DNA of 64,000 nucleotides from Nitratidesulfovibrio termitidis HI1 (GTDB lineage: Bacteria > Desulfobacterota > Desulfovibrionia > Desulfovibrionales > Desulfovibrionaceae): positions 1,858,250 through 1,922,249 of the forward strand of contig NZ_KI632512.1 of NCBI RefSeq assembly GCF_000504305.1, read 5' to 3'. Below are positions 1 to 64,000 of this stretch, one piece after another. A program made the translations under genes and the position numbers. How positions within the stretch are numbered: position 1 is the first letter of the stretch; each line of letters opens with the position of its first letter. The notes under the pieces were generated by a model, which worked only from the letters and a program-made list of their open reading frames with translations, was not told the DNA's origin and made no database searches.

Positions 1-572
1 AAAGCATACCGGAATACCGGCCAGATGCAGGTGGGCGAGGTCTTCACGGGGCGGGATGAAACGGGACGAACGGAACATACGGACAGGCGGAACAGGCAGA
101 ACTGGCCGCCCCCCCCTTGGGGATGCCAGGTTGGATCGGAAGCGAGTATGTGGCAAGCCGCACGGACTTGCATAATTTTTCCGAAACGACTATTCTTGCA
201 ATTTGGTCGAACTTACTTCGCACCAATCCAGCTCCTGACCCGGGCGGTACGTTGTACGCTGCACCCCTCTTTTCTACCCCCCGAACCGACAGCCTTTCCG
301 GTGGGCGCGTCGCTCTTGTCGCGCGTCCGCTTTGCCTTGTCCGCGGTACGGCGTTGAAGGGTACCCCCCTTCACGCGGCCGCCTTTCGTTGTCGCTTCGC
401 CCCGGCAGCCACGCATCACGCGCCCGCTGCCCCCGAACTGCGGTACCATGGCCCTGCCACCGGTACCGCTGCCAGCGTGCCGTGCACGCGTCCGCTCCAT
501 CCGACCCCCACGGGTCGTTCGGCCTCTCGCGCTGAGAGCCCCGCCGGAAAACCGTCTTTCTGAGGTGAAACC
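1..572. other. Leader region upstream of rpoB, no gene
   Basis: No convincing coding sequence is visible before rpoB. Short open frames on both strands here have no ribosome site and no recognisable protein features. In this lineage rplL normally precedes rpoB, so the stretch is probably the rplL-rpoB spacer. A two-part imperfect hairpin (CTGGC and CCCC pairing with GGGG and GCCAG) sits at about 103-131 and could be an attenuator or processing site, but it has no T-run. The rpoB ribosome site (GAGGTG) lies at about 561-566. Confidence 0.5.
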
Positions 573-4691
<4,119 letters not shown>

Positions 4692-4705
4692 GAATATGCA
4701 TTCAA

Positions 4706-4731
4706 GCCCGGCGGACGGAAGTCCGCCGGGC
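4706..4731 (+). other. Perfect GNRA-capped hairpin between rpoB and rpoC
   Basis: An 11-bp perfect stem (GCCCGGCGGAC pairing with GTCCGCCGGGC) closed by a GGAA tetraloop, 15 bases after the rpoB stop. No T-run follows, so it is not a classical terminator. It may be an mRNA processing or stability element that balances rpoB and rpoC expression; this role is inferred. Confidence 0.6.
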
Positions 4732-4812
4732 ACATGCGGCGCCGCCCGGTACGCGCGCGCACGCCGGGGCACGCAAAGGCCCGCAAACCACCTTTTCGGG
4801 TAGGGACACGAT

Positions 4813-8970
<4,158 letters not shown>

Positions 8971-9000
8971 GCAGGGCTTGCGCCAAGAGTAAGAGAAGAC

Positions 9001-9033
9001 AGGGCCTCCGCTTTCGGGCGGGGGCCCTTTTCT
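9001..9033 (+). terminator. Rho-independent terminator of the rpoBC operon
   Basis: Eleven-bp stem (AGGGCCTCCGC pairing with GCGGGGGCCCT, one G-T pair) with a six-base loop, followed by TTTTCTTG. Confidence 0.9.
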
Positions 9034-10329
9034 TGTGGCGCCATGGTGAGGGGAAGGGGCATGCGCTCTTGGAGACGGCCTCTACGCAGACAGTCCTGCC
9101 CTGTTGATACCGGTCGATTTCGTTATGCCTCCGGCGGGCAAGGGGCCATTGAGCGATGGCCCCTTGCATCCCCGCGCTCCGGGGGGCGCTGCCCGCGCTG
9201 CTATCTTCATCCGTAAGACTCGCGCTTCGCGCTCGCCTAACGGCTGAAGTCCTGGTCCCCCCAAGTTCGTCCTGCACCGCATTCCTTTCGTCGGCAGCTT
9301 CCCTCGGCCAAAGCGCCTTCGGGCGATCTGCCGACGGGAACGCGATGTGCGCAATTCTCTCGCCGCCCCGCCATGGCTCGGGAGCTCTATCCCCACCCAT
9401 CCTGCACCGCATTCCTGTACCGGGCAGCTTCCCTCCGGCGCTGGAGCGCCTCCGGGCGATCTGCCCGGCGGAATGCGATGTGCGCACGAAGGCTCTCGCA
9501 GCCAATACCCCACGAGACAGCCGCTACCCTCGCCCCCGTTGCGGCGCGCATCCGCGACGCCGGAGCTTCCGCCTCGCAAAGCCTCGGCAGCGATCTCCGG
9601 CTGCGGCTGCGTATCGCCGCACGATGGTCGCGTCTGATGTGGCGCGTTGCTCAAGGGAGCAACTGACAATGGTGGTTTGCTGTTCGCGCCAGCGCGCAGG
9701 CCGAGCATCGGGAACAGTCCTCCATTATGTTCACCGAAAATGTGCCGCGCGTAGAAGCGTGTGACGCCGGGCTTTGACGGCGGCACATGCGTCGCAACGG
9801 GGGTATGGGTAAAGGCACCCTCGCTCAGCCATGCCAGCGGGAGCAACGCGCGTATTCGCGTTCCCACCGCCAAATCACCCAAGGCGCGCCAGCGCCGCAG
9901 GGTAGTTGACGGTGAAAGGAACGCGGCGCAGGAAAACGTACGGTCAGGGCACCCAAGCTCCACCATGCCTGCGGGAGTCATGTGCGCATTGGCGTCACCG
10001 GCGGCAGATCACCCGGAGGCGCCCAGCGCCGGAGGGAAGCTGCCGCCGAAGGGACACCGCGCATGAAACGTAGGGGGTCCAGGGGTGGCGAAGCCCCCCT
10101 GGAGCGCGGGGATGCAAGGGGCCGCCGCTCTGCGGCCCCTTGCCCGCCGGAGGCATAACGAGATCGAGCGTGGACTTGGTGGCTGACGTGTATTCGTAGA
10201 GGCCGCAGCCAACCGCGCGGCAGCCTTTCATCACCCCGCCGGAGGCATAACGAAATCGCGCGTGGTCAAAGGGGCAGGACTGTCTTCGTAGAAGCCGGAT
10301 GCAACAAGGCACAACATATCCCATCCCCT
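9034..10329. repeat. Gene-free island of diverged direct and inverted repeats
   Basis: About 1.3 kb without a credible gene. Family 1 is an element of roughly 80 bases with core GCAGCTTCCCTC ... GCGCC ... GGGCGATCTGCC. It occurs at 9271-9353 and 9401-9486 (plus orientation), and at about 9981-10062 and, more degenerate, 9850-9930 (inverted). Family 2 contains TTTCGTTATGCCTCCGGCGG. It occurs at 9081-9138 and inverted at 10143-10173 and 10235-10294. Two perfect 11-bp hairpins built on GCAAGGGGCC sit at 9138-9167 and 10114-10143; they differ by a compensated base pair. Open frames here are translations of the repeats. The island resembles dispersed REP-like elements rather than a transposon, since no transposase is visible. 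Confidence 0.7.
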
Positions 10330-10716
10330 TCACCCCCCCGGACGGCGCCCCCCCTTCCGCCTGTCCAGTTCCTCGGTCAGGTCCTGCGTGGGCACGCAGC
10401 GCAGCATGTCGCGCAGGACGACGCCGGCATCGGGCCGTCGGCGGGCCTCGGCATCGTTCTCCCTTGCGACGGGCGCATGCTCGGCGAAGACGGGCCCAAG
10501 GCCGGTGACGATCCAGTAGGTATTGATGCCCAGCCGCGACAGCCGTATCAGCCAGTCCGCCGGGATACGACCGTGCTTTCCGGCCTCGACGATGGCGGAC
10601 AGCCTGAGGCCCAGCAGTTCCGCCAGCGCGGCCAGCGTCCGGCACCCGGTGGCCTCAAAGATACGGGCCAGCTGCGCCCTGGCATCTGGCCCGTAAAAGG
10701 AAGGAATCTCGCTCAT
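10330..10716 (-). CDS. CI-repressor-type HTH protein, orphan
   Basis: A 128-residue probable DNA-binding protein. Residues about 8-75 resemble the phage CI repressor N-terminal domain, with a helix-turn-helix around CRTLAALAELLGL followed by the RIPADWLIRLSRLGINTYWI stretch typical of that family. The C-terminus is a short charged tail, and no LexA-like peptidase domain is present, so it is probably not cleaved by RecA. I chose this ATG because GGAG lies six bases upstream; the longer open frame upstream has no such support. No other phage gene is near, so it may be a relic or a domesticated regulator. Its target is unknown; palindromes just upstream (about 10843-10870) are candidates for autoregulation. 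Confidence 0.75.
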   Translation of the reverse strand: MSEIPSFYGPDARAQLARIFEATGCRTLAALAELLGLRLSAIVEAGKHGRIPADWLIRLSRLGINTYWIVTGLGPVFAEHAPVARENDAEARRRPDAGVVLRDMLRCVPTQDLTEELDRRKGGRRPGG

Positions 10717-11287
10717 GGCACGCTCCGGCATTGCGCGGTTGGCAACTGCCCGGAGCACGGAACGCCCGAAGGAACGGACGCCCGGCCGCAAAGGATTCCC
10801 GGAAGAGCAATTGCCGGGAGCTCGTAGCCGCCACAGGACGGTGGGATTATTCCCCCTTGCGGGGTATTGTATTCTCCGCACTCCCGACACGCGTGCGTGA
10901 AGACGGTCGTGCCTGCTTGCGCATGCACAACCCCGCAGTGTCGGCGGCGGACCGCCTGTGGATAAAGGTGCTACGTACACCCGCCCGCACTATGCGGCAC
11001 CCGGACGGGCGGCGTCAAGTGCCCGGAGCCGTTGGGAGATATGGCCGCGACGGCGAAAAGGAAGAAAAAGGAAGGGAACGCGTCAGGTGGGATGCCCGGC
11101 AGGATGTCAGATCAAGTCTGAACTCCTACATGTCAGGCGGGATGTCGGAGGGGGGACATGTTCAGGGGAGCGCCCAAGGGGGATACCCCCTTCTCCCCCC
11201 ACCCACCCCCCGTCACCGTCTTGCCATCATTGCCCGGCTGTGCGAAAACGTGGTGCCTTGAGCGGGCATCCACGACAAGGACATTCA
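10717..11287. promoter_or_regulatory. Divergent control region with palindromes
   Basis: This 571-base spacer separates the CI-like gene (minus) from the DUF4390 gene (plus). It holds the inverted repeat GGGATTATTCCC at 10843-10854, directly followed by CCCCTTGCGGGG, about 130 bases upstream of the repressor start, a plausible operator. The pair of similar sequences around 11130-11160 (CATGTCAGGCGGGATGTC and the following GGGGGGACATG) is a weak inverted repeat. I see no further gene. Confidence 0.4.
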
Positions 11288-11956
11288 ATGCCGCCGCACT
11301 CCCAGCTTCGCCGTCCCTCCTCACAGCCGCACCGGCCCGCATCGGTCCGGCCTTTTGGCGTGCGCGCCCTGTCCTTCGTCAACGGCCTTGCCTCCCCTCT
11401 TCTCCTGCTCGCACTGCTTACCCTGTTCCTGCTGCCAGCCGCCACCCCGGCGCAGGCCGCGCCCCCCCGCCAGTTCGTGCTCGACACCTTCGCCATCGAA
11501 ACCCGCGACGGCACCCTGGTGCTGCGCCTGGGCGTTGGCGTCGACGACCCCGACGGCCTGCGCGACCTGCTGAAGGACGGCGCCGAAATGGAACTGCGCG
11601 GCACGGCCACGCTCACCCGCCGCCGGGGCGTGCTGCCCGACGTGACCCTGGCAGAAAAGACCTTTGCCTGCGTGCTGCGGCACGACACCCTGACCCGCGA
11701 GTTCGAACTGCGCCTTGAAGGCCGTGAGGCTCCCTGGCGTGACAAGAACCTTGGCCGTCTGCTGGAGGGCACCTGGAAGCGCCTGGTGCTGCCGCTGGCC
11801 CCCATTGCCGGGCTGGAAAAGGGCGAACCGCACCGGGTTTCGCTGGCCCTGTCCCTGCGCCACACCGACGTGCCGCCCTGGCTTTCGCGCACCCTGTTCT
11901 TCTGGTCCTGGGAAGTCGTGCCCGACGCGACCTTCACGCAGGACTTCACCTACTGA
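11288..11956 (+). CDS. DUF4390 family exported protein
   Basis: A 222-residue protein with an N-terminal hydrophobic segment (about residues 30-58, LLLLALLTLFLLP then ATPAQA) that looks like a signal peptide or anchor, followed by a beta-rich domain that matches the DUF4390 family (LDTFAIETRDGTLVLRLGV ... LSRTLFFWSWEVVPDATF). Function is unknown. Members of this family commonly sit directly before an NtrY-like kinase, as here (14 bases apart), which suggests a role in sensing or in presenting the kinase at the envelope. The ATG at 11288 is supported by AAGGA six bases upstream; the open frame extends upstream without any ribosome site. Confidence 0.8.
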   Translation: MPPHSQLRRPSSQPHRPASVRPFGVRALSFVNGLASPLLLLALLTLFLLPAATPAQAAPPRQFVLDTFAIETRDGTLVLRLGVGVDDPDGLRDLLKDGAEMELRGTATLTRRRGVLPDVTLAEKTFACVLRHDTLTREFELRLEGREAPWRDKNLGRLLEGTWKRLVLPLAPIAGLEKGEPHRVSLALSLRHTDVPPWLSRTLFFWSWEVVPDATFTQDFTY

Positions 11957-11970
11957 CCCCCCGCCTCCCC

Positions 11971-14361
11971 ATGGCCCGCCGCACCGTTACGCCCGACCAG
12001 CCCTCTGGCCGCCCGCCAGACGGACAGCCGAACGGGCACGATCCTGTCGGCACCCCCGTTCCGCACAATCCGCACGATGGTCCGGACGCTCCCCGCGTCA
12101 TCCGGGTGAACCCCAGCGACTCGCGCGAACGCAAGCGCCGCCAGCGCGAAATCTACGTGGCGGCGGGCGTGCTGGTGAGCATGCTGGTGGCCACCTGGGT
12201 CGAACTGAACCTGTTCGGCGTCGATTCCTACATCTTCCTCGTCTTGATGAACATCAACTTCATCCTGTTGCTGGTGGTGCTGTTCATCGTGCTGCGCAAC
12301 GGGGTGAAGCTGATCCTCGAACGCCGCCGCCGGGTGTTCGGATCGCACCTGCGCACCCGGCTGGTGCTGGCCTTCATGGCCCTGTCGCTGGTGCCCACGG
12401 TGATCATGTTCCTGGCCTCCAACCGGGTGGTGGGCACCTCGGTGGACTACTGGTTCAACAACCAGGTGGAAATCTCGCTGGACAGCGCCCTGGACGTGGG
12501 GCGCAGCTTCTACACCGCCTCTGCCGACCGGCTGCGCGCGCGCGGCGAATCCATCGTGGCGGAAATAACCGACCGCCACCTGACCTGGGGCGGCCAGGCC
12601 ATGGACGCCCTGCTGGAGCGCAAGCGCAAGGAATACGGCCTGTCGCTGGCCGGGGTCGTCACCCCGGGCCAGGTGGAACAGAACTGGCACGCCCCGCCGG
12701 ACCTGGCCCCCACCTGGAAGGAGGCACGGCGCAGGATCGCCTGGGACCAGGCGGCGGCACAGCGCTACGTGTCGCTGCTGTGGAAGGGCGAGCGCGCCGA
12801 CTACGTCTTCGGCGTGCTGGCAGTGGACAACGGCAACACCGGCTATCTGGTGGTGGGCGAATCCATCGGCGAAGGGGTGATGCTGAAGCTCGAGCGCATC
12901 GCCCAGGGCTTCGACGACTACAAGAAGCTGAAAACGCTGAAAAGGCCGCTGAAGGTTTCGTTCCTGTTCATCCTCGCGGTGCTCAGCGTGCTGATCATCC
13001 TGGGGGCCATCTGGTTCGGCTTCCGGCTGTCCAAGGAACTCACCGCGCCCATTCTGGCCCTGGCCGAAGGGACGGAGCGCATCGCACGGGGCGACCTGGC
13101 CTTCCGGCTGGAGGACGCGTCCACCGACGAACTGGGCCTGCTGGTGCGCTCGTTCAACCGCATGGCCGAAGACCTTTCCGTCAGCCGCACCCGGCTCACC
13201 GACGTCAACGAGATGCTGGCCCTGCAGAACGTGGAGATCGGCGAACGCAGCCGGTACATCGCCACCGTGCTCGACAACATCGCGGCGGGGGTGGTCTCTT
13301 TCGGCCCGGACGACCGGGTGGCCACCATCAACGCCGCCGCCTGCGCCATGTTCGGGGTGGAGCCGGGTTCCATCGTGGGCCGCGACCCGCGCGAATTCCT
13401 TTCCGACGAAGACGCGGCCATGAACCGCGAAATGCTGGACGAGGTGCGCGCACGCCCCGGCCGCCGCTGGCAGCGCCAGGTGGAATACGGCAAGGGCGAC
13501 CGCGCCCTGAAGCTGCTGCTCACCTCCGTCAGCCTGACCACGCCAGAGGGCGAGTACCGGGGCGCGGTGGCCGTGTTCGAGGACATCACCGAACTCGAGC
13601 GCATGCAGCGCATGGCCGCCTGGCGCGAGGTGGCGCGGCGCATCGCCCACGAGATCAAGAATCCGCTCACCCCCATCAAGCTTTCCGCCCAGCGGCTGGA
13701 ACGCAAGTTTGCCGGCGCCGTGGGCGACCCGGTGTTCGGCCAGTGCACCGACCTCATCGTGCGCCAGGTGGAACACCTGCAACAGATGGTGGAAGAATTC
13801 TCGGCCTTCGCCAAGCTGCCGGAGGTAACCCCCCGGCCCGGCAACCTTACCCCGCTGCTGGAGGAACTGACCGCCCTGTTCCGCAACAGCCACAGCAACA
13901 TCCAGTGGACGCTGGACATCCCCGCGCCGCTGCCGGTGCTGCCCATGGACCAGGAAGCGCTGCACCGGGCCTTCCTGAACATCCTGACCAACGCGGCGGA
14001 AGTGCTGCAAGGCCGCGAAGGCGGCGCGGTGACCATCACCGCCGTGCACAACACGGCCCTGAACCTGGTGCGGGTGGACGTGGCCGACAACGGTCCCGGC
14101 CTGACGCCGGAAGAACGATCGCGCCTGTTCGAGCCCTACTTTTCGCGCAAGAGGGGCGGCACGGGCCTTGGGCTGACCATCGTGAAATCCGTGGTGTCGG
14201 ACCATCGCGGCTACGTGCGCGCCCATGCCGCGCCCCGTGTGCCGGAAGGACAGGATGCGCCGACAGGGCACGACACGCCCGATACGCCCGACGCGTCCCC
14301 CGCGCAGCGCACCCCCGGCAATTCCGGCACCGTTGTCACCGTCGAGCTTCCTGTGGCATAA
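11971..14361 (+). CDS. ntrY: NtrY-like membrane sensor histidine kinase
   Basis: A 796-residue sensor kinase. After a cytosolic N-terminus come three transmembrane segments (about residues 60-150), an extracytoplasmic region, and a further membrane segment near 330-352. A HAMP domain, a PAS domain and a HisKA domain with the phospho-accepting histidine at residue 560 (AHEIKNPLTP) follow. The ATPase domain has NILTNAAEVL, VADNGPGL and FEPYFSRKRGGTGLGL. This layout is that of the NtrY branch. It lies in a run with an NtrX-like activator (16954-18417), its expected partner. The signal sensed is unknown; nitrogen control cannot be assumed from sequence alone. Confidence 0.9.
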   Translation: MARRTVTPDQPSGRPPDGQPNGHDPVGTPVPHNPHDGPDAPRVIRVNPSDSRERKRRQREIYVAAGVLVSMLVATWVELNLFGVDSYIFLVLMNINFILLLVVLFIVLRNGVKLILERRRRVFGSHLRTRLVLAFMALSLVPTVIMFLASNRVVGTSVDYWFNNQVEISLDSALDVGRSFYTASADRLRARGESIVAEITDRHLTWGGQAMDALLERKRKEYGLSLAGVVTPGQVEQNWHAPPDLAPTWKEARRRIAWDQAAAQRYVSLLWKGERADYVFGVLAVDNGNTGYLVVGESIGEGVMLKLERIAQGFDDYKKLKTLKRPLKVSFLFILAVLSVLIILGAIWFGFRLSKELTAPILALAEGTERIARGDLAFRLEDASTDELGLLVRSFNRMAEDLSVSRTRLTDVNEMLALQNVEIGERSRYIATVLDNIAAGVVSFGPDDRVATINAAACAMFGVEPGSIVGRDPREFLSDEDAAMNREMLDEVRARPGRRWQRQVEYGKGDRALKLLLTSVSLTTPEGEYRGAVAVFEDITELERMQRMAAWREVARRIAHEIKNPLTPIKLSAQRLERKFAGAVGDPVFGQCTDLIVRQVEHLQQMVEEFSAFAKLPEVTPRPGNLTPLLEELTALFRNSHSNIQWTLDIPAPLPVLPMDQEALHRAFLNILTNAAEVLQGREGGAVTITAVHNTALNLVRVDVADNGPGLTPEERSRLFEPYFSRKRGGTGLGLTIVKSVVSDHRGYVRAHAAPRVPEGQDAPTGHDTPDTPDASPAQRTPGNSGTVVTVELPVA

Positions 14362-14453
14362 GGGAACGTATACCGGTGCTCCGCGCGCCGCGCATGGTGC
14401 GCGGGCGCGACCCGTTTCCCCGCCGTCCCGGCACACGCCACGGGAGTTTCCGC

Positions 14454-15386
14454 ATGCACGTCGTCATCCTTGGCGGCACGGGCTTCATCGGTTCGGCCCT
14501 CGCCCGCGCCCTGCTGGCGCGGGGCGATACGGTTACCGTGCCCTCGCGCGACCCGCGCCCCGCCAGCGCTCGGGGCGTCGTCACCGCAACATGGAACGGG
14601 CGCGACCCGGAACCGCTGGCCCGCCTGCTGGAAGGCGCGCAGGCGGTGGTCAATCTGCTGGGAGAGAACATCGCCGCTGGCCGCTGGACGCCGCAGCGCA
14701 AGGCACGCATAGTGGACAGCCGCGTGGCGGCCGGACAGGCCGTGGCCGCGGCGCTGGGCGCCATGAACGGCGCCGGGCTTCCGGCGGTGCTGGTACAGGC
14801 CTCGGCAGTGGGATATTATGGCGCCTGGCCCGACATGGCCGCCGCTCCCCGCTGCGGCGAAGGCGACCCGCCGGGGGCCGGGTTTCTGGCGGAAACCTGC
14901 GCCCGATGGGAGGCCTCGTCCGCCCCGGCACAGGCCATGGGCGTACGGCGCTGCATCATCCGCAGCGGCGTGGTGCTGGGGGCCGGGGGCGCGCTGGCGC
15001 GCATGCTGCCCGCGTTCAGGGCCTGGCTGGGCGGTCCGCTGGGCAGCGGCAGACAGCCGTTCCCGTGGATACATCTGGCGGATGAGGTCGGGGCCATCCT
15101 GCACCTGCTGGATACCCCGTCCTGCTCCGGCCCGTACAACCTCGCCGCGCCGCAGGCCGTGGACAACGCCGGGTTCACGGCGGAACTGAACCGCGCAGTG
15201 GGGCGGCCGACCTGGCTGCCCGCGCCGCCCGCCCCCGCCTTTGCCCTGCGCCTGGCCCTGGGCGAACTGGCGAAAGAGGCCCTGCTGGCGGGCCAGGTGG
15301 CCCCGCCGGAGCGTCTGGCCGACTCCGGCTACGCCTTCCGGTTCCCCACGCTGCGCGCGGCGCTGGCGGACCTGCTGGCCGTCTGA
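14454..15386 (+). CDS. TIGR01777-type NAD-dependent epimerase/SDR protein
   Basis: A 310-residue extended short-chain dehydrogenase-like protein with the nucleotide-binding motif GGTGFIG at residues 7-13 and LLGENIAAGRW, VQASAVGYYG (catalytic Tyr region) and RSGVVLGAGGALARM, which mark the TIGR01777/YfcH family. The C-terminus has the DUF1731-like stretch LAPPERLADSGYAFRFPTLR. The substrate is unknown. GGGAG lies seven bases before the ATG. It sits between the NtrY-like kinase and two response regulators on the same strand, so it is probably co-transcribed, although no functional link to signalling is evident. Confidence 0.9.
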   Translation: MHVVILGGTGFIGSALARALLARGDTVTVPSRDPRPASARGVVTATWNGRDPEPLARLLEGAQAVVNLLGENIAAGRWTPQRKARIVDSRVAAGQAVAAALGAMNGAGLPAVLVQASAVGYYGAWPDMAAAPRCGEGDPPGAGFLAETCARWEASSAPAQAMGVRRCIIRSGVVLGAGGALARMLPAFRAWLGGPLGSGRQPFPWIHLADEVGAILHLLDTPSCSGPYNLAAPQAVDNAGFTAELNRAVGRPTWLPAPPAPAFALRLALGELAKEALLAGQVAPPERLADSGYAFRFPTLRAALADLLAV

Positions 15387-15447
15387 CGCATATGCGCCGG
15401 CGCTACCCCCGGCGCGCAACACGACATTCCACAGTTCCGGAGCGGGC

Positions 15448-16920
15448 ATGGCATACTGCAAGATACTGCTGGTCGAGGACGAGGCCGTTTCGGCGCTGGA
15501 CATGCGCCGCAGGCTGCGATCGCTCGGCTACGGCGAACCGGTGCTGGCCGCCAGCGGCGAGATGGCCGTGGAAACGGCCCGGAACGAAAAGCCTGATCTG
15601 GTGCTGATGGACATCGTGCTCGGCGAGGGCATGGACGGCATCGATGCCGCCTCGCGCATCCTGGCCCTGCATGCCGTGCCCGTCATCTACATGACCGCGC
15701 ACGAAGACCCGGAAACCCTGCAACGCGCCAAGATCACGGAGCCGTTCGGCTACCTGCTGAAGCCCTTCGAGGATCGCGACCTGCGCACGTCCATCGAGAT
15801 GGCGCTGTACAAGCACCAGATGGACCACGAAACCCGGCGCAAGGAACGCTGGTTCGCCACCACCCTGCGCTCCATCGCCGACGCGGTGCTCACCGTGGAC
15901 CGCCACGGCCGCATCACCTACATCAATGCCAGCGCCGAGGCCATGACCGGCGCCGACCACCACACCTGCATCGACCGCCATTTCGCGGAGCACGTGGACA
16001 TCCGGCCCGGCGGCAACGGCCACCGCCTGCAAGACCCCAACGATCTGCTGGCCCAGCCCGCGCAATCGCCACCGGGCGTGGGTGCAGGCGCCAGTCTGCA
16101 TGCCTCGCCCGTCACCCCGCTCTCCTGGAAGGGGCCCGCCATGGCCGCGCAATCGCCGCCCACGGGTGCGACGGCCATGGCCGACGCCTTCGTGCACGGC
16201 CCCGACGGGCGCGCGCAGCCCATCGAAATGAGCGCCTCGCCCCTGGCCGACCCGGATGGCCGCCGGGTGGGCACGGTACTGGTGTTCCGCGACATCACCG
16301 AACGCCGCCAATCGGAAGAGGCCCTGCGCCACAGCGTGGAGAATTTGCGCCGCACCCTGCGCCAGACCGTTTCCGCCCTGGCCACCGCCTCGGAAAAGCG
16401 CGACCCGTACACGGCGGGCCATCAGGCGCGGGTGGCGGAACTGGCCCACGCCATGGCCGTGCGGGTGGGCCTTCCCGGCGAACGGCTGGAGGGGCTGCGC
16501 GTGGCGGGCATGCTGCACGACATCGGAAAAATTCACATCCCTGCGGAAATACTGGCCAAGCCCACCCGCCTGTCCGACCTGGAAATGGGCATCATGCGCA
16601 CCCACAGCCAGGTGGGCTACGACATCCTGAAGGAAATCGAGTTCCCCTGGCCGGTGGCGCAGATCGTGCTGCAACACCACGAACGGCTGGACGGCTCCGG
16701 CTACCCCCACGGCCTTTCGGGCGACGACATCCTGCCAGAGGCGCGCATTCTGGCCGTGGCCGACGTGGTGGAGGCCATGTCCTCGCACCGGCCCTACCGC
16801 GCCTCGCTGGGGCTGGGCCCGGCCCTGGCGGAGATTGCGACCGGGCGCGGCACGCGGTACGACCGCACCATGGTGGACGTGTGCGTCAGCCTGTTCCACG
16901 ACGGCTTCATTCTTTCCTGA
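15448..16920 (+). CDS. Receiver-PAS-HD-GYP phosphodiesterase
   Basis: A 490-residue response regulator. The N-terminal receiver has the acidic pair D11/E12, phospho-accepting D55 (VLMDIVLGEGMDG), T83 and the KPF lysine. A PAS-like domain with a low-complexity insert (about 185-245) follows. The C-terminal HD-GYP domain carries HDIGKIHIP from H357 and HHERLDGSGYP (H411-P420), the residues needed to bind metals and hydrolyse cyclic di-GMP. It should therefore lower c-di-GMP when activated. The start follows a weak GGAG. It lies within the NtrY/NtrX gene run, giving a second possible output for the same kinase. Confidence 0.92.
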   Translation: MAYCKILLVEDEAVSALDMRRRLRSLGYGEPVLAASGEMAVETARNEKPDLVLMDIVLGEGMDGIDAASRILALHAVPVIYMTAHEDPETLQRAKITEPFGYLLKPFEDRDLRTSIEMALYKHQMDHETRRKERWFATTLRSIADAVLTVDRHGRITYINASAEAMTGADHHTCIDRHFAEHVDIRPGGNGHRLQDPNDLLAQPAQSPPGVGAGASLHASPVTPLSWKGPAMAAQSPPTGATAMADAFVHGPDGRAQPIEMSASPLADPDGRRVGTVLVFRDITERRQSEEALRHSVENLRRTLRQTVSALATASEKRDPYTAGHQARVAELAHAMAVRVGLPGERLEGLRVAGMLHDIGKIHIPAEILAKPTRLSDLEMGIMRTHSQVGYDILKEIEFPWPVAQIVLQHHERLDGSGYPHGLSGDDILPEARILAVADVVEAMSSHRPYRASLGLGPALAEIATGRGTRYDRTMVDVCVSLFHDGFILS

Positions 16921-16953
16921 CCACCCCTTTCCGCACCCGCAACCGGACACGCC

Positions 16954-18417
16954 ATGCACGCCCGCATCCTGATCATCGACGACGAAGACGGCATCCGCTT
17001 CTCCCTGCGCGGCATTCTCGAAGACGAAGGCTTCGAGGTGCTCGAGGCCCCCAGCGGCGAGGATGGCCTTGCCCTGCTGGCCCGCGAAACCCCCGACCTG
17101 GTGTTCCTGGATATCTGGATGCCCGGCATGGACGGGCTGGCCGTGCTGGACCAGTTGCACGCCCAGCGGCCCGGCCTGCCGGTGATCATGATCTCCGGCC
17201 ATGGCACCATCGAAACGGCGGTCAGCGCCATCCGCAAGGGCGCGCACGACTTCATCGAAAAGCCCCTGTCGCTGGAAAAGGTGCTCATCGCCGCGCAGCG
17301 GGCCCTGGAATACGGCGACTTGCGCCGCGAGAACGAGGCCCTGCGCGACAGCCTGCCCACGGCCCACGCCGACGAGATGAACGGCCGCTCGCCGGTGATG
17401 GAGGCCCTGCGCGGCCAGATCGCGCGGGTGGCCCCCACCGACGCCTGGGTGCTGATCACCGGAGAAAACGGCACCGGCAAGGAACTGGCGGCGCGGGCCA
17501 TCCACGCGGGCAGCCGCCGGGCCGACCGGCCCCTGGTGGCGGTGAACTGCGCGGCCATCCCGGAAGAACTCATCGAAAGCGAACTGTTCGGGCATGAAAA
17601 GGGCGCCTTCACCGGGGCGGATTCGGCCAAGGCGGGCAAGTTCGAAATGGCCCACAAGGGCACGCTGTTTCTGGACGAAATCGGCGACATGAGCCTGAAG
17701 ACCCAGGCCAAGATACTGCGCATATTGCAGGAACAGCAGTTCGAGCGGGTGGGCGGGCACCGCACCATGCGCGTGGACGTGCGCGTCATCGCCGCCACCA
17801 ACAAGAACCTCGAGGACGAGATCGCCGCCGGAACCTTCCGGGAAGACCTGTACTACCGGCTGCGGGTGTTCCCGTTGGTGCTGCCCCCCCTGCGCGAACG
17901 CGAGGGCGACGTGCCCCTGCTGCTCGACCTGTTCGCGCAGCGCCTGGCCCGCGATTACGGCGTGCGCCCGGCCACCTTCGCCCCCGACGCGCACGAGGCG
18001 CTGGCCCGGTACCCGTGGCCCGGCAACGTGCGCGAGTTGCGCAACTTCGTGGAGCGCATGCTCATCCTGCATGCGGGGCTGGAAGTGACGCGGGCCATGC
18101 TGCCGCCGGAATTCCTGCGCACGAACGCCATCGAAGGCGCTGGGGCGGGGGCAAGGGCCACTTACGGAGCCGGGGCCGACATGGGCCATGGTTCCGAGCC
18201 GGACCCGGCGCACCCGGACCACCTGGCCGACATGGCCGCGCTGCTGGCTCCCGGCATGGACCTGAAGGCGGCCCGCGCCGCCTTCGAGGCGCAGTACCTT
18301 GCCGCGCGCCTTGCGGAGTGCGGCGGCAACGTCACCCGGCTGGCCGAGGCCGTTGGCATCGAGCGCAGCCATCTGTACCGCAAGCTGAAAGGATACAACA
18401 TCCAGACGGCCGACTGA
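16954..18417 (+). CDS. ntrX: NtrX-like sigma-54-dependent response regulator
   Basis: A 487-residue activator. The receiver has D53 as phosphorylation site ([12 protein letters not shown]). The AAA+ domain has Walker A GENGTGKE at residues 170-177, the sigma-54 contact loop GAFTGA at 217-222, and Walker B-like LFLDEIGDM. The C-terminal Fis-type helix-turn-helix ([20 protein letters not shown]) ends the protein. It should bind enhancer sites and open promoters held by sigma-54 polymerase. The upstream NtrY-like kinase is the likely cognate donor. The linker before the HTH is rich in alanine and glycine, which is common in this GC-rich background. Confidence 0.93.
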
Positions 18418-18514
18418 CCGCCAGGCCGCCCACCGACTGCCGACCGGCCAGTCGCCGCCACGGGCAGGGGCAACGGCGGCAAACGGAAACCCAAGCGGGC
18501 CGACGGGAGGGAGC

Positions 18515-19264
18515 ATGCATACGCTGGTACTTCTGCGTCACGGGCAAAGCGCGTGGAACCTGGAAAACCGCTTCACCGGCTGGACCGACGTGGACCTTTC
18601 GCCCGCGGGCGAACAGGAGGCGCGCGACGCCGCCCGCCTGCTGGCGGACGAGGGGCTGACCTTCGACATCTGCCACACCTCGGTGCTGACCCGGGCCATC
18701 CGCACCCTGTACATCGTCCAGCACGAAATGGGGCTGTCCTGGCTGCCGGTGCACAAGCACTGGCGGCTCAACGAACGCCACTACGGCGGCCTGCAAGGGC
18801 TGGACAAGGCGGAAACCGCCGCCCGCTTCGGCGAGGAGCAGGTGTTCGAATGGCGGCGCAGCTACGACACCCCGCCACCGCCCCTGCCGGCAGACGACCC
18901 GCGCAACCCCGCCGGGGATGCCCGCTATGCGGGCCTTGCGCCCGACGTGCTGCCCGCCAGCGAAAGCCTGAAGGAAACCGTGGCCCGCGTACTGCCCTAC
19001 TGGCACGACGTCATCGCGCCGCAGGTGCTGTCCGGGCAGCGGGTGCTGGTGGCGGCCCACGGCAACAGCCTGCGCGCCCTGGTCATGCATCTGGACGGGA
19101 TGACCCAGGAAGCGGTCACCAAGCTGAACATCCCCACCGGGCTGCCGCTGGTCTACACCCTGGACGCCAACCTGCGCCCGCTGGGCCATCGGTATCTTGG
19201 CGACCCGGCGGTTGCCGAGGCCAAGGCCAAGGCCGTGGCGGCACAGGGCGCGGCGCGGAAATAA
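18515..19264 (+). CDS. gpmA: 2,3-bisphosphoglycerate-dependent phosphoglycerate mutase
   Basis: Interconverts 2- and 3-phosphoglycerate in glycolysis and gluconeogenesis. The 249-residue length is normal for dPGM. The RHG motif (R8-H9-G10, with H9 the phospho-accepting histidine), [10 protein letters not shown], the substrate contact [11 protein letters not shown] and the second catalytic histidine H182 ([11 protein letters not shown]) are all present. The ATG is preceded by GGGAGGGAGC, a very good ribosome site. It starts 97 bases after the NtrX-like gene and may be read from the same or its own promoter. No terminator is seen immediately after it, but a long hyphenated palindrome follows at 19438. 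Confidence 0.97.
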
Positions 19265-19437
19265 CCGGCGGCGTGGCGTCACGGCCTTCACCAGGGGAAA
19301 TGCCTGCGGATCGGGGGGGGGCTGCGGCCACGGGATACCGAGAGACGAGGAGCGAACGCGCACGGCTCGCCACGTCATGCGACCCATGCTAGGATTGCGG
19401 GCGGAGCAGCCTGCCGGAGCGATCGAGACGGATCCGC

Positions 19438-19489
19438 GGGCTTGTCAACCGCTGCTTACATTGACAAGCCCGGAGCGCGTACCTACCGT
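19438..19489 (+). promoter_or_regulatory. Promoter with overlapping palindrome for the receiver/TPR gene
   Basis: Consensus-like -35 TTGACA (19461-19466), 17-base spacer, -10 TACCGT (19484-19489). The -35 box lies inside the right arm of a 10-bp perfect inverted repeat, GGGCTTGTCA (19438-19447) and TGACAAGCCC (19462-19471), arms 14 bases apart. This may be an operator or, as RNA, a stem after gpmA. The rest of the 19265-19569 spacer shows nothing else. Confidence 0.55.
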
Positions 19490-19569
19490 TCCACACCGTG
19501 CCCGGCACGGACGACACACTCACAGGCCAGCGTCCTCTGCGGGGGGGAAGCGTGCCGCAAGGAGCAAGC

Positions 19570-20934
19570 ATGGCGAGCAACATCAACCTGAAGCTCAAGC
19601 AAAAGCAGTACGAAGGTACCGTCGTCGAGTTCATCAGCGAAAAAAAAGGCTACTTTCTTGTCGTGAGCGACGACCAGAACTTCATTTCCCTGTTGCGCAA
19701 CACGGTTGCCAAACATCTCGCCATCGCCACGGACGCCCTTTCGGTGGTCACCAACACCGACTACATCATCAAGTCCATCCGTGATGTCTCCATGCGCAAG
19801 AAGAACGTGCTGGTGTTCATGGAGCGCATGCTGGAAGGCCGCGACACCGGCATTCTTGTCCGGCAGGTCAAGAATGCATACTCGGACGTGAAGATCATCA
19901 TCCTCACCGGCGAGACGGAGCGGCAACGGCTGGTGCTGCTGCATGAAATCGGCGCGGACAACTTCATCAGCAAGCCCATTTCGGTGAACACGCTGATCGA
20001 AAAGATCGCCTTCACCATCAAGCCGCAGGGCAAGCTGGGCCAGCTCATCGACACGGCGCGGGCCATGGTGCAACAGGGCTCGCACGAAAGCGCGCTGAAG
20101 GTCTGCCGCAAGATACTGGAACTGAAGCCCAACAGCGCCGCAGGGCTGCTGGTCATGGGTGACGCCTACCAGGCGCTGGGCAAGATGGACCGCGCCCGCG
20201 AATGCTTCGAAGAAGCCAGCCGCAACGCCGACCTGTACCTGGAGCCGCTGAAGAAGCTGGCCGACCTGAACAAGCTGATCGGCGACAACGAGGCCCAACT
20301 GGGCTATCTGGAACGGCTGGACCGCCTTTCGCCCCTCAACGTGGAGCGCAAGGTGGACATGGGCGAGATCCACGTGGAGATGGGCAACCAGGAAAAGGCC
20401 GAGGAGCTCTTCGAACTGGCCGTCACCCAGGCCACCCGCGAGGCCATGGCCTACATCGGCGACATTTCCGAACGCATCGCCACCATCTACAGCGAACGCG
20501 ACCCGGAACGGGCCGAACGCTTTCTGCGCAAGGCCCTGGACGCCAAGGGCGACATGCTGGACCGGGGGGACCTCGGCACCTTCAACCGCCTGGGCATCGC
20601 CCTGCGCAAGCAGGGCAAGTGGCGCGACGCCACCATAGAATACCAGAAGGCCCTGCGCATCGCGCCGGACGACGAAAACCTGTACTACAACATGTCCATG
20701 GCCTTCGCCGAAGGCAAGGAATTCCGCGATGCGCGGTCCAACATGTTGAAAGCCATGACCATCAATCCCGAACTGCCCCAGCGCGACAAGACCATTGCCT
20801 TCAACATGGGCCTGGTGTTCATGCGGGCGGGCGGGCGTGACTATGCAGAGCGCTGCCTGAAGGTGGCGTTGGAACTGGATCCGGATTTCGACCTCGCACG
20901 GCAGGCCCTGGAACGATTGGGGTCGTCATCCTGA
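19570..20934 (+). CDS. Degenerate receiver plus TPR-repeat protein
   Basis: A 454-residue protein. Residues about 25-135 fold like a response-regulator receiver: the DD acidic pair, the ILTGE threonine and the ISKPIS lysine are present, but the expected phospho-accepting aspartate is a glutamate (VFMERMLEGRD). Phosphorylation there is unlikely; glutamate may mimic a permanently active state. The rest (about 150-454) is a series of tetratricopeptide repeats for protein contacts (for example LLVMGDAYQALGKMDRAREC and FNMGLVFMRAGGRDYAERCL). AAGGAGC supports the start at 19570 rather than the longer open frame. Probably a signalling scaffold; its partner is unknown. A strong terminator follows. 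Confidence 0.85.
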   Translation: MASNINLKLKQKQYEGTVVEFISEKKGYFLVVSDDQNFISLLRNTVAKHLAIATDALSVVTNTDYIIKSIRDVSMRKKNVLVFMERMLEGRDTGILVRQVKNAYSDVKIIILTGETERQRLVLLHEIGADNFISKPISVNTLIEKIAFTIKPQGKLGQLIDTARAMVQQGSHESALKVCRKILELKPNSAAGLLVMGDAYQALGKMDRARECFEEASRNADLYLEPLKKLADLNKLIGDNEAQLGYLERLDRLSPLNVERKVDMGEIHVEMGNQEKAEELFELAVTQATREAMAYIGDISERIATIYSERDPERAERFLRKALDAKGDMLDRGDLGTFNRLGIALRKQGKWRDATIEYQKALRIAPDDENLYYNMSMAFAEGKEFRDARSNMLKAMTINPELPQRDKTIAFNMGLVFMRAGGRDYAERCLKVALELDPDFDLARQALERLGSSS

Positions 20935-20974
20935 AGAATTTCCGCTCTATCCGCCGATGGATCCAGCGTTTTTC

Positions 20975-21001
20975 GGGGGGCCTGCAAAGGTCCCCCTTTT
21001 T
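20975..21001 (+). terminator. Rho-independent terminator after the receiver/TPR gene
   Basis: Nine-bp stem (GGGGGGCCT with AGGTCCCCC) capped by a GCAA tetraloop and followed by five T. Confidence 0.9.
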
Positions 21002-21006
21002 GCGGG

Positions 21007-21035
21007 TTGCAATCCGGACTGTTTTTCCATATGCT
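21007..21035 (+). promoter_or_regulatory. Promoter of the DUF39 gene
   Basis: TTGCAA (21007-21012), 17-base spacer, TATGCT (21030-21035), lying between the terminator and the DUF39 start; leader about 45 bases. No SAM or homocysteine-type riboswitch is recognisable in it. Confidence 0.55.
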
Positions 21036-21087
21036 GATATCCTGATGTAATGAAACGGCGCTCGCGCCACCAACGGAGGATAGCAAG

Positions 21088-22260
21088 ATGGCGAGTTTCA
21101 AGGTGAACAAGACGATCGCGGAAATCAACGAACGCATTCGCCAGGGCAAGGCCGTGGTGCTGAATGCCGAGGAGATGACCGAGGCCGTCCGTCGAATGGG
21201 CAAGGAAAAGGCCGCCCGCGAAATCGACGTTGTCACCACCGGGACCTTCTCGCCCATGTGCTCCTCCGGCCTGCTCTTCAACATCGGCCAGCAGGATCCG
21301 CCCACCCTCAAGACCTCCAGGGTCTGGATGAACGACGTGCCCGCCTACGCGGGGCTTGCCGCCGTGGATTCCTACCTGGGCGCCACCGAACCCACCGAGG
21401 ACGACCCCCTGAACAAGGTCTACCCCGGTCGGTTCAAGTACGGCGGCGGGCATGTCATCGAAGACCTGGTGCGCGGCAAGTCCGTGCATCTGCGGGCAGA
21501 GGCCTACGGCACCGACTGTTACCCGCGCAAGTCGCTGGACAAGAAGATCACCCTGTCCGAGCTGCCCTACGCGCACCTGCTGAACCCGCGCAACTGCTAC
21601 CAGAACTACAACGCGGCCGTGAACCTGACGAGCCGCATCATCTACACGTACATGGGCCCGCTGAAGCCCAACCTGCGCAACGTCAACTTCGCCACGGCGG
21701 GCCGCATCTCGCCGCTGTTCAACGACCCGCTGTTCCGCACCATCGGCCTTGGCACCCGGATATTCCTGGGCGGCGGCAAGGGGTACGTCATCGGGGCGGG
21801 CACCCAGCACGTGGCCGCGCCCAAGCGCACCGAACGCGGGCTGCCGCTCTCTCCGGCAGGCACCCTGATGCTGAAGGGCGATCTGAAGGGCATGAACCCG
21901 CGCTACCTGCGCGGCCTGTCCTTCCTGGGCTACGGCTGCTCGCTGGCGGTGGGCGTGGGCATTCCCATTCCCGTCCTGAACGAGGAAATCGCCTGGTTCA
22001 CCGGCGTGGACGACAGCGACATCCAGATGCCGGTCAAGGATTACGGGCACGACTACCCCAACTGCCTGCCGCGGGTCATCCAGCACGTGACCTACGAAGA
22101 CTTGAAGAGCGGCGAGGTGGAAATCATGGGCAAGAAGGTGGAAACCGTGCCCATGACCAGCTACCCGCTGTCGCTGGAAGTGGCCAACACGCTGAAGTCG
22201 TGGATCGAAAAGGGCGAATTCCTGCTCAGCGAGCCGGTGGAACTGCTTCCCTCGGCGTAG
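21088..22260 (+). CDS. DUF39 homocysteine biosynthesis protein (aspartate semialdehyde sulfurtransferase)
   Basis: A 390-residue DUF39/COG1900 protein. Family knowledge: in methanogens and Desulfovibrio such proteins convert aspartate semialdehyde to homocysteine with sulfide-derived sulfur, replacing the usual O-acylhomoserine route. Conserved cysteines are C58 (TFSPMCSSG) and C144 (YGTDCYPRK), the likely catalytic pair; GTRIFLGGGKGYVIGAGTQH is the family's signature. Unlike some members it has no CBS domains, and no ferredoxin-like NIL partner gene lies next to it. GGAGGATAGCAAG precedes the ATG. It has its own promoter and terminator, with a LarE-like sulfurtransferase next. Confidence 0.9.
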   Translation: MASFKVNKTIAEINERIRQGKAVVLNAEEMTEAVRRMGKEKAAREIDVVTTGTFSPMCSSGLLFNIGQQDPPTLKTSRVWMNDVPAYAGLAAVDSYLGATEPTEDDPLNKVYPGRFKYGGGHVIEDLVRGKSVHLRAEAYGTDCYPRKSLDKKITLSELPYAHLLNPRNCYQNYNAAVNLTSRIIYTYMGPLKPNLRNVNFATAGRISPLFNDPLFRTIGLGTRIFLGGGKGYVIGAGTQHVAAPKRTERGLPLSPAGTLMLKGDLKGMNPRYLRGLSFLGYGCSLAVGVGIPIPVLNEEIAWFTGVDDSDIQMPVKDYGHDYPNCLPRVIQHVTYEDLKSGEVEIMGKKVETVPMTSYPLSLEVANTLKSWIEKGEFLLSEPVELLPSA

Positions 22261-22293
22261 GGATTCCCTCCAGCCACGAACATGCACTGAACG

Positions 22294-22336
22294 ACCCGCC
22301 GGGCGCGCAGACAACGCGCACCCGGCGGGTTTCGTC
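22294..22336 (+). terminator. Rho-independent terminator after the DUF39 gene
   Basis: ACCCGCCGGG (22294-22303) pairs perfectly with CCCGGCGGGT (22321-22330), with an inner GCGC/GCGC helix, followed by TTCGTCTTT. Confidence 0.85.
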
Positions 22337-22424
22337 TTTCGGCCTGGCAAGGGCTTGCCGCGGGGCGTGGAAGCACTACCTTTTGCCTTGCCCAAGCCAT
22401 CCTATCCGCCCCCAGGCACACACC

Positions 22425-23234
22425 ATGAGCACCACCAACACGCCCCCCAACGCCCTGCCCCCTGCCCTGCGGGACCTGCTGGCCACCATGCCGGAACTGG
22501 CGGTGGCCCTGTCCGGCGGGCTGGACAGCCGCTTCCTGACCCACGCCGCCCTGCTGGCAGGCTGCCGCGTCACCGCCCTGCACATCACCGGCCCGCACAT
22601 GCCCCCCCGCGAAACGGCAGAAGCACGCCGCTGGGCCACCGCGCGCGGGGCAACCTTCGTCACCGTGCCGCTGAATCCCCTGTCCATCCCGGCCATCGCG
22701 GCGGGCGACCGCGAACGCTGCTACCACTGCAAGCACGCCGCCTTCACCACGCTGCTCGCCGCGGCAGCCCCCCTGCCCCTGTGCGACGGCACCAACGCCG
22801 ACGACCTGACCGCCCACCGCCCCGGCCTGCGCGCCCTGCGCGAACTGTCCATCCGCTCGCCGCTGGCCGAGGCGGGCCTTGCCAAGGCAGACATCCGCGA
22901 ATTGGCCGCGCGCACCGGCATGGACAGGCCGGACCAGGCGGCCCGCCCCTGCCTGCTGACCCGGCTGGCATACGGCATGCGACCCGACGCAGACACCCTG
23001 GCCCGCCTTGCCGCCGCCGAAGGCGAACTGGAAGACCTTGGCCTGTGGGACTTCCGCCTGCGGCTGGCGCCGGACGGGCCGCCCCGCCTGCAAATCGGGC
23101 CCGGGCACGCGGCGGCGGAACATGCGGCGGGGCTCCCCGCGCGCGATGTCCTGCTCCGGCTACTGGCCCGGCACGGCTTCGACGATGCCACCGTCGACGC
23201 GGACGGACCGGTAAGCGGCTATTTCGACCGCTGA
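22425..23234 (+). CDS. larE: LarE-like ATP-dependent sulfurtransferase
   Basis: A 269-residue PP-loop protein. SGGLDS at residues 30-35 binds ATP, CYHCK carries C99 and C102, and DGTNADD is the usual adenylation region. C176 lies in RPCLLTRLAYG, the position of the sulfur-donating cysteine in Lactobacillus LarE; three cysteines in this arrangement are also found in LarE proteins that carry an iron-sulfur cluster. LarE thiolates pyridinium dicarboxylate to make the nickel-pincer cofactor, but larB and larC are not nearby. Its position after a homocysteine sulfurtransferase suggests another sulfur-transfer role is possible. No strong ribosome site is seen (GGCACACACC precedes the ATG). Confidence 0.85.
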   Translation: MSTTNTPPNALPPALRDLLATMPELAVALSGGLDSRFLTHAALLAGCRVTALHITGPHMPPRETAEARRWATARGATFVTVPLNPLSIPAIAAGDRERCYHCKHAAFTTLLAAAAPLPLCDGTNADDLTAHRPGLRALRELSIRSPLAEAGLAKADIRELAARTGMDRPDQAARPCLLTRLAYGMRPDADTLARLAAAEGELEDLGLWDFRLRLAPDGPPRLQIGPGHAAAEHAAGLPARDVLLRLLARHGFDDATVDADGPVSGYFDR

Positions 23235-23340
23235 CCCCGGTCAATGCCTCCACCTTGCCTGTCACGCAGCACTGGACAAAACCCGTGGTTCGCGATAGGT
23301 GGTCCCTCTTATCTCACGCGATTTCACGGAGGAGTCCCCC

Positions 23341-23451
23341 ATGGCCCACAAGAAGATCGAACGCAAGAAAGAACTGGACCGTCGCCGTCAGCGCCGCGAA
23401 AAGCGCCTGAAGCAGCGCGTGCGCGAAGCGAAGGCCGCCGCCAAGTCCTAA
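23341..23451 (+). CDS. Small highly basic protein, 36 residues
   Basis: A short open frame starting MAHKKIERKKELDRRRQRR and ending KAAAKS. It has an excellent ribosome site, GGAGG, eight bases before the ATG. About half the residues are lysine or arginine, arranged as one probable alpha helix, which suggests RNA, ribosome or nucleic-acid binding. I recall similar short basic open frames in other Desulfovibrio genomes but cannot name a family. It lies 106 bases after the LarE-like gene on the same strand. The strong Shine-Dalgarno and helix-like composition argue for translation; function is unknown. Confidence 0.75.
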   Translation: MAHKKIERKKELDRRRQRREKRLKQRVREAKAAAKS

Positions 23452-23820
23452 GGCATCCAGGTTTTTCGTTCCGCCGCAAGAACGCCCCGCGCTTCGCGCA
23501 ACGTGCCCCCGGTGGCACGTCGCCCGAGGCGCGTGTGCTTCCTGCGGGGCGGTTCGCCCCACACGCCTGCACCCTTGCGCCGCACTGCATGCGGCATGCA
23601 TCGGGGGCACGGGGCAGTTCATGCACCACACGGAACATATACCTCGCCATGCATGCAGCACCCCGGCAGCGGGCATGGCGGTGACCACGCCCCGTCTGTC
23701 GCACGGCGCCACACCGTCGTGCATGCCGTTTGTGCTCCAACGCATGGCCTTCCCGTTTGACAACGCGTGCGACGCTGTTTAGGCTCGTGCATCACGCGTA
23801 GGTTCTGCAAGGAGGGTAGC
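23452..23820 (+). promoter_or_regulatory. Spacer with promoter for the FmdB-like gene
   Basis: No gene is seen in this 369-base stretch. A good promoter lies at its end: TTGACA (23757-23762), 17-base spacer, TAGGCT (23780-23785), about 28 bases before the FmdB ribosome site. Open frames on both strands here lack ribosome sites and conserved features. Confidence 0.6.
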
Positions 23821-24219
23821 ATGCCCATCTACGAATATCGTTGCAGCGACTGCGAGCAGATCTTCGAGGAATGGCTGAAGACCTTCGACGAAGCCCCCCG
23901 CTCCTGTCCGGTGTGCGGTGGCCACGCCGACCGCATCGTGTCCAACACCAGCTTCGTGCTCAAGGGCGGCGGCTGGTACGTCACCGACTACGGCAACCGC
24001 TCGTCCACCGATTCGCATGCGGGCGCCGGGGCTGAAGCTTCCGGCAACGGCGACGCCGGGTCCAACGACCCGGGTGGCTCCAACGGTTCCAGCAGCTCCG
24101 CTGATTCCGGAACTGTCACCGCGTCGTCCGGCACCGCCACTTCGGGCGCAAGCCCGGCCAAGTGTGCCTCGGCCGCCCCGTCGGGCGGCTGCGCCGCCGC
24201 GTCGGCCACAGGCTCGTAG
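23821..24219 (+). CDS. FmdB-family zinc ribbon protein
   Basis: A 132-residue protein. The first 45 residues form the FmdB/CxxC zinc ribbon: MPIYEYRCSDCEQIFE, with C8 and C11, then CPVCGGHADRIVSN with the second pair, followed by FVLKGGGWYVTDYG, the typical end of the domain. The remaining two thirds are a low-complexity tail of Gly, Ser, Ala, Asn and Thr that ends with two separated cysteines. FmdB-like proteins are putative regulators or chaperones of unknown role. AAGGAGGGTAGC gives a very strong ribosome site at this start. It has its own promoter and a terminator. Confidence 0.9.
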   Translation: MPIYEYRCSDCEQIFEEWLKTFDEAPRSCPVCGGHADRIVSNTSFVLKGGGWYVTDYGNRSSTDSHAGAGAEASGNGDAGSNDPGGSNGSSSSADSGTVTASSGTATSGASPAKCASAAPSGGCAAASATGS

Positions 24220-24225
24220 CATACA

Positions 24226-24252
24226 GGGGCAGTCCGCAAGGCTGCCCCTTTT
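24226..24252 (+). terminator. Terminator after the FmdB-like gene
   Basis: GGGGCAG pairs with CTGCCCC, followed by TTTT. The 3' half (AGTCCGCAAGGCTGCCCCTT) is duplicated at 24265-24284, a partial tandem copy. The rest of the spacer to purB shows nothing. Confidence 0.75.
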
Positions 24253-24479
24253 CACGATTGGTCCAGTCCGCAAGGCTGCCCCTTTCGCGACCAGTCCCGA
24301 CGCCGCGCCGGTTCCGCGCATGGCCGCGCGCATTACGGTGCGCCTCGCTCCGCGCCGTACCGGCCAGAAAACCCGGGCGTACAGGCCCGACAATTCCGGC
24401 ATACAGGCCCCGCCGGTCAGCCACGCCGCCCTGGCGGCCCATGCAACCGCACCCGTACTGCACCAGCAAGGAAGCCACG

Positions 24480-25778
24480 ATGATCGACCGTTATTCCCGC
24501 CCCGAGATGGCCCGCATCTGGACCCTCGAAAACCGCTTCCGCGCCTGGCTCGACGTTGAACTGGCCGTGTGCGAGGCCTGGCACCGCCTGGGCGTCATCG
24601 GCGCGGAGGACATGCGCGCCATCCGCGAAAAGGCCGACTTCGACGTGGACCGCATCCTGGAAATCGAACAGGAAACCCGGCACGACGTCATCGCCTTTCT
24701 CACCGCAGTGGAAGAAAAGGTGGGCCCCTCGGCCCGGTTCATCCACCTGGGCTGCACCTCGTCGGACATCGTGGACACGGCCAACGGCCTGCTGCTGGCC
24801 CAGGCTGGCGAACTGATCCTGAAGGGCTTCGAACGGCTGCTGGGAGCCCTGGAAACCCTGGCCTTCGCCAACAAGGGTCGCCTGTGCATGGGACGCACCC
24901 ACGGCATCCACGCGGAACCCACCAGCTTCGGGCTGAAGATGGCGGGCTTCCACGCCGAATTCCAGCGCCACGTGGCCCGCTTCCGCGACGGGCTTGAAAG
25001 CGTGCGCGTGGGCAAGATTTCCGGCGCCGTGGGCACCTACGCCATGCTCGACCCCCGCGTGGAGGCCATCGCCTGCGAAATCCTGAAGCTGAATGTGGAC
25101 CCCATCTCCACCCAGGTCATCCAGCGCGACCGGCACGCCCATTTCTTCACCTCGCTGGCGCTGGCCGCGGGCGGCGTGGAACGGCTGTGCGTGGAACTGC
25201 GCCACCTGCAGCGCACCGAGGTGCTGGAGGCCGAGGAAGGCTTCGCCAAGGGGCAGAAGGGTTCGTCGGCCATGCCGCACAAGAAGAACCCCATCTCGGC
25301 GGAAAACATGACCGGCCTGTCGCGCCTGATCCGCAGCAACTCGCTGGCCGCCATGGAAAACATGGCCCTGTGGCACGAGCGCGACATCAGCCATTCCTCG
25401 GTGGAACGGGTGATCATGCCCGACTCCACCATTCTCATGGACTACGTGCTGCACCGCCTGTCGGGTCTGTTGTCCAACCTGCGGGTTATCCCCGAAAACA
25501 TGGACCGCAACCTGGCCGGTTCGTACGGACTGTACTACTCGCAGCGCGTACTGCTGGCCCTGGTGGAATCGGGCATGGGCCGTCAGGACGCCTACGTGAT
25601 GGTGCAGCGGTGCGCCATGCAGAGCTGGGAAACCAGAAAGCCCTTCCCGGACATGGTGCGGGCCGACGCAGACATCTCCGCGCGCCTTGCCCCCTCCGTC
25701 CTTGATGAACTGTTTGATCCCGGCTACTATCTGCGCCACGAAAACATGATCTTCCAGCGGGTGTTTGGCCGCAGCTGA
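24480..25778 (+). CDS. purB: Adenylosuccinate lyase
   Basis: Catalyses two steps of purine synthesis, cleavage of SAICAR and of adenylosuccinate, releasing fumarate. The 432-residue length is normal. The superfamily signature SSAMPHKKNP begins at residue 262 with the catalytic serine, LGCTSSDIVDTANGL and MGRTHGIHAEPT supply the other active-site histidine and threonine regions, and WHERDISHSSVERV is typical of PurB. AAGGAAGCCACG precedes the ATG. pyrE follows 178 bases later on the same strand, pairing purine and pyrimidine synthesis genes. Confidence 0.97.
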   Translation: MIDRYSRPEMARIWTLENRFRAWLDVELAVCEAWHRLGVIGAEDMRAIREKADFDVDRILEIEQETRHDVIAFLTAVEEKVGPSARFIHLGCTSSDIVDTANGLLLAQAGELILKGFERLLGALETLAFANKGRLCMGRTHGIHAEPTSFGLKMAGFHAEFQRHVARFRDGLESVRVGKISGAVGTYAMLDPRVEAIACEILKLNVDPISTQVIQRDRHAHFFTSLALAAGGVERLCVELRHLQRTEVLEAEEGFAKGQKGSSAMPHKKNPISAENMTGLSRLIRSNSLAAMENMALWHERDISHSSVERVIMPDSTILMDYVLHRLSGLLSNLRVIPENMDRNLAGSYGLYYSQRVLLALVESGMGRQDAYVMVQRCAMQSWETRKPFPDMVRADADISARLAPSVLDELFDPGYYLRHENMIFQRVFGRS

Positions 25779-25956
25779 GACATACCGGGCGTCCCCGGAC
25801 GCTCACCGGACGCTCACCGGACGTGCCCCCCGGTCCCCCTGACGCAACAGGCATGCCGGGCGGCCCATCCGCCCGGTGCGCGGACGCACGGCGCACCGGA
25901 TAACGCAATGGGCACCGGACCACGAAACCGCGACACCCGCCATCGCAAGGATACCC

Positions 25957-26517
25957 ATGAACGACCTTCGCACCCGTCTGGCCCGCCTGCTTGTGGAAAA
26001 ATCATACCGCGAGGGTGATTTCACCCTTACTTCGGGCCGGAAGAGCGACTACTACTTCGACTGCAAGCAGACAGCCCTGAACGCCGAAGGTTCGTGGCTC
26101 ATCGGTTCGCTGTTCAACGAACTGCTGCGCGACGTGCCGGTGGTGGGCGTGGGCGGCATGACCCTGGGCGCCGACCCGCTGATTTCCGCCACCACGGTCA
26201 TCTCGCACGAGCGGGGCCGCCCCCTGGCGGGCTTCATCGTGCGCAAGCAGCCCAAGGGACACGGCACCGACCAGTACGTGGAAGGCCTTGCCAATTTTGC
26301 CCCCGGAGATCCGGTTGCCATGCTGGAAGACGTTGTCACCACTGGCGGTTCCCTGTTAAAGGCTTGCGAACGGGTAGAGGCCGCCGGCCTGCGCATCGTG
26401 GCGGTATGCACCGTACTGGACCGCGAGGAAGGCGGCAGGCAGGCCATCAAGGATGCCGGGTACGACCTGATTTCGATCTTTACCCGCAAGGAACTGGTGG
26501 ACGCCGCGCGTTCCTAG
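25957..26517 (+). CDS. pyrE: Orotate phosphoribosyltransferase
   Basis: Transfers phosphoribose from PRPP to orotate to form OMP in pyrimidine synthesis. The 186-residue protein carries the PRPP-binding motif MLEDVVTTGGS, the FTLTSGRKSDYYFDCK N-terminus and the RKQPKGHGT flexible-loop region. The upstream part of the open frame (27 residues) has no ribosome site; CAAGG lies before the chosen ATG. Just upstream, 25793-25825 holds a short tandem repeat of GGACGCTCACC that appears to be noncoding. It probably acts as a homodimer in the cytoplasm. Confidence 0.96.
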   Translation: MNDLRTRLARLLVEKSYREGDFTLTSGRKSDYYFDCKQTALNAEGSWLIGSLFNELLRDVPVVGVGGMTLGADPLISATTVISHERGRPLAGFIVRKQPKGHGTDQYVEGLANFAPGDPVAMLEDVVTTGGSLLKACERVEAAGLRIVAVCTVLDREEGGRQAIKDAGYDLISIFTRKELVDAARS

Positions 26518-26739
26518 GCGGTTCCCCGGCCCTGGCAATCCGGCCAGTCCGCTCAATCCGGCTAGTCCGCGCAACGGGACCAATCCGGTACGAGCCAGCT
26601 GTACCGGCTGCCGCGGCACAAGGCCCAGGCGGCCAGCCCCCACCGGCGCATGCCGGTCACATGATGGGGAACAGGCTCCATATCCGCAGTTTCGGCGGAT
26701 CACCGTATCCCTGCGGGGGTACACAGCCCGCGCACCGAG

Positions 26740-28038
26740 ATGCATCGAAGCACCACCCGCGCCCTTCACCGCCTGCTGCCTGCCGCTGCCCTGCTGCTTT
26801 CCCTTTTCTGTCCCCTTTCCGCCGCCGCCGACGGATGGCATGTGCGCATCCCGGACGACGCGGGCACGCCCCGCCGCCTGGTGGCCGTGGACAAGGAAGA
26901 CCAGAAGCTGCACATCTACGAACGCCACAGCCCGCTCAAGCTGGCCGCCAGTTATGTCTGCACCACCGGGCAGGCCACGGGCGACAAGCAGACCGCGGGC
27001 GACCTGAAGACCCCAGAGGGCATCTACTTCGTGGTGGGCAAGCTGTCCGCCGGGCTGGACATGGAAATGTACGGCGGCATCGCCTACACCCTGAACTACC
27101 CCAACCCCGTGGACAAGCTGCGCCGCAAGACCGGTTCCGGCATCTGGATCCACAGCAAGGGGCACGACATCGTCCCGCGCGAGACCAAGGGCTGCATAGC
27201 CCTGAACCGGGCCGACATCGACAAGGCGGGCAAGCTGTTCGTGCCCGGCACTCCCGTGGCCGTGGCCGGCGACGTGGGCACCGATGCGTCCCCCCCCAAG
27301 GAAGACAAGGCCACCGCGCGCAAGCTGGAAGACAAGGTCAAGGGCTGGGCAAAGGCGTGGGGCTCCCGCTCGCCCGCCATGTTCGACTATTACGATGCCG
27401 ATGCCTACACCGCCGCGCAGGACGAATCGTTTGCCGCGTTCCGCAACCAGAAGGAGCGCCTGTTCAAGCAACTGGCGTGGATACAGACTTCCATCTCCGA
27501 CGTGCAGGTGATGCAGGGCCCCGGCTACTGGGTGACCTGGTTCAACCAGTACTACCGCGCCCCCAACATGACCACCGAGGGCATCCGCCGCCTGTACTGG
27601 CAGTCCGACAAGAAGGGTGAATACCGCATCGTGGGCATGGAATGGGTGCCCGCCGACGTGGGCATGGAAGCCAACTACCTCGAAACGGTATCGCCCCAGG
27701 TTACCGCCTTTGTCGAAAAATGGCGCAAGGCATGGGAACGCGGCGACGTGAAGAACTACATCGCCTGCTACGCGGGTGACGCCGAACAGGCCCCGCGCAA
27801 GGGCGCCGCGTCCATCCGCCAGCAGAAGCAGGAACTGTGGCGCAAGGCCAAGCCCGCCAAGGTCCAGTTGAAGGGCCTGCGCATAGAGGCCGTGGCTGGA
27901 GGCGTACGCGCCGACATGACCCAGGACTACCGTGACGCCACCGGCTATTCCGACCGGGGCGTGAAGACCCTGCTGCTGCGCCAGGTCGGACAGGGCTGGG
28001 AAATCGTCAAGGAAGAGTGGAGCCCCGCCGCCCGATGA
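26740..28038 (+). CDS. L,D-transpeptidase (YkuD) with NTF2-like C-terminal region
   Basis: A 432-residue exported protein. A signal peptide (about residues 1-29, LLPAAALLLSLFCPLSAAA) precedes a YkuD domain with catalytic H138 (GIWIHSKG) and C152 (ETKGCIALN); the usual SHGC is TKGC here, as in the ErfK/YafK branch. Such enzymes form 3-3 peptidoglycan cross-links or attach proteins to the wall. The C-terminal half contains two similar regions with W-x-x-A-W and YY/CY patterns (about 205-300 and 325-430) that look like NTF2/SnoaL-type folds. The stop overlaps the next start (ATGA), so the two are translationally coupled. Confidence 0.88.
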   Translation: MHRSTTRALHRLLPAAALLLSLFCPLSAAADGWHVRIPDDAGTPRRLVAVDKEDQKLHIYERHSPLKLAASYVCTTGQATGDKQTAGDLKTPEGIYFVVGKLSAGLDMEMYGGIAYTLNYPNPVDKLRRKTGSGIWIHSKGHDIVPRETKGCIALNRADIDKAGKLFVPGTPVAVAGDVGTDASPPKEDKATARKLEDKVKGWAKAWGSRSPAMFDYYDADAYTAAQDESFAAFRNQKERLFKQLAWIQTSISDVQVMQGPGYWVTWFNQYYRAPNMTTEGIRRLYWQSDKKGEYRIVGMEWVPADVGMEANYLETVSPQVTAFVEKWRKAWERGDVKNYIACYAGDAEQAPRKGAASIRQQKQELWRKAKPAKVQLKGLRIEAVAGGVRADMTQDYRDATGYSDRGVKTLLLRQVGQGWEIVKEEWSPAAR

Positions 28039-28889
28039 TGACCGACGATAAATACAGCCTGCTGCTCATGCGCGACGACTGCCGCGTGCGTCGCCTGCGC
28101 GTGAGCCCCCTGGCCCTGCGGCTGCTCACCATTTCGCTGGTGCTGCTGCCGCTGCTGGCCTCTTTCGGGGTGTGGGCCGGTTTCTCGTTCTGGCAGGCCA
28201 ACCGGGCGCTGGTGAACCAGAACCAGTCCCTGGACCGCGAGTTGAAGGAAGCGCGGGTGGAACTGGAGCGGCTTTCCAATCTGGAATCGCTGCTGCGCAA
28301 CAGCGACCCCGAGGAACTGCGCGCCCTGCTGGGCAGCGCGGCCCTGGCCTCGCCCCCGGCCCCGGCTCCCGCAAGCCCGTCTGACGCCAACGGGGCGGGC
28401 GACGGAGTGGTGGCGGGGACTGGCCAGACCGCCAGTCAGCCTTCCGCCGAAGCCACGGATGCCAACGGAACCGACGCGCGCGTGCCCGACGCGGCCAGCC
28501 AGGCCGTGGCCGCCGCCGTGGCCGACTCCCCCGGCGAGGCGCGCGAGGCCCTGAGCACCGGCGAGGCCCGCGTGGACAACGTGACCGTGCGCCATGGCTC
28601 GGGCAAGCGACTGCGCATCAGCTTCGACCTGATCAACCCCGACCCCAAGAAGCAACTGACCGGGCAGGCGGTACTGTCCGTGCAGACCACTGACGGACGC
28701 ATCCTGCCCCTGAAGGTAGACCCGGACACCATCCGTTTCCAGATATCCCGCTTCAAGAAGATGGTGACGTCCGCGCCGCTGCCCGAAGGCGTGGCCCCCG
28801 CCGATGTACAGACCCTGGTGGTGGAACTGGAAGCCGAAAGCCGGATCATCTACCGCGAGCAGTTCCCCGTGCCCGCACCGGAGAAGTAG
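28035..28889 (+). CDS. Single-pass membrane protein with coiled coil
   Basis: A 284-residue protein that I cannot assign by name. A transmembrane helix lies at about residues 26-55 (LLTISLVLLPLLASFGVWAGF), followed by a coiled coil (about 60-95, rich in Glu and Leu), a low-complexity Ala/Pro/Asp linker, and a beta-rich C-terminal domain (VDNVTVRHGSGKRLRISFDL ... LVVELEAESRIIYREQFPV). The layout resembles cell-envelope assembly proteins. The start ATG overlaps the L,D-transpeptidase stop by four bases, so a shared role in wall building is plausible. A second in-frame ATG directly follows, and either could be used. Confidence 0.75.
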   Translation: MMTDDKYSLLLMRDDCRVRRLRVSPLALRLLTISLVLLPLLASFGVWAGFSFWQANRALVNQNQSLDRELKEARVELERLSNLESLLRNSDPEELRALLGSAALASPPAPAPASPSDANGAGDGVVAGTGQTASQPSAEATDANGTDARVPDAASQAVAAAVADSPGEAREALSTGEARVDNVTVRHGSGKRLRISFDLINPDPKKQLTGQAVLSVQTTDGRILPLKVDPDTIRFQISRFKKMVTSAPLPEGVAPADVQTLVVELEAESRIIYREQFPVPAPEK

Positions 28890-29180
28890 GCCGCAGCCCC
28901 AGTGCTTTGCGCCGTGTGCCCGGTACGGACGCGTCAGCCGCAGCCACCTCCCTTTCCGCGCACCTCCGTTCCTGTGGGCCGCCCCGTTGGCGGCCATTCA
29001 CATTTTCGGGCAGCCTGCGCCGCCTGCTCCCCTGCCAGCCACGCATCTTCCGTTGCATCTCCGCCGCGTCTTCCGCGGTCTTCCGTACCCACTGCCCCAT
29101 TCATGACCGTATGCTCACCGCGCGCAACGTTGCAGCGCGTTGAAGCCACGCGCTCTGCCTCACCCCGCGCCGGACGCAAA
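28890..29180. other. Spacer without a gene
   Basis: About 290 bases of proline/arginine-type out-of-frame open reading on both strands, with no ribosome sites or protein features. I see nothing else here. Confidence 0.4.
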
Positions 29181-29212
29181 ACCGCCCGACATGCGTGAGG
29201 CATGCCGGGCGG
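29181..29212 (-). terminator. Terminator of the small coiled-coil gene (minus strand)
   Basis: On the minus strand ACCGCCCGGCATGCC pairs with GCATGTCGGGCGGT around a TCAC loop and is followed by TTTTGCG. It lies 40 bases after the stop of the minus-strand gene at 29253. Confidence 0.8.
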
Positions 29213-29252
29213 TCAGTTCTTCATTCCATGCGCCCATGATGGTCCGTGCGGA

Positions 29253-29594
29253 TCATTCCCGCAGGGGGGCATCCCCGCCGTCCGGTCCCACAAGGGGCTG
29301 CCGGGCGTCCGGCTCTGCGTCGCGGTCGCGGGTTCCCGGTCCGGCATGCCCGTTGCCGTTGCGCCCCTCGGCGGGACGCACCGTGTCCAGCACCTCGCGC
29401 ACCGTATCCAGGGCCTGGCCGCGCTCCTGCGCCAGGCGTTGCCACTTCTTCTTTTCCTTCTTCAGCGCGTCCACGGTCTGCAACAGGTCGCGCACGGTGT
29501 GCGCCGGATAGCCCGGCGTGGCGTGCGCGCCCCGACGCAGTTCCTCGTCGTTGCGCTGGCGGATGGCTTCAAGCTGGGTGGCGTTCAGGATCAC
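29253..29594 (-). CDS. Small coiled-coil protein, unknown function
   Basis: A 113-residue protein starting at GTG (MILNATQLEAIRQRNDEEL). Residues about 35-70 are strongly helical and charged (TVDALKKEKKKWQRLAQERG), probably a coiled coil; the C-terminal third is Gly/Asp/Arg-rich and likely disordered. The N-terminal pattern resembles small accessory proteins of phages. No clear Shine-Dalgarno is seen before the GTG, which lowers confidence in the exact start. A good terminator downstream and a cluster of inverted repeats upstream (29647-29683) support it as an independently controlled gene. Confidence 0.6.
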   Translation of the reverse strand: MILNATQLEAIRQRNDEELRRGAHATPGYPAHTVRDLLQTVDALKKEKKKWQRLAQERGQALDTVREVLDTVRPAEGRNGNGHAGPGTRDRDAEPDARQPLVGPDGGDAPLRE

Positions 29595-29646
29595 GGGGTC
29601 AGGGGTGGAACCGTGGGCGGTTCCGGGTTCGGGTCAGGACATGGTC

Positions 29647-29683
29647 GGACATAGTTGTCCATGACTGTACATGACTGGTCATG
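29647..29683 (-). promoter_or_regulatory. Cluster of palindromic operator-like sites
   Basis: GGACA-TAGT-TGTCC (29647-29660) is a perfect inverted repeat. It runs into CATGAC at 29660 and 29670, with GTCATG at 29678, so CATGAC-TG-GTCATG forms a second palindrome. The sites lie 55-90 bases upstream of the small coiled-coil gene and look like a tandem repressor-binding region. The binding protein is unknown. Confidence 0.45.
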
Positions 29684-29685
29684 TT

Positions 29686-29721
29686 GCCGCGCGGCTCCAT
29701 ACTAAGGGAACACCGCGCGGC
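29686..29721 (-). terminator. Possible hairpin end of the nrdD transcript
   Basis: GCCGCGCGG (29686-29694) pairs perfectly with CCGCGCGGC (29713-29721) over an 18-base loop, 15 bases past the nrdD stop on the minus strand. There is no T-run, so termination is uncertain. Confidence 0.35.
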
Positions 29722-29736
29722 GCCGGTCATTTCATG

Positions 29737-31851
29737 CTAGTCGGCTACGGCAGGCTCCGGCAGCTTCGTATCCACTTCGGTCGCGGGCGCGCCGCAATCG
29801 CAGAACGAGCCCATGCCGTATTCCACGCGTTCCTTGTATTCCTGCTGCTTGCCGAGGTTCCAGCGGCTGACCGGGCGGTAGTAGCCCACCACACGGGTGT
29901 ACACTTCCGCCTCTTCGCCGCATTCGGGGCAGTTCATGTGCTCGCCGCGCAGGTAGCCGTGGGTCTGGCACACCGAGAAGGTGGGGGTGACCGAGATGTA
30001 CGGGATGCGCGTCTTCTGCATGGCCTTCAGCAGGTAGTTCTTCACCGAGGCCTCGTCGGGCGCTGCCTCGCCGAGGAAGGAGTGGAACACCGTGCCGCCG
30101 TTGTACAGGGTCTGCAACTCGTTCTGGTGCTCCAGCGCGGCGAACACGTCTTCGGTGAAGCCCACGGGCAGCAGGGTGGAGTTGGTGTAGTACGGCGTCT
30201 CGCCGCCGGAGGTCGCAATGTCTTCGTACAGGGCGCGGTCGATGCGCGCAAGGCGGTAGCAGGTGCCTTCGCCGGGCGTGGCTTCAAGGTTGTACATGTG
30301 CCCGGTTTCTTCCTGGAAACGCACGGTCAGTTCGCGCAGGTGGTGCAGCACGCGCTTCATCAGGCGCAGCCCGGCCTCGGTCTCGATGCCCTTGCCCAGA
30401 AGGTTCAGGCAGGCCTCGTGCCCGCCGATGAGCCCGATGGTGGAGAAGTGGCCCGCGTAGCCATTCTTGAGGTAGCGGCGCGAGAACGGGAACATGCCCG
30501 CGTCCAGCATCTGGGTGCACAGCTTGCGCTTGTATTCCAGGGCGTCGCGGGCCATTTCCGCGTACTCGGTGATCATGTCCAGGAAGTCTTCCTCGCCCTG
30601 GGCCAGGTACGCGAACTTGGGCAGGTTCAGGGTGACCACGCCGATGGAACCGGTCAGGTCGCCCGAGCCGAACAGGCCGCCGGTGCGCTTGCGGATTTCG
30701 CGCAGGTCCATCTGCAGGCGGCAGCACATGGAGCGCACGTCCTCGGGGTTGAGGTCCGAGTTGATGAAATTCTGGAAATAGGGCGCGCCGTACTTGGCCG
30801 TCATGCGCAGCAGCATCTTGCCGGTGTCGGTGTCCCACGGAAAGTCGGGGGTGACGTTGTAGGTGGGGATGGGGAAGGAGAAGATGCGCCCGTCGGCGTC
30901 GCCTTCCAGCATCACCTCTATGAACGCCCGGTTGAACATGTCCATCTCTGCGGCATAGTCGCCGTAGGTGGAATCCTGGAACTCACCGCCGATGATCACC
31001 GGCTCATTGGCGATGTGCCTGGGCGGGGCCATGTCCAGGGTAAAGTTGGTGAACGGGCTCTGCCCGCCCCAGCGCGAGGTGGTGTTCAGGTTGTACACCA
31101 GCTTCTGCACGCCCTGCTTGACCTCGTCGTAGGTCAGCTTGTCGTGGCGGATGAACGGGGCAAGGTAGGTATCGATGTTGTTGAACGCCTGCGCGCCCGC
31201 CCATTCGTTTTGCAGCGTGCCGAGAAAGTTGACGATCTGCCCGCAGGCCGCGTCGAAGTGACGCGCCGGGGACGCGCAGCAGCGGCCCTTCAGGTTGAAG
31301 CCTTCCAGCAACAGGTCGCGCAGGCTCCAACCCGCGCAGTACCCGGCCAGGCCAAAGGACAGGTCGTGGATGTGGAAATAGCCGTGGGTGTGGGCCAGGC
31401 GGATTTCCTCGGGGTACTTTTCCAGCACGTAGCGTGCCTGAACCGAACCCGCCATGTGCAGGATGAGCCCCTGGAACGAATGCCCCATGTTGGAGTTTTC
31501 GTTGACGCGCCAGTCGGACCGGTCGAGGTAGCTTTCAATCATCCGGGCCACGTCAAGGTAGGCCTCGTTCTGGCTGCGCATTTCGCGGCGCTTTTCGCGG
31601 TAGATGATGTACCGCTCGGCCACGGCGTACAGGCGGGCTTCCATCAGCACGCGCTGCACAAGGTCCTGCACCTGCTCCTGCTCGGGCATGTCCACGCCGT
31701 CGAGCTTGGCTTCCACCCGCTGCGCCAGACGTTTGCCCAGCAGGGGATCCTTGATGCCGCTGGCCTTCAGGGCCTTGTTGATGGCGTGTCCCACCCGGTC
31801 CACGGACCAGGTTTCCACGCGGCCGTCGCGCTTGCGAATATGTTGGGGCAT
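29737..31851 (-). CDS. nrdD: Anaerobic (class III) ribonucleoside-triphosphate reductase
   Basis: Reduces ribonucleotides to deoxyribonucleotides without oxygen using a glycyl radical. The 704-residue protein starts with an ATP-cone (HIRKRDGRVETWSVDRV), which senses ATP/dATP. Active-site region NNIDTYLAPFIRHDKLTY and the family motif SRWGGQSPFTNFTLD follow. The C-terminus has the metal-binding CQTHGYLRGEHMNCPECG and the radical site RVVGYYRPV with glycine 656. The start is supported by GGGAG. The activating enzyme gene nrdG is not adjacent in this window. A cobalamin riboswitch lies in the leader, so expression should fall when B12 is plentiful and a B12-dependent class II enzyme, if encoded elsewhere, can work. 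Confidence 0.96.
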   Translation of the reverse strand: MPQHIRKRDGRVETWSVDRVGHAINKALKASGIKDPLLGKRLAQRVEAKLDGVDMPEQEQVQDLVQRVLMEARLYAVAERYIIYREKRREMRSQNEAYLDVARMIESYLDRSDWRVNENSNMGHSFQGLILHMAGSVQARYVLEKYPEEIRLAHTHGYFHIHDLSFGLAGYCAGWSLRDLLLEGFNLKGRCCASPARHFDAACGQIVNFLGTLQNEWAGAQAFNNIDTYLAPFIRHDKLTYDEVKQGVQKLVYNLNTTSRWGGQSPFTNFTLDMAPPRHIANEPVIIGGEFQDSTYGDYAAEMDMFNRAFIEVMLEGDADGRIFSFPIPTYNVTPDFPWDTDTGKMLLRMTAKYGAPYFQNFINSDLNPEDVRSMCCRLQMDLREIRKRTGGLFGSGDLTGSIGVVTLNLPKFAYLAQGEEDFLDMITEYAEMARDALEYKRKLCTQMLDAGMFPFSRRYLKNGYAGHFSTIGLIGGHEACLNLLGKGIETEAGLRLMKRVLHHLRELTVRFQEETGHMYNLEATPGEGTCYRLARIDRALYEDIATSGGETPYYTNSTLLPVGFTEDVFAALEHQNELQTLYNGGTVFHSFLGEAAPDEASVKNYLLKAMQKTRIPYISVTPTFSVCQTHGYLRGEHMNCPECGEEAEVYTRVVGYYRPVSRWNLGKQQEYKERVEYGMGSFCDCGAPATEVDTKLPEPAVAD

Positions 31852-32029
31852 GGGCAATGGCTCCCGGACGGCGGGCCGACGGAATTCCGCGCGCCAAAGG
31901 CGCACGGCGGCGGGCCGCCCGTGGTAGGGCGCGTCGCGGGGATACGTCGGTAACGTCCCCCGGCGCGCGGCGTGTTCCGTGAATCTTCTTGAGTCCGTTG
32001 CGGGCATCCGCGTGCCCGTGGCGGCAAGA

Positions 32030-32232
32030 AGCGCTCCGGCCAGGTCTTCTGGCTTTCCCCCGTCCGACCCGCCTTCCCGGCGCGGGCGGAACCCGGCGCC
32101 AGTGGCGCTGCGGCGGCGGGATGAAGGGGAGGCTTCATGCCCGGGCCGGGGCGGACGTTGCGCGCCATGCGCGCGGGGATCACAGCGGCGGGACCGCTCC
32201 GGTGTCGCACCGGATTCCCTTTGCCGGAGATC
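32030..32232 (-). ncRNA. Cobalamin riboswitch in the nrdD leader
   Basis: On the minus strand the core GGGAATCCGGTGCGAC (revcomp of 32204-32219) is followed by ACCGG, GCGGTCCCGCCGCTGT and GATCCC, and about 150 bases later by the B12 box AGCCAGAAGACCTGGCC (32037-32054). Order, spacing and sequence fit the canonical adenosylcobalamin aptamer. About 185 bases separate the B12 box from the nrdD start and would hold the expression platform; I cannot tell terminator from ribosome-site control by eye. Confidence 0.92.
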
Positions 32233-32302
32233 CTAGGAAATCTTCGTGGCTGTTTTTCGTGGGGGCGGCGTGGCCGTGCGGCACACGTCGCCAATGCCCC
32301 AG

Positions 32303-32331
32303 CATGTAGCAAAACGGGGGGGCGGGTTCAA
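32303..32331 (-). promoter_or_regulatory. Probable nrdD promoter (minus strand)
   Basis: TTGAAC (32326-32331), 17-base spacer, TACATG (32303-32308), ending about 70 bases before the riboswitch core. The rest of 31852-32598 outside promoter and riboswitch holds only a short direct repeat of TGGCCTGTCCC near 32450-32480. Confidence 0.5.
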
Positions 32332-32531
32332 CAGTCAAACTCGCTGCCAGGCCCCCCGAATGGCACAGCCGCAGCCCGCAGGCCTTGCCGCCCTAGGCGG
32401 AAAAAAAGCGGCCAGCCTGACCAGCCGCCCTGCCCGACCCCACCCCACCTGGCCTGTCCCTGGCCTGTCCCTGGCCTGCCTGTCGAAAAGTGCGCCCGCG
32501 CACGAAACGGTGACCAGTGCAAGATTCACCC

Positions 32532-32558
32532 TAAAGCCTGCCCAAAACCCGCCGATAA
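32532..32558 (+). promoter_or_regulatory. Sigma-28 (FliA) promoter
   Basis: TAAA (32532-32535), exactly 15 bases, GCCGATAA (32551-32558): a perfect match to the enterobacterial flagellar class 3 consensus. It lies 41 bases before the flagellin-like start, so the gene should be switched on late in flagellar assembly. Confidence 0.9.
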
Positions 32559-32598
32559 GCGACATGAGGCGTAGTGCATCGCGCGCCGGGGAGCGGTC

Positions 32599-33426
32599 GT
32601 GGCCGACAAGTCGCTGAACACCATGCTGGTGGAATATTCGCTGCAACTCATGCAGCAGGGCATGCTGACCAATTCGCTGTTCATGGGCGGGTCCGTCGGC
32701 AAGTCGCTGCGCGACATGCTGCTGACCGAAAGCCAGACCCGCAAGGTCACGGACCCCACCGCCGCCGCGCTCAGCGGACGCCTGCGGGCCGACGCAGGCA
32801 TGCTGCGCCAGGCGTCCAGCAACGTGTCCGAGGCCAAATCCATCATGGACCTGGCCAACACGGGCGTGACCACGCTGAATGCCGCCCTTACCCGCATGAA
32901 GGAACTGGCCACCGGCGTTTCCAACGGCACCATGACCTACGCATCGGTGCAGGCAGAGTACAATTCGCTGGCCTCGCAGATCACCCAGACCGTGGCCTCC
33001 ACCTCGTACAACGGCATCGCCCTGCTGGACGGTTCGGCCTGGAGCAGCGACGACCGGGTCACCGTGTCCGGCGGTTCCGGCGCCATCGAAATCCAGTCCG
33101 GCACCGGCAGCTTCAACCTGGCCCTGACCGACCTGTCCTCCTACAAGAACGCCTTCACCAGCACCCAGATCGACACCGTGGGCAAGGCCACCACCATGGT
33201 CACCACCCTGAGCGGGTACATCACCACCCTGAGCACCATATCGTCCAATTATGCGGGGCGTTCCACGCTGCTGGACAGCCAGGCGTCATCGCTGGCCTCG
33301 CAGGCGGACATCATGGACACCGCCGCCGCCACGCGTGCCAAATCCAACGAAAGCCGTTCGCTGGAAGAACTGGTGCTGGACCTGCTGCTGCGCGAAACCG
33401 GGACCATCACCGACGAAGAGGCCTGA
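32599..33426 (+). CDS. Flagellin-like protein
   Basis: A 275-residue protein starting at GTG after GGGGAGCG. The N-terminus (TMLVEYSLQLMQ ... ASSNVSEAKSIMDLANTGVTTLNAALTRMKELA) and the C-terminus (SLASQADIMDTAAATRAK) are amphipathic and coiled-coil-like, as in flagellins, and the middle (about 125-195) is a short Ser/Gly/Thr-rich beta region (YNGIALLDGS). Key flagellin contacts such as the canonical N-terminal NT-x-LSA motif are poorly matched, so it may be a minor filament, cap-adjacent or junction protein rather than major flagellin. No other flagellar gene is adjacent, yet it has a perfect sigma-28 promoter. Confidence 0.8.
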   Translation: MADKSLNTMLVEYSLQLMQQGMLTNSLFMGGSVGKSLRDMLLTESQTRKVTDPTAAALSGRLRADAGMLRQASSNVSEAKSIMDLANTGVTTLNAALTRMKELATGVSNGTMTYASVQAEYNSLASQITQTVASTSYNGIALLDGSAWSSDDRVTVSGGSGAIEIQSGTGSFNLALTDLSSYKNAFTSTQIDTVGKATTMVTTLSGYITTLSTISSNYAGRSTLLDSQASSLASQADIMDTAAATRAKSNESRSLEELVLDLLLRETGTITDEEA

Positions 33427-33862
33427 GGGCGATCCGCCGCCCCGCCCGCCACGCCATCCGGCCTCCGTACGGACAATACGCGGCCGTACGGCTCCACGGT
33501 GCGTTCTTCCTCACAACCGCCTCTTCTTCGCGGAGGCAGCACTCACCCCGGAAACACGGCCCGTTCGGCGCCGCCCCTGCCGTGCGCGCCACCCATCGCA
33601 AACTTCCTTGATATTCCAGACAACTCCGCCGTTGTCCGTTGCTGCCCCGCTACGGGATGTTACGAAATGTAACTTGTGGCCCGCCAGCGTTGACTTCGTG
33701 CGGGTTCGGCGCGATATGCGCCTCGACGTGCCGGTGTGCCCGGCACGTGCGTACCCGTTGTTCCTTCCGGACACTGCCGCAAGCACGCGGGAACGCCAGT
33801 TCACAGACTCCGGCCCCCGCACCCGCGGAGCCAACCCTCGGTTTTCATGAAGGAGAACCGCC
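33427..33862. other. Spacer with small inverted repeats
   Basis: No gene seen. GACAAC-TCCGCC-GTTGTC and GTTAC-GAAAT-GTAAC are two small inverted repeats (about 33620-33675). A weak promoter (TTGACT at 33690, 17 bases, GATATG at 33713) could serve the exported hendecad protein that follows. Confidence 0.4.
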
Positions 33863-34312
33863 ATGTTGCAAAAAACGACCTCCCTGTTCGCCTCGCTTGT
33901 GCTTGCCGCCGCCGTTGCCCTGCCCGCTCTGTCCGCTCTGCCCGCTCTGGCAGACGACGCCGCGCCCGCCGATGGCCGCCCCGACCTGCGCAAGGAGCGC
34001 AGGGACGACCGGCAGGACCATAGGCAGGACCACCGCCAGGACGGTATGGAACGCAGGGATGACCGGCGCGAAGAGAACATGAAGCACCGCGATGACCGCC
34101 GCGAAGAGCGCATGGAACGCAAGGATGAACGGCGTGAAGAGCGTATGGAACATCGCGGCGACCGTCGTGAACGTCACGATCAGAACATGGAACGCCGCGA
34201 GGGCCGCAAGGATGATCGTCGCGACCATCGTGAAGACCGGCGCGACCAGCACGGGGACCGCAAGGACGACCGCAACAACGACCGTCCCGTACCGCCCGCT
34301 CCCGCCCAATAG
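33863..34312 (+). CDS. Exported charged protein with 11-residue repeats
   Basis: A 149-residue protein with a clear signal peptide (cleavage likely after SALPALA, about residue 30). The mature part is almost entirely Arg, Asp, Glu, Lys and His. Four to five units of 11 residues, of the form M-x-x-R-D-D-R-R-E-E-R, run from residue 62 to about 119. Such hendecads form long straight helices or right-handed coiled coils, and opposite charges spaced along the helix fit a single stable alpha helix. The function is unknown; a periplasmic spacer or metal/acid-stress protein is possible. AAGGAGAACCGCC precedes the ATG, which supports translation. Confidence 0.7.
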   Translation: MLQKTTSLFASLVLAAAVALPALSALPALADDAAPADGRPDLRKERRDDRQDHRQDHRQDGMERRDDRREENMKHRDDRREERMERKDERREERMEHRGDRRERHDQNMERREGRKDDRRDHREDRRDQHGDRKDDRNNDRPVPPAPAQ

Positions 34313-34733
34313 CATCCGGACGCGCCGCCCGCCCGTACGCGGCGGCGCATGTTGACGACGGACAGGGGCCGTCGACCTTCACCGGTCGGCGGCCCCGCAT
34401 CGTTGCAGACGCCTGCGGCGGGTTCTCCGCCGTCGTCAGGCTCGGCCAGAAGGTTGTCGACATGTGGTTGCCGCCCAGCCTCCGTTCCTTGCATTCCTGG
34501 CCCGGCCCCACCACCTCCACGACTTGCCTGCCGCCGCGCACCGTGCGAAAAGGCGGCGGACCAACGAGGCGCAACGCGTCGCATGTCCCCGTCACGCCCC
34601 GTCGCGCCCATTGCCCCCATTGCCCTCAATCCGCCCCCAGTCCGTCCCCGTCCGTACCGTCTGGACCGTCCGGACCGCCACCGTCCGTCATGGCCTGCCG
34701 CATCCCGCCGCACACTCCAAACCGGAGCCCCCC
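34313..34733. other. Spacer without a gene
   Basis: This 421-base stretch has a GC-rich hairpin (GCGCCGCC with GGCGGCGC) just after the preceding stop and a C/G-rich simple-sequence stretch at about 34605-34690 (CCATTGCC and CCGTCCGT units). No promoter or gene is evident. Confidence 0.4.
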
Positions 34734-35093
34734 ATGCCCGTCCCCTTTGCCCTGCCCGTGCCGGTGGTCACCGTCGGCCTGCTGCTGCTTTCCAACGTGT
34801 TCATGACCTTCGCCTGGTACGGCCACCTGAAGTTCAAGGCCAGCCCGCTCATGGTGGTCATTCTGGTGAGCTGGGGCATCGCCTTCTTCGAATACTGTCT
34901 TCAGGTGCCCGCCAACCGCGCAGGGTACGGCCATTTCAACGCGGCAGAGCTGAAGACCATCCAGGAGATCGTTTCGCTCTCCGTGTTTCTGGTCTTCTCG
35001 GTGCTCTATCTGGGAGAGCCGCTGAAGTGGAACTATCTCGTGGGATTCGGGCTGATCGTGGTGGCCACGTTCTTCATCTTCAAGGAATGGTGA
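34734..35093 (+). CDS. DUF486 / DMT-family small membrane protein
   Basis: A 119-residue integral membrane protein with four predicted transmembrane helices (about residues 5-25, 33-52, 66-90 and 96-116). FMTFAWYGHLKF and the ending VGFGLIVVATFFIFKEW fit the DUF486 family, which is distantly related to drug/metabolite transporters. CCGGAGCC precedes the ATG; the longer open frame upstream is simple sequence. Its last 14 bases overlap the 3' end of the convergent diguanylate cyclase gene. The substrate is unknown. Confidence 0.85.
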   Translation: MPVPFALPVPVVTVGLLLLSNVFMTFAWYGHLKFKASPLMVVILVSWGIAFFEYCLQVPANRAGYGHFNAAELKTIQEIVSLSVFLVFSVLYLGEPLKWNYLVGFGLIVVATFFIFKEW

Positions 35094-37503
35094 GCAGGGT
35101 ATCGGCGTCGTCGCCCGTGCCGCTGGCGCCCGACAATTCACCGGGCAGGTCGCCCGACGGCCTGCTGGCCTGCTCCACCCGGTTGCGGCCACCCGCCTTG
35201 GCCCGGTAGAGCGCCCTGTCCGCCTCGCGCAGCAGGGTATCGGCCCCGTCGCACGGAGGGCTTGCGGACACGCCCAGGCTCAGGGTGACGGAGATCGGCC
35301 CGGCGGCGGTCAGCAACGGTGCGGCCTGCACGCCCGCCCGCAGCCGTTCCGCCACGGCCATGGCTTCTTCCGGTGCGGTGTCAGGCAGCAGCACGGCGAA
35401 TTCCTCGCCGCCGATACGCCCCACGGTATCCACGTCGCGCACCTCTGCCCGGCAGATGGTGGCCAGCGAACGAAGCACCTCGTCACCCACCGCATGGCCC
35501 CAGGTGTCGTTGACCCGCTTGAACCGGTCCACGTCGATGGAAATCAGGGCCAGGGGCGTGCCGTAACGACGGTGGCGCTGCACCTCGTGCTCCAGCGCCT
35601 CCATGAAACGCCTGCGATTGGCCAGCCCGGTCAGCCCGTCCGTGGTGGCCAGCTGGCGCAGCCGTTCCTGCGCCTCGCGATGCTCGGTGGTGTCGGTGAT
35701 GATGCCGCAATAGACGATGCCCGATTCCTCCGGCAGTTCCGCCAAGCCGGACTGCCCGGCATGCACGGGCCTGGCCTCGCCCCGCCACCAGCGCACCTCG
35801 CCGCCGGGCAGCACCAGCCGCCCTTCGAACGTCCAGTCCCCGCGCCGCTCCACGGCATCGCGCAGCGAAAGTTCCCACACCGTGCGGTCCGCCGGGTACA
35901 CCGGCAAGGCCCGCCAGTCCTGCAACAACCGTTCGGGGGGCACACCCAGTATCTCGTGGCTGCGCGGGCTGACGTAGGTGAACTGCCGGTCACCCGGCAC
36001 CTCGCGCCATTGCAGCACCACCCCCGGCACCGTGGCCGCCATGGCCCGCAGGCGCGCCTCGCTGGTGCGCAACTCTTCCACCATGCGCCGCAGCGCCGTG
36101 ATGTCACGCCCCACGCCGTAGATCAGCCCCTGTTCCGGCACGAAGGCGGAATTCCAGGATATCCAGCGCCACGAGCCGTCACGGCACAGGTAGCGATTCT
36201 CCACGTTGGTGATCACGCCGCGCTCGCGCAAGATGTCCAGCCCCTGCATGGTGTCGTACCGGTCGTCGGGGTGCACCAGCGCCACCCAGGGGCGGTCCAG
36301 CAACTCTTCCCTGGACCAGCCCAGCACCTCCTGCCAGGCGGGGTTCAGTTCGCGAAAGTAGCCATCCATGCCGCCCACGCACATCAGGTCCGGCGACAGG
36401 TTGAACAGCCGCCGCCGGTCTTCTTCCGCGCGCCGCCGGACGGACACGTCGCGCACGATGCCCGCCACCCGCAGGGGCAGGCCGTCGCCGCCGCGTTCCA
36501 CCACCCGGCCGGTTTCCTGAATCCAGCGCCACGCGCCGTCCGCACCCTGCACGCGGTATTCCGACTCGTAACGCGGCGTGAACCCGGAAAGATTCCGTCG
36601 CCGCGCCCGTTCCAGCCCCGGCAGATCGTCCGGATGCACCAGGTTGCGCCACGATTCCATCATGGGCGCGCACCCCACCCGGCCAAGCCCCAGGACCTCG
36701 CCCCAGCGGGCATCGCAGCCCACCTCGTCGGTGGGCGCGTGCCAGCTGAAGCTGCCGATGCCCGCGCCGTCCATGACCATTTCCAGATGCTGCTCGCTGC
36801 GGCGCAGGGCTTCCTCGGCACGGACCCGGTCGGTGATGTCGTGGATGATGGTGTACAGCAGGGTGCGTTCGAACAGGCGCACCGGCACGGCATGCACTTC
36901 TACGTCGCGCACCTCGCCCGAGGCCAGGCGGTGGCGCGAAGTGAAGCGCGACAGCCGCCCCTCGCGCAGGTCGGCCAGCCGCAGCGCCTGCTCTTCCGGT
37001 TCCAGGGTGCCGATGGCGTTGACGGACATGCCGCACAGCGCCCCATCCGGATAGCCGTAAAAGACGGAGGCCGCCGGGTTGCCTTCGATGATGCAGCCCG
37101 TTACCGCGTCCACCAGCAGCATCACCGCCGAATGGTACCGGAACAACTGCTCGTACAGCGAGACGCCAAAGGCCAGTGACGCCGGAGGGTCGCAGGCTTG
37201 CCCGCCCGACGGGTTCGGCCCGCCGGGCTCACCCCCGGACAGGCCAGATGATGCCGCGAAAAAGGGGACAGCCGAAGATTCGGGGGATACGGAAGATGCG
37301 GAGGGCGCTGGGGAAGCGGGAGAAGCCGCGGAATTGAAAACCTTGTGCGCACCGGAAGCATCGGGCGCATCGGGCGCATCGGGCTGGCCGACCGAAGAGG
37401 CATGGCGGCCACGCAAGGGCTTTCGCCCCCCTTCGCTCCGATCCGTCCCGGCATCCGCCGTCGCCGACGTTCCAGGGGCCTGTCGCCTGTTGCCGCGCAC
37501 CAT
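35080..37503 (-). CDS. Four-PAS diguanylate cyclase
   Basis: An 807-residue soluble sensor that makes cyclic di-GMP. After a low-complexity Ala/Ser/Pro leader (about 1-105) come four PAS/PAC modules (roughly 115-235, 240-360, 370-490, 500-630), each ending in a typical IxDITxxxxAEE-like strand and helix. The GGDEF domain carries the active motif GGEEF at 698-702 and an inhibitory I-site RDVD at 689-692, five residues upstream, so product feedback is expected. GGAGGG precedes the ATG. No membrane segment is seen, so the ligand is probably cytoplasmic (redox, oxygen or a small molecule). It opposes the HD-GYP protein at 15448 in c-di-GMP turnover. Confidence 0.93.
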   Translation of the reverse strand: MVRGNRRQAPGTSATADAGTDRSEGGRKPLRGRHASSVGQPDAPDAPDASGAHKVFNSAASPASPAPSASSVSPESSAVPFFAASSGLSGGEPGGPNPSGGQACDPPASLAFGVSLYEQLFRYHSAVMLLVDAVTGCIIEGNPAASVFYGYPDGALCGMSVNAIGTLEPEEQALRLADLREGRLSRFTSRHRLASGEVRDVEVHAVPVRLFERTLLYTIIHDITDRVRAEEALRRSEQHLEMVMDGAGIGSFSWHAPTDEVGCDARWGEVLGLGRVGCAPMMESWRNLVHPDDLPGLERARRRNLSGFTPRYESEYRVQGADGAWRWIQETGRVVERGGDGLPLRVAGIVRDVSVRRRAEEDRRRLFNLSPDLMCVGGMDGYFRELNPAWQEVLGWSREELLDRPWVALVHPDDRYDTMQGLDILRERGVITNVENRYLCRDGSWRWISWNSAFVPEQGLIYGVGRDITALRRMVEELRTSEARLRAMAATVPGVVLQWREVPGDRQFTYVSPRSHEILGVPPERLLQDWRALPVYPADRTVWELSLRDAVERRGDWTFEGRLVLPGGEVRWWRGEARPVHAGQSGLAELPEESGIVYCGIITDTTEHREAQERLRQLATTDGLTGLANRRRFMEALEHEVQRHRRYGTPLALISIDVDRFKRVNDTWGHAVGDEVLRSLATICRAEVRDVDTVGRIGGEEFAVLLPDTAPEEAMAVAERLRAGVQAAPLLTAAGPISVTLSLGVSASPPCDGADTLLREADRALYRAKAGGRNRVEQASRPSGDLPGELSGASGTGDDADTLLTIP

Positions 37504-37683
37504 GTACCGCCCTCCCTCTGGTCTGGCATTCTATGCCCATTCCGGAGAATATGCGCAAACCCGTTAGAATGGCGGCAGCCGGGCCCTGGCTCCGGCAACG
37601 GTCCGGCATGCACCCGCCATCCGTCCGACAACGGGGCGATTTTCCGGAGTCCCGCAGGCTGGCTGGCCGCACGGGATACCAGA

Positions 37684-37719
37684 TAAAAAACGCGCGGGAA
37701 GGGTTTGCCCTCCCGCGCG
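37684..37719 (-). terminator. Terminator of the liv operon (minus strand)
   Basis: On the minus strand CGCGCGGGAGGG pairs with CCCTTCCCGCGCG around a CAAA loop with a single bulge, followed by TTTTTT. It lies about 40 bases after the substrate-binding protein stop. Confidence 0.9.
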
Positions 37720-37760
37720 CCGTGGTGTCGCATGACGGTGCATGCCGCCGGGCGGCTGCC

Positions 37761-38978
37761 CTATTCGACCATCACGAACTTGCCACCCTTCACCTGCAAC
37801 ATGACCATGGAATCCTCGCCCAGGCCGTTGTGGTCCTGCGGGCCAAGGGTGAACACGCCGCTTACCCCCACCAGGCCCTTGGTGGCTTCCAGCGCGTCAC
37901 GCACCTTCGCAGGTTCTGTACCCACCTTGCGCATGGCCTCCACCAGCAGCAACAGGGCGTCCCATGCATAGCCGGAGTGGGTGTTGATGGGGTACTGCGC
38001 GTCGTACTTGTACTCGTCGCGGTACAGGCGCACGAACTCGGCGATGACCTTCTTCTGCGGGTCGCTGTCGGGCAGGGCTTCCCAGGTCATCAGCTTGGTG
38101 GCGGGCATCAGGTCGCCCTCGGACGCTTCGCCCGCCAGCTTGATGTAGGCCGGGTCGGGCAGGCCGTGGCACTGCAGCAGGGGCATGGTCAGGCCAAGGG
38201 CATGGTGGTTCTTGGACACCAGCGCCCCGGCGGGTCCGATGGTCCAGCAGATCACCGCCTGCGGGCCCTTGCCCGCCAGCGCGGTAAGCTGGGTCTTCAT
38301 GTCCACGTCGGTGGGCTTGAACTGCTCGGTGCCCACGATCTCGATGCCGTATTCCGGGGCCAGCGAGCGCAGCCAGCGCTCGCCGTCCTGCCCGAAGTTG
38401 TCGCCCGAAAGCAGCAGGGCCACCTTGGTCAGGTCATGCTTCTTCAGGTAGCCCAGCACCTTGCGCACAGCCGTGGATGACCGCTGGGGCGACTTGAAGA
38501 CGTGGCGGGCAGTGCCGAAGTCCATGTTGCCCAGCTTGCCTTCCATGATCACCGGGTCGCCGCCCACGGTCATCACCGTGGGAATGCCCGCGGACTCTAT
38601 CTGGCGCTTCACGGCCATGCCCTCGTCGGTGCGGGTGGGACCGATGACGGCAACCACCTTTTCCTCGCTGACGAAACGCTTGAAGGTCAGCACCGCCTTG
38701 GTGGGGTCACCCTCCGTGTCGCCCAATACCAGTTCGATGGGGCGGCCATTGATGCCGCCTTCCTTGTTCACCTTGTCCACGAACATCTGGGCCACCAGCT
38801 TGGTGGGAGTGCCCACGGGCGCGGTGGGGCCGGACAGGGCGAAGAACGCGCCGATCTTCACCGGGTCGGCAGCCTGCGCGGTGGTGGCGGGCAGGCCCGC
38901 GCCCAGCAGCAACGCCGGAACTGCCAGTGCGGCCACGCCCAATCGGCATGCCGCGCGTACCAGGGATGCGAAGTCCAT
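37761..38978 (-). CDS. livK: Branched-chain amino acid-type substrate-binding protein
   Basis: A 405-residue periplasmic binding protein of the type I (LivK/amide-binding) fold. The signal peptide ends in ATTAQA (about residue 36), followed by the mature start ADPVKIGAFFALSGPTAPVGT. IGPTRTDEGMAVKRQIESAGIP and NTHSGYAWDALLLLVEAM are typical of the family. GAGGAG precedes the ATG at 38978, which I prefer to the in-frame start 13 codons upstream. It is the last gene of the minus-strand transporter operon, 102 bases after the regulator gene, and is followed by the terminator. The ligand may be a branched-chain amino acid, urea or an aromatic acid; sequence alone does not tell. Confidence 0.92.
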   Translation of the reverse strand: MDFASLVRAACRLGVAALAVPALLLGAGLPATTAQAADPVKIGAFFALSGPTAPVGTPTKLVAQMFVDKVNKEGGINGRPIELVLGDTEGDPTKAVLTFKRFVSEEKVVAVIGPTRTDEGMAVKRQIESAGIPTVMTVGGDPVIMEGKLGNMDFGTARHVFKSPQRSSTAVRKVLGYLKKHDLTKVALLLSGDNFGQDGERWLRSLAPEYGIEIVGTEQFKPTDVDMKTQLTALAGKGPQAVICWTIGPAGALVSKNHHALGLTMPLLQCHGLPDPAYIKLAGEASEGDLMPATKLMTWEALPDSDPQKKVIAEFVRLYRDEYKYDAQYPINTHSGYAWDALLLLVEAMRKVGTEPAKVRDALEATKGLVGVSGVFTLGPQDHNGLGEDSMVMLQVKGGKFVMVE

Positions 38979-39080
38979 GCGAATCTCCTCTCCCACACGG
39001 CGCAGGGGGCGGCGCATGGGGCGTGGTTGCGCGCCGTGCCGGTGCCGCAGCCACCGCGGCGCCGGGCTGGCGCGAAAAGT

Positions 39081-39845
39081 TCATGACCGTTTCGATGCGG
39101 CCTTGCCGGACGGACGCCGCGCGGGCGCGTTGCCCGGAGTGGCATCCGCCGCACCATCGGGCCTGCCGTCTTTTACGCCATCCGGCCCACCATCTGGCTG
39201 GCGCAGGGTGTCCAGCACCGCCTCGCCCCCGTGCAGCACATGGGCGCGCATGGCCTCTGCGGCAGCATCGGCATCGCCCGCCACCACGGCGGCCACGATG
39301 CGGGCGTGGTCGTGGTCCGACCATTCCCCGGCCTCTCGCAGGGGCACCAGCGCCCGGATGATGCGCTCCACCACCCCTTCGATCTCGTCCAGCAGGCGGG
39401 CCAGCAGCAGGGAACCGCCCGCCGCCCGCAGCAGCAGGTGGAATGCGGTATTCAATTCGGCCAGCCGGGCCACGTCGCCCGTGGCCGCCGCCTGGCGAAA
39501 GGCCGCCAGGTTGGCGCGCAGGGCCTCCATCTGGTCCGGAGTGGCGCGGCGCGCGGCCAGCGCGGCCACGCGGGATTCCAGCAGGGCGCGCACCTGCACC
39601 GCCTCTTCCACCTCTTCGGCATCGAAGGGGCGCAACACGTAGCCACCGGCGGAACGCTTCTGCAACAGGCCCTCCTGCTCCAGCCGGTGCAGGGCCTCGC
39701 GCAGGGGGGTGCGACTGATGCCCAGTTCCGCCGCCAGGCGGTCCTCCACCAGCCGCTGGCCGGGCTCCAGCTCGCCGTCGATGATCATGCGCTTGAGCAT
39801 GCGCGTCACTTCCTGCCCCAGCGACTGCTTGACCAGTCTCGCCAT
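39081..39845 (-). CDS. GntR-family (FCD) transcriptional regulator
   Basis: A 254-residue regulator. The winged helix-turn-helix (GELEPGQRLVEDRLAAELGI then SRTPLREALHRLEQEGLL, about residues 22-62) is followed by an all-helical FCD ligand-binding domain with the metal-coordinating pattern (ELNTAFHLLLRAAG ... HDHARIVAAVVAGDADAA ... MRAHVLHG). The C-terminal 35 residues are low complexity. Its ATG overlaps the livF stop (TGATG) and a GGAGGG ribosome site lies inside livF, so it is translationally coupled to the transporter. It probably senses the transported compound or a product and controls the operon, perhaps at the GTATAC palindrome near 43491. Confidence 0.9.
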   Translation of the reverse strand: MARLVKQSLGQEVTRMLKRMIIDGELEPGQRLVEDRLAAELGISRTPLREALHRLEQEGLLQKRSAGGYVLRPFDAEEVEEAVQVRALLESRVAALAARRATPDQMEALRANLAAFRQAAATGDVARLAELNTAFHLLLRAAGGSLLLARLLDEIEGVVERIIRALVPLREAGEWSDHDHARIVAAVVAGDADAAAEAMRAHVLHGGEAVLDTLRQPDGGPDGVKDGRPDGAADATPGNAPARRPSGKAASKRS

Positions 39846-40687
39846 CAGTTGCCCTCCTGCGTGGCGCTGCCGCGCCGTGGGTCGTCCCGCATGCCGTCCT
39901 GCATGTCTTTTGCCACCCCGGGTGCCGTCCCGGACGTTGCCCCGGCCTCGCCCCCGTCGTCTCCATTGACGGGTCCAAGGAACGCCTCGCGCAGCAACTC
40001 GTCGGAAAGTATGTCGGCGGAAATGCCGGAAAACCGGATCTGCCCGCTGGTGATGATGTACCCCCGGTTGCAGATGGCCAGCGCGCCCAGCGCGTTCTGT
40101 TCCACCAGCAGCACCGAGCAGCCCATGGAGGGAAGGTCGCGCACCACCCGGAAGATGGCCGCCGTCACCTTGGGCGCAAGGCCCAGGCTGGGTTCGTCCA
40201 GCAACAACAGGCGGGGGCGGGCCATCAGGGCGCGGCCCATGGCCAGCATTTGCTGTTCGCCGCCGGAAAGGTTGCCCGCCGGTTGGCCGATGCGTTCGCC
40301 CAGCACCGGAAACAGGTCCAGCATGCGGGCAAGGTCGTCGGCCACGGCGGCGCGTTCTGCGCGGCCCCCCTTCTTCAGGCGCAGGTACGCGCCCATCTCC
40401 AGATTCTCGCGCACCGAAAGCTGGGCGAACACCCGCCGCCCTTCGGGCACCTGCACCACCCCTGCGGCCACGATGCCCGCCGGACGCGACGGCAGCGGCG
40501 CGTCGTCCAGCAGGATGGACCCGGACGCCGGGCGCGCAAGGCCGCTGATGAGCGACAGCAGCGTGGTCTTGCCCGCGCCGTTCATGCCCAGCAGGCACAC
40601 TGCCTCGCCCGCGCCCACCGCAAGGGACACGTCGAACAGCACCTTCGCGCCGCCGTAGGAAAAGGACACGTCGCGCAGCTCAAGCAT
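39845..40687 (-). CDS. livF: Branched-chain amino acid ABC transporter ATPase LivF
   Basis: A 280-residue ATP-binding subunit. Walker A GMNGAGKTTLL, the Q-loop QVPEGRRVFAQLSVRENL, signature LSGGEQQMLAMGRAL and Walker B LLLLDEPSLGL are intact; VPEGRRVF is the LivF hallmark. It has an unusual C-terminal extension of about 40 residues, rich in Gly, Asp and Ala, beyond the normal family end. The start at 40687 overlaps the end of livG by eight bases. It drives import together with LivG, LivH and LivM. Confidence 0.94.
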   Translation of the reverse strand: MLELRDVSFSYGGAKVLFDVSLAVGAGEAVCLLGMNGAGKTTLLSLISGLARPASGSILLDDAPLPSRPAGIVAAGVVQVPEGRRVFAQLSVRENLEMGAYLRLKKGGRAERAAVADDLARMLDLFPVLGERIGQPAGNLSGGEQQMLAMGRALMARPRLLLLDEPSLGLAPKVTAAIFRVVRDLPSMGCSVLLVEQNALGALAICNRGYIITSGQIRFSGISADILSDELLREAFLGPVNGDDGGEAGATSGTAPGVAKDMQDGMRDDPRRGSATQEGN

Positions 40688-41459
40688 GCAGGCCGAACTC
40701 CTCGCCCCCGCCAAGGTAGGCGTTGACCACTTCGGGGTTGCGTTTCACCTCGCCGGGGGCGCCCTCGGCGATCTTGGCGCCGGAGCACAGCACCACCACG
40801 GCGTCGCTCACGCGCATGACCAGCGACATGTCGTGCTCGATGAGCAGCACGGCCACCCCGCGTTCACGCAGGGCCAGAATCAGCCCGCCCATCTCGTGGG
40901 TTTCCGCCGGGTTCAGCCCCGCCACCGGCTCGTCCAGCAGGATCATGCGCGGGTTGCCCACCAGGGCGCGGGCCAGCACCAGACGCTTCTGGTCGCCGTA
41001 GGGCAAAAGCCCGGCGGCCTCGTCGGCCCTGCCGGACAGCCCGGTGAAATCCAGTGCCTGCATGGCCGCGTCGCGCATGGCCCGTTCGGTGCGGCGCACG
41101 CCGGGCAGGCGCAGCATGCTGGAAAGCATGCCGGTACGCACGTGGCCGTGCAGCCCCACCATGACGTTTTCCAGCAGGCTCATGGAACCGAACACCCGCA
41201 GGTGCTGGAAGGTGCGGGCAAGGCCCAGGCCCGGCAGGCGGTGGGCCGCCATGCCGGTGATGTCCCGCCCGTCAAGGGTCACGTTGCCGGAGTCGGGCCG
41301 CACCATGCCGGTAACGCAGTTGACCAGGGTGGTCTTGCCCGCGCCGTTGGGACCGATGAGCGCGGTGATGGCCCCGGCCTGCGCCGTGAAGCTGGCCGCG
41401 TCCAGCGCGCGGATACCGCCGAAGGCCACGGAAAGGTCGCGTACCGCGAGCAGGGTCAT
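40680..41459 (-). CDS. livG: Branched-chain amino acid ABC transporter ATPase LivG
   Basis: A 259-residue ATP-binding subunit with Walker A GPNGAGKTTLVN, the LivG-type Q-loop GLARTFQHLRVFGSMSLLENV, a signature region LLPYGDQKRLVLARAL (variant of LSGGQ, normal for LivG), Walker B MILLDEPVAGLNP and the H-loop LLIEHDM. Its ATG overlaps the livM stop by four bases (ATGA). It pairs with LivF on the cytoplasmic face of the permease. Confidence 0.95.
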   Translation of the reverse strand: MTLLAVRDLSVAFGGIRALDAASFTAQAGAITALIGPNGAGKTTLVNCVTGMVRPDSGNVTLDGRDITGMAAHRLPGLGLARTFQHLRVFGSMSLLENVMVGLHGHVRTGMLSSMLRLPGVRRTERAMRDAAMQALDFTGLSGRADEAAGLLPYGDQKRLVLARALVGNPRMILLDEPVAGLNPAETHEMGGLILALRERGVAVLLIEHDMSLVMRVSDAVVVLCSGAKIAEGAPGEVKRNPEVVNAYLGGGEEFGLHA

Positions 41460-42523
41460 GGCCGGGCCTCCCCGCTTCCGCCGACACCGGGCGGCGTGCC
41501 GTTCCTCCTGCCCTTCTGCAACACATCGCGCAGCCAGGGCGACACCCCGCGCGGCATGAAGATGAGCATGAACAGCAGGATCGCGCCAAAGATCAGGTCG
41601 TGGTGTTCCTCGAACACGCCCAGCATCTGAGGCAGCACGGTCAGCAGCAGCGCACCCGCCAGCCCGCCCCACAGCGAACCCATGCCGCCGATGAGGCACA
41701 TGGTCACGAACTCCACAGACTTGAAGATGTCGAAGGTCTTGGGCGCCACGATGCCCAGATAATGCGCATGCAGCGACCCGGCCAGCGAGGCGAACACCGC
41801 GGACAGCACGAACACCTGCACCTTGTAGCTGGCCGTGGGCACGCCGCAGGCTTCCGCCCCCGGCTCGGAGTCGTGGATGGCCCGCAGGGCGCGGCCCACA
41901 GGCGAATGCACAAGGTTGCGCGCGGGGATGAGCAGCAGCAGCGCCACGCCCCAGGCCAGCCAGTAGAACGAACGGTCGGTGTCGAACGAAAGGCCCGCCA
42001 CGGCCAGCGGCGGCACGCCCACGAAGCCGCTGGAACCCCCGGTGACGTCGCTCCACTGCACCAGAATCACGTCCACGATGAGGTTGAAGCCCAGCGTGGC
42101 CATGACCAGATAGTTGCCCTTCAGCCGCAGCGTGGGCACCCCAACCACGGCGGCGGCCATGGCCACCCCGCAGGCGGAAACGCCCATGGCCAGCCACGGG
42201 CCCACCCCGTAGGTAGAGGAAAGAATGGCGCTGCCGTAGGCCCCCATGCCGAAGAACGCGGCGTGGCCGTAGCTGATCTGCCCGGCGTAGCCCATCAGCA
42301 GGTTCAGCCCGGTAACCACGATAAGGTTCACCGCCACCACGTTGAGCACGGTGAACTGATAGCCGGAACGCAGGGCCAGCGGCAGCAGGGCCACGGCCAC
42401 GGCAAGGGCCAGCCAGCCCCGCATGAAACGGCGGGCGGGCGCGGTGAACAGCGGATGGCGGCCCGTCACGGGTGCGGACCCCGAAGAAGGGACGGAAGAG
42501 GGAGCGGAGACGGGAGCGGTCAT
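41456..42523 (-). CDS. livM: Branched-chain amino acid ABC transporter permease LivM
   Basis: A 355-residue membrane permease with about ten transmembrane helices. The family motif GLNLLMGYAGQISYGHAAFF lies near residue 72, and SPVGRALRAIHDSEPGAEACG is the cytoplasmic loop that contacts the ATPases. FVTMCLIGGMGSLWGGLAGA is the second typical LivM stretch. An N-terminal Ser/Pro-rich tail of about 30 residues precedes the first helix. Start and stop overlap both neighbours by four bases, indicating tight translational coupling. Confidence 0.95.
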   Translation of the reverse strand: MTAPVSAPSSVPSSGSAPVTGRHPLFTAPARRFMRGWLALAVAVALLPLALRSGYQFTVLNVVAVNLIVVTGLNLLMGYAGQISYGHAAFFGMGAYGSAILSSTYGVGPWLAMGVSACGVAMAAAVVGVPTLRLKGNYLVMATLGFNLIVDVILVQWSDVTGGSSGFVGVPPLAVAGLSFDTDRSFYWLAWGVALLLLIPARNLVHSPVGRALRAIHDSEPGAEACGVPTASYKVQVFVLSAVFASLAGSLHAHYLGIVAPKTFDIFKSVEFVTMCLIGGMGSLWGGLAGALLLTVLPQMLGVFEEHHDLIFGAILLFMLIFMPRGVSPWLRDVLQKGRRNGTPPGVGGSGEARP

Positions 42524-43407
42524 GCGCGCCTCCCGGTGGCGCCGAACAGCCCCTGAGGCCGCACGAACAATACGAGGATGAGCAGGCCGAACACCAGCAC
42601 GTCGCGGTAGGCGCTGGTCACGTAGCCCGCGCCGTAGCTTTCGAACAGGCCCAGCAACACCCCGCCCGCCACGGCCCCGGCAAAGCTGCCGTAGCCGCCG
42701 AGCACCGCGGCGGCAAAGCCCTTCAGCCCCAGCATCAGGCCGATGTCGTACGAAAGGGACGTGATGGGCGTGATGAGCATGCCCCCAAGCGCCCCCAGTG
42801 CCCCGGCAAAGGCGAAGGACAGCGTGGTCAGCCGTTCCACCTCAACCCCCATCAGCCGTGCGGTGCGCGGGTCTGCCGCGGCGGCGCGCATGGCCTTGCC
42901 GGTCACCGTGGCGCGAAAGAACCAGGCCAGCGCCGCGATGCCGCACAGGGTCATGCCCATCACCCACAGGTTCTGCGGGGTCAGCACCGCGCCCAGCAGG
43001 CGAAAGGGCACCTCGGGCGACAGGGGCGGCAGGGCCAGCGGCAGCTTGCCCCAGCCCTGCTTCATCAGGCCGCGCATCAGCGTGGAGGCGGCCATGGTGA
43101 TGAAGATCAGGATGATCATCTGCCGGCTGCGGGCCGGGCGCAGGCACACCCGCTCCACCAGCCCGCCCGCCACGGCCACGAGCAGGATGGTGGCGGGAAA
43201 GGCCGCGAAGATGGGCAACCCCTGGCTGACCAGCAGGCTATACAGGACCAGCCCGCCAAGGCTCAGAAAGTCGCCCTGGGTAAAGTTGACGATGCCCGTG
43301 GCATTGAAGATGAGGCTGTAGCCCAGCGCCAGCAGCGCGTAGACCGACCCGGTGGTCAGCCCGCTGAGGGTGTACTGTGCAAGGGCGTTGATGGCGTCTG
43401 GCGGCAT
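42520..43407 (-). CDS. livH: Branched-chain amino acid ABC transporter permease LivH
   Basis: A 295-residue membrane permease, with eight or so transmembrane helices. LSGLTTGSVYALLALGYSLI and FTQGDFLSLGG near the N-terminus, RAAAADPRTARLMGVEVERL (EAA-type loop) and GGYGSFAGAVAGGVLLGL mark LivH. I chose the ATG at 43407, which gives the usual family length; an in-frame GTG 20 codons upstream would add a signal-like stretch but has no better ribosome site. A run of nine C (mRNA sense) lies just upstream of the chosen start. First gene of the operon. Confidence 0.92.
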   Translation of the reverse strand: MPPDAINALAQYTLSGLTTGSVYALLALGYSLIFNATGIVNFTQGDFLSLGGLVLYSLLVSQGLPIFAAFPATILLVAVAGGLVERVCLRPARSRQMIILIFITMAASTLMRGLMKQGWGKLPLALPPLSPEVPFRLLGAVLTPQNLWVMGMTLCGIAALAWFFRATVTGKAMRAAAADPRTARLMGVEVERLTTLSFAFAGALGALGGMLITPITSLSYDIGLMLGLKGFAAAVLGGYGSFAGAVAGGVLLGLFESYGAGYVTSAYRDVLVFGLLILVLFVRPQGLFGATGRRA

Positions 43408-43489
43408 GAAGGTGTGGTCCGGTTGGGGGGGGGCGGCGTGGGCCGAAGCGAAAAGCGCCGCGCACACGGGCGCGGCAGCCGTTGCATAC

Positions 43490-43516
43490 CGTATACAAAG
43501 TACGAAGATGGGTCAA
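43490..43516 (-). promoter_or_regulatory. Probable liv operon promoter with GTATAC palindrome
   Basis: On the minus strand TTGACC (43511-43516) and TATACG (43490-43495) form a promoter with a short 15-base spacer. The -10 overlaps the palindrome GTATAC within TTTGTATACGG (43491-43500 region), which resembles operators of FCD-type GntR regulators, and the operon encodes such a regulator. The leader to livH is about 75 bases. The remaining spacer up to 43680 holds a TTGACA at 43539 on the plus strand without a good -10. Confidence 0.5.
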
Positions 43517-43680
43517 TCCTGCGCTTCCCGCGCGCACATTGACATGCCGTTCCAATACGGAGACACAGAAAGCAGCATTCCGCCCGCATACGGCGTGCCC
43601 GATGCTGGCACTGCGGCCTTCCCGCCACGTCAGCGCAGGCACCGTCGTTCCCAAAGGTTCCAACCGCCAGGGAGCCGCCC

Positions 43681-45912
43681 ATGTCTCCAGCCAGACATTC
43701 CCCCCGCTTGTCCCCCGGACAGTCACCCGGATCATCCCCAGATTCGTCCACGGCGCCCCGCACTCCTTCCCGCCCCACACTCCGCCTTGCCCCGCGCGTG
43801 GTGCGCACCTCGTGCCGCGGGTGCCACGGCGTCTGCCAGGTGCTGGTGCATCTGGATGATGCGGGCAATCCGGTGCGCGTCACCGGCGATCCGGACAGCC
43901 CCACCAGCCGGGGCTACATCTGCCCCAAGGGCGCGGCGGGGCCGCAGTTCATCACCCACCCCGACCGGGTGCGCCGCCCCCTGCTGCGCACCGGGCCACG
44001 CGGGGCAGACCAGTGGAAGGAGATAAGCTGGGAGGCGGCGCTTACCCTCATGGCCTCCACCTTCGACCGGGTACGGCGCGAATCCGGGCCGGAATACATC
44101 GCGCTGTGCCAGGGCACGGGCCGCCCGTACACCGAATTCACCGGGCGGTTCGTCCATGCGCTGGGGTCGCCCAACTTCGTCTCGCCGGGGCACAACTGCT
44201 TTTTGCCGCGCGTGATCGCCTCGTCCATCACCATGGGCTGGATGCCCGTGGCCGACGTGTACGGCCACGGCGGGACCATGCCGCGCTGCATGCTGGTGTT
44301 CGGGGCCAACGCCATGGAAACCGGGGCCGCCGACGGCATGTGCGGGGCCATGATGCGCCGTGCCCTGCGCGGGGCGGAACAGGTCATCGTGGCCGACCCG
44401 CGCCGCACCTCCACAGCGCGCGCGGCCACCCGCCATCTGCAACTGCGCCCCGGCACGGAATGCGCGCTGGTGCTGGCCCTGCTGCACGTGATCATCGGCG
44501 AGGGGCTGCACGATGCGGACTTCGTGGCGCGCCACTGTACCGGCTTTGCCGAACTGGGCGAGCACGTACGCGCCTTTTCGCCGGAGTGGGCCGCACCTAT
44601 CACCCGCGTGCCCGCGCAGGACATCATCACCGCCGCCCGTGCGCTGGCCACCGTAAAGCCCGCCAGCCTGCTGTGGGGCAACGGCATCGACACCAGCGTC
44701 AACGCCTTCCAGACCGGGCGCGCCCTGCTGCTGCTCATGGCCGTTACCGGCAACCTCGACGTGCCGGGCGGCATGGTGCACTGGGTGCCCCCACCGGACA
44801 TCCGCTGCAAGTCGCCGCTGGAGAACAAGAAGGTGCTGGGCATGCACCTGCTGTCGCCGGAGCAGAAGGCCCGCATGATCGGCGCGGGGCGCTTTCCCTT
44901 CTGCCCCGGCTGCCACCAGCCCACGTTCTGGGACGCCTGCGTCAGCGGCGAACCGTACCGCCCCCGCACAGTGTGGCTGGTGGGCACCAACCCCATGCTT
45001 ACCGCCACAAGGGGCGACGTGGTGGAGGCCGCCCTGCGCGACCACGTGGAGTTCAGCGTGGTCTCCGACTTCTTCATGACGCCCACGGCCCAACTGGCCG
45101 ACCTGGTGCTGCCCGCCGCCCACTGGCTGGAACAGGACGACGTGGTCTATTTCCACAAGTTGTGGTGCGTGATGCCCCGGCGCAGGCTGGCCCATGGCCC
45201 GCATTCCGGCGAGGCCCGCGACGACCGTGCCGTGATGCTGGACCTGGCCCACCGCCTGGGCCTGGACGAGGCCTTTCCCTGGCCAGACTGGAACGCCTAC
45301 CTGAACTGGCTGCTGGAACCTTCCGGCATGGATTTTCGCGCCTTTGCGGAAAAGGGGCTGGTGCTCGGCCCCATGCGCTATCGCAAGCACGAGACGGACG
45401 GCTTTCCCACGCCCAGCGGCAAGGTGGAACTGGTCAGCTCCGTCATGGCCGGTGCAGGCCGCCCGCCCCTGCCCGTGTACGTGGAGCCGCCCCTGTCGCC
45501 GGTTTCCGCGCCGGACGTGGCCGCCGCATACCCGTTCATCCTCATGTCCGGCTGCAAGGTGCTGCCCTTCTTTCATTCCGAAGGACGGCAAATCGAAACC
45601 TTGCGCCGTCTGCGCCCGGAACCCCGCGTGGCCGTGCACCCTGATGCACTGGCCCGCCTCGGCCTTGCCGACGGCGACGCGGTGCGGGTGGTCTCCCCCT
45701 ACGGGCAGGCCCGCTTTGTTGCCTCCGCCGACGACGGCCTGCCGCCCGACGTGGTGCAGGCCGACCACGGCTGGTGGTTTCCCGAACGGCCCGGACCAGA
45801 CCACGGCTGGCGCGAAAGCTGCGCCAACCTGCTGTACGGGCACGACCACTTCGACCCGGACAGCGGCGCGGAACCGCTGAAGTGCGGGCTTTGCCGCATC
45901 GAACCCGCGTAG
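43681..45912 (+). CDS. Molybdopterin (bis-PGD) oxidoreductase, orphan
   Basis: A 743-residue member of the DMSO reductase superfamily. The [4Fe-4S] site is C45-x2-C48-x3-C52 and C81 (SCRGCHGVC ... YICPKG). A likely metal ligand is C173 in GHNCFLPR. TNPMLTATRGD, DFFMTPTAQLADLVLPAAHWLE and the C-terminal dinucleotide-binding region are normal. There is no twin-arginine signal, so it is cytoplasmic. No iron-sulfur or membrane subunit gene is adjacent, so it either uses a soluble partner or catalyses a non-redox reaction, as acetylene hydratase does. The substrate cannot be told; the protein ends in an unusual KCGLC. GGGAG precedes the ATG. Confidence 0.88.
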   Translation: MSPARHSPRLSPGQSPGSSPDSSTAPRTPSRPTLRLAPRVVRTSCRGCHGVCQVLVHLDDAGNPVRVTGDPDSPTSRGYICPKGAAGPQFITHPDRVRRPLLRTGPRGADQWKEISWEAALTLMASTFDRVRRESGPEYIALCQGTGRPYTEFTGRFVHALGSPNFVSPGHNCFLPRVIASSITMGWMPVADVYGHGGTMPRCMLVFGANAMETGAADGMCGAMMRRALRGAEQVIVADPRRTSTARAATRHLQLRPGTECALVLALLHVIIGEGLHDADFVARHCTGFAELGEHVRAFSPEWAAPITRVPAQDIITAARALATVKPASLLWGNGIDTSVNAFQTGRALLLLMAVTGNLDVPGGMVHWVPPPDIRCKSPLENKKVLGMHLLSPEQKARMIGAGRFPFCPGCHQPTFWDACVSGEPYRPRTVWLVGTNPMLTATRGDVVEAALRDHVEFSVVSDFFMTPTAQLADLVLPAAHWLEQDDVVYFHKLWCVMPRRRLAHGPHSGEARDDRAVMLDLAHRLGLDEAFPWPDWNAYLNWLLEPSGMDFRAFAEKGLVLGPMRYRKHETDGFPTPSGKVELVSSVMAGAGRPPLPVYVEPPLSPVSAPDVAAAYPFILMSGCKVLPFFHSEGRQIETLRRLRPEPRVAVHPDALARLGLADGDAVRVVSPYGQARFVASADDGLPPDVVQADHGWWFPERPGPDHGWRESCANLLYGHDHFDPDSGAEPLKCGLCRIEPA

Positions 45913-46034
45913 CCCCCCGGATTCGCCCGAATTGACCGGGCACACCACTTCCCGTATCCTGCCGCATCTTTCTTTGCGTCCCGGACGGACCGCCTGAACG
46001 GCCGCCGGAAAACCCCCAGCAGGAACGCACGATC

Positions 46035-47744
46035 ATGAGCGATCACAACGCCAGCGAGCCCGACCGCAAGGCCGAGCCGGGTCTCGATTTCATCCGCGCG
46101 CTGATTACGGCGGACAACGCCAATGGCCGCTTCGACAGCCGGGTGCACACCCGCTTTCCCCCGGAACCCAACGGCTACCTGCACATCGGGCACGCCAAGT
46201 CCATCTGCCTCAACTTCGGGGTGGCGCGGGAATTCGGCGGCAAGTGCAACCTGCGCTTCGACGACACCAACCCGCTGAAGGAAAGCCAGGAATACGTGGA
46301 TTCCATCCGCGAGGACGTGAAGTGGCTTGGCGGCGACTGGGAAGACCGCGAGTTCTACGCCTCCAACTATTTCGAGCAGCTCTACCAGTACGCGGAACAG
46401 CTGATCCTTGCGGGCAAGGCCTACGTTGACAGCCTGTCTGCGGACGAAATTCGCGAACATCGCGGCACGCTTACCGCCCCCGGCAAGGAAAGCCCCTACC
46501 GCAACCGCAGCGTGGAGGAAAACCTGGACCTGTTCCGGCGCATGCGCGCGGGCGAGTTCAAGGACGGCGAACACGTGCTGCGCGCCAGGATCGACATGGC
46601 CTCTCCCAACGTGGTCATGCGCGACCCCACGCTGTACCGCATCCGCCATGCCCATCACCACCGCACCGGCGATACGTGGTGCATCTACCCGATGTACGAC
46701 TACACGCACTGCATCTCGGATTCCATCGAGGGCATCACCCATTCCGTCTGCACGCTGGAGTTCGTGAACAACCGCGAACTGTACGACTGGACGCTGGATA
46801 CCCTAGGCATCTACCACCCGCAGCAGCTGGAATTTGCCCGGCTGAACCTGACCTACACCGTGCTGTCCAAGCGCAAGCTGATCCAGCTTGTGGAAGGCGG
46901 CTACGTGAACGGCTGGGACGACCCGCGCATGCCCACCATCAGCGGGCTGCGCCGCCGGGGCGTAACGCCGGAAGCATTGCAGGACTTCTGCGCGCGCATC
47001 GGCGTGGCCAAGGCCGATTCGGTGGTGGATTTCTCGTTGCTGGAATTCTGCATGCGCGAACACCTGAACGCCGTGGCCCCGCGCGTGATGGGCGTGCTGG
47101 ACCCCATCAAGGTCGTCATCGAGAACTACCCCGACGACCAGGTGGAAACCTTCGACATGCCCTACCACCCGGAAGACACGTCGCACGGGTCGCGCACGGT
47201 GCCCTTCTCGAAGGTGCTGTACATCGAGCGCGACGACTTCCGCGAAGACCCGCCCAAGAAGTACCACCGCCTGGCCCCCGGCGCGGAGGTGCGGCTGCGC
47301 TACGCCTACTACATCACCTGCCGCGAGGTGGTGAAGGACGCGGACGGCAACATCACGGAACTGCGCTGCACCTACGACCCGGCCACCAAGGGCGGCTGGT
47401 CGCAGGACGGGCGCAAGGTGAAGGGCACCATCCACTGGGTGTCTGCCGCGCATGCCCTGCACGCGGAAGTGCGCCTGTACGAGCACCTGTTCAGCGTGGA
47501 AAACCCCAACGCGGCGGAAGACGGCAAGACCTTCGTGGACTACCTGAACCCTGATTCGTTGAAGACCGTCACCGCCATGCTGGAACCGGCCCTGGCCGAC
47601 GTGGCCCCCGGCACCCGCGTGCAGTTCGAGCGCATCGGCTACTTCTGCGCCGACAAGGACGGCACCCCCGGCAAGCCGGTGTTCAACCGCACCGTGGGCC
47701 TGCGCGACAGCTGGGCCAAGATCGAGAAGAAGGAAGGCGCGTAA
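46035..47744 (+). CDS. glnS: Glutaminyl-tRNA synthetase
   Basis: Charges tRNA-Gln with glutamine. The 569-residue class I enzyme has [12 protein letters not shown] with HIGH at residues 50-53, the KMSKS-like motif VLSKRKL at 276-282 and the GlnRS anticodon-binding beta barrels at the C-terminus. [16 protein letters not shown] and [18 protein letters not shown] sequence ([15 protein letters not shown]) separate GlnRS from GluRS. AGGAACGCACGATC precedes the ATG. A strong terminator follows. tRNA-Gln(CTG), one of its substrates, lies about 2.5 kb downstream. Confidence 0.97.
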
Positions 47745-47775
47745 ACAGCGCCGACTGAAGACAGAAGAATGCACG

Positions 47776-47815
47776 ACACCCCGGCGGGATAGCTCCCGCC
47801 GGGGTGTTTCTGCTT
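47776..47815 (+). terminator. Terminator after glnS
   Basis: ACACCCCGGCGGG (47776-47788) pairs perfectly with CCCGCCGGGGTGT (47795-47807), followed by TTCTGCTTT. Confidence 0.85.
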
Positions 47816-47883
47816 TGGGGCGAACGAGGCTACCTGCCTGCTCTACTCATCAATAGAAAGAGAGAGACAGAAGCAGGAACGCC

Positions 47884-48963
47884 TCAGTATCCCATGTGTT
47901 TCTTGACCGACTTCACCATCTTGCCGAAAGCCTTGTCCTTTCTGCGCCGGTCGAGCTGCGATAGTTCGCTGAACTCGGCTTCTTTGCGCAGCTTCAGGTA
48001 GTTGCGGTAATGCGTGGCGGACAGTTCGCCACGGTCCACGGCGGCCCGCACGGCGCAGCCCGCCTCGCGTTCGTGGCGACAGTCGGCATAGCGGCATGCG
48101 CCCGCCAGCAGGGCGATGTCCGCAAAGCCTGCGTCCACGCCGTCCGCTGCGGCCACGGTGCCCACCTCGCGCATGCCCGGCGTGTCCACTACCAGCGATC
48201 CGCCGTCCAGCATGGTGAGCTGGCGACGAGTGGTGGTGTGGGTGCCTTCGCCGGTGGCGCTCACAGCACGCGTGGCATGTGCATGCCCGTCCCCTGTCCG
48301 CGCCCCGGCCTGCCCGCTTGTCAGCTGGTTGAGCAGGGTCGTCTTGCCCACGCCCGACGAACCGAGCAGGCAATAGGTCCTGCCCGGTACAAGCGCCTGG
48401 CGCAGCACATCCAGACCGGCCCCGGTCACGCTGCTGAGTGCGATCACCCGCGCAGGCGTGACGGCGGCCACCACAGCCAGCAGGTTCGCGAGGTCGTCCG
48501 GCGTGACGAGGTCCGTCTTGGTCAGCACCACCACGGGTTCCACGCCTCCGTCCTCCAGCATGACCAGATAGCGTTCCAGCCTGCCGGGGTTGAAGTCGTA
48601 GTGACACGACTGCACGATGAACGCCGTGTCGATGTTCGCCGCAATCATCTGCACACCGCAGCCATCGCCCGCCGCCTTGCGCCGCAGCACGGTCCGGCGC
48701 GGGAACACCCGGTGGATGATGGCCGCCGTTCCGTCGCTGTGCCACTGCGCCGTCACCCAGTCCCCCACGCACGGCAGGTCGGCGGGATTGTCCGTGTGGT
48801 AGGCAAGCCTGCCCGCCAGTTCCGCCGGAACCTCGCCTCCTTCGCCCCGTATGCGGTACGCCCCCCGGTCCACTGCGCAAACCCGGGCAACGCCGCAACC
48901 TTCCATAACCATTTCCGCCGCGTGCGCGGCAAACCACGGGTCGAAACCCCATGATTGCAACAT
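47884..48963 (-). CDS. rsgA: Ribosome small-subunit-dependent GTPase A
   Basis: A 359-residue circularly permuted GTPase that helps mature the 30S subunit. An N-terminal OB-fold precedes the GTPase motifs in the permuted order: G4 TKTD (VVVLTKTDLV), then G1 GSSGVGKT at 201-208, then G3 DTPGMRE. The C-terminal zinc site has CRYADCRHEREAGC. The start at 48963 follows GAGG; upstream, the 12-base sequence ATGAGATATGGC is tandemly repeated and gives alternative in-frame ATGs (up to 49002) with no better ribosome site. It is convergent with glnS. Confidence 0.94.
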   Translation of the reverse strand: MLQSWGFDPWFAAHAAEMVMEGCGVARVCAVDRGAYRIRGEGGEVPAELAGRLAYHTDNPADLPCVGDWVTAQWHSDGTAAIIHRVFPRRTVLRRKAAGDGCGVQMIAANIDTAFIVQSCHYDFNPGRLERYLVMLEDGGVEPVVVLTKTDLVTPDDLANLLAVVAAVTPARVIALSSVTGAGLDVLRQALVPGRTYCLLGSSGVGKTTLLNQLTSGQAGARTGDGHAHATRAVSATGEGTHTTTRRQLTMLDGGSLVVDTPGMREVGTVAAADGVDAGFADIALLAGACRYADCRHEREAGCAVRAAVDRGELSATHYRNYLKLRKEAEFSELSQLDRRRKDKAFGKMVKSVKKHMGY

Positions 48964-49050
48964 GATGGTATACCTCGTGCCATATCTCATGCCATATCTC
49001 ATGAAGGACCGGGCATCTGCCTCGGCCCCTGCGGATTGTCATTGTTGGCG

Positions 49051-49572
49051 CTAGGCCTGTTCCGCGAAGGCTGCGTGGACGATGATGTCGCCCTGCGGCA
49101 ATCGGTCGCTGAATCTCACGGCCAGCACATACTGGTCGGGCACGCCGGGATAGTGCAGACCCGCCACGCAGGCGAAGCCGAGGCGGGTGTAGTAGCCGGG
49201 GTCGCCCACCAGCACCACGCCCAGCGCACCGATGTCGCGCATGCGCCGTAGCGCCTCGCGGATCAGGGCGGAGCCGATGCCCCGGCCCTGCATGGACGGC
49301 AGCACGCCCACCGGGCCCAGCAAGTACCAACCAGCGCGGTCCTTTCCCACCACGGCGGGCGAAAGGGCCACGTGGCCCACGAGTTCGCCGTCCACCTCTG
49401 CCAGCAGGGACAGGGTCAGGTCGCCGCTGGCGCGCAGCAGTCCGGGTATCAGGTGCTCCGTGGGTTCCGCGCCGGGCGCGTGCATGGGGTGGCCCTTGAA
49501 GGCCGTGTACTCGATATGGGAGATCGCCCGGCTGTCCTGCTGGTTGCCGGGGCGTTCGTCTCTGATGTGCAT
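49051..49572 (-). CDS. GNAT-family N-acetyltransferase
   Basis: A 173-residue acetyltransferase with the acetyl-CoA loop VLPSMQGRGIGSALI and the following helix, preceded by VGHVALSPA and followed by VVLVGDPGYYTRLGF, a pattern typical of the YhbS subfamily. The substrate is unknown; relatives act on small molecules or protein N-termini. AGGAG lies seven bases before the ATG at 49572. It is 87 bases upstream of rsgA on the same strand and may be co-transcribed with it. Confidence 0.9.
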   Translation of the reverse strand: MHIRDERPGNQQDSRAISHIEYTAFKGHPMHAPGAEPTEHLIPGLLRASGDLTLSLLAEVDGELVGHVALSPAVVGKDRAGWYLLGPVGVLPSMQGRGIGSALIREALRRMRDIGALGVVLVGDPGYYTRLGFACVAGLHYPGVPDQYVLAVRFSDRLPQGDIIVHAAFAEQA

Positions 49573-50168
49573 TGCGTCACTCCTGAAGTACGGCGCGCGA
49601 CATGGCGGGCGCGGGCCGGGCAGGCAGCCCGGCTGGCGCACGACCGCCATGCGGCGCGCATGGCGAATGATCGGCCTGGAAACGTCAGAAGGATGGTTGC
49701 GGGACGAAAGCAAAGACCACCATCCGATGACATCGGACGGAATCGGCAGGGCGGGATGGAGCGGAGCCGGGTGACGGCCCCGTGTGGGCAGCGCCCCCTT
49801 CAGACGAGGGGCGGCATGCCGTCGCGCCTACCGGGTGCGGCTTTCGCCAACAACCGGTACGACAATCTCTGGTGCGAATCGCTGCAAAAAAACCTCGGCG
49901 CGTACGCCTGCAAACGGAAAGACGTGTGCCGGACGGGCAACGCCGCAGCTGCTGGGGCAACGGGCGTGGCAAACCGCCGGGTGTCCGATGCGGACGGGCC
50001 GAACATAATATGAATTTTCGCGGCGGCAAAGCCCCGCCGGGTGGGGGGGCATACGCCTGCGCGGGGGGCAACAGGCTCTACCACGCCACGAAGCAGCGGA
50101 ACAACAAACACAATTTCGGCGCATTACGCACAAAAAATAAAAATTCCGCACCCTCCGCGCATTTCCCG
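49573..50168. other. Spacer with a possible short open frame
   Basis: No firm gene. A plus-strand open frame from ATG 49817 to 50013 would give about 65 residues containing NNRYDNLWCESLQKNLGA and CKRKDVC, which looks slightly protein-like, but no ribosome site is visible. A hairpin (CGGCGG with CCGCCG) lies near 50020-50040. AT content rises towards the tRNA promoter. Confidence 0.35.
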
Positions 50169-50197
50169 TTGACAACCGGGGGCCTGACGGATAGATA
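50169..50197 (+). promoter_or_regulatory. Promoter of the tRNA operon
   Basis: TTGACA (50169-50174), 17-base spacer, TAGATA (50192-50197), ending 14 bases before the first tRNA. Confidence 0.75.
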
Positions 50198-50211
50198 CAC
50201 AACCTCGTTGT

Positions 50212-50286
50212 TGGGCTGTCGTTCAATTGGCAGGACGGCGGATTCTGGCTCCGCTAATCTAGGTTCGAGTCCTAGCAGCCCAGCCA
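50212..50286 (+). tRNA. tRNA-Gln (anticodon CTG)
   Basis: Acceptor stem TGGGCTG/CAGCCCA, discriminator G and encoded CCA. The anticodon stem GCGGA/TCCGC encloses the loop TTCTGGC, with anticodon CTG at its centre. The T arm has GGTTCGAGTCC. Confidence 0.95.
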
Positions 50287-50292
50287 ACATGC

Positions 50293-50369
50293 GTTCCCAT
50301 CGTCTAGCCGGCCTAGGACAACGGCCTTTCACGCCGTCGACGGGGGTTCAAATCCCCCTGGGAACGCCA
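50293..50369 (+). tRNA. tRNA-Glu (anticodon TTC)
   Basis: Acceptor stem GTTCCCA/TGGGAAC, discriminator G, encoded CCA. Anticodon stem ACGGC/GCCGT around CTTTCAC gives anticodon TTC. T arm GGGGGTTCAAATCCCCC. It is six bases after tRNA-Gln. Prophage genes begin about 200 bases downstream, so its 3' end could be an attachment site, though no second copy is visible in the window. Confidence 0.95.
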
Positions 50370-50382
50370 CCACGCCATCAAG

Positions 50383-50409
50383 GGGTCACGGTTCGCCGTG
50401 ACCCTTTTT
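50383..50409 (+). terminator. Terminator of the tRNA operon
   Basis: Perfect nine-bp stem GGGTCACGG/CCGTGACCC with a TTCG loop, followed by five T. Confidence 0.95.
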
Positions 50410-50497
50410 GCGTACATGCGGCCCGCCGCCGCGCGATAACGCGGGTTCGCCCGCACCCCACCACGCCCGCACCCCGCGCGGCATGCCTGTCCCGCGC

Positions 50498-50538
50498 CAG
50501 CCAACTTGAGATTCCTTGTCAGCCAACTTGACAGCCAG
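50498..50538. repeat. 22-bp-spaced direct repeats at the prophage end
   Basis: CAGCCAACTTGA occurs at 50498-50509 and 50520-50531, exactly 22 bases apart, with a partial third unit CAGCCAG at 50532. Regular 22-base spacing of direct repeats is known from transposase-binding sites at the ends of Mu-like phages; here it is only suggestive. Confidence 0.55.
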
Positions 50539-50551
50539 CCCCCCCCCCCCC
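50539..50551. repeat. Homopolymer of 13 C
   Basis: Thirteen C in a row, noncoding, 24 bases past the stop of the last prophage gene. Could be length-variable or a sequencing risk. Confidence 0.8.
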
Positions 50552-50574
50552 GACACATATCGGCATGAATCCTG

Positions 50575-51177
50575 CTATACAGGGTACGTCACTACCACCG
50601 CCGCCATCTCTTCCAGGCTGCCCGCCGCCAGCGCCGCATCCTCCATGATCTGCCGCCGGGCGGTCAGCATGGCGCTTATCGGCTCCCACGCCGCCGCGTT
50701 GGCCAGGATGCGGTCCCGCATTTCGTCAACGTCCAATCCCTTCGCCGCCGCCAGCCCCCGCACGAAGCCCGCCGGGGCGTCGGGGTCGGCCAGCAGCTCC
50801 CGCGCCTGGGCGGCCTGCCGTTCCCAGGTCAGCACTTCCTCAAGCGGGTACCCGGCCTGGATGTACTTCACGGCGCTCTCGTACCCGGCGTTGATCTCGC
50901 CCAGCTTGTCCAGCCGGGCCTCCTCCAGCGTGGGCGGGCGCTGCACCGTGGTCCAGCCGCCCGCGATGCGCTTCCATACCTGCCGCGCGGGCAGGGCGAT
51001 GCCTTCCGGAGGCCCATCCAGGTACATCCCATCCGGAAGCACCGGACCCCCCGCGTCCGCAGGAATCTCCGCGTCCTCTGCTCCCTCCGGGACATCCGGA
51101 AGCGCCGGGCTCTCCGGCAGATCTATTTCCGTCTTGCCCGTGTACAGGCCGTTTTCGTCGGTGGTGTAAACAATCAT
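50575..51177 (-). CDS. Probable phage tail fiber assembly protein
   Basis: A 200-residue protein, last of the prophage late genes. An acidic proline-rich N-terminal part (about 1-60) is followed by the sequence VWKRIAGGWTTVQRPPTLEE and a helical C-terminal domain (ARLDKLGEINAGYESAV ... VLTWERQAAQARELL ... RDRILANAAAW), a layout typical of tail fiber assembly chaperones of the DUF4376 type. GGGAGG precedes the ATG at 51177. It follows the second fiber gene by 13 bases, the usual place for its chaperone. Confidence 0.7.
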   Translation of the reverse strand: MIVYTTDENGLYTGKTEIDLPESPALPDVPEGAEDAEIPADAGGPVLPDGMYLDGPPEGIALPARQVWKRIAGGWTTVQRPPTLEEARLDKLGEINAGYESAVKYIQAGYPLEEVLTWERQAAQARELLADPDAPAGFVRGLAAAKGLDVDEMRDRILANAAAWEPISAMLTARRQIMEDAALAAGSLEEMAAVVVTYPV

Positions 51178-51190
51178 GTGTACCGCCTCC

Positions 51191-52249
51191 CTATTTCGTG
51201 TAGATGATCCAGACATCCAGGGGCGCGGCGCCCGAACCGGTGGACCGCAGCATCAGCCGCGTGCCGCCCGTGCCGTCGATCCGGTACAGCCACGAGTGGT
51301 GCTGGCTCGCCGATCCGTCGTAAAAAAAGCTGCCCACGGCCACCTGGTTCGATGATCCCGGAAAGGTCACGAATCCCCCATACCCCAGCACCGCCGCCGT
51401 CCCGCTGGCGGCTCCGCCCAGGGTGATGACGGATATCGAATCCGCCGTCAGCTGCACCGTCCCCACGGTCCGGCACCCATAAACCCCGCCGCCCAGGCTG
51501 ACCTCGGTATTTTGCGCCCATGTCCACGGGTTGGTGATTGCCGCGCTGCCGGTGATATTCGTTGCCAGCGGGCGCATGGTGCACGGGGTCAGCACCGTGT
51601 ACGCCGAGAGGTCGGTGACCAGCGCCGCCGTCCAGCCCTTGCAGTAGGCGTCGGACACGCCCGAGTAGCTGATCATGGCGCGCGTGATCGCGACATGCGG
51701 GTACGTCCACACCGTACCCACGTCGCCCAGGATCAGACAGGCATACCCCTGGGGGGTCACGCCCCAGCGGACGAGCGGGATTTCCGCGCCGGTGGAGGTG
51801 GCAAAAGCATAGCCCCACGTGCTGGGCGTGTTGTTCTCGTTGTGGTAGCCTGTAACAGTTAGCTGCATGTGCTCCCGTGTGTACCGGTGGATGGAGACCT
51901 CGATCTGATGCATGATGCCCGATGTGTGCATCGCGCTTGCCGCGAACACGATGGCCCCGGTGACGCTGGAGGCCTTGCTGGCGTACGAGGCCAGACCCTC
52001 GACGATGCGCGCCTCCGTGGTGCCGCTACCGGCAGACGGCGTGGCATAGATCACCTCGCCCGCCGCCTTGTTGAGTTTCAGTGTCACCCCCGTGTACTGG
52101 CCCGACAGGCGGGCGTCCGGCACAGTGCCGGACGTGAGCTTGCCGGCGTCCAGGCTGGCCACCTTGCTGTTGGTCACCGCCCCGTCGGCGATCTCGCCCG
52201 TCGTGATGGGCTCCTTCTCGAAATCCCGCGCCTTCGCGTTCCAGTCCAT
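51191..52249 (-). CDS. Phage tail fiber/appendage protein
   Basis: A 352-residue protein. The N-terminal region (TTGEIADGAVTNSKVASLDA ... KLTSGTVPDARL) is the repeat-type stalk common in tail fibers. The middle is beta-rich. The last 110 residues, from TEVSLGGGVYGCR to LDVWIIYTK, match the C-terminus of the larger fiber encoded at 52586-54178 (EVDLGGGAYAMR to LDVWVVYRK), so the two share a terminal, probably receptor-binding, domain. GGGGG precedes the ATG eight bases after the preceding gene. Confidence 0.75.
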   Translation of the reverse strand: MDWNAKARDFEKEPITTGEIADGAVTNSKVASLDAGKLTSGTVPDARLSGQYTGVTLKLNKAAGEVIYATPSAGSGTTEARIVEGLASYASKASSVTGAIVFAASAMHTSGIMHQIEVSIHRYTREHMQLTVTGYHNENNTPSTWGYAFATSTGAEIPLVRWGVTPQGYACLILGDVGTVWTYPHVAITRAMISYSGVSDAYCKGWTAALVTDLSAYTVLTPCTMRPLATNITGSAAITNPWTWAQNTEVSLGGGVYGCRTVGTVQLTADSISVITLGGAASGTAAVLGYGGFVTFPGSSNQVAVGSFFYDGSASQHHSWLYRIDGTGGTRLMLRSTGSGAAPLDVWIIYTK

Positions 52250-52257
52250 ACAGCCCC

Positions 52258-52572
52258 CTACAGCACGTAGACGGTCAGCAGCCCGCCCGCAGGCACGCCG
52301 CTGATGTCCAGGTCGAAGTACAGCGCCGTGAAGTCCGGGGTCAGCACGCGCTGGTCGGACAGGTCCACAACGTTGTTGTCCCCGGTCTCGCCGTCCACGG
52401 ACAGCACGGCCTGGCCGCCAAGCGCCACGGACGGGGTAAACTGCAACACCGGCAACCGTCCGTCGCCGACCGGCAGTTGCACCAGCCGGTAACATCCGTT
52501 CACGGTCCCGTCATCCTGCACCGGGATGCGATAGGTGCGCAGCCCGCGCGGCGCCACATCGATACGGCTCAT
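52258..52572 (-). CDS. Small phage protein between two fiber genes
   Basis: A 104-residue protein of unknown function (MSRIDVAPRGLRTYRIPVQD). It is predicted to be mostly beta, with FTPSVALGGQAVLSVDGE and FDLDISGVPAGGLLTVYVL suggesting a small sandwich domain. It lies 13 bases after the large fiber gene and eight bases before the second fiber, so it is probably a fiber accessory or adaptor. Confidence 0.65.
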   Translation of the reverse strand: MSRIDVAPRGLRTYRIPVQDDGTVNGCYRLVQLPVGDGRLPVLQFTPSVALGGQAVLSVDGETGDNNVVDLSDQRVLTPDFTALYFDLDISGVPAGGLLTVYVL

Positions 52573-52585
52573 GCGATATCCTCCA

Positions 52586-54178
52586 TTAGTCCTTGCGGTA
52601 CACCACCCACACGTCCAGCCCGTACGGCTTGCCCGTGTAGGATGTCGTAAACTGCACCATTATCGCGCCCTGCACGGACATCCGCAGCCACGAGCGCAGC
52701 AGGAAGCCGCCGGACACCACGCCTTCCAGGCTGTGGCCCACAGGAAACGTGTCGTAATACGGCTCCGGCAGCGTGATACCGCCCCCGTACTGGACGATTC
52801 GCGTGGCCTCCATGTCCGGCGTCGTGATGCCGGCGGAAAAGAAACCGCCGTCGCCGATGATCCCGGTGGTCATGGCCACCCGCATGGCGTACGCGCCGCC
52901 GCCCAGGTCCACCTCGACGCCGCTGGGCCAGTCCGCCGGGGTCCACGCAAAGCGCTCTGCTGCCACCGCGTCCACGATCTCGCCCACGTCCACGGGCGCG
53001 GCGTTCATGGGCGCGTAGTACGCCTTGATGCACTTCACCACCGCGTAATAGGCGGGGTACGTGTCAGGGCCGGTGCCCCCGCCGCCCACGGCGAGGTCGC
53101 CCGTCCCCCCGCCTGTGGCGGGGCCCACGGAATCCGTGGCGGTCTGGATGGCGTCCTGGCCAGTGTTGCCGACGGTGCTGTTCGTGGAATTCAGCAGGCC
53201 GACGTAGTAGTCGTTCCCGTTCTCGCTCCCCTGGAACATGCTGGACGTCAGGTATTTCCTGCCGTCCCCGTTCGGCCCGCCGGAGCCCACACCAGCGCCT
53301 GTGTGGTACCGAAATGTGTGCGTATGCCCCGCTCCAGCGCCTCCGCTCACCTCGTGCGGGTGCGGCCCCACGCTCGACGCGCGCGTGCTGCCCGGCGTCA
53401 CCGTCGGGTCGCCGCCCTTGCCCATGTCCGCGCCGCGCGTAAAGCGCAGCCGCAGGTCCGGCAGCACGGCGGACGGGGCCGTGGGGCTGCCCGTCAGGTA
53501 CGTGACCAGGTCCGGGTAGGCCGCCCGCGTCACCGTCTGCCCGGCGCACACCAGATACCCCGGCGGCACCCTGTCCACCGGGAATTCCGCCAGGCTTCCG
53601 ATGGGCACGTAGGCCATCATGCCGCCCGTCTGCGCGATCAGCTCATCCACTATGGACTGCACCTGGTCTCCGCAGGCGCAGGCCTGCGTTGCGCACGCGC
53701 AGGCCTGCTCGGCGCACTCGCACGCCTGGTCCGCACACTCGCATGCGTCCTCGCGCGCCTTCAGTAGTTCCTGAACGATGCCGCCGGGACCATAGGATCC
53801 GTCCGGCGGCATCAGCAGCGCCCGCCCCATTTCCTCGGTCAGCTCCTGGGTGATGGCCACCACCTTGTCGAAGTCCGTTTCCACGGTACGGCTGGGAAAC
53901 TTCCCCCCCTCCGGATATTCGGTCTCCTGGGTGCGCGTGGTGTGGCGGCGGATCACCAGATGCAGCCCCAGCGGCGGCGGCTGTTCGAAAACAACCGTGC
54001 CTCCGGCCTGCTGCTGCGCGCCGAAGACCGCGTAGCCGGATGTAATGAACGTCTCCGCGCCGCCTGGGCTCACCGTGCTCACGACCAGGTGCGCCGGGTC
54101 GAAGAAAAAGAACGGCACGGGAAACGTCGTTCCCCCCGTCGTGTCGTACACCACCTTCACGTCCTGCCCGGTAATCAT
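52586..54178 (-). CDS. Phage tail fiber with T7-type N-terminus, Cys-heptad segment and collar domain
   Basis: A 530-residue fiber. Residues 1-120 resemble the virion-attachment domain of T7 gp17 (VKVVYDTTGGTTFPVPFFFF ... RTVETDFDKVVAITQEL). Residues 145-171 hold four consecutive heptads each with two cysteines (ACECADQ, ACECAEQ, ACACATQ, ACACGDQ). A phage collar domain (VPPGYLVCAGQTVTRAAYPD) follows at about 190-260, then a Gly/Thr-rich shaft with HPHEVSGGAGAGHTHTF, and the shared C-terminal domain (from about 410). The ATG overlaps the preceding stop by four bases. It should bind the host surface. Confidence 0.85.
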   Translation of the reverse strand: MITGQDVKVVYDTTGGTTFPVPFFFFDPAHLVVSTVSPGGAETFITSGYAVFGAQQQAGGTVVFEQPPPLGLHLVIRRHTTRTQETEYPEGGKFPSRTVETDFDKVVAITQELTEEMGRALLMPPDGSYGPGGIVQELLKAREDACECADQACECAEQACACATQACACGDQVQSIVDELIAQTGGMMAYVPIGSLAEFPVDRVPPGYLVCAGQTVTRAAYPDLVTYLTGSPTAPSAVLPDLRLRFTRGADMGKGGDPTVTPGSTRASSVGPHPHEVSGGAGAGHTHTFRYHTGAGVGSGGPNGDGRKYLTSSMFQGSENGNDYYVGLLNSTNSTVGNTGQDAIQTATDSVGPATGGGTGDLAVGGGGTGPDTYPAYYAVVKCIKAYYAPMNAAPVDVGEIVDAVAAERFAWTPADWPSGVEVDLGGGAYAMRVAMTTGIIGDGGFFSAGITTPDMEATRIVQYGGGITLPEPYYDTFPVGHSLEGVVSGGFLLRSWLRMSVQGAIMVQFTTSYTGKPYGLDVWVVYRKD

Positions 54179-57100
54179 CTGAAACCGCCTCCGCGCCGCA
54201 CCACCTTGCTGGGCGTCAGGTCAACCGGCCCCAGTTGCAGGTACGTCTGGTTGTATTCTTCCCGCAGCTTCCTTTCCGACCTGGCCAGCGTGCCCGGCGA
54301 AAGTGCCTCGCGGATGTGGAACAGCAGCAGGTAGTCCAGTGCCCCGCGCGTGTACCACAGGTTGATGAAGGGCGTGTTGTTGATGCCAAGCCGCAGCGCG
54401 TCCTCCCCGGCCCCCTCGAATTCGCCCCGCACCAGTTGCCCGGAGATGGGCAGTACCTGCGAGGCCAGCGTGGGCAGCGGCCCCAGCAGGGCGCTGGCGG
54501 CCTCGGAGCCAAACCGGTTCTTCACGCCCAGGAAGTAGTCACCAAAGATGCCCAACCCGCCGGACTGCACGGCAGCAGCCATCCACGTTTCCGGCTTCAT
54601 GGGGTCACGGGGCTGTCGCCCCTTGGCCAGGTCCTTGGCGGTCATGGCCACGTAGCCCATGAGTACCGACCCGGCCACGGCGTGCACCATGCCCGGCATG
54701 TCGGCCAGGATGCGTTGCTCGTGCCCGGCCTGCTGCCAGCGCATTTCCCGCAGAAAGCGCTGGCCGTACACCGCGCTGAACGACTTGAACTGAAGGACGC
54801 TGCGCAGTACTTCGCCCACCACTGTGCCGGGCCGCGTGCCCTGGTACATCAGCGCCCGCGTCTTCTCGTCCGGCTCCAGCACGGCGTACCGAGTCTCGTC
54901 GGCGTAATAGCCCATCACGTCGGTGACCAGGTCACGCCGCAGCCGGTCCAGTTCCCGCGCCCTTCCGGCCTCCCATGTGGCCACCGCATCGGCATGCTTG
55001 GCTTTGGCTTTCTCCACACGAATAGCGAAGTCTTCAGCCTTTTCTTTATTGAGCCGCTCCGGTTCGACGTACTTAGGCTGCTTCCCTTTCCACTCTACGG
55101 TAGACTTCGTATGTCTTTCCTTGGCCCTCTCTACTCGCGTGGCAAACCGTTCATCGCTTTCATCATCACGCCGTATTGGCTCCTCGTACTTCGGCTCCCG
55201 ACCTTCCCACTTCTTCGTGGCCTCGCCGTATCGTTTCTTAGCGCTCTCCACACGAGCCAAAAACTCACCATCGCTTTCCGTTCTTAGGGATGGCTCCACA
55301 TAATGCGGTCGCCCAGAGTCAGAATAGGATTCGCGCAGCAGGTGCTCCACGTCGGCGTCCCCCAGGTCGAACGCCCGTTCGGGCACCACGTAGTGCCTCC
55401 CGTCAGGACCAACCTGCACCAGACGGCGCATCAGGTCCCAACGGTCCTCCAGGCCATGCCTGCGCAGGCTCGCGGCCATGTGCTCGTCCAACTCGCGGAA
55501 TGGCGTCTCCGCGTGTTCCGCCAGCCGGTTGGACAGATAGTGCGTGTAGGCGGCCTTGTGCCCCTCGGTCCACGCATCCAGGCCGGAGTACCGGAAGAAC
55601 GTGTTCATCCAGCGGCTCATGCCCCCACCGGGGTCGCCTTCCAGCATGCCGAAACGATCATGCAGGTCCCGCAGAAAGCCTTCCGAATACACCCCAAGCG
55701 CCCGGCCCAGTTCCTTCTGCTCCGGGCTAGCAAGGCGTTCCAGCCGCATGTCGAACGCCAGCCGCCACGCGGACAGCAGGTTCTCGCCATTGTGGCGCAG
55801 GTTCGCGGCCTTCACGAACACGTCAGCGAACGCGGAAAGCACCGCCCCCCCCAGCTTGGCCATGCTGATGACGCCCCGCGCCCCGGCGGCCATCCTGGCC
55901 ATGTTCACGTTGACGGGGCTGCTCGACTCGCCGGACAGCGCCTTGTAGTAATTGGCAAGCCGCCCGTGGCCGTCGCCGGTCCAGGCTTTTTGAATCTTGG
56001 AAATCTCGGCCCCCCGCACGCCCGCCAGGGTGCTTTCCAGCGTGGCCCGTGCCCGCGCGGCTGCCGCATCGTCTCCGCGTCCGGCGGCATCGGCGTATTC
56101 CGCCTCCACTCTTTCCAGCTTCCGCGCGGTGTCCCCCCCGACCGCCTGACGGATGGCCTCCGCCGGAGCCTCGCGCAGCCTGCGTATCTCGGCCTCCAGC
56201 AGCGATCCGATCATGGCTTCGGGATTGGGGCCGAACGTCTCCATCAGGGCCAGCTTGCGCGCTCCCGCGCTCAACTGCCCCAGCACGGCGTCGCCGATGT
56301 GCCCCCGTCCATATTCCCGATGGTACTCAATGGCCGCGTCCGCATCGCGGAAGTGCAGCACCCGCTCCTTCTCCATCCCCCGCGCGATGGAGCCGGGCCG
56401 CCGAAACATTATCCCCTGCTCACGAAGCGTGAGTTTACGATCGCGACCAGTGACAATCGTTGTCCAAATTTCCGCTAACGCCGTACGGCGCTGCATTCCC
56501 AATACATAATCTCGATTCTCTTCCCATTTTACTATGGCACGCTTATGCTCGCCTTCTTCCACCGCCACGCGTGATGTGTAATCCTCATCGCTCTCGCCAC
56601 GTCGTGCCGGTTCTTTATACTCCGGCTTCCTATCGTTCCATGCGGTCAAGGATTCGGAGTGGCGCACCTTTGCCCTTTCAACGCGTGCGTCAAACGCATC
56701 ATCGCTTTCCCATGCCCTACGTTTCGGCAGTTCATATTTCGGCTTCCTTTCTTCCCATTTCTTCACTGCTAAGGCATGCCGCGTTTTAGCATCTTCCACA
56801 CGTACAGCAAAATGTTCGTCGCTTTCCCCCTTTCGCTTCGGCACATTGTATTCCGGAGCGCCTTGGCGCCAGTCGTTGCCCAACTCCCCCCCGAGGCTCC
56901 GCTCCCAATCCAGGCGGGGCAGCATGTGCTCAATCCACGCCGTCTCTCCCGCCGCCAGCAGCTTGGCCGCGTCGTGCGACTGCGGGGCGTATCCATCCAG
57001 CCGCCCGATGTTGGCCCCGGCCTCGTTCAGGCGCTGACGGTTCCTTTCCAGCCAGGATGAGAAAACGTCGGCCACCTGGCGGGCGGTCCCGTCGCCGGTG

Positions 57101-57588
57101 GCTCCGGGTTGCAGCATCTCCCGCAACACCTGCTCGCCGAAAGCCCGGTCGCCCCGCAGCAGTTCGGCGGCACCCTCGATACGATCCAGGTCCCGCGCCA
57201 CGCCCCCGGAATATTCCTTCATGATGCCCGCGAATCTCGCGCTGGCGGACTTCCGGCTGCCCGCGAACCGCTGATGCGACCCCACCAGCAGCGCAGTCAT
57301 GCCGTCCAGGAACGTTGCCCCGTCCTGACGCATGGCGGCCAGTGAATCCTCCAGCGCATCGCGCCGCAGAATGGTAATGGCGGCCTGACGGCGCCGCATG
57401 GCTGCCTCCACCCTAGACGCCTCCGCGCGGTCCATGATGCGCCGCGCCAGTTGCGCCTCGCGCGAAACGACGCCACTGGGCATTTCCTCCCGTGCGTCCT
57501 CCAGCATGCCGTCCACCAGGCGGGTGGCTTCGTCCGGCATCGCCCCGGCGTTTACCGCCGCCCGCACGCAATCGTCACGGCTGGCCAT
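54175..57588 (-). CDS. Large internal virion protein with two repeat insertions
   Basis: A 1137-residue protein in the position of T7 gp16, presumably ejected with the DNA. It is mostly helical; the C-terminal part has hydrophobic stretches (VAGSVLMGYVAMTA near 971-984, GGLGIFGDYFLG near 1010-1021). Residues 244-358 and 760-875 are each three tandem copies of a 38-39 residue unit (x-P-K-Y-x-x-P-x-R-R ... ESDE-x-F-x-x-RVE-x-AK-x-RH ... KWE-x-R). The DNA of both blocks has about 52-53% GC against about 67% around them. Function of the repeats is unknown. The ATG overlaps the preceding stop by one base. Confidence 0.8.
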   Translation of the reverse strand: MASRDDCVRAAVNAGAMPDEATRLVDGMLEDAREEMPSGVVSREAQLARRIMDRAEASRVEAAMRRRQAAITILRRDALEDSLAAMRQDGATFLDGMTALLVGSHQRFAGSRKSASARFAGIMKEYSGGVARDLDRIEGAAELLRGDRAFGEQVLREMLQPGATGDGTARQVADVFSSWLERNRQRLNEAGANIGRLDGYAPQSHDAAKLLAAGETAWIEHMLPRLDWERSLGGELGNDWRQGAPEYNVPKRKGESDEHFAVRVEDAKTRHALAVKKWEERKPKYELPKRRAWESDDAFDARVERAKVRHSESLTAWNDRKPEYKEPARRGESDEDYTSRVAVEEGEHKRAIVKWEENRDYVLGMQRRTALAEIWTTIVTGRDRKLTLREQGIMFRRPGSIARGMEKERVLHFRDADAAIEYHREYGRGHIGDAVLGQLSAGARKLALMETFGPNPEAMIGSLLEAEIRRLREAPAEAIRQAVGGDTARKLERVEAEYADAAGRGDDAAAARARATLESTLAGVRGAEISKIQKAWTGDGHGRLANYYKALSGESSSPVNVNMARMAAGARGVISMAKLGGAVLSAFADVFVKAANLRHNGENLLSAWRLAFDMRLERLASPEQKELGRALGVYSEGFLRDLHDRFGMLEGDPGGGMSRWMNTFFRYSGLDAWTEGHKAAYTHYLSNRLAEHAETPFRELDEHMAASLRRHGLEDRWDLMRRLVQVGPDGRHYVVPERAFDLGDADVEHLLRESYSDSGRPHYVEPSLRTESDGEFLARVESAKKRYGEATKKWEGREPKYEEPIRRDDESDERFATRVERAKERHTKSTVEWKGKQPKYVEPERLNKEKAEDFAIRVEKAKAKHADAVATWEAGRARELDRLRRDLVTDVMGYYADETRYAVLEPDEKTRALMYQGTRPGTVVGEVLRSVLQFKSFSAVYGQRFLREMRWQQAGHEQRILADMPGMVHAVAGSVLMGYVAMTAKDLAKGRQPRDPMKPETWMAAAVQSGGLGIFGDYFLGVKNRFGSEAASALLGPLPTLASQVLPISGQLVRGEFEGAGEDALRLGINNTPFINLWYTRGALDYLLLFHIREALSPGTLARSERKLREEYNQTYLQLGPVDLTPSKVVRRGGGFR
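54964..55311 (-). repeat. Second triplet of the 38-39 residue low-GC repeat
   Basis: Codes for residues 760-797, 798-836 and 837-875 of the large internal virion protein. Units begin RPHYVEP, EPKYEEP and QPKYVEP and end KKWEGR, VEWKGK and ATWEAG. By hand count 55021-55320 is about 53% GC, versus 67% in the adjoining 55381-55440. Confidence 0.85.
56512..56859 (-). repeat. First triplet of the 38-39 residue low-GC repeat
   Basis: Codes for residues 244-281, 282-320 and 321-358. Units begin APEYNVP, KPKYELP and KPEYKEP and end KKWEER, TAWNDR and VKWEEN. By hand count 56521-56820 is about 52% GC. Low GC continues to about 56405, past the last recognisable unit. Confidence 0.85.
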
Positions 57589-59417
57589 TACACCGCCTCC
57601 AGGATGCAGCCCAACAGTTGCAGGGCCACGTTTTCCAGTTCATCCACTCGCGCCGCGTCCAGGGCGGCCCGCTCAAGTTCGGCCACGGCTTCGGGGTCGG
57701 CCCGCCCCTCGGCGCGCAGCCGCTCCACCTCGGCGTCGCGAAACCGGTTGATTGCCCCGGCGTCTCCTGTTCCTTCGGCATCACGCACTGCCTCGCGGGG
57801 GCTGCTCCAGTCCACGGATGTCTTGCCTTCGGCCTGCCGGTGCGCTATGTTTTCCCTACCAGGCGCGCCTGGTGTGTGCCCCTGCGGACTGCGGCCAGAG
57901 CGATGAGGAAGCTCCCCGCCAGTACCCTCCGGGACGGCGGGAAACCGCCCCGGAGCGGATTCCGCAGGGGTTCTTCTTTGGGAAACCGCCGCGCGTTCGC
58001 GCCCTTCGGGGCGGACATGCATGGTCACCAGCATGCCGCTGCCATCCTCCATCCTGCCCTCGCCGATCACCAACTGTCCGCCGTCTTCGCGCGGTATGAC
58101 CCACGTGCGCCGCCCCTCGGCTGCTCCGTCCACCGGCATGTACTCCCGGACAAGACGCGGCAGGGCCAGCACGTCGTCGCGGGTCACGGGCATGGGGTCA
58201 ACGCCCGCCTCCCCATGCTTCACGATGATCTTCACCAGCCCGTACCCGGACCGCGACCCTGTTTCCGCCTGCAACTCCCGTCCCTGCACACGAATTTCGC
58301 CGTTCACGTCCACCGACGGTCCCCGCGTCACCAGCAGCGGCTCTATGTCCTCCGGCCGCAAGGCAGCCAGCACCTCGTCGGCGGCCTGCTGCGGCGCTGT
58401 CCGCGTGCGCACCTCGTCCAGCACCCTGTCATAGGCATTACGCAGTTGCAGCGCCTCGACAACGGGACGCACGTCGGCCGCATCGCCCCGGCTCACGCGG
58501 GACAGGGCATCCTCGAACACGCGGGCCATCCCGGCCCGATCCTCTCCGTGCAGCGTCCGCCGCAGCAGTTGCGCCATGTCGGAACCGCCCGGCGCATCGG
58601 CCAGGGTTTCCATCGTTTGCCGGGCCAGGCGTTCGGCGGCCTCCCCGTCAAAGCCGCTCTCGCCCAGCAGGCTGGTCAGTTCCTGGCGGTGCGGCTCCAG
58701 GTCGCGCAGCATCCGTTCGCGGCGCATGCCGCTGACCTTGCCCGCCACACCTCCCACGCCGCCGCCAATGGCCGCGCCGAACATCAGGTCCAGGGCAAAA
58801 TCCGACCAGCCCACATCGTCCCCACGCGCTTTCGCGGCGGGCAGAATCAGGGCATCGGCCATGGTGGTGCCTATGGCGGCGTCGGCTGCGCCACGCGCAG
58901 CCCTCACCGCAACGGAAGCGCCCTTGCCACCAGGCCCCACGAAGGGGATGAAATTCACCGGGTCGGGCAGATTCGCCAGCAGCGCCGCGCCAAACCCAAT
59001 GGCCTTGCGCCCCCACGTGTCCGAATTGCGGTCCAGCAACTCCTCCTCATGCCGCCGCCGGTCGTACACCTCGGACAGAATGCGCGCCCGCTGCGGCGTC
59101 ATGTCAGGGCGGTAGTCAATGCCCTTGCGAAACCACTCGCTGCCCCGCCACTCTTCCTCGGACAGCGCGTGCGGATGTTCCACCGGCTCCGGGTCCATGC
59201 CGTCGTCAAGGTACTGTTGCGTGGGGGCAAACGTTCCCGCCTGCACTTCCGCAGCCGTTACCCGCGCTTCCTCCAGCACCATACCAGGCGTCGTGCGCTC
59301 GAACGAATGCCCCATCTGCAAGCCGAAAAACTCCCCCGTACCCAGTCGCGAATTCTCGCGCCACAGGTCGCCCTCCAGGGCATCGGCAGGCTGTAGCTGG
59401 TACTGAAACATCCCCAC
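57588..59417 (-). CDS. Phage internal virion protein with possible PBECR-like nuclease domain
   Basis: A 609-residue protein. The N-terminal half has Gly/Ala-rich hydrophobic segments (AIGFGAALLANLPDPVNFIPFVGPGGKG near 139-166, FGAAIGGGVGGVAGKV near 213-228), typical of ejected membrane-interacting virion proteins. Residues about 388-475 (GYGLVKIIVKHGE ... VTRDDVLALPRLVREY ... GMLVTMHV) resemble the phage Barnase-EndoU-ColicinE5-type (PBECR) nuclease folds found at the end of virion proteins. The C-terminal 130 residues are charged and helical. The stop overlaps the next start by one base. The nuclease assignment is by pattern only. Confidence 0.65.
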   Translation of the reverse strand: MGMFQYQLQPADALEGDLWRENSRLGTGEFFGLQMGHSFERTTPGMVLEEARVTAAEVQAGTFAPTQQYLDDGMDPEPVEHPHALSEEEWRGSEWFRKGIDYRPDMTPQRARILSEVYDRRRHEEELLDRNSDTWGRKAIGFGAALLANLPDPVNFIPFVGPGGKGASVAVRAARGAADAAIGTTMADALILPAAKARGDDVGWSDFALDLMFGAAIGGGVGGVAGKVSGMRRERMLRDLEPHRQELTSLLGESGFDGEAAERLARQTMETLADAPGGSDMAQLLRRTLHGEDRAGMARVFEDALSRVSRGDAADVRPVVEALQLRNAYDRVLDEVRTRTAPQQAADEVLAALRPEDIEPLLVTRGPSVDVNGEIRVQGRELQAETGSRSGYGLVKIIVKHGEAGVDPMPVTRDDVLALPRLVREYMPVDGAAEGRRTWVIPREDGGQLVIGEGRMEDGSGMLVTMHVRPEGRERAAVSQRRTPAESAPGRFPAVPEGTGGELPHRSGRSPQGHTPGAPGRENIAHRQAEGKTSVDWSSPREAVRDAEGTGDAGAINRFRDAEVERLRAEGRADPEAVAELERAALDAARVDELENVALQLLGCILEAV

Positions 59418-59424
59418 TCCTCGT

Positions 59425-61452
59425 CTAGCGCATGGTTCGCGGACCGTTCCCGGCCCCGGCCTTGCCGCTGCCCGTTCCGGCCAGCTTCTCCTGGGCCAGC
59501 TCCAGCACTTCCCCGGCCGTCAGGCGGAACATGTTGCCCCGCGCATCCGCCACCGGGGCCTGTGCCACAGGGTCCACCAACACAAAGCCCTCGCCGTCCG
59601 GGGCGTTCACCCACACCGCATCGCGCCGCAGAAACGCCAGGTGGTCCGCCCGGTCGAAGTCGTCGCGGTACCGCCGGTCCCGCAGGAACTCCTCCAGCCT
59701 CGGCCCCAGGGCAGCCTCCAGTCCACGCTCCATGTCGCGTCCGCTGGCCTTGCCGGGGTCGAACACCAGCGAAAAGCGTCCGTCCACCAGCGGCTGAAAC
59801 GTCCCGTCCAGCGCTCGCGCGGCGGCCTCCGCATCCCCGCCGTTCATCCGGACCAGGTTGCCCAGGGTCTTCTCCATCTGGCGCAGTCCATTCTGGATGC
59901 TGACGTTGCCCGGCATGGCCTTCCGCGCCGCCGTGGCATAGGCCCGGTACACGGCGGACGTTCCCACCGCCTCGCGCGTCAGTTCCTTGGCCTTGTCCAG
60001 GGCGGGCAGTTCCTCGGGCTTGGCGACCGCCGCCGTCACCACCGCCTTCAGGTTGGCCACGTTCCTGGGGTCGGCCATGGCCGCAGTCACCGCCACCTGT
60101 TCGGCGGGGGTTATGCCCGCTTCTGCCGCAACCTTTCCGGCATGGCGGCCATAGGGCAGCAACACGTCCTGCCACAGGGTGATGCGCGTTGTGGCGTCCC
60201 CTTCGGCCCACTTACCGGCCAGCGTGGCCGCCTCGTCGTCAGTCAGCACGCGTCGTGCCCCTGCGGGCAGACCGTTGTTCTCCTGCAAGGCCAGACGGCT
60301 TTCCGCCTGTCCTTCCGGCGTCTCGCCCCCCGCCAACCCGGCAACGGCCGCCGCAGGGTCTTTCCGAAACAGCCGCAGCCTGGCGTCGTAAATCTTGGCC
60401 CGCACCTCGCGTTCCTCGGCCAGCGTCCGCCATGCCGTGGGGTCTTTGGTGTCCGACAGCTTCCCGTCGATGTCCGTAATCGTCTTGGCCAGTTCGGGCA
60501 GCGGGCGCGTGCGGGCATCCTGCCCCGCCGCGTAGTTGTTCTCGTACAGTTCCGCCTTGCGCAGCAGGGTTTCCGCCGTCCGTCCCTTGCCCAGCGCGGC
60601 AAAGCGACCAGCCAGGTCTCGCAGGGCAGCCGTTTCCCCGCCGTGCAGGGCCATGTACTCGGCATCCCCGGCTTCCAGCGTCAGTTGCCGGGCGGCCTCG
60701 TTGGCCCGCTCCTCGGCAATGCGGCGTTCATGTTCCCTGTCGGTCTCGTAGCGCTTGCGCGCCCTGGCCTGCTGCTCCTCGGACAAGCCCAGGTCCCCCA
60801 TTTCCCCCAAGGCACGGTCACGGTCCATGGCGTACAGGTTGTCAAAAGCCGTCACACGCAGCTTGTCCTGGGCCAGCCCTAGGCGCACCTTGGCTTCCTC
60901 CGGCCGGTACACGCCCTGCCCGACGGCCAGGGTGAATCCTTCCTCCAACTGCCGGGCCGCATCCCGCCACTGGGTGGGGTTGCGTTCCACCTCGTTGAAC
61001 GCGCCCAGCACGCGCAGGTCGTGCTGGTCCTTTCCGTACAGCTTCAACTGCCGGTGCTCGTGCTGGACAACCTCCCGCAGGCCCTGCGCTTCCCGACCAG
61101 CCGCCCACGCGGAGAATGCCTTCCTGGCTTCCGGGCTCATGCCTTCCGCCCCGCCGATGTCGGCAACCAACTGCTGGTGCCGCGTGCGGAAATCCCGCGT
61201 CACGCCGCGCGCATCGCCGCCCTGGCGCTGCTCCGTTGCCGCCGACATCCACTCGGCCATGGACCCGGCATACTTGTTCTGCGCCTCCACCAGGGCGTCG
61301 TGGTCCAGTTCCTGCTGCCACCGGCCCGCCAGCCTGGTCACGGAATCGCCCAGTTGGCCCAGCGCGGCGGCCACGGCAACGCCGGACCTGTCCGGCGTCA
61401 CGGACAACCGGCCGGACACCGGCTCCGCCATGGGCGCGACGGGTATCTTCAT
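59425..61452 (-). CDS. Phage internal virion protein (gp15-like position)
   Basis: A 675-residue, largely helical, charged protein (for example LGLSEEQQARARKRYETDRE and WQQELDHDALVEAQNKYAGS), with no cysteine-rich or membrane segments. Its position after the gp14-like gene and its size fit T7 gp15, which forms part of the ejection channel. I chose ATG 61452 (MKIPVAP), eight bases after the preceding stop; the upstream extension overlaps that gene. No catalytic motif is recognised. Confidence 0.7.
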   Translation of the reverse strand: MKIPVAPMAEPVSGRLSVTPDRSGVAVAAALGQLGDSVTRLAGRWQQELDHDALVEAQNKYAGSMAEWMSAATEQRQGGDARGVTRDFRTRHQQLVADIGGAEGMSPEARKAFSAWAAGREAQGLREVVQHEHRQLKLYGKDQHDLRVLGAFNEVERNPTQWRDAARQLEEGFTLAVGQGVYRPEEAKVRLGLAQDKLRVTAFDNLYAMDRDRALGEMGDLGLSEEQQARARKRYETDREHERRIAEERANEAARQLTLEAGDAEYMALHGGETAALRDLAGRFAALGKGRTAETLLRKAELYENNYAAGQDARTRPLPELAKTITDIDGKLSDTKDPTAWRTLAEEREVRAKIYDARLRLFRKDPAAAVAGLAGGETPEGQAESRLALQENNGLPAGARRVLTDDEAATLAGKWAEGDATTRITLWQDVLLPYGRHAGKVAAEAGITPAEQVAVTAAMADPRNVANLKAVVTAAVAKPEELPALDKAKELTREAVGTSAVYRAYATAARKAMPGNVSIQNGLRQMEKTLGNLVRMNGGDAEAAARALDGTFQPLVDGRFSLVFDPGKASGRDMERGLEAALGPRLEEFLRDRRYRDDFDRADHLAFLRRDAVWVNAPDGEGFVLVDPVAQAPVADARGNMFRLTAGEVLELAQEKLAGTGSGKAGAGNGPRTMR

Positions 61453-61460
61453 GCGGCCCC

Positions 61461-62087
61461 CTAGCGCGAACCCAGCGCCGTGGTCAGCCATCCGCCGCCC
61501 ACGCCGCCGGTCCTGTTGCCGTCAAACACATGCCCCAGCCCTCCGCCCGATCCGCCCAGCAGACCCAGGCTGCCCCCCAGTTGCAGCAGCTGCGGCACGG
61601 CGCCCAGCAGGCCGCCCAGCATCCCTGCGCCGCCCTGGTTCTTTGCCGTGGCGGCCTTCTGCTTCCAGCTCCATGCTTCCATTTCGCCCCCGTACAGAAG
61701 CTCCATGGCCGAAAGTTCCGCCTCCGCGTCGGTCAGCGCCAGCACGTCCAGGGCGCTGCCTTCGTTCACGTCCACCCCGCTGGCCCCGAAGGCGGCCCGC
61801 TGGCTGCTGGCCAGCCGCCGGTATTGCTCCCTGCTCGCGGCGGCCTGGTTACGGGCTGCGCCCATGGCGTACTCGGCGTTGGCCTGGTAGGCCCTCGCCT
61901 CCGCGTCGCTGGTCTGGCTGGACGCCAGGCCGCCCAGTATGGAACTCGCGGCGGATACGCCCATGCCTATCTGGCCGACGGTGCCCAGCATGCCCATCAG
62001 ACTGCCCATGCCGCCCGCCGCTCCCGCCGCTCCCGCGCCGCCGGCAAACAGGCTGCCCAGCGCCGCAATTTCGACAATGCCGCTCAT
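61461..62087 (-). CDS. Phage internal virion protein (gp14-like)
   Basis: A 208-residue protein. The Gly/Ala/Met-rich N-terminus (LGSLFAGGAGAAGAAGGMGS ... GMGVSAASSILGGL) is followed by a helical region (AYQANAEYAMGAARNQAAAS REQYRRLASSQRAAF split here) with FGASGVDVNEGSALDVL, the pattern seen in T7 gp14-like ejection proteins. The C-terminus is again Gly/Leu-rich. It may form the outer-membrane part of the ejection channel. The ATG overlaps the preceding stop by four bases. Confidence 0.78.
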   Translation of the reverse strand: MSGIVEIAALGSLFAGGAGAAGAAGGMGSLMGMLGTVGQIGMGVSAASSILGGLASSQTSDAEARAYQANAEYAMGAARNQAAASREQYRRLASSQRAAFGASGVDVNEGSALDVLALTDAEAELSAMELLYGGEMEAWSWKQKAATAKNQGGAGMLGGLLGAVPQLLQLGGSLGLLGGSGGGLGHVFDGNRTGGVGGGWLTTALGSR

Positions 62088-62599
62088 GCCTCGCTCCCCG
62101 CCTGTGTCACCGGCTCCTTCGCCTTCGGTTCCTTGACCAGGGCCAGCAGGTACCGGTCCTGGCGGTTCGGCCCGCACTGGCGCAACAGCCCCTCGCGGCG
62201 CATGCCCAGCATGCGTTCCAGCCAGTGCAGTGACCGCGTGTTGTCCACGTGCACCAGCGCTTCCACGCGGTGGCACCCCATGGGGCCCGTCAGCCAGCGC
62301 ACCAGGGCGCGCGTCACCCGCGTCAGCCGCAGGGGCACGGCCTCGGCGGCCGGGGTCGTCAGCGCCCACAGGGTGGCCGTGCCGCCGTGCAGCACCGCCC
62401 CGTAGCAGGCGATGACCCGTCCTCCTGCCTCGCCGGTTGCACCCGTCGGCGCCAGCAGCATGGTCCACGCCGGATGCCCGGCCCACGCACCGGCCAGGTC
62501 GGCCAGGTCCAGGCCCGCCAGGTCGGCCGCGTCCGCCGCGCGCAGTTCCAGGGACGCCAGGTGGCTCGGCCGGAAGGGAATCGTGACCACATCACTCAT
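62084..62599 (-). CDS. Phage gp13-like protein with GNAT-type fold
   Basis: A 171-residue protein with the layout of T7 gp13/DUF2833: FRPSHLASLELR at the start, GRVIACYGAVLHGGTATLWAL, then RVTRALVRWLTGPMGCHRVE and VHVDNTRSLHWLERMLGMRR, which is the pattern of GNAT acyltransferases. In T7 the protein is needed for virion assembly; catalytic activity is not established. Its start overlaps the tubular-protein gene by eight bases and its stop overlaps the gp14-like start. Confidence 0.75.
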   Translation of the reverse strand: MSDVVTIPFRPSHLASLELRAADAADLAGLDLADLAGAWAGHPAWTMLLAPTGATGEAGGRVIACYGAVLHGGTATLWALTTPAAEAVPLRLTRVTRALVRWLTGPMGCHRVEALVHVDNTRSLHWLERMLGMRREGLLRQCGPNRQDRYLLALVKEPKAKEPVTQAGSEA

Positions 62600-64000
62600 A
62601 CGTGACCACCTTCGGCACCAGCATGATCAGGGTGACCGGAAACGGAGCCTCGCCCGTCAGCAGCAACCGCCCATCGCGGTTCCACCCTTCGGGCAGCTTC
62701 AGTTCCAGGTCGCCCGTGTAGGGCCAGGGCGCCGCGTCCATGGGCATGATCACCTCGCGGTTGACGGCCTCCCAGGCCGTCCCGCCCGGCAGCCCGTATT
62801 CCAGCCCCAGCGTCTTGTAGACGCGCGCCGTCACGGAAACCACGCGCTTGCGCTTGCCTTGGGCCGTGCCTCGTTCGCTGCTGCCTTCCAGGCTCATGGG
62901 GGCAAGGGTCCACCGGTACGGCAGCCCCACCAGCACGCGGGAAGCCGGGGCCTCCAGCACGACCCTTCCTTCGCTGACAACCGCCGGCGGGTGGTAGGCC
63001 CCGTCGGCCAGGATGCTCACCCGCTGCCCCTCCAGGTGCTCCAGCCCGGAAACAACCGTGACCGGCGCGCCCTCGTACAGCAGTCCGCTGTCCACGAACC
63101 AGCAGCCGGGCTCGTTGGTGGTCTCCCCGTTCCAGGGGGGCAGCATCCGTTCCATCACCACCCCGCCCGCGCGCCGCACGGCCAGCCACGTTTCCGTGTA
63201 CCCGTCGCCCGGTATGCAGGCCACCGACAGCACCTCGCCTTCCGTGCTGTGCCGGTGCCAGCCCACCACCTCGTTGTTCCGCATGTACGTGCATCCCGCC
63301 AGCGTGCCGTCGTCCATGACGCACCAGATGATGCCGTCCGGATGCGTGGCGTGCGCCACCTGCCGGATGCCTCGCGCGGTAATGTGCTCGGCCAGCAGGC
63401 TGATGTCCGCCGAAACGTAACCGTCCTCGGCAAACTGGTAGGTCAGGTCGTGCAGCCGCTTGCGGTCGGCGCTCACATGCACCACGGACTTTCCGATCAG
63501 CACCGGCGGCAGCGCGGCGGACCCGTAGTTGCTGTTCCGCAGCGCCTGCACCTGCTTGGACGTCACGGGCACGTCCGTTCCGCCGCCCGATATGGACCAC
63601 TCGCCGCCGCTGGTGCCCGTCAGCAGCGTCCGCGCGGACAGTTGCCAGCGGATGGCGTTCACCTGCTCGGAAACCAGGCTGAACGTCAGGGCGTCGTCAT
63701 CATTGGTGCCCGTCGTGAAATTCTCGAAGTCCCCGGTACGGCTCGCCCATACCGTCTGGGGATTGCCGGGCGCCCCGGAGAACCACAGCCGCTGCTGGTG
63801 GAACATGGCGCAGCCCGGCCAGGACGTGCCCGCCCAGGAGTCGGGCTTGGCCGTGAACGACACCTCGTGCAGGGCAAACACGTCCGCGCCCGGCCGGGTC
63901 AGCTTGTGGGGCTGCACCGTGGGGCACACCAGGTACATGGTGTCCGCGCTCTGGCACCACATAAGCCGTTGCAGCTCGGCCCAGCTCCACGGCGTGACCA
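62592..64000 (-). CDS. Phage tail nozzle/tubular protein (5' end outside window)
   Basis: At least 468 residues; the reading frame is open to the window edge (PWSWAELQRLMWCQSADTMY), so the first ATG in the window (63962) is not the true start. The pattern QSAD-x-MYLV-x-P, FHQQRLWFSGAPGNPQTVW, GDFENFTTGTNDDDAL and WHRHSTEGEVLSVACIPGDG is that of podovirus tail proteins in the place of T7 gp12. The C-terminal region is beta-rich. It should form the lower part of the short tail. The stop overlaps the next gene by eight bases. Confidence 0.75.
   Translation of the reverse strand, partial: VTPWSWAELQRLMWCQSADTMYLVCPTVQPHKLTRPGADVFALHEVSFTAKPDSWAGTSWPGCAMFHQQRLWFSGAPGNPQTVWASRTGDFENFTTGTNDDDALTFSLVSEQVNAIRWQLSARTLLTGTSGGEWSISGGGTDVPVTSKQVQALRNSNYGSAALPPVLIGKSVVHVSADRKRLHDLTYQFAEDGYVSADISLLAEHITARGIRQVAHATHPDGIIWCVMDDGTLAGCTYMRNNEVVGWHRHSTEGEVLSVACIPGDGYTETWLAVRRAGGVVMERMLPPWNGETTNEPGCWFVDSGLLYEGAPVTVVSGLEHLEGQRVSILADGAYHPPAVVSEGRVVLEAPASRVLVGLPYRWTLAPMSLEGSSERGTAQGKRKRVVSVTARVYKTLGLEYGLPGGTAWEAVNREVIMPMDAAPWPYTGDLELKLPEGWNRDGRLLLTGEAPFPVTLIMLVPKVVTYE

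Follow-up and report, generated by a model that had tools for sequence, protein, structure and literature searches.

The D0 domain is a highly conserved part of flagellin that lines the channel of the flagellar filament. Structures of the Salmonella filament and junction show the D0 domains lining the channel and the D1 helices buried around D0 (PMC12221982). The paralogues FlaE and FlaF of Vibrio vulnificus are reported to be secreted and not to occur in the filament (PMC6692518), and FlaC of Campylobacter is described as secreted and without a role in motility (PMC4863622). The protein considered here is likewise a flagellin paralogue, and its likeness to both of these systems is one of description only. 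In Caulobacter, FljJ is reported to be the one aberrant paralogue in a set of several structural flagellins; it makes no filament alone, is exported later and sits nearest the hook (PMC7591256). For D. vulgaris, deletion of fliA is reported to lead to defective flagellum formation (PMC3944678). Here, we describe a paralogue from Nitratidesulfovibrio termitidis HI1, located in a window (the whole stretch of DNA analysed) of 64,000 nucleotides, together with its relatives in the Desulfovibrionales (Table 1). No description of this family was found in searches of open-licence PMC texts.

Table 1. Features of the paralogue locus, with positions counted from the first base of the window.
Feature	Position	Strand	Basis
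Sigma-28 (FliA) class promoter TAAA-N15-GCCGATAA, exact consensus	32532..32558	+	Sequence; conserved upstream of relatives
Leader with GGGGAG Shine-Dalgarno-like stretch directly before GTG	32586..32598	+	Read from sequence
D1-core flagellin paralogue, 275 aa, GTG start, stop included	32599..33426	+	ORF, Pfam, structure comparison
Family-specific N-terminal module, residues 1-52, at the place of flagellin D0-N and spoke	32599..32754	+	Model, alignment, pN/pS
Flagellin D1 core, residues 53-250	32755..33348	+	Pfam, AlphaFold, structure comparison
Family-specific C-terminal module, residues 251-275, SLEELVLDLLLRETGTITDEEA at 254-275, at the place of D0-C	33349..33423	+	Alignment, pN/pS

The original prediction described a flagellin-like gene that stands behind a perfect sigma-28 promoter and has no flagellar companion elsewhere in the window. 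Both points hold: the promoter matches the consensus exactly, its site is conserved among relatives, and flagellar identity was found in none of the 14 ORFs that were Pfam-scanned besides that of the paralogue (40 window ORFs were crudely called). In a genome-wide search with Flagellin_N the 275-aa gene was likewise the only match inside the window. The promoter ends (at 32558) 40 bases before the ORF, and the CCGGGGAGCG stretch preceding the GTG is identical in all eight loci of the genus. No terminator-like site was found on the + strand in 32300-33900, and the stretch downstream of the gene folds no better than shuffles. A short way downstream of the gene, positions 33863-34312 encode a small putatively secreted protein with Arg/Asp/Glu-rich, MERRDDRREE-like repeats and no Pfam match over the cut-off. 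Near the window end, positions 50575-63962 hold a minus-strand run of phage genes for a tail collar fibre, a tail protein matching phrog_376 at E 8.5e-129 and a protein resembling an internal virion protein, which we read as probably belonging to a T7-like prophage; the 275-aa gene itself had no match in a PHROGs search.

The host genome consists of one contig of 4.26 Mb and has a single match over the cut-off to the FliA-type sigma factor model TIGR02479 (259.4 bits). The exact sigma-28 pattern occurs in it twice, before the 275-aa gene and before fliD, the latter identified by matches to FliD_N and FliD_C. When one mismatch is allowed, 11 matches are found, compared with 8 for a backward control pattern, so that an inexact motif alone is weak proof genome-wide and other support is therefore needed, which conservation among relatives supplies. 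Single-mismatch sites also precede flaG and one of the four canonical flagellin genes; the remaining three have weaker matches, with penalties of 2 to 4 (mismatches, plus 1 for a spacer of 14 or 16 bases). Two of the other seven single-mismatch sites lack a convincing ORF and five precede ORFs with no recognisable flagellar identity, namely ClpP, a sensor-like Cache/HAMP/PAS protein, a TPR protein and two unassigned ORFs. In the same genome, a single-mismatch site lies 40 bases upstream of a TPR protein with a response-regulator match below the cut-off (L060), and another lies 35 bases upstream of a long ORF with no Pfam match and with Gly/Asp-rich repeats that we read as RTX-like (L061), possibly another secreted protein of the late flagellar regulon.

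Relatives of the gene were collected from 113 loci, which gave 88 unique proteins, or 87 for the promoter count after one locus with too short an upstream region (L188) was dropped. Within 160 bases of the start, 17 of the 87 have an exact sigma-28 site, 41 a site with a penalty of at most 1 and 68 one with a penalty of at most 2. The counts expected by chance were 0.00, 0.00 and 0.23 when estimated on stretches elsewhere in these loci, and 0.03, 0.05 and 0.35 when estimated on shuffles; the rows are related by descent and are not independent events, and they cover several genera and, as coded by the tool, four families. The distance resembles that in the host, mostly 30-55 bases upstream of the start. 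Of the 19 relatives without a site at this threshold, 14 belong to two order-mate families (f4 and f5; L047 is among them), and in the f4 loci examined the gene lies downstream of fliJ, motE and truA and may share their transcript. In one relative (L089) the start was mis-called; from the next Met its two cysteines are gone and a promoter is found, which would raise the count of 68 to 69 of 87. This relative and five others of its genus (L090, L091, L191-L193) are shorter and strongly diverged, with an N-terminus reduced to about MDFFDQ; their C-terminal end (DPLLRxxGxI) nevertheless resembles that of the family, and a sigma-28-like site is present. The observation of a flagellin paralogue behind a conserved sigma-28 site is confirmed; what the protein does, we infer.

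The 275-aa protein matches only one Pfam family, Flagellin_N (PF00669; E 2.5e-13, 50.7 bits against a cut-off of 26.6), and the match begins at profile position 40. The core consists of Flagellin_N positions 40-137 in residues 52-146, a short beta middle and a returning helix (194-249). At E 0.01, Flagellin_N was matched in all 30 relatives scanned and Flagellin_C (PF00700) in none of the 30. An AlphaFold model, built with nine relatives in the alignment, is good for residues ~60-240 except 151-170 (means near 70) and poor at the ends, where helices at 2-30 and 32-42, followed by a link, make up the N-terminal module at low confidence (decade means 35-60 for the end helices, and up to 69 in a second model with relative L044 as query, whose ends came out slightly more confident at best). 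Comparison of the predicted model by Foldseek and VIA-align returned flagellins, chiefly over residues 48-250, with a best match of Z 16.6 over 180 residues at 2.6 Å (residues 52-247), and a profile of 30 relatives searched against solved structures likewise found flagellins, mostly in the D1 region, with a few alignments reaching into the ends. Neither Pfam nor the AlphaFold model revealed an added outer domain.

The ends were compared with those of the order's flagellins, for which 33 canonical ORFs were reduced by length, start and duplicate filters to 26 aligned sequences, or to 25 plus two divergent true flagellins used as controls (L117 and L094). Averaged over the 88 relatives, the family keeps 0.24 of the canonical invariant positions in D0-N, 0.09 in the spoke, 0.32 in D1-N (0.39 in the N. 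termitidis protein), 0.22 in D1-C and 0.04 in D0-C, compared with 0.62-0.77, 0.89-1.0, 0.53-0.57, 0.58-0.67 and 0.56-0.59, respectively, in the controls. Since the value for D0-N is about that for D1-C and near that for D1-N, loss is clear for the spoke and D0-C only. The family alignment also stops 14 columns short of the canonical C-terminus. By these alignments the family keeps the D1 core and has lost the spoke and D0-C signatures, and the earlier description of flagellin-like termini has to be reversed, the core and not the termini being flagellin-like. Given the low confidence of the modelled end helices, these may still pack in a diverged D0-like manner. The middle, which had been singled out as short, is indeed short, but this is ordinary here, since the four canonical flagellins of the genome are themselves only 295-299 aa long. 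The replaced ends show no sign of decay: in comparisons within the genus, residues 2-52 have a pN/pS of 0.27 and residues 251-275 one of 0.08, compared with 0.35-0.42 between them and 0.33 overall, so that by this measure the family's own ends are the most constrained parts of the protein. Ala57, Gly60, Arg63, Asn75, Asn138 and Gly268 are invariant in the 88 relatives, 99% of which also have Trp148.

When 40 relatives were combined with 26 canonical flagellins in a quick maximum-likelihood tree, for which the tool warned of L117 as a long canonical row, the family fell on one side of a long branch with an SH-aLRT of 100. In this tree the family is one clade separate from the order's flagellins. 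This separate clade, together with the presence of four canonical flagellins in the genome, supports the original prediction of a paralogue rather than the main flagellin. At least 86 of 247 genomes of the order carry the gene when the best 10 candidates per genome are scored, and none of them has more than one match at the chosen threshold; 86 of 91 matching genomes were counted, and the weak matches in the other five (G415, G417, G441, G026 and G491; best E 7e-23 to 6e-21) were left uncounted. In a sample of the phylum, five of 297 genomes gave a match, and each of them belongs to the host's own taxonomic family. A scan of one genome per species found nine loci, seven labelled as Desulfovibrionales or as genera that belong, in our assignment, to this order, and two labelled Proteobacteria bacterium; it used two peptide patterns only, and absence outside the order is hence weakly tested by it. 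Relatives occur in Desulfonatronum, Desulfonatronovibrio, Solidesulfovibrio and Desulfovibrio. The family is single-copy where found and has so far been seen only in Desulfovibrionales.

The gene occurs almost solely in genomes that also encode flagellins. Flagellin_C proteins are present in 85 of the 86 genomes with the family gene and in 125 of the 161 without it (Fisher p 1e-6 with kinship ignored; both counts are taken to concern the same 247 genomes), and the sole exception is an assembly of 490 contigs (G416). In an overlapping sample of 59 genomes the figures are 30 of 30 and 24 of 29. Conversely, because 125 genomes of the order have flagellins and no counted family match among their best 10 scored candidates, the gene appears dispensable. 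The neighbourhoods (38 loci, of which L043, L044 and L045 duplicate L073, L076 and L079, leaving 35 distinct) qualify the earlier description of the gene as solitary: it is so in the host genome, but in five of the 35 loci (L071, L074, L079, L084 and L047) it is the last gene of a same-strand array that begins fliJ-motE-truA. In L074, FliJ and TruA are supported by Pfam; the name MotE is our reading of an MgtE_N match below the cut-off. Elsewhere, truA adjoins the gene on the opposite strand (L083 and L050), cheW adjoins it in L075 and lies ~2 kb off in L051, and a chemoreceptor gene adjoins it in L069. Neighbours are shared at the level of clades, with nrdD in the genus and truA, gnd or nadE in other clades. 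At positions 29737-32007, divergent to the 275-aa gene, lies what we read as an nrdD-like anaerobic ribonucleotide reductase gene; six loci of the genus, counting the host's own, retain this neighbour, as does L069. With crude ORF calls no neighbour common to the whole order was seen, and the idea of reading function from the neighbours was rejected.

Flagellar axial proteins generally avoid cysteine. Cysteine makes up 0.01% of residues in the 88 relatives, 0.05% in 31 canonical flagellins and 1.37% in eight cytosolic neighbours, five of which were identified by reading alone; 87 of the 88 relatives, 26 of the 31 canonical flagellins and none of the eight neighbours are cysteine-free, the one exception among the relatives being the mis-called start in L089. 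This composition points only indirectly to export of the 275-aa protein. The reading we favour, and consider somewhat probable, is that of an accessory protein of the flagellum which depends on sigma-28, is exported and takes no part in building the core of the filament. As a class 3 flagellar gene it would be switched on by sigma-28 after completion of the hook-basal body, and its product would leave through the flagellar export gate, a route proposed because cysteine is nearly absent, the core is that of a flagellin and the gene belongs to the regulon. Outside the cell, the D1-type rod would pack with axial proteins. The family's own end helices would be unable to make the D0 tube of the filament, so that the protein would be a low-copy accessory piece and not bulk filament; normal filament growth is not expected from a D1 rod with other ends. 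The conserved ends would instead be read by a fixed flagellar partner, such as the export gate, a chaperone, the junction or the cap. Such contact is the simplest role for the new ends because they are conserved, and the constraint on them makes a partner more likely than a protein that is merely shed. More tentatively, the family could represent an additional class of flagellar axial protein, distinct from flagellin and from the hook-associated proteins: a D1 rod specific to the order, with a conserved end module of its own, that arose a single time in Desulfovibrionales and occupies a single defined position, at the junction, the cap or the base of the filament, through end contacts unlike the usual D0 coiled coil.

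Because conserved ends point most simply to a fixed partner, we prefer an accessory part to the alternatives of shedding, regulation or a role as bulk subunit. A secreted non-structural homologue, exported by the flagellum, released and acting in the matrix or on surfaces, would fit the sigma-28 site, the near-zero cysteine and the loss of the canonical D0-C, and FlaE/FlaF and FlaC (PMC6692518; PMC4863622) offer precedents by analogy; we nevertheless judge it unlikely, as the strongest constraint falls on the two ends, which suggests a conserved partner, and no added outer domain was recognised. Fainter is the prospect of a regulatory flagellin that stays in the cytoplasm until export opens and controls flagellin synthesis, by analogy with FljJ and FlbT in Caulobacter. 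One counted copy per genome, in many genomes beside several canonical flagellins, would suit such a protein, and FljJ is a precedent (PMC7591256); the promoter, however, is of the late sigma-28 class, and the family has lost the spoke and D0-C signatures, whereas FljJ, by the same account, is driven by CtrA and 49% identical to its sisters (PMC7591256); the present family carries a sigma-28 site and branches far from the flagellins. A specialised filament subunit near the hook, whose altered ends still make a D0-like coiled coil within the lattice, is doubtful to a slightly greater degree: a helix is predicted at each end and part of the D1-N and D0-N positions is kept, but the spoke and D0-C fall far below the two divergent true flagellins and the alignment ends before the canonical C-terminus. 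Since so little of the spoke and D0-C is retained compared with these controls, the minor subunit once suggested is improbable in an ordinary lattice, while a specialised, exported paralogue is still a candidate; the original prediction is thereby partly supported, right on the specialised paralogue and wrong on the termini. A functionless, decaying copy is very improbable, as divergence alone speaks for it and is contradicted by an ORF intact in 88 unique relatives, a promoter conserved in most of them and the low pN/pS within the genus, above all at the C-terminus.

The family matters beyond this locus, as a long-kept paralogue with swapped ends that retains D1 and a late promoter is a natural test of the roles of D0 and D1, which could be examined through the family for export, chaperone recognition and assembly. 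In sulfate reducers, annotation likely labels the gene simply as flagellin.

Among known systems, hook-associated FlgL (TIGR02550) resembles the 275-aa protein weakly, through the D1 region; an identity as FlgL/HAP3 was rejected at 23.3 bits against a cut-off of 127.2, and two separate proteins of ~500 aa in the genome are, in our reading of their sequences, FlgL-like. With PDB 3k8v and 3k8w, which we take to be the Sphingomonas cell-surface flagellin homologue, the protein has the D1 fold in common (Z 15.6 and 15.2), but the close match is limited to the D1 region, and 3k8v reaches the end only at 8.0 Å. The family is closest to bacterial flagellin itself (FliC/FlaA; PF00669 and PF00700), which it resembles in the fold of the D1 core, length, a sigma-28 class promoter and very low cysteine, and from which it differs in its replaced spoke and D0-C sequences, a much diverged D0-N, the lack of a PF00700 match and the family-specific residues Trp148 (99% of the 88 relatives) and Gly268 (88 of 88).
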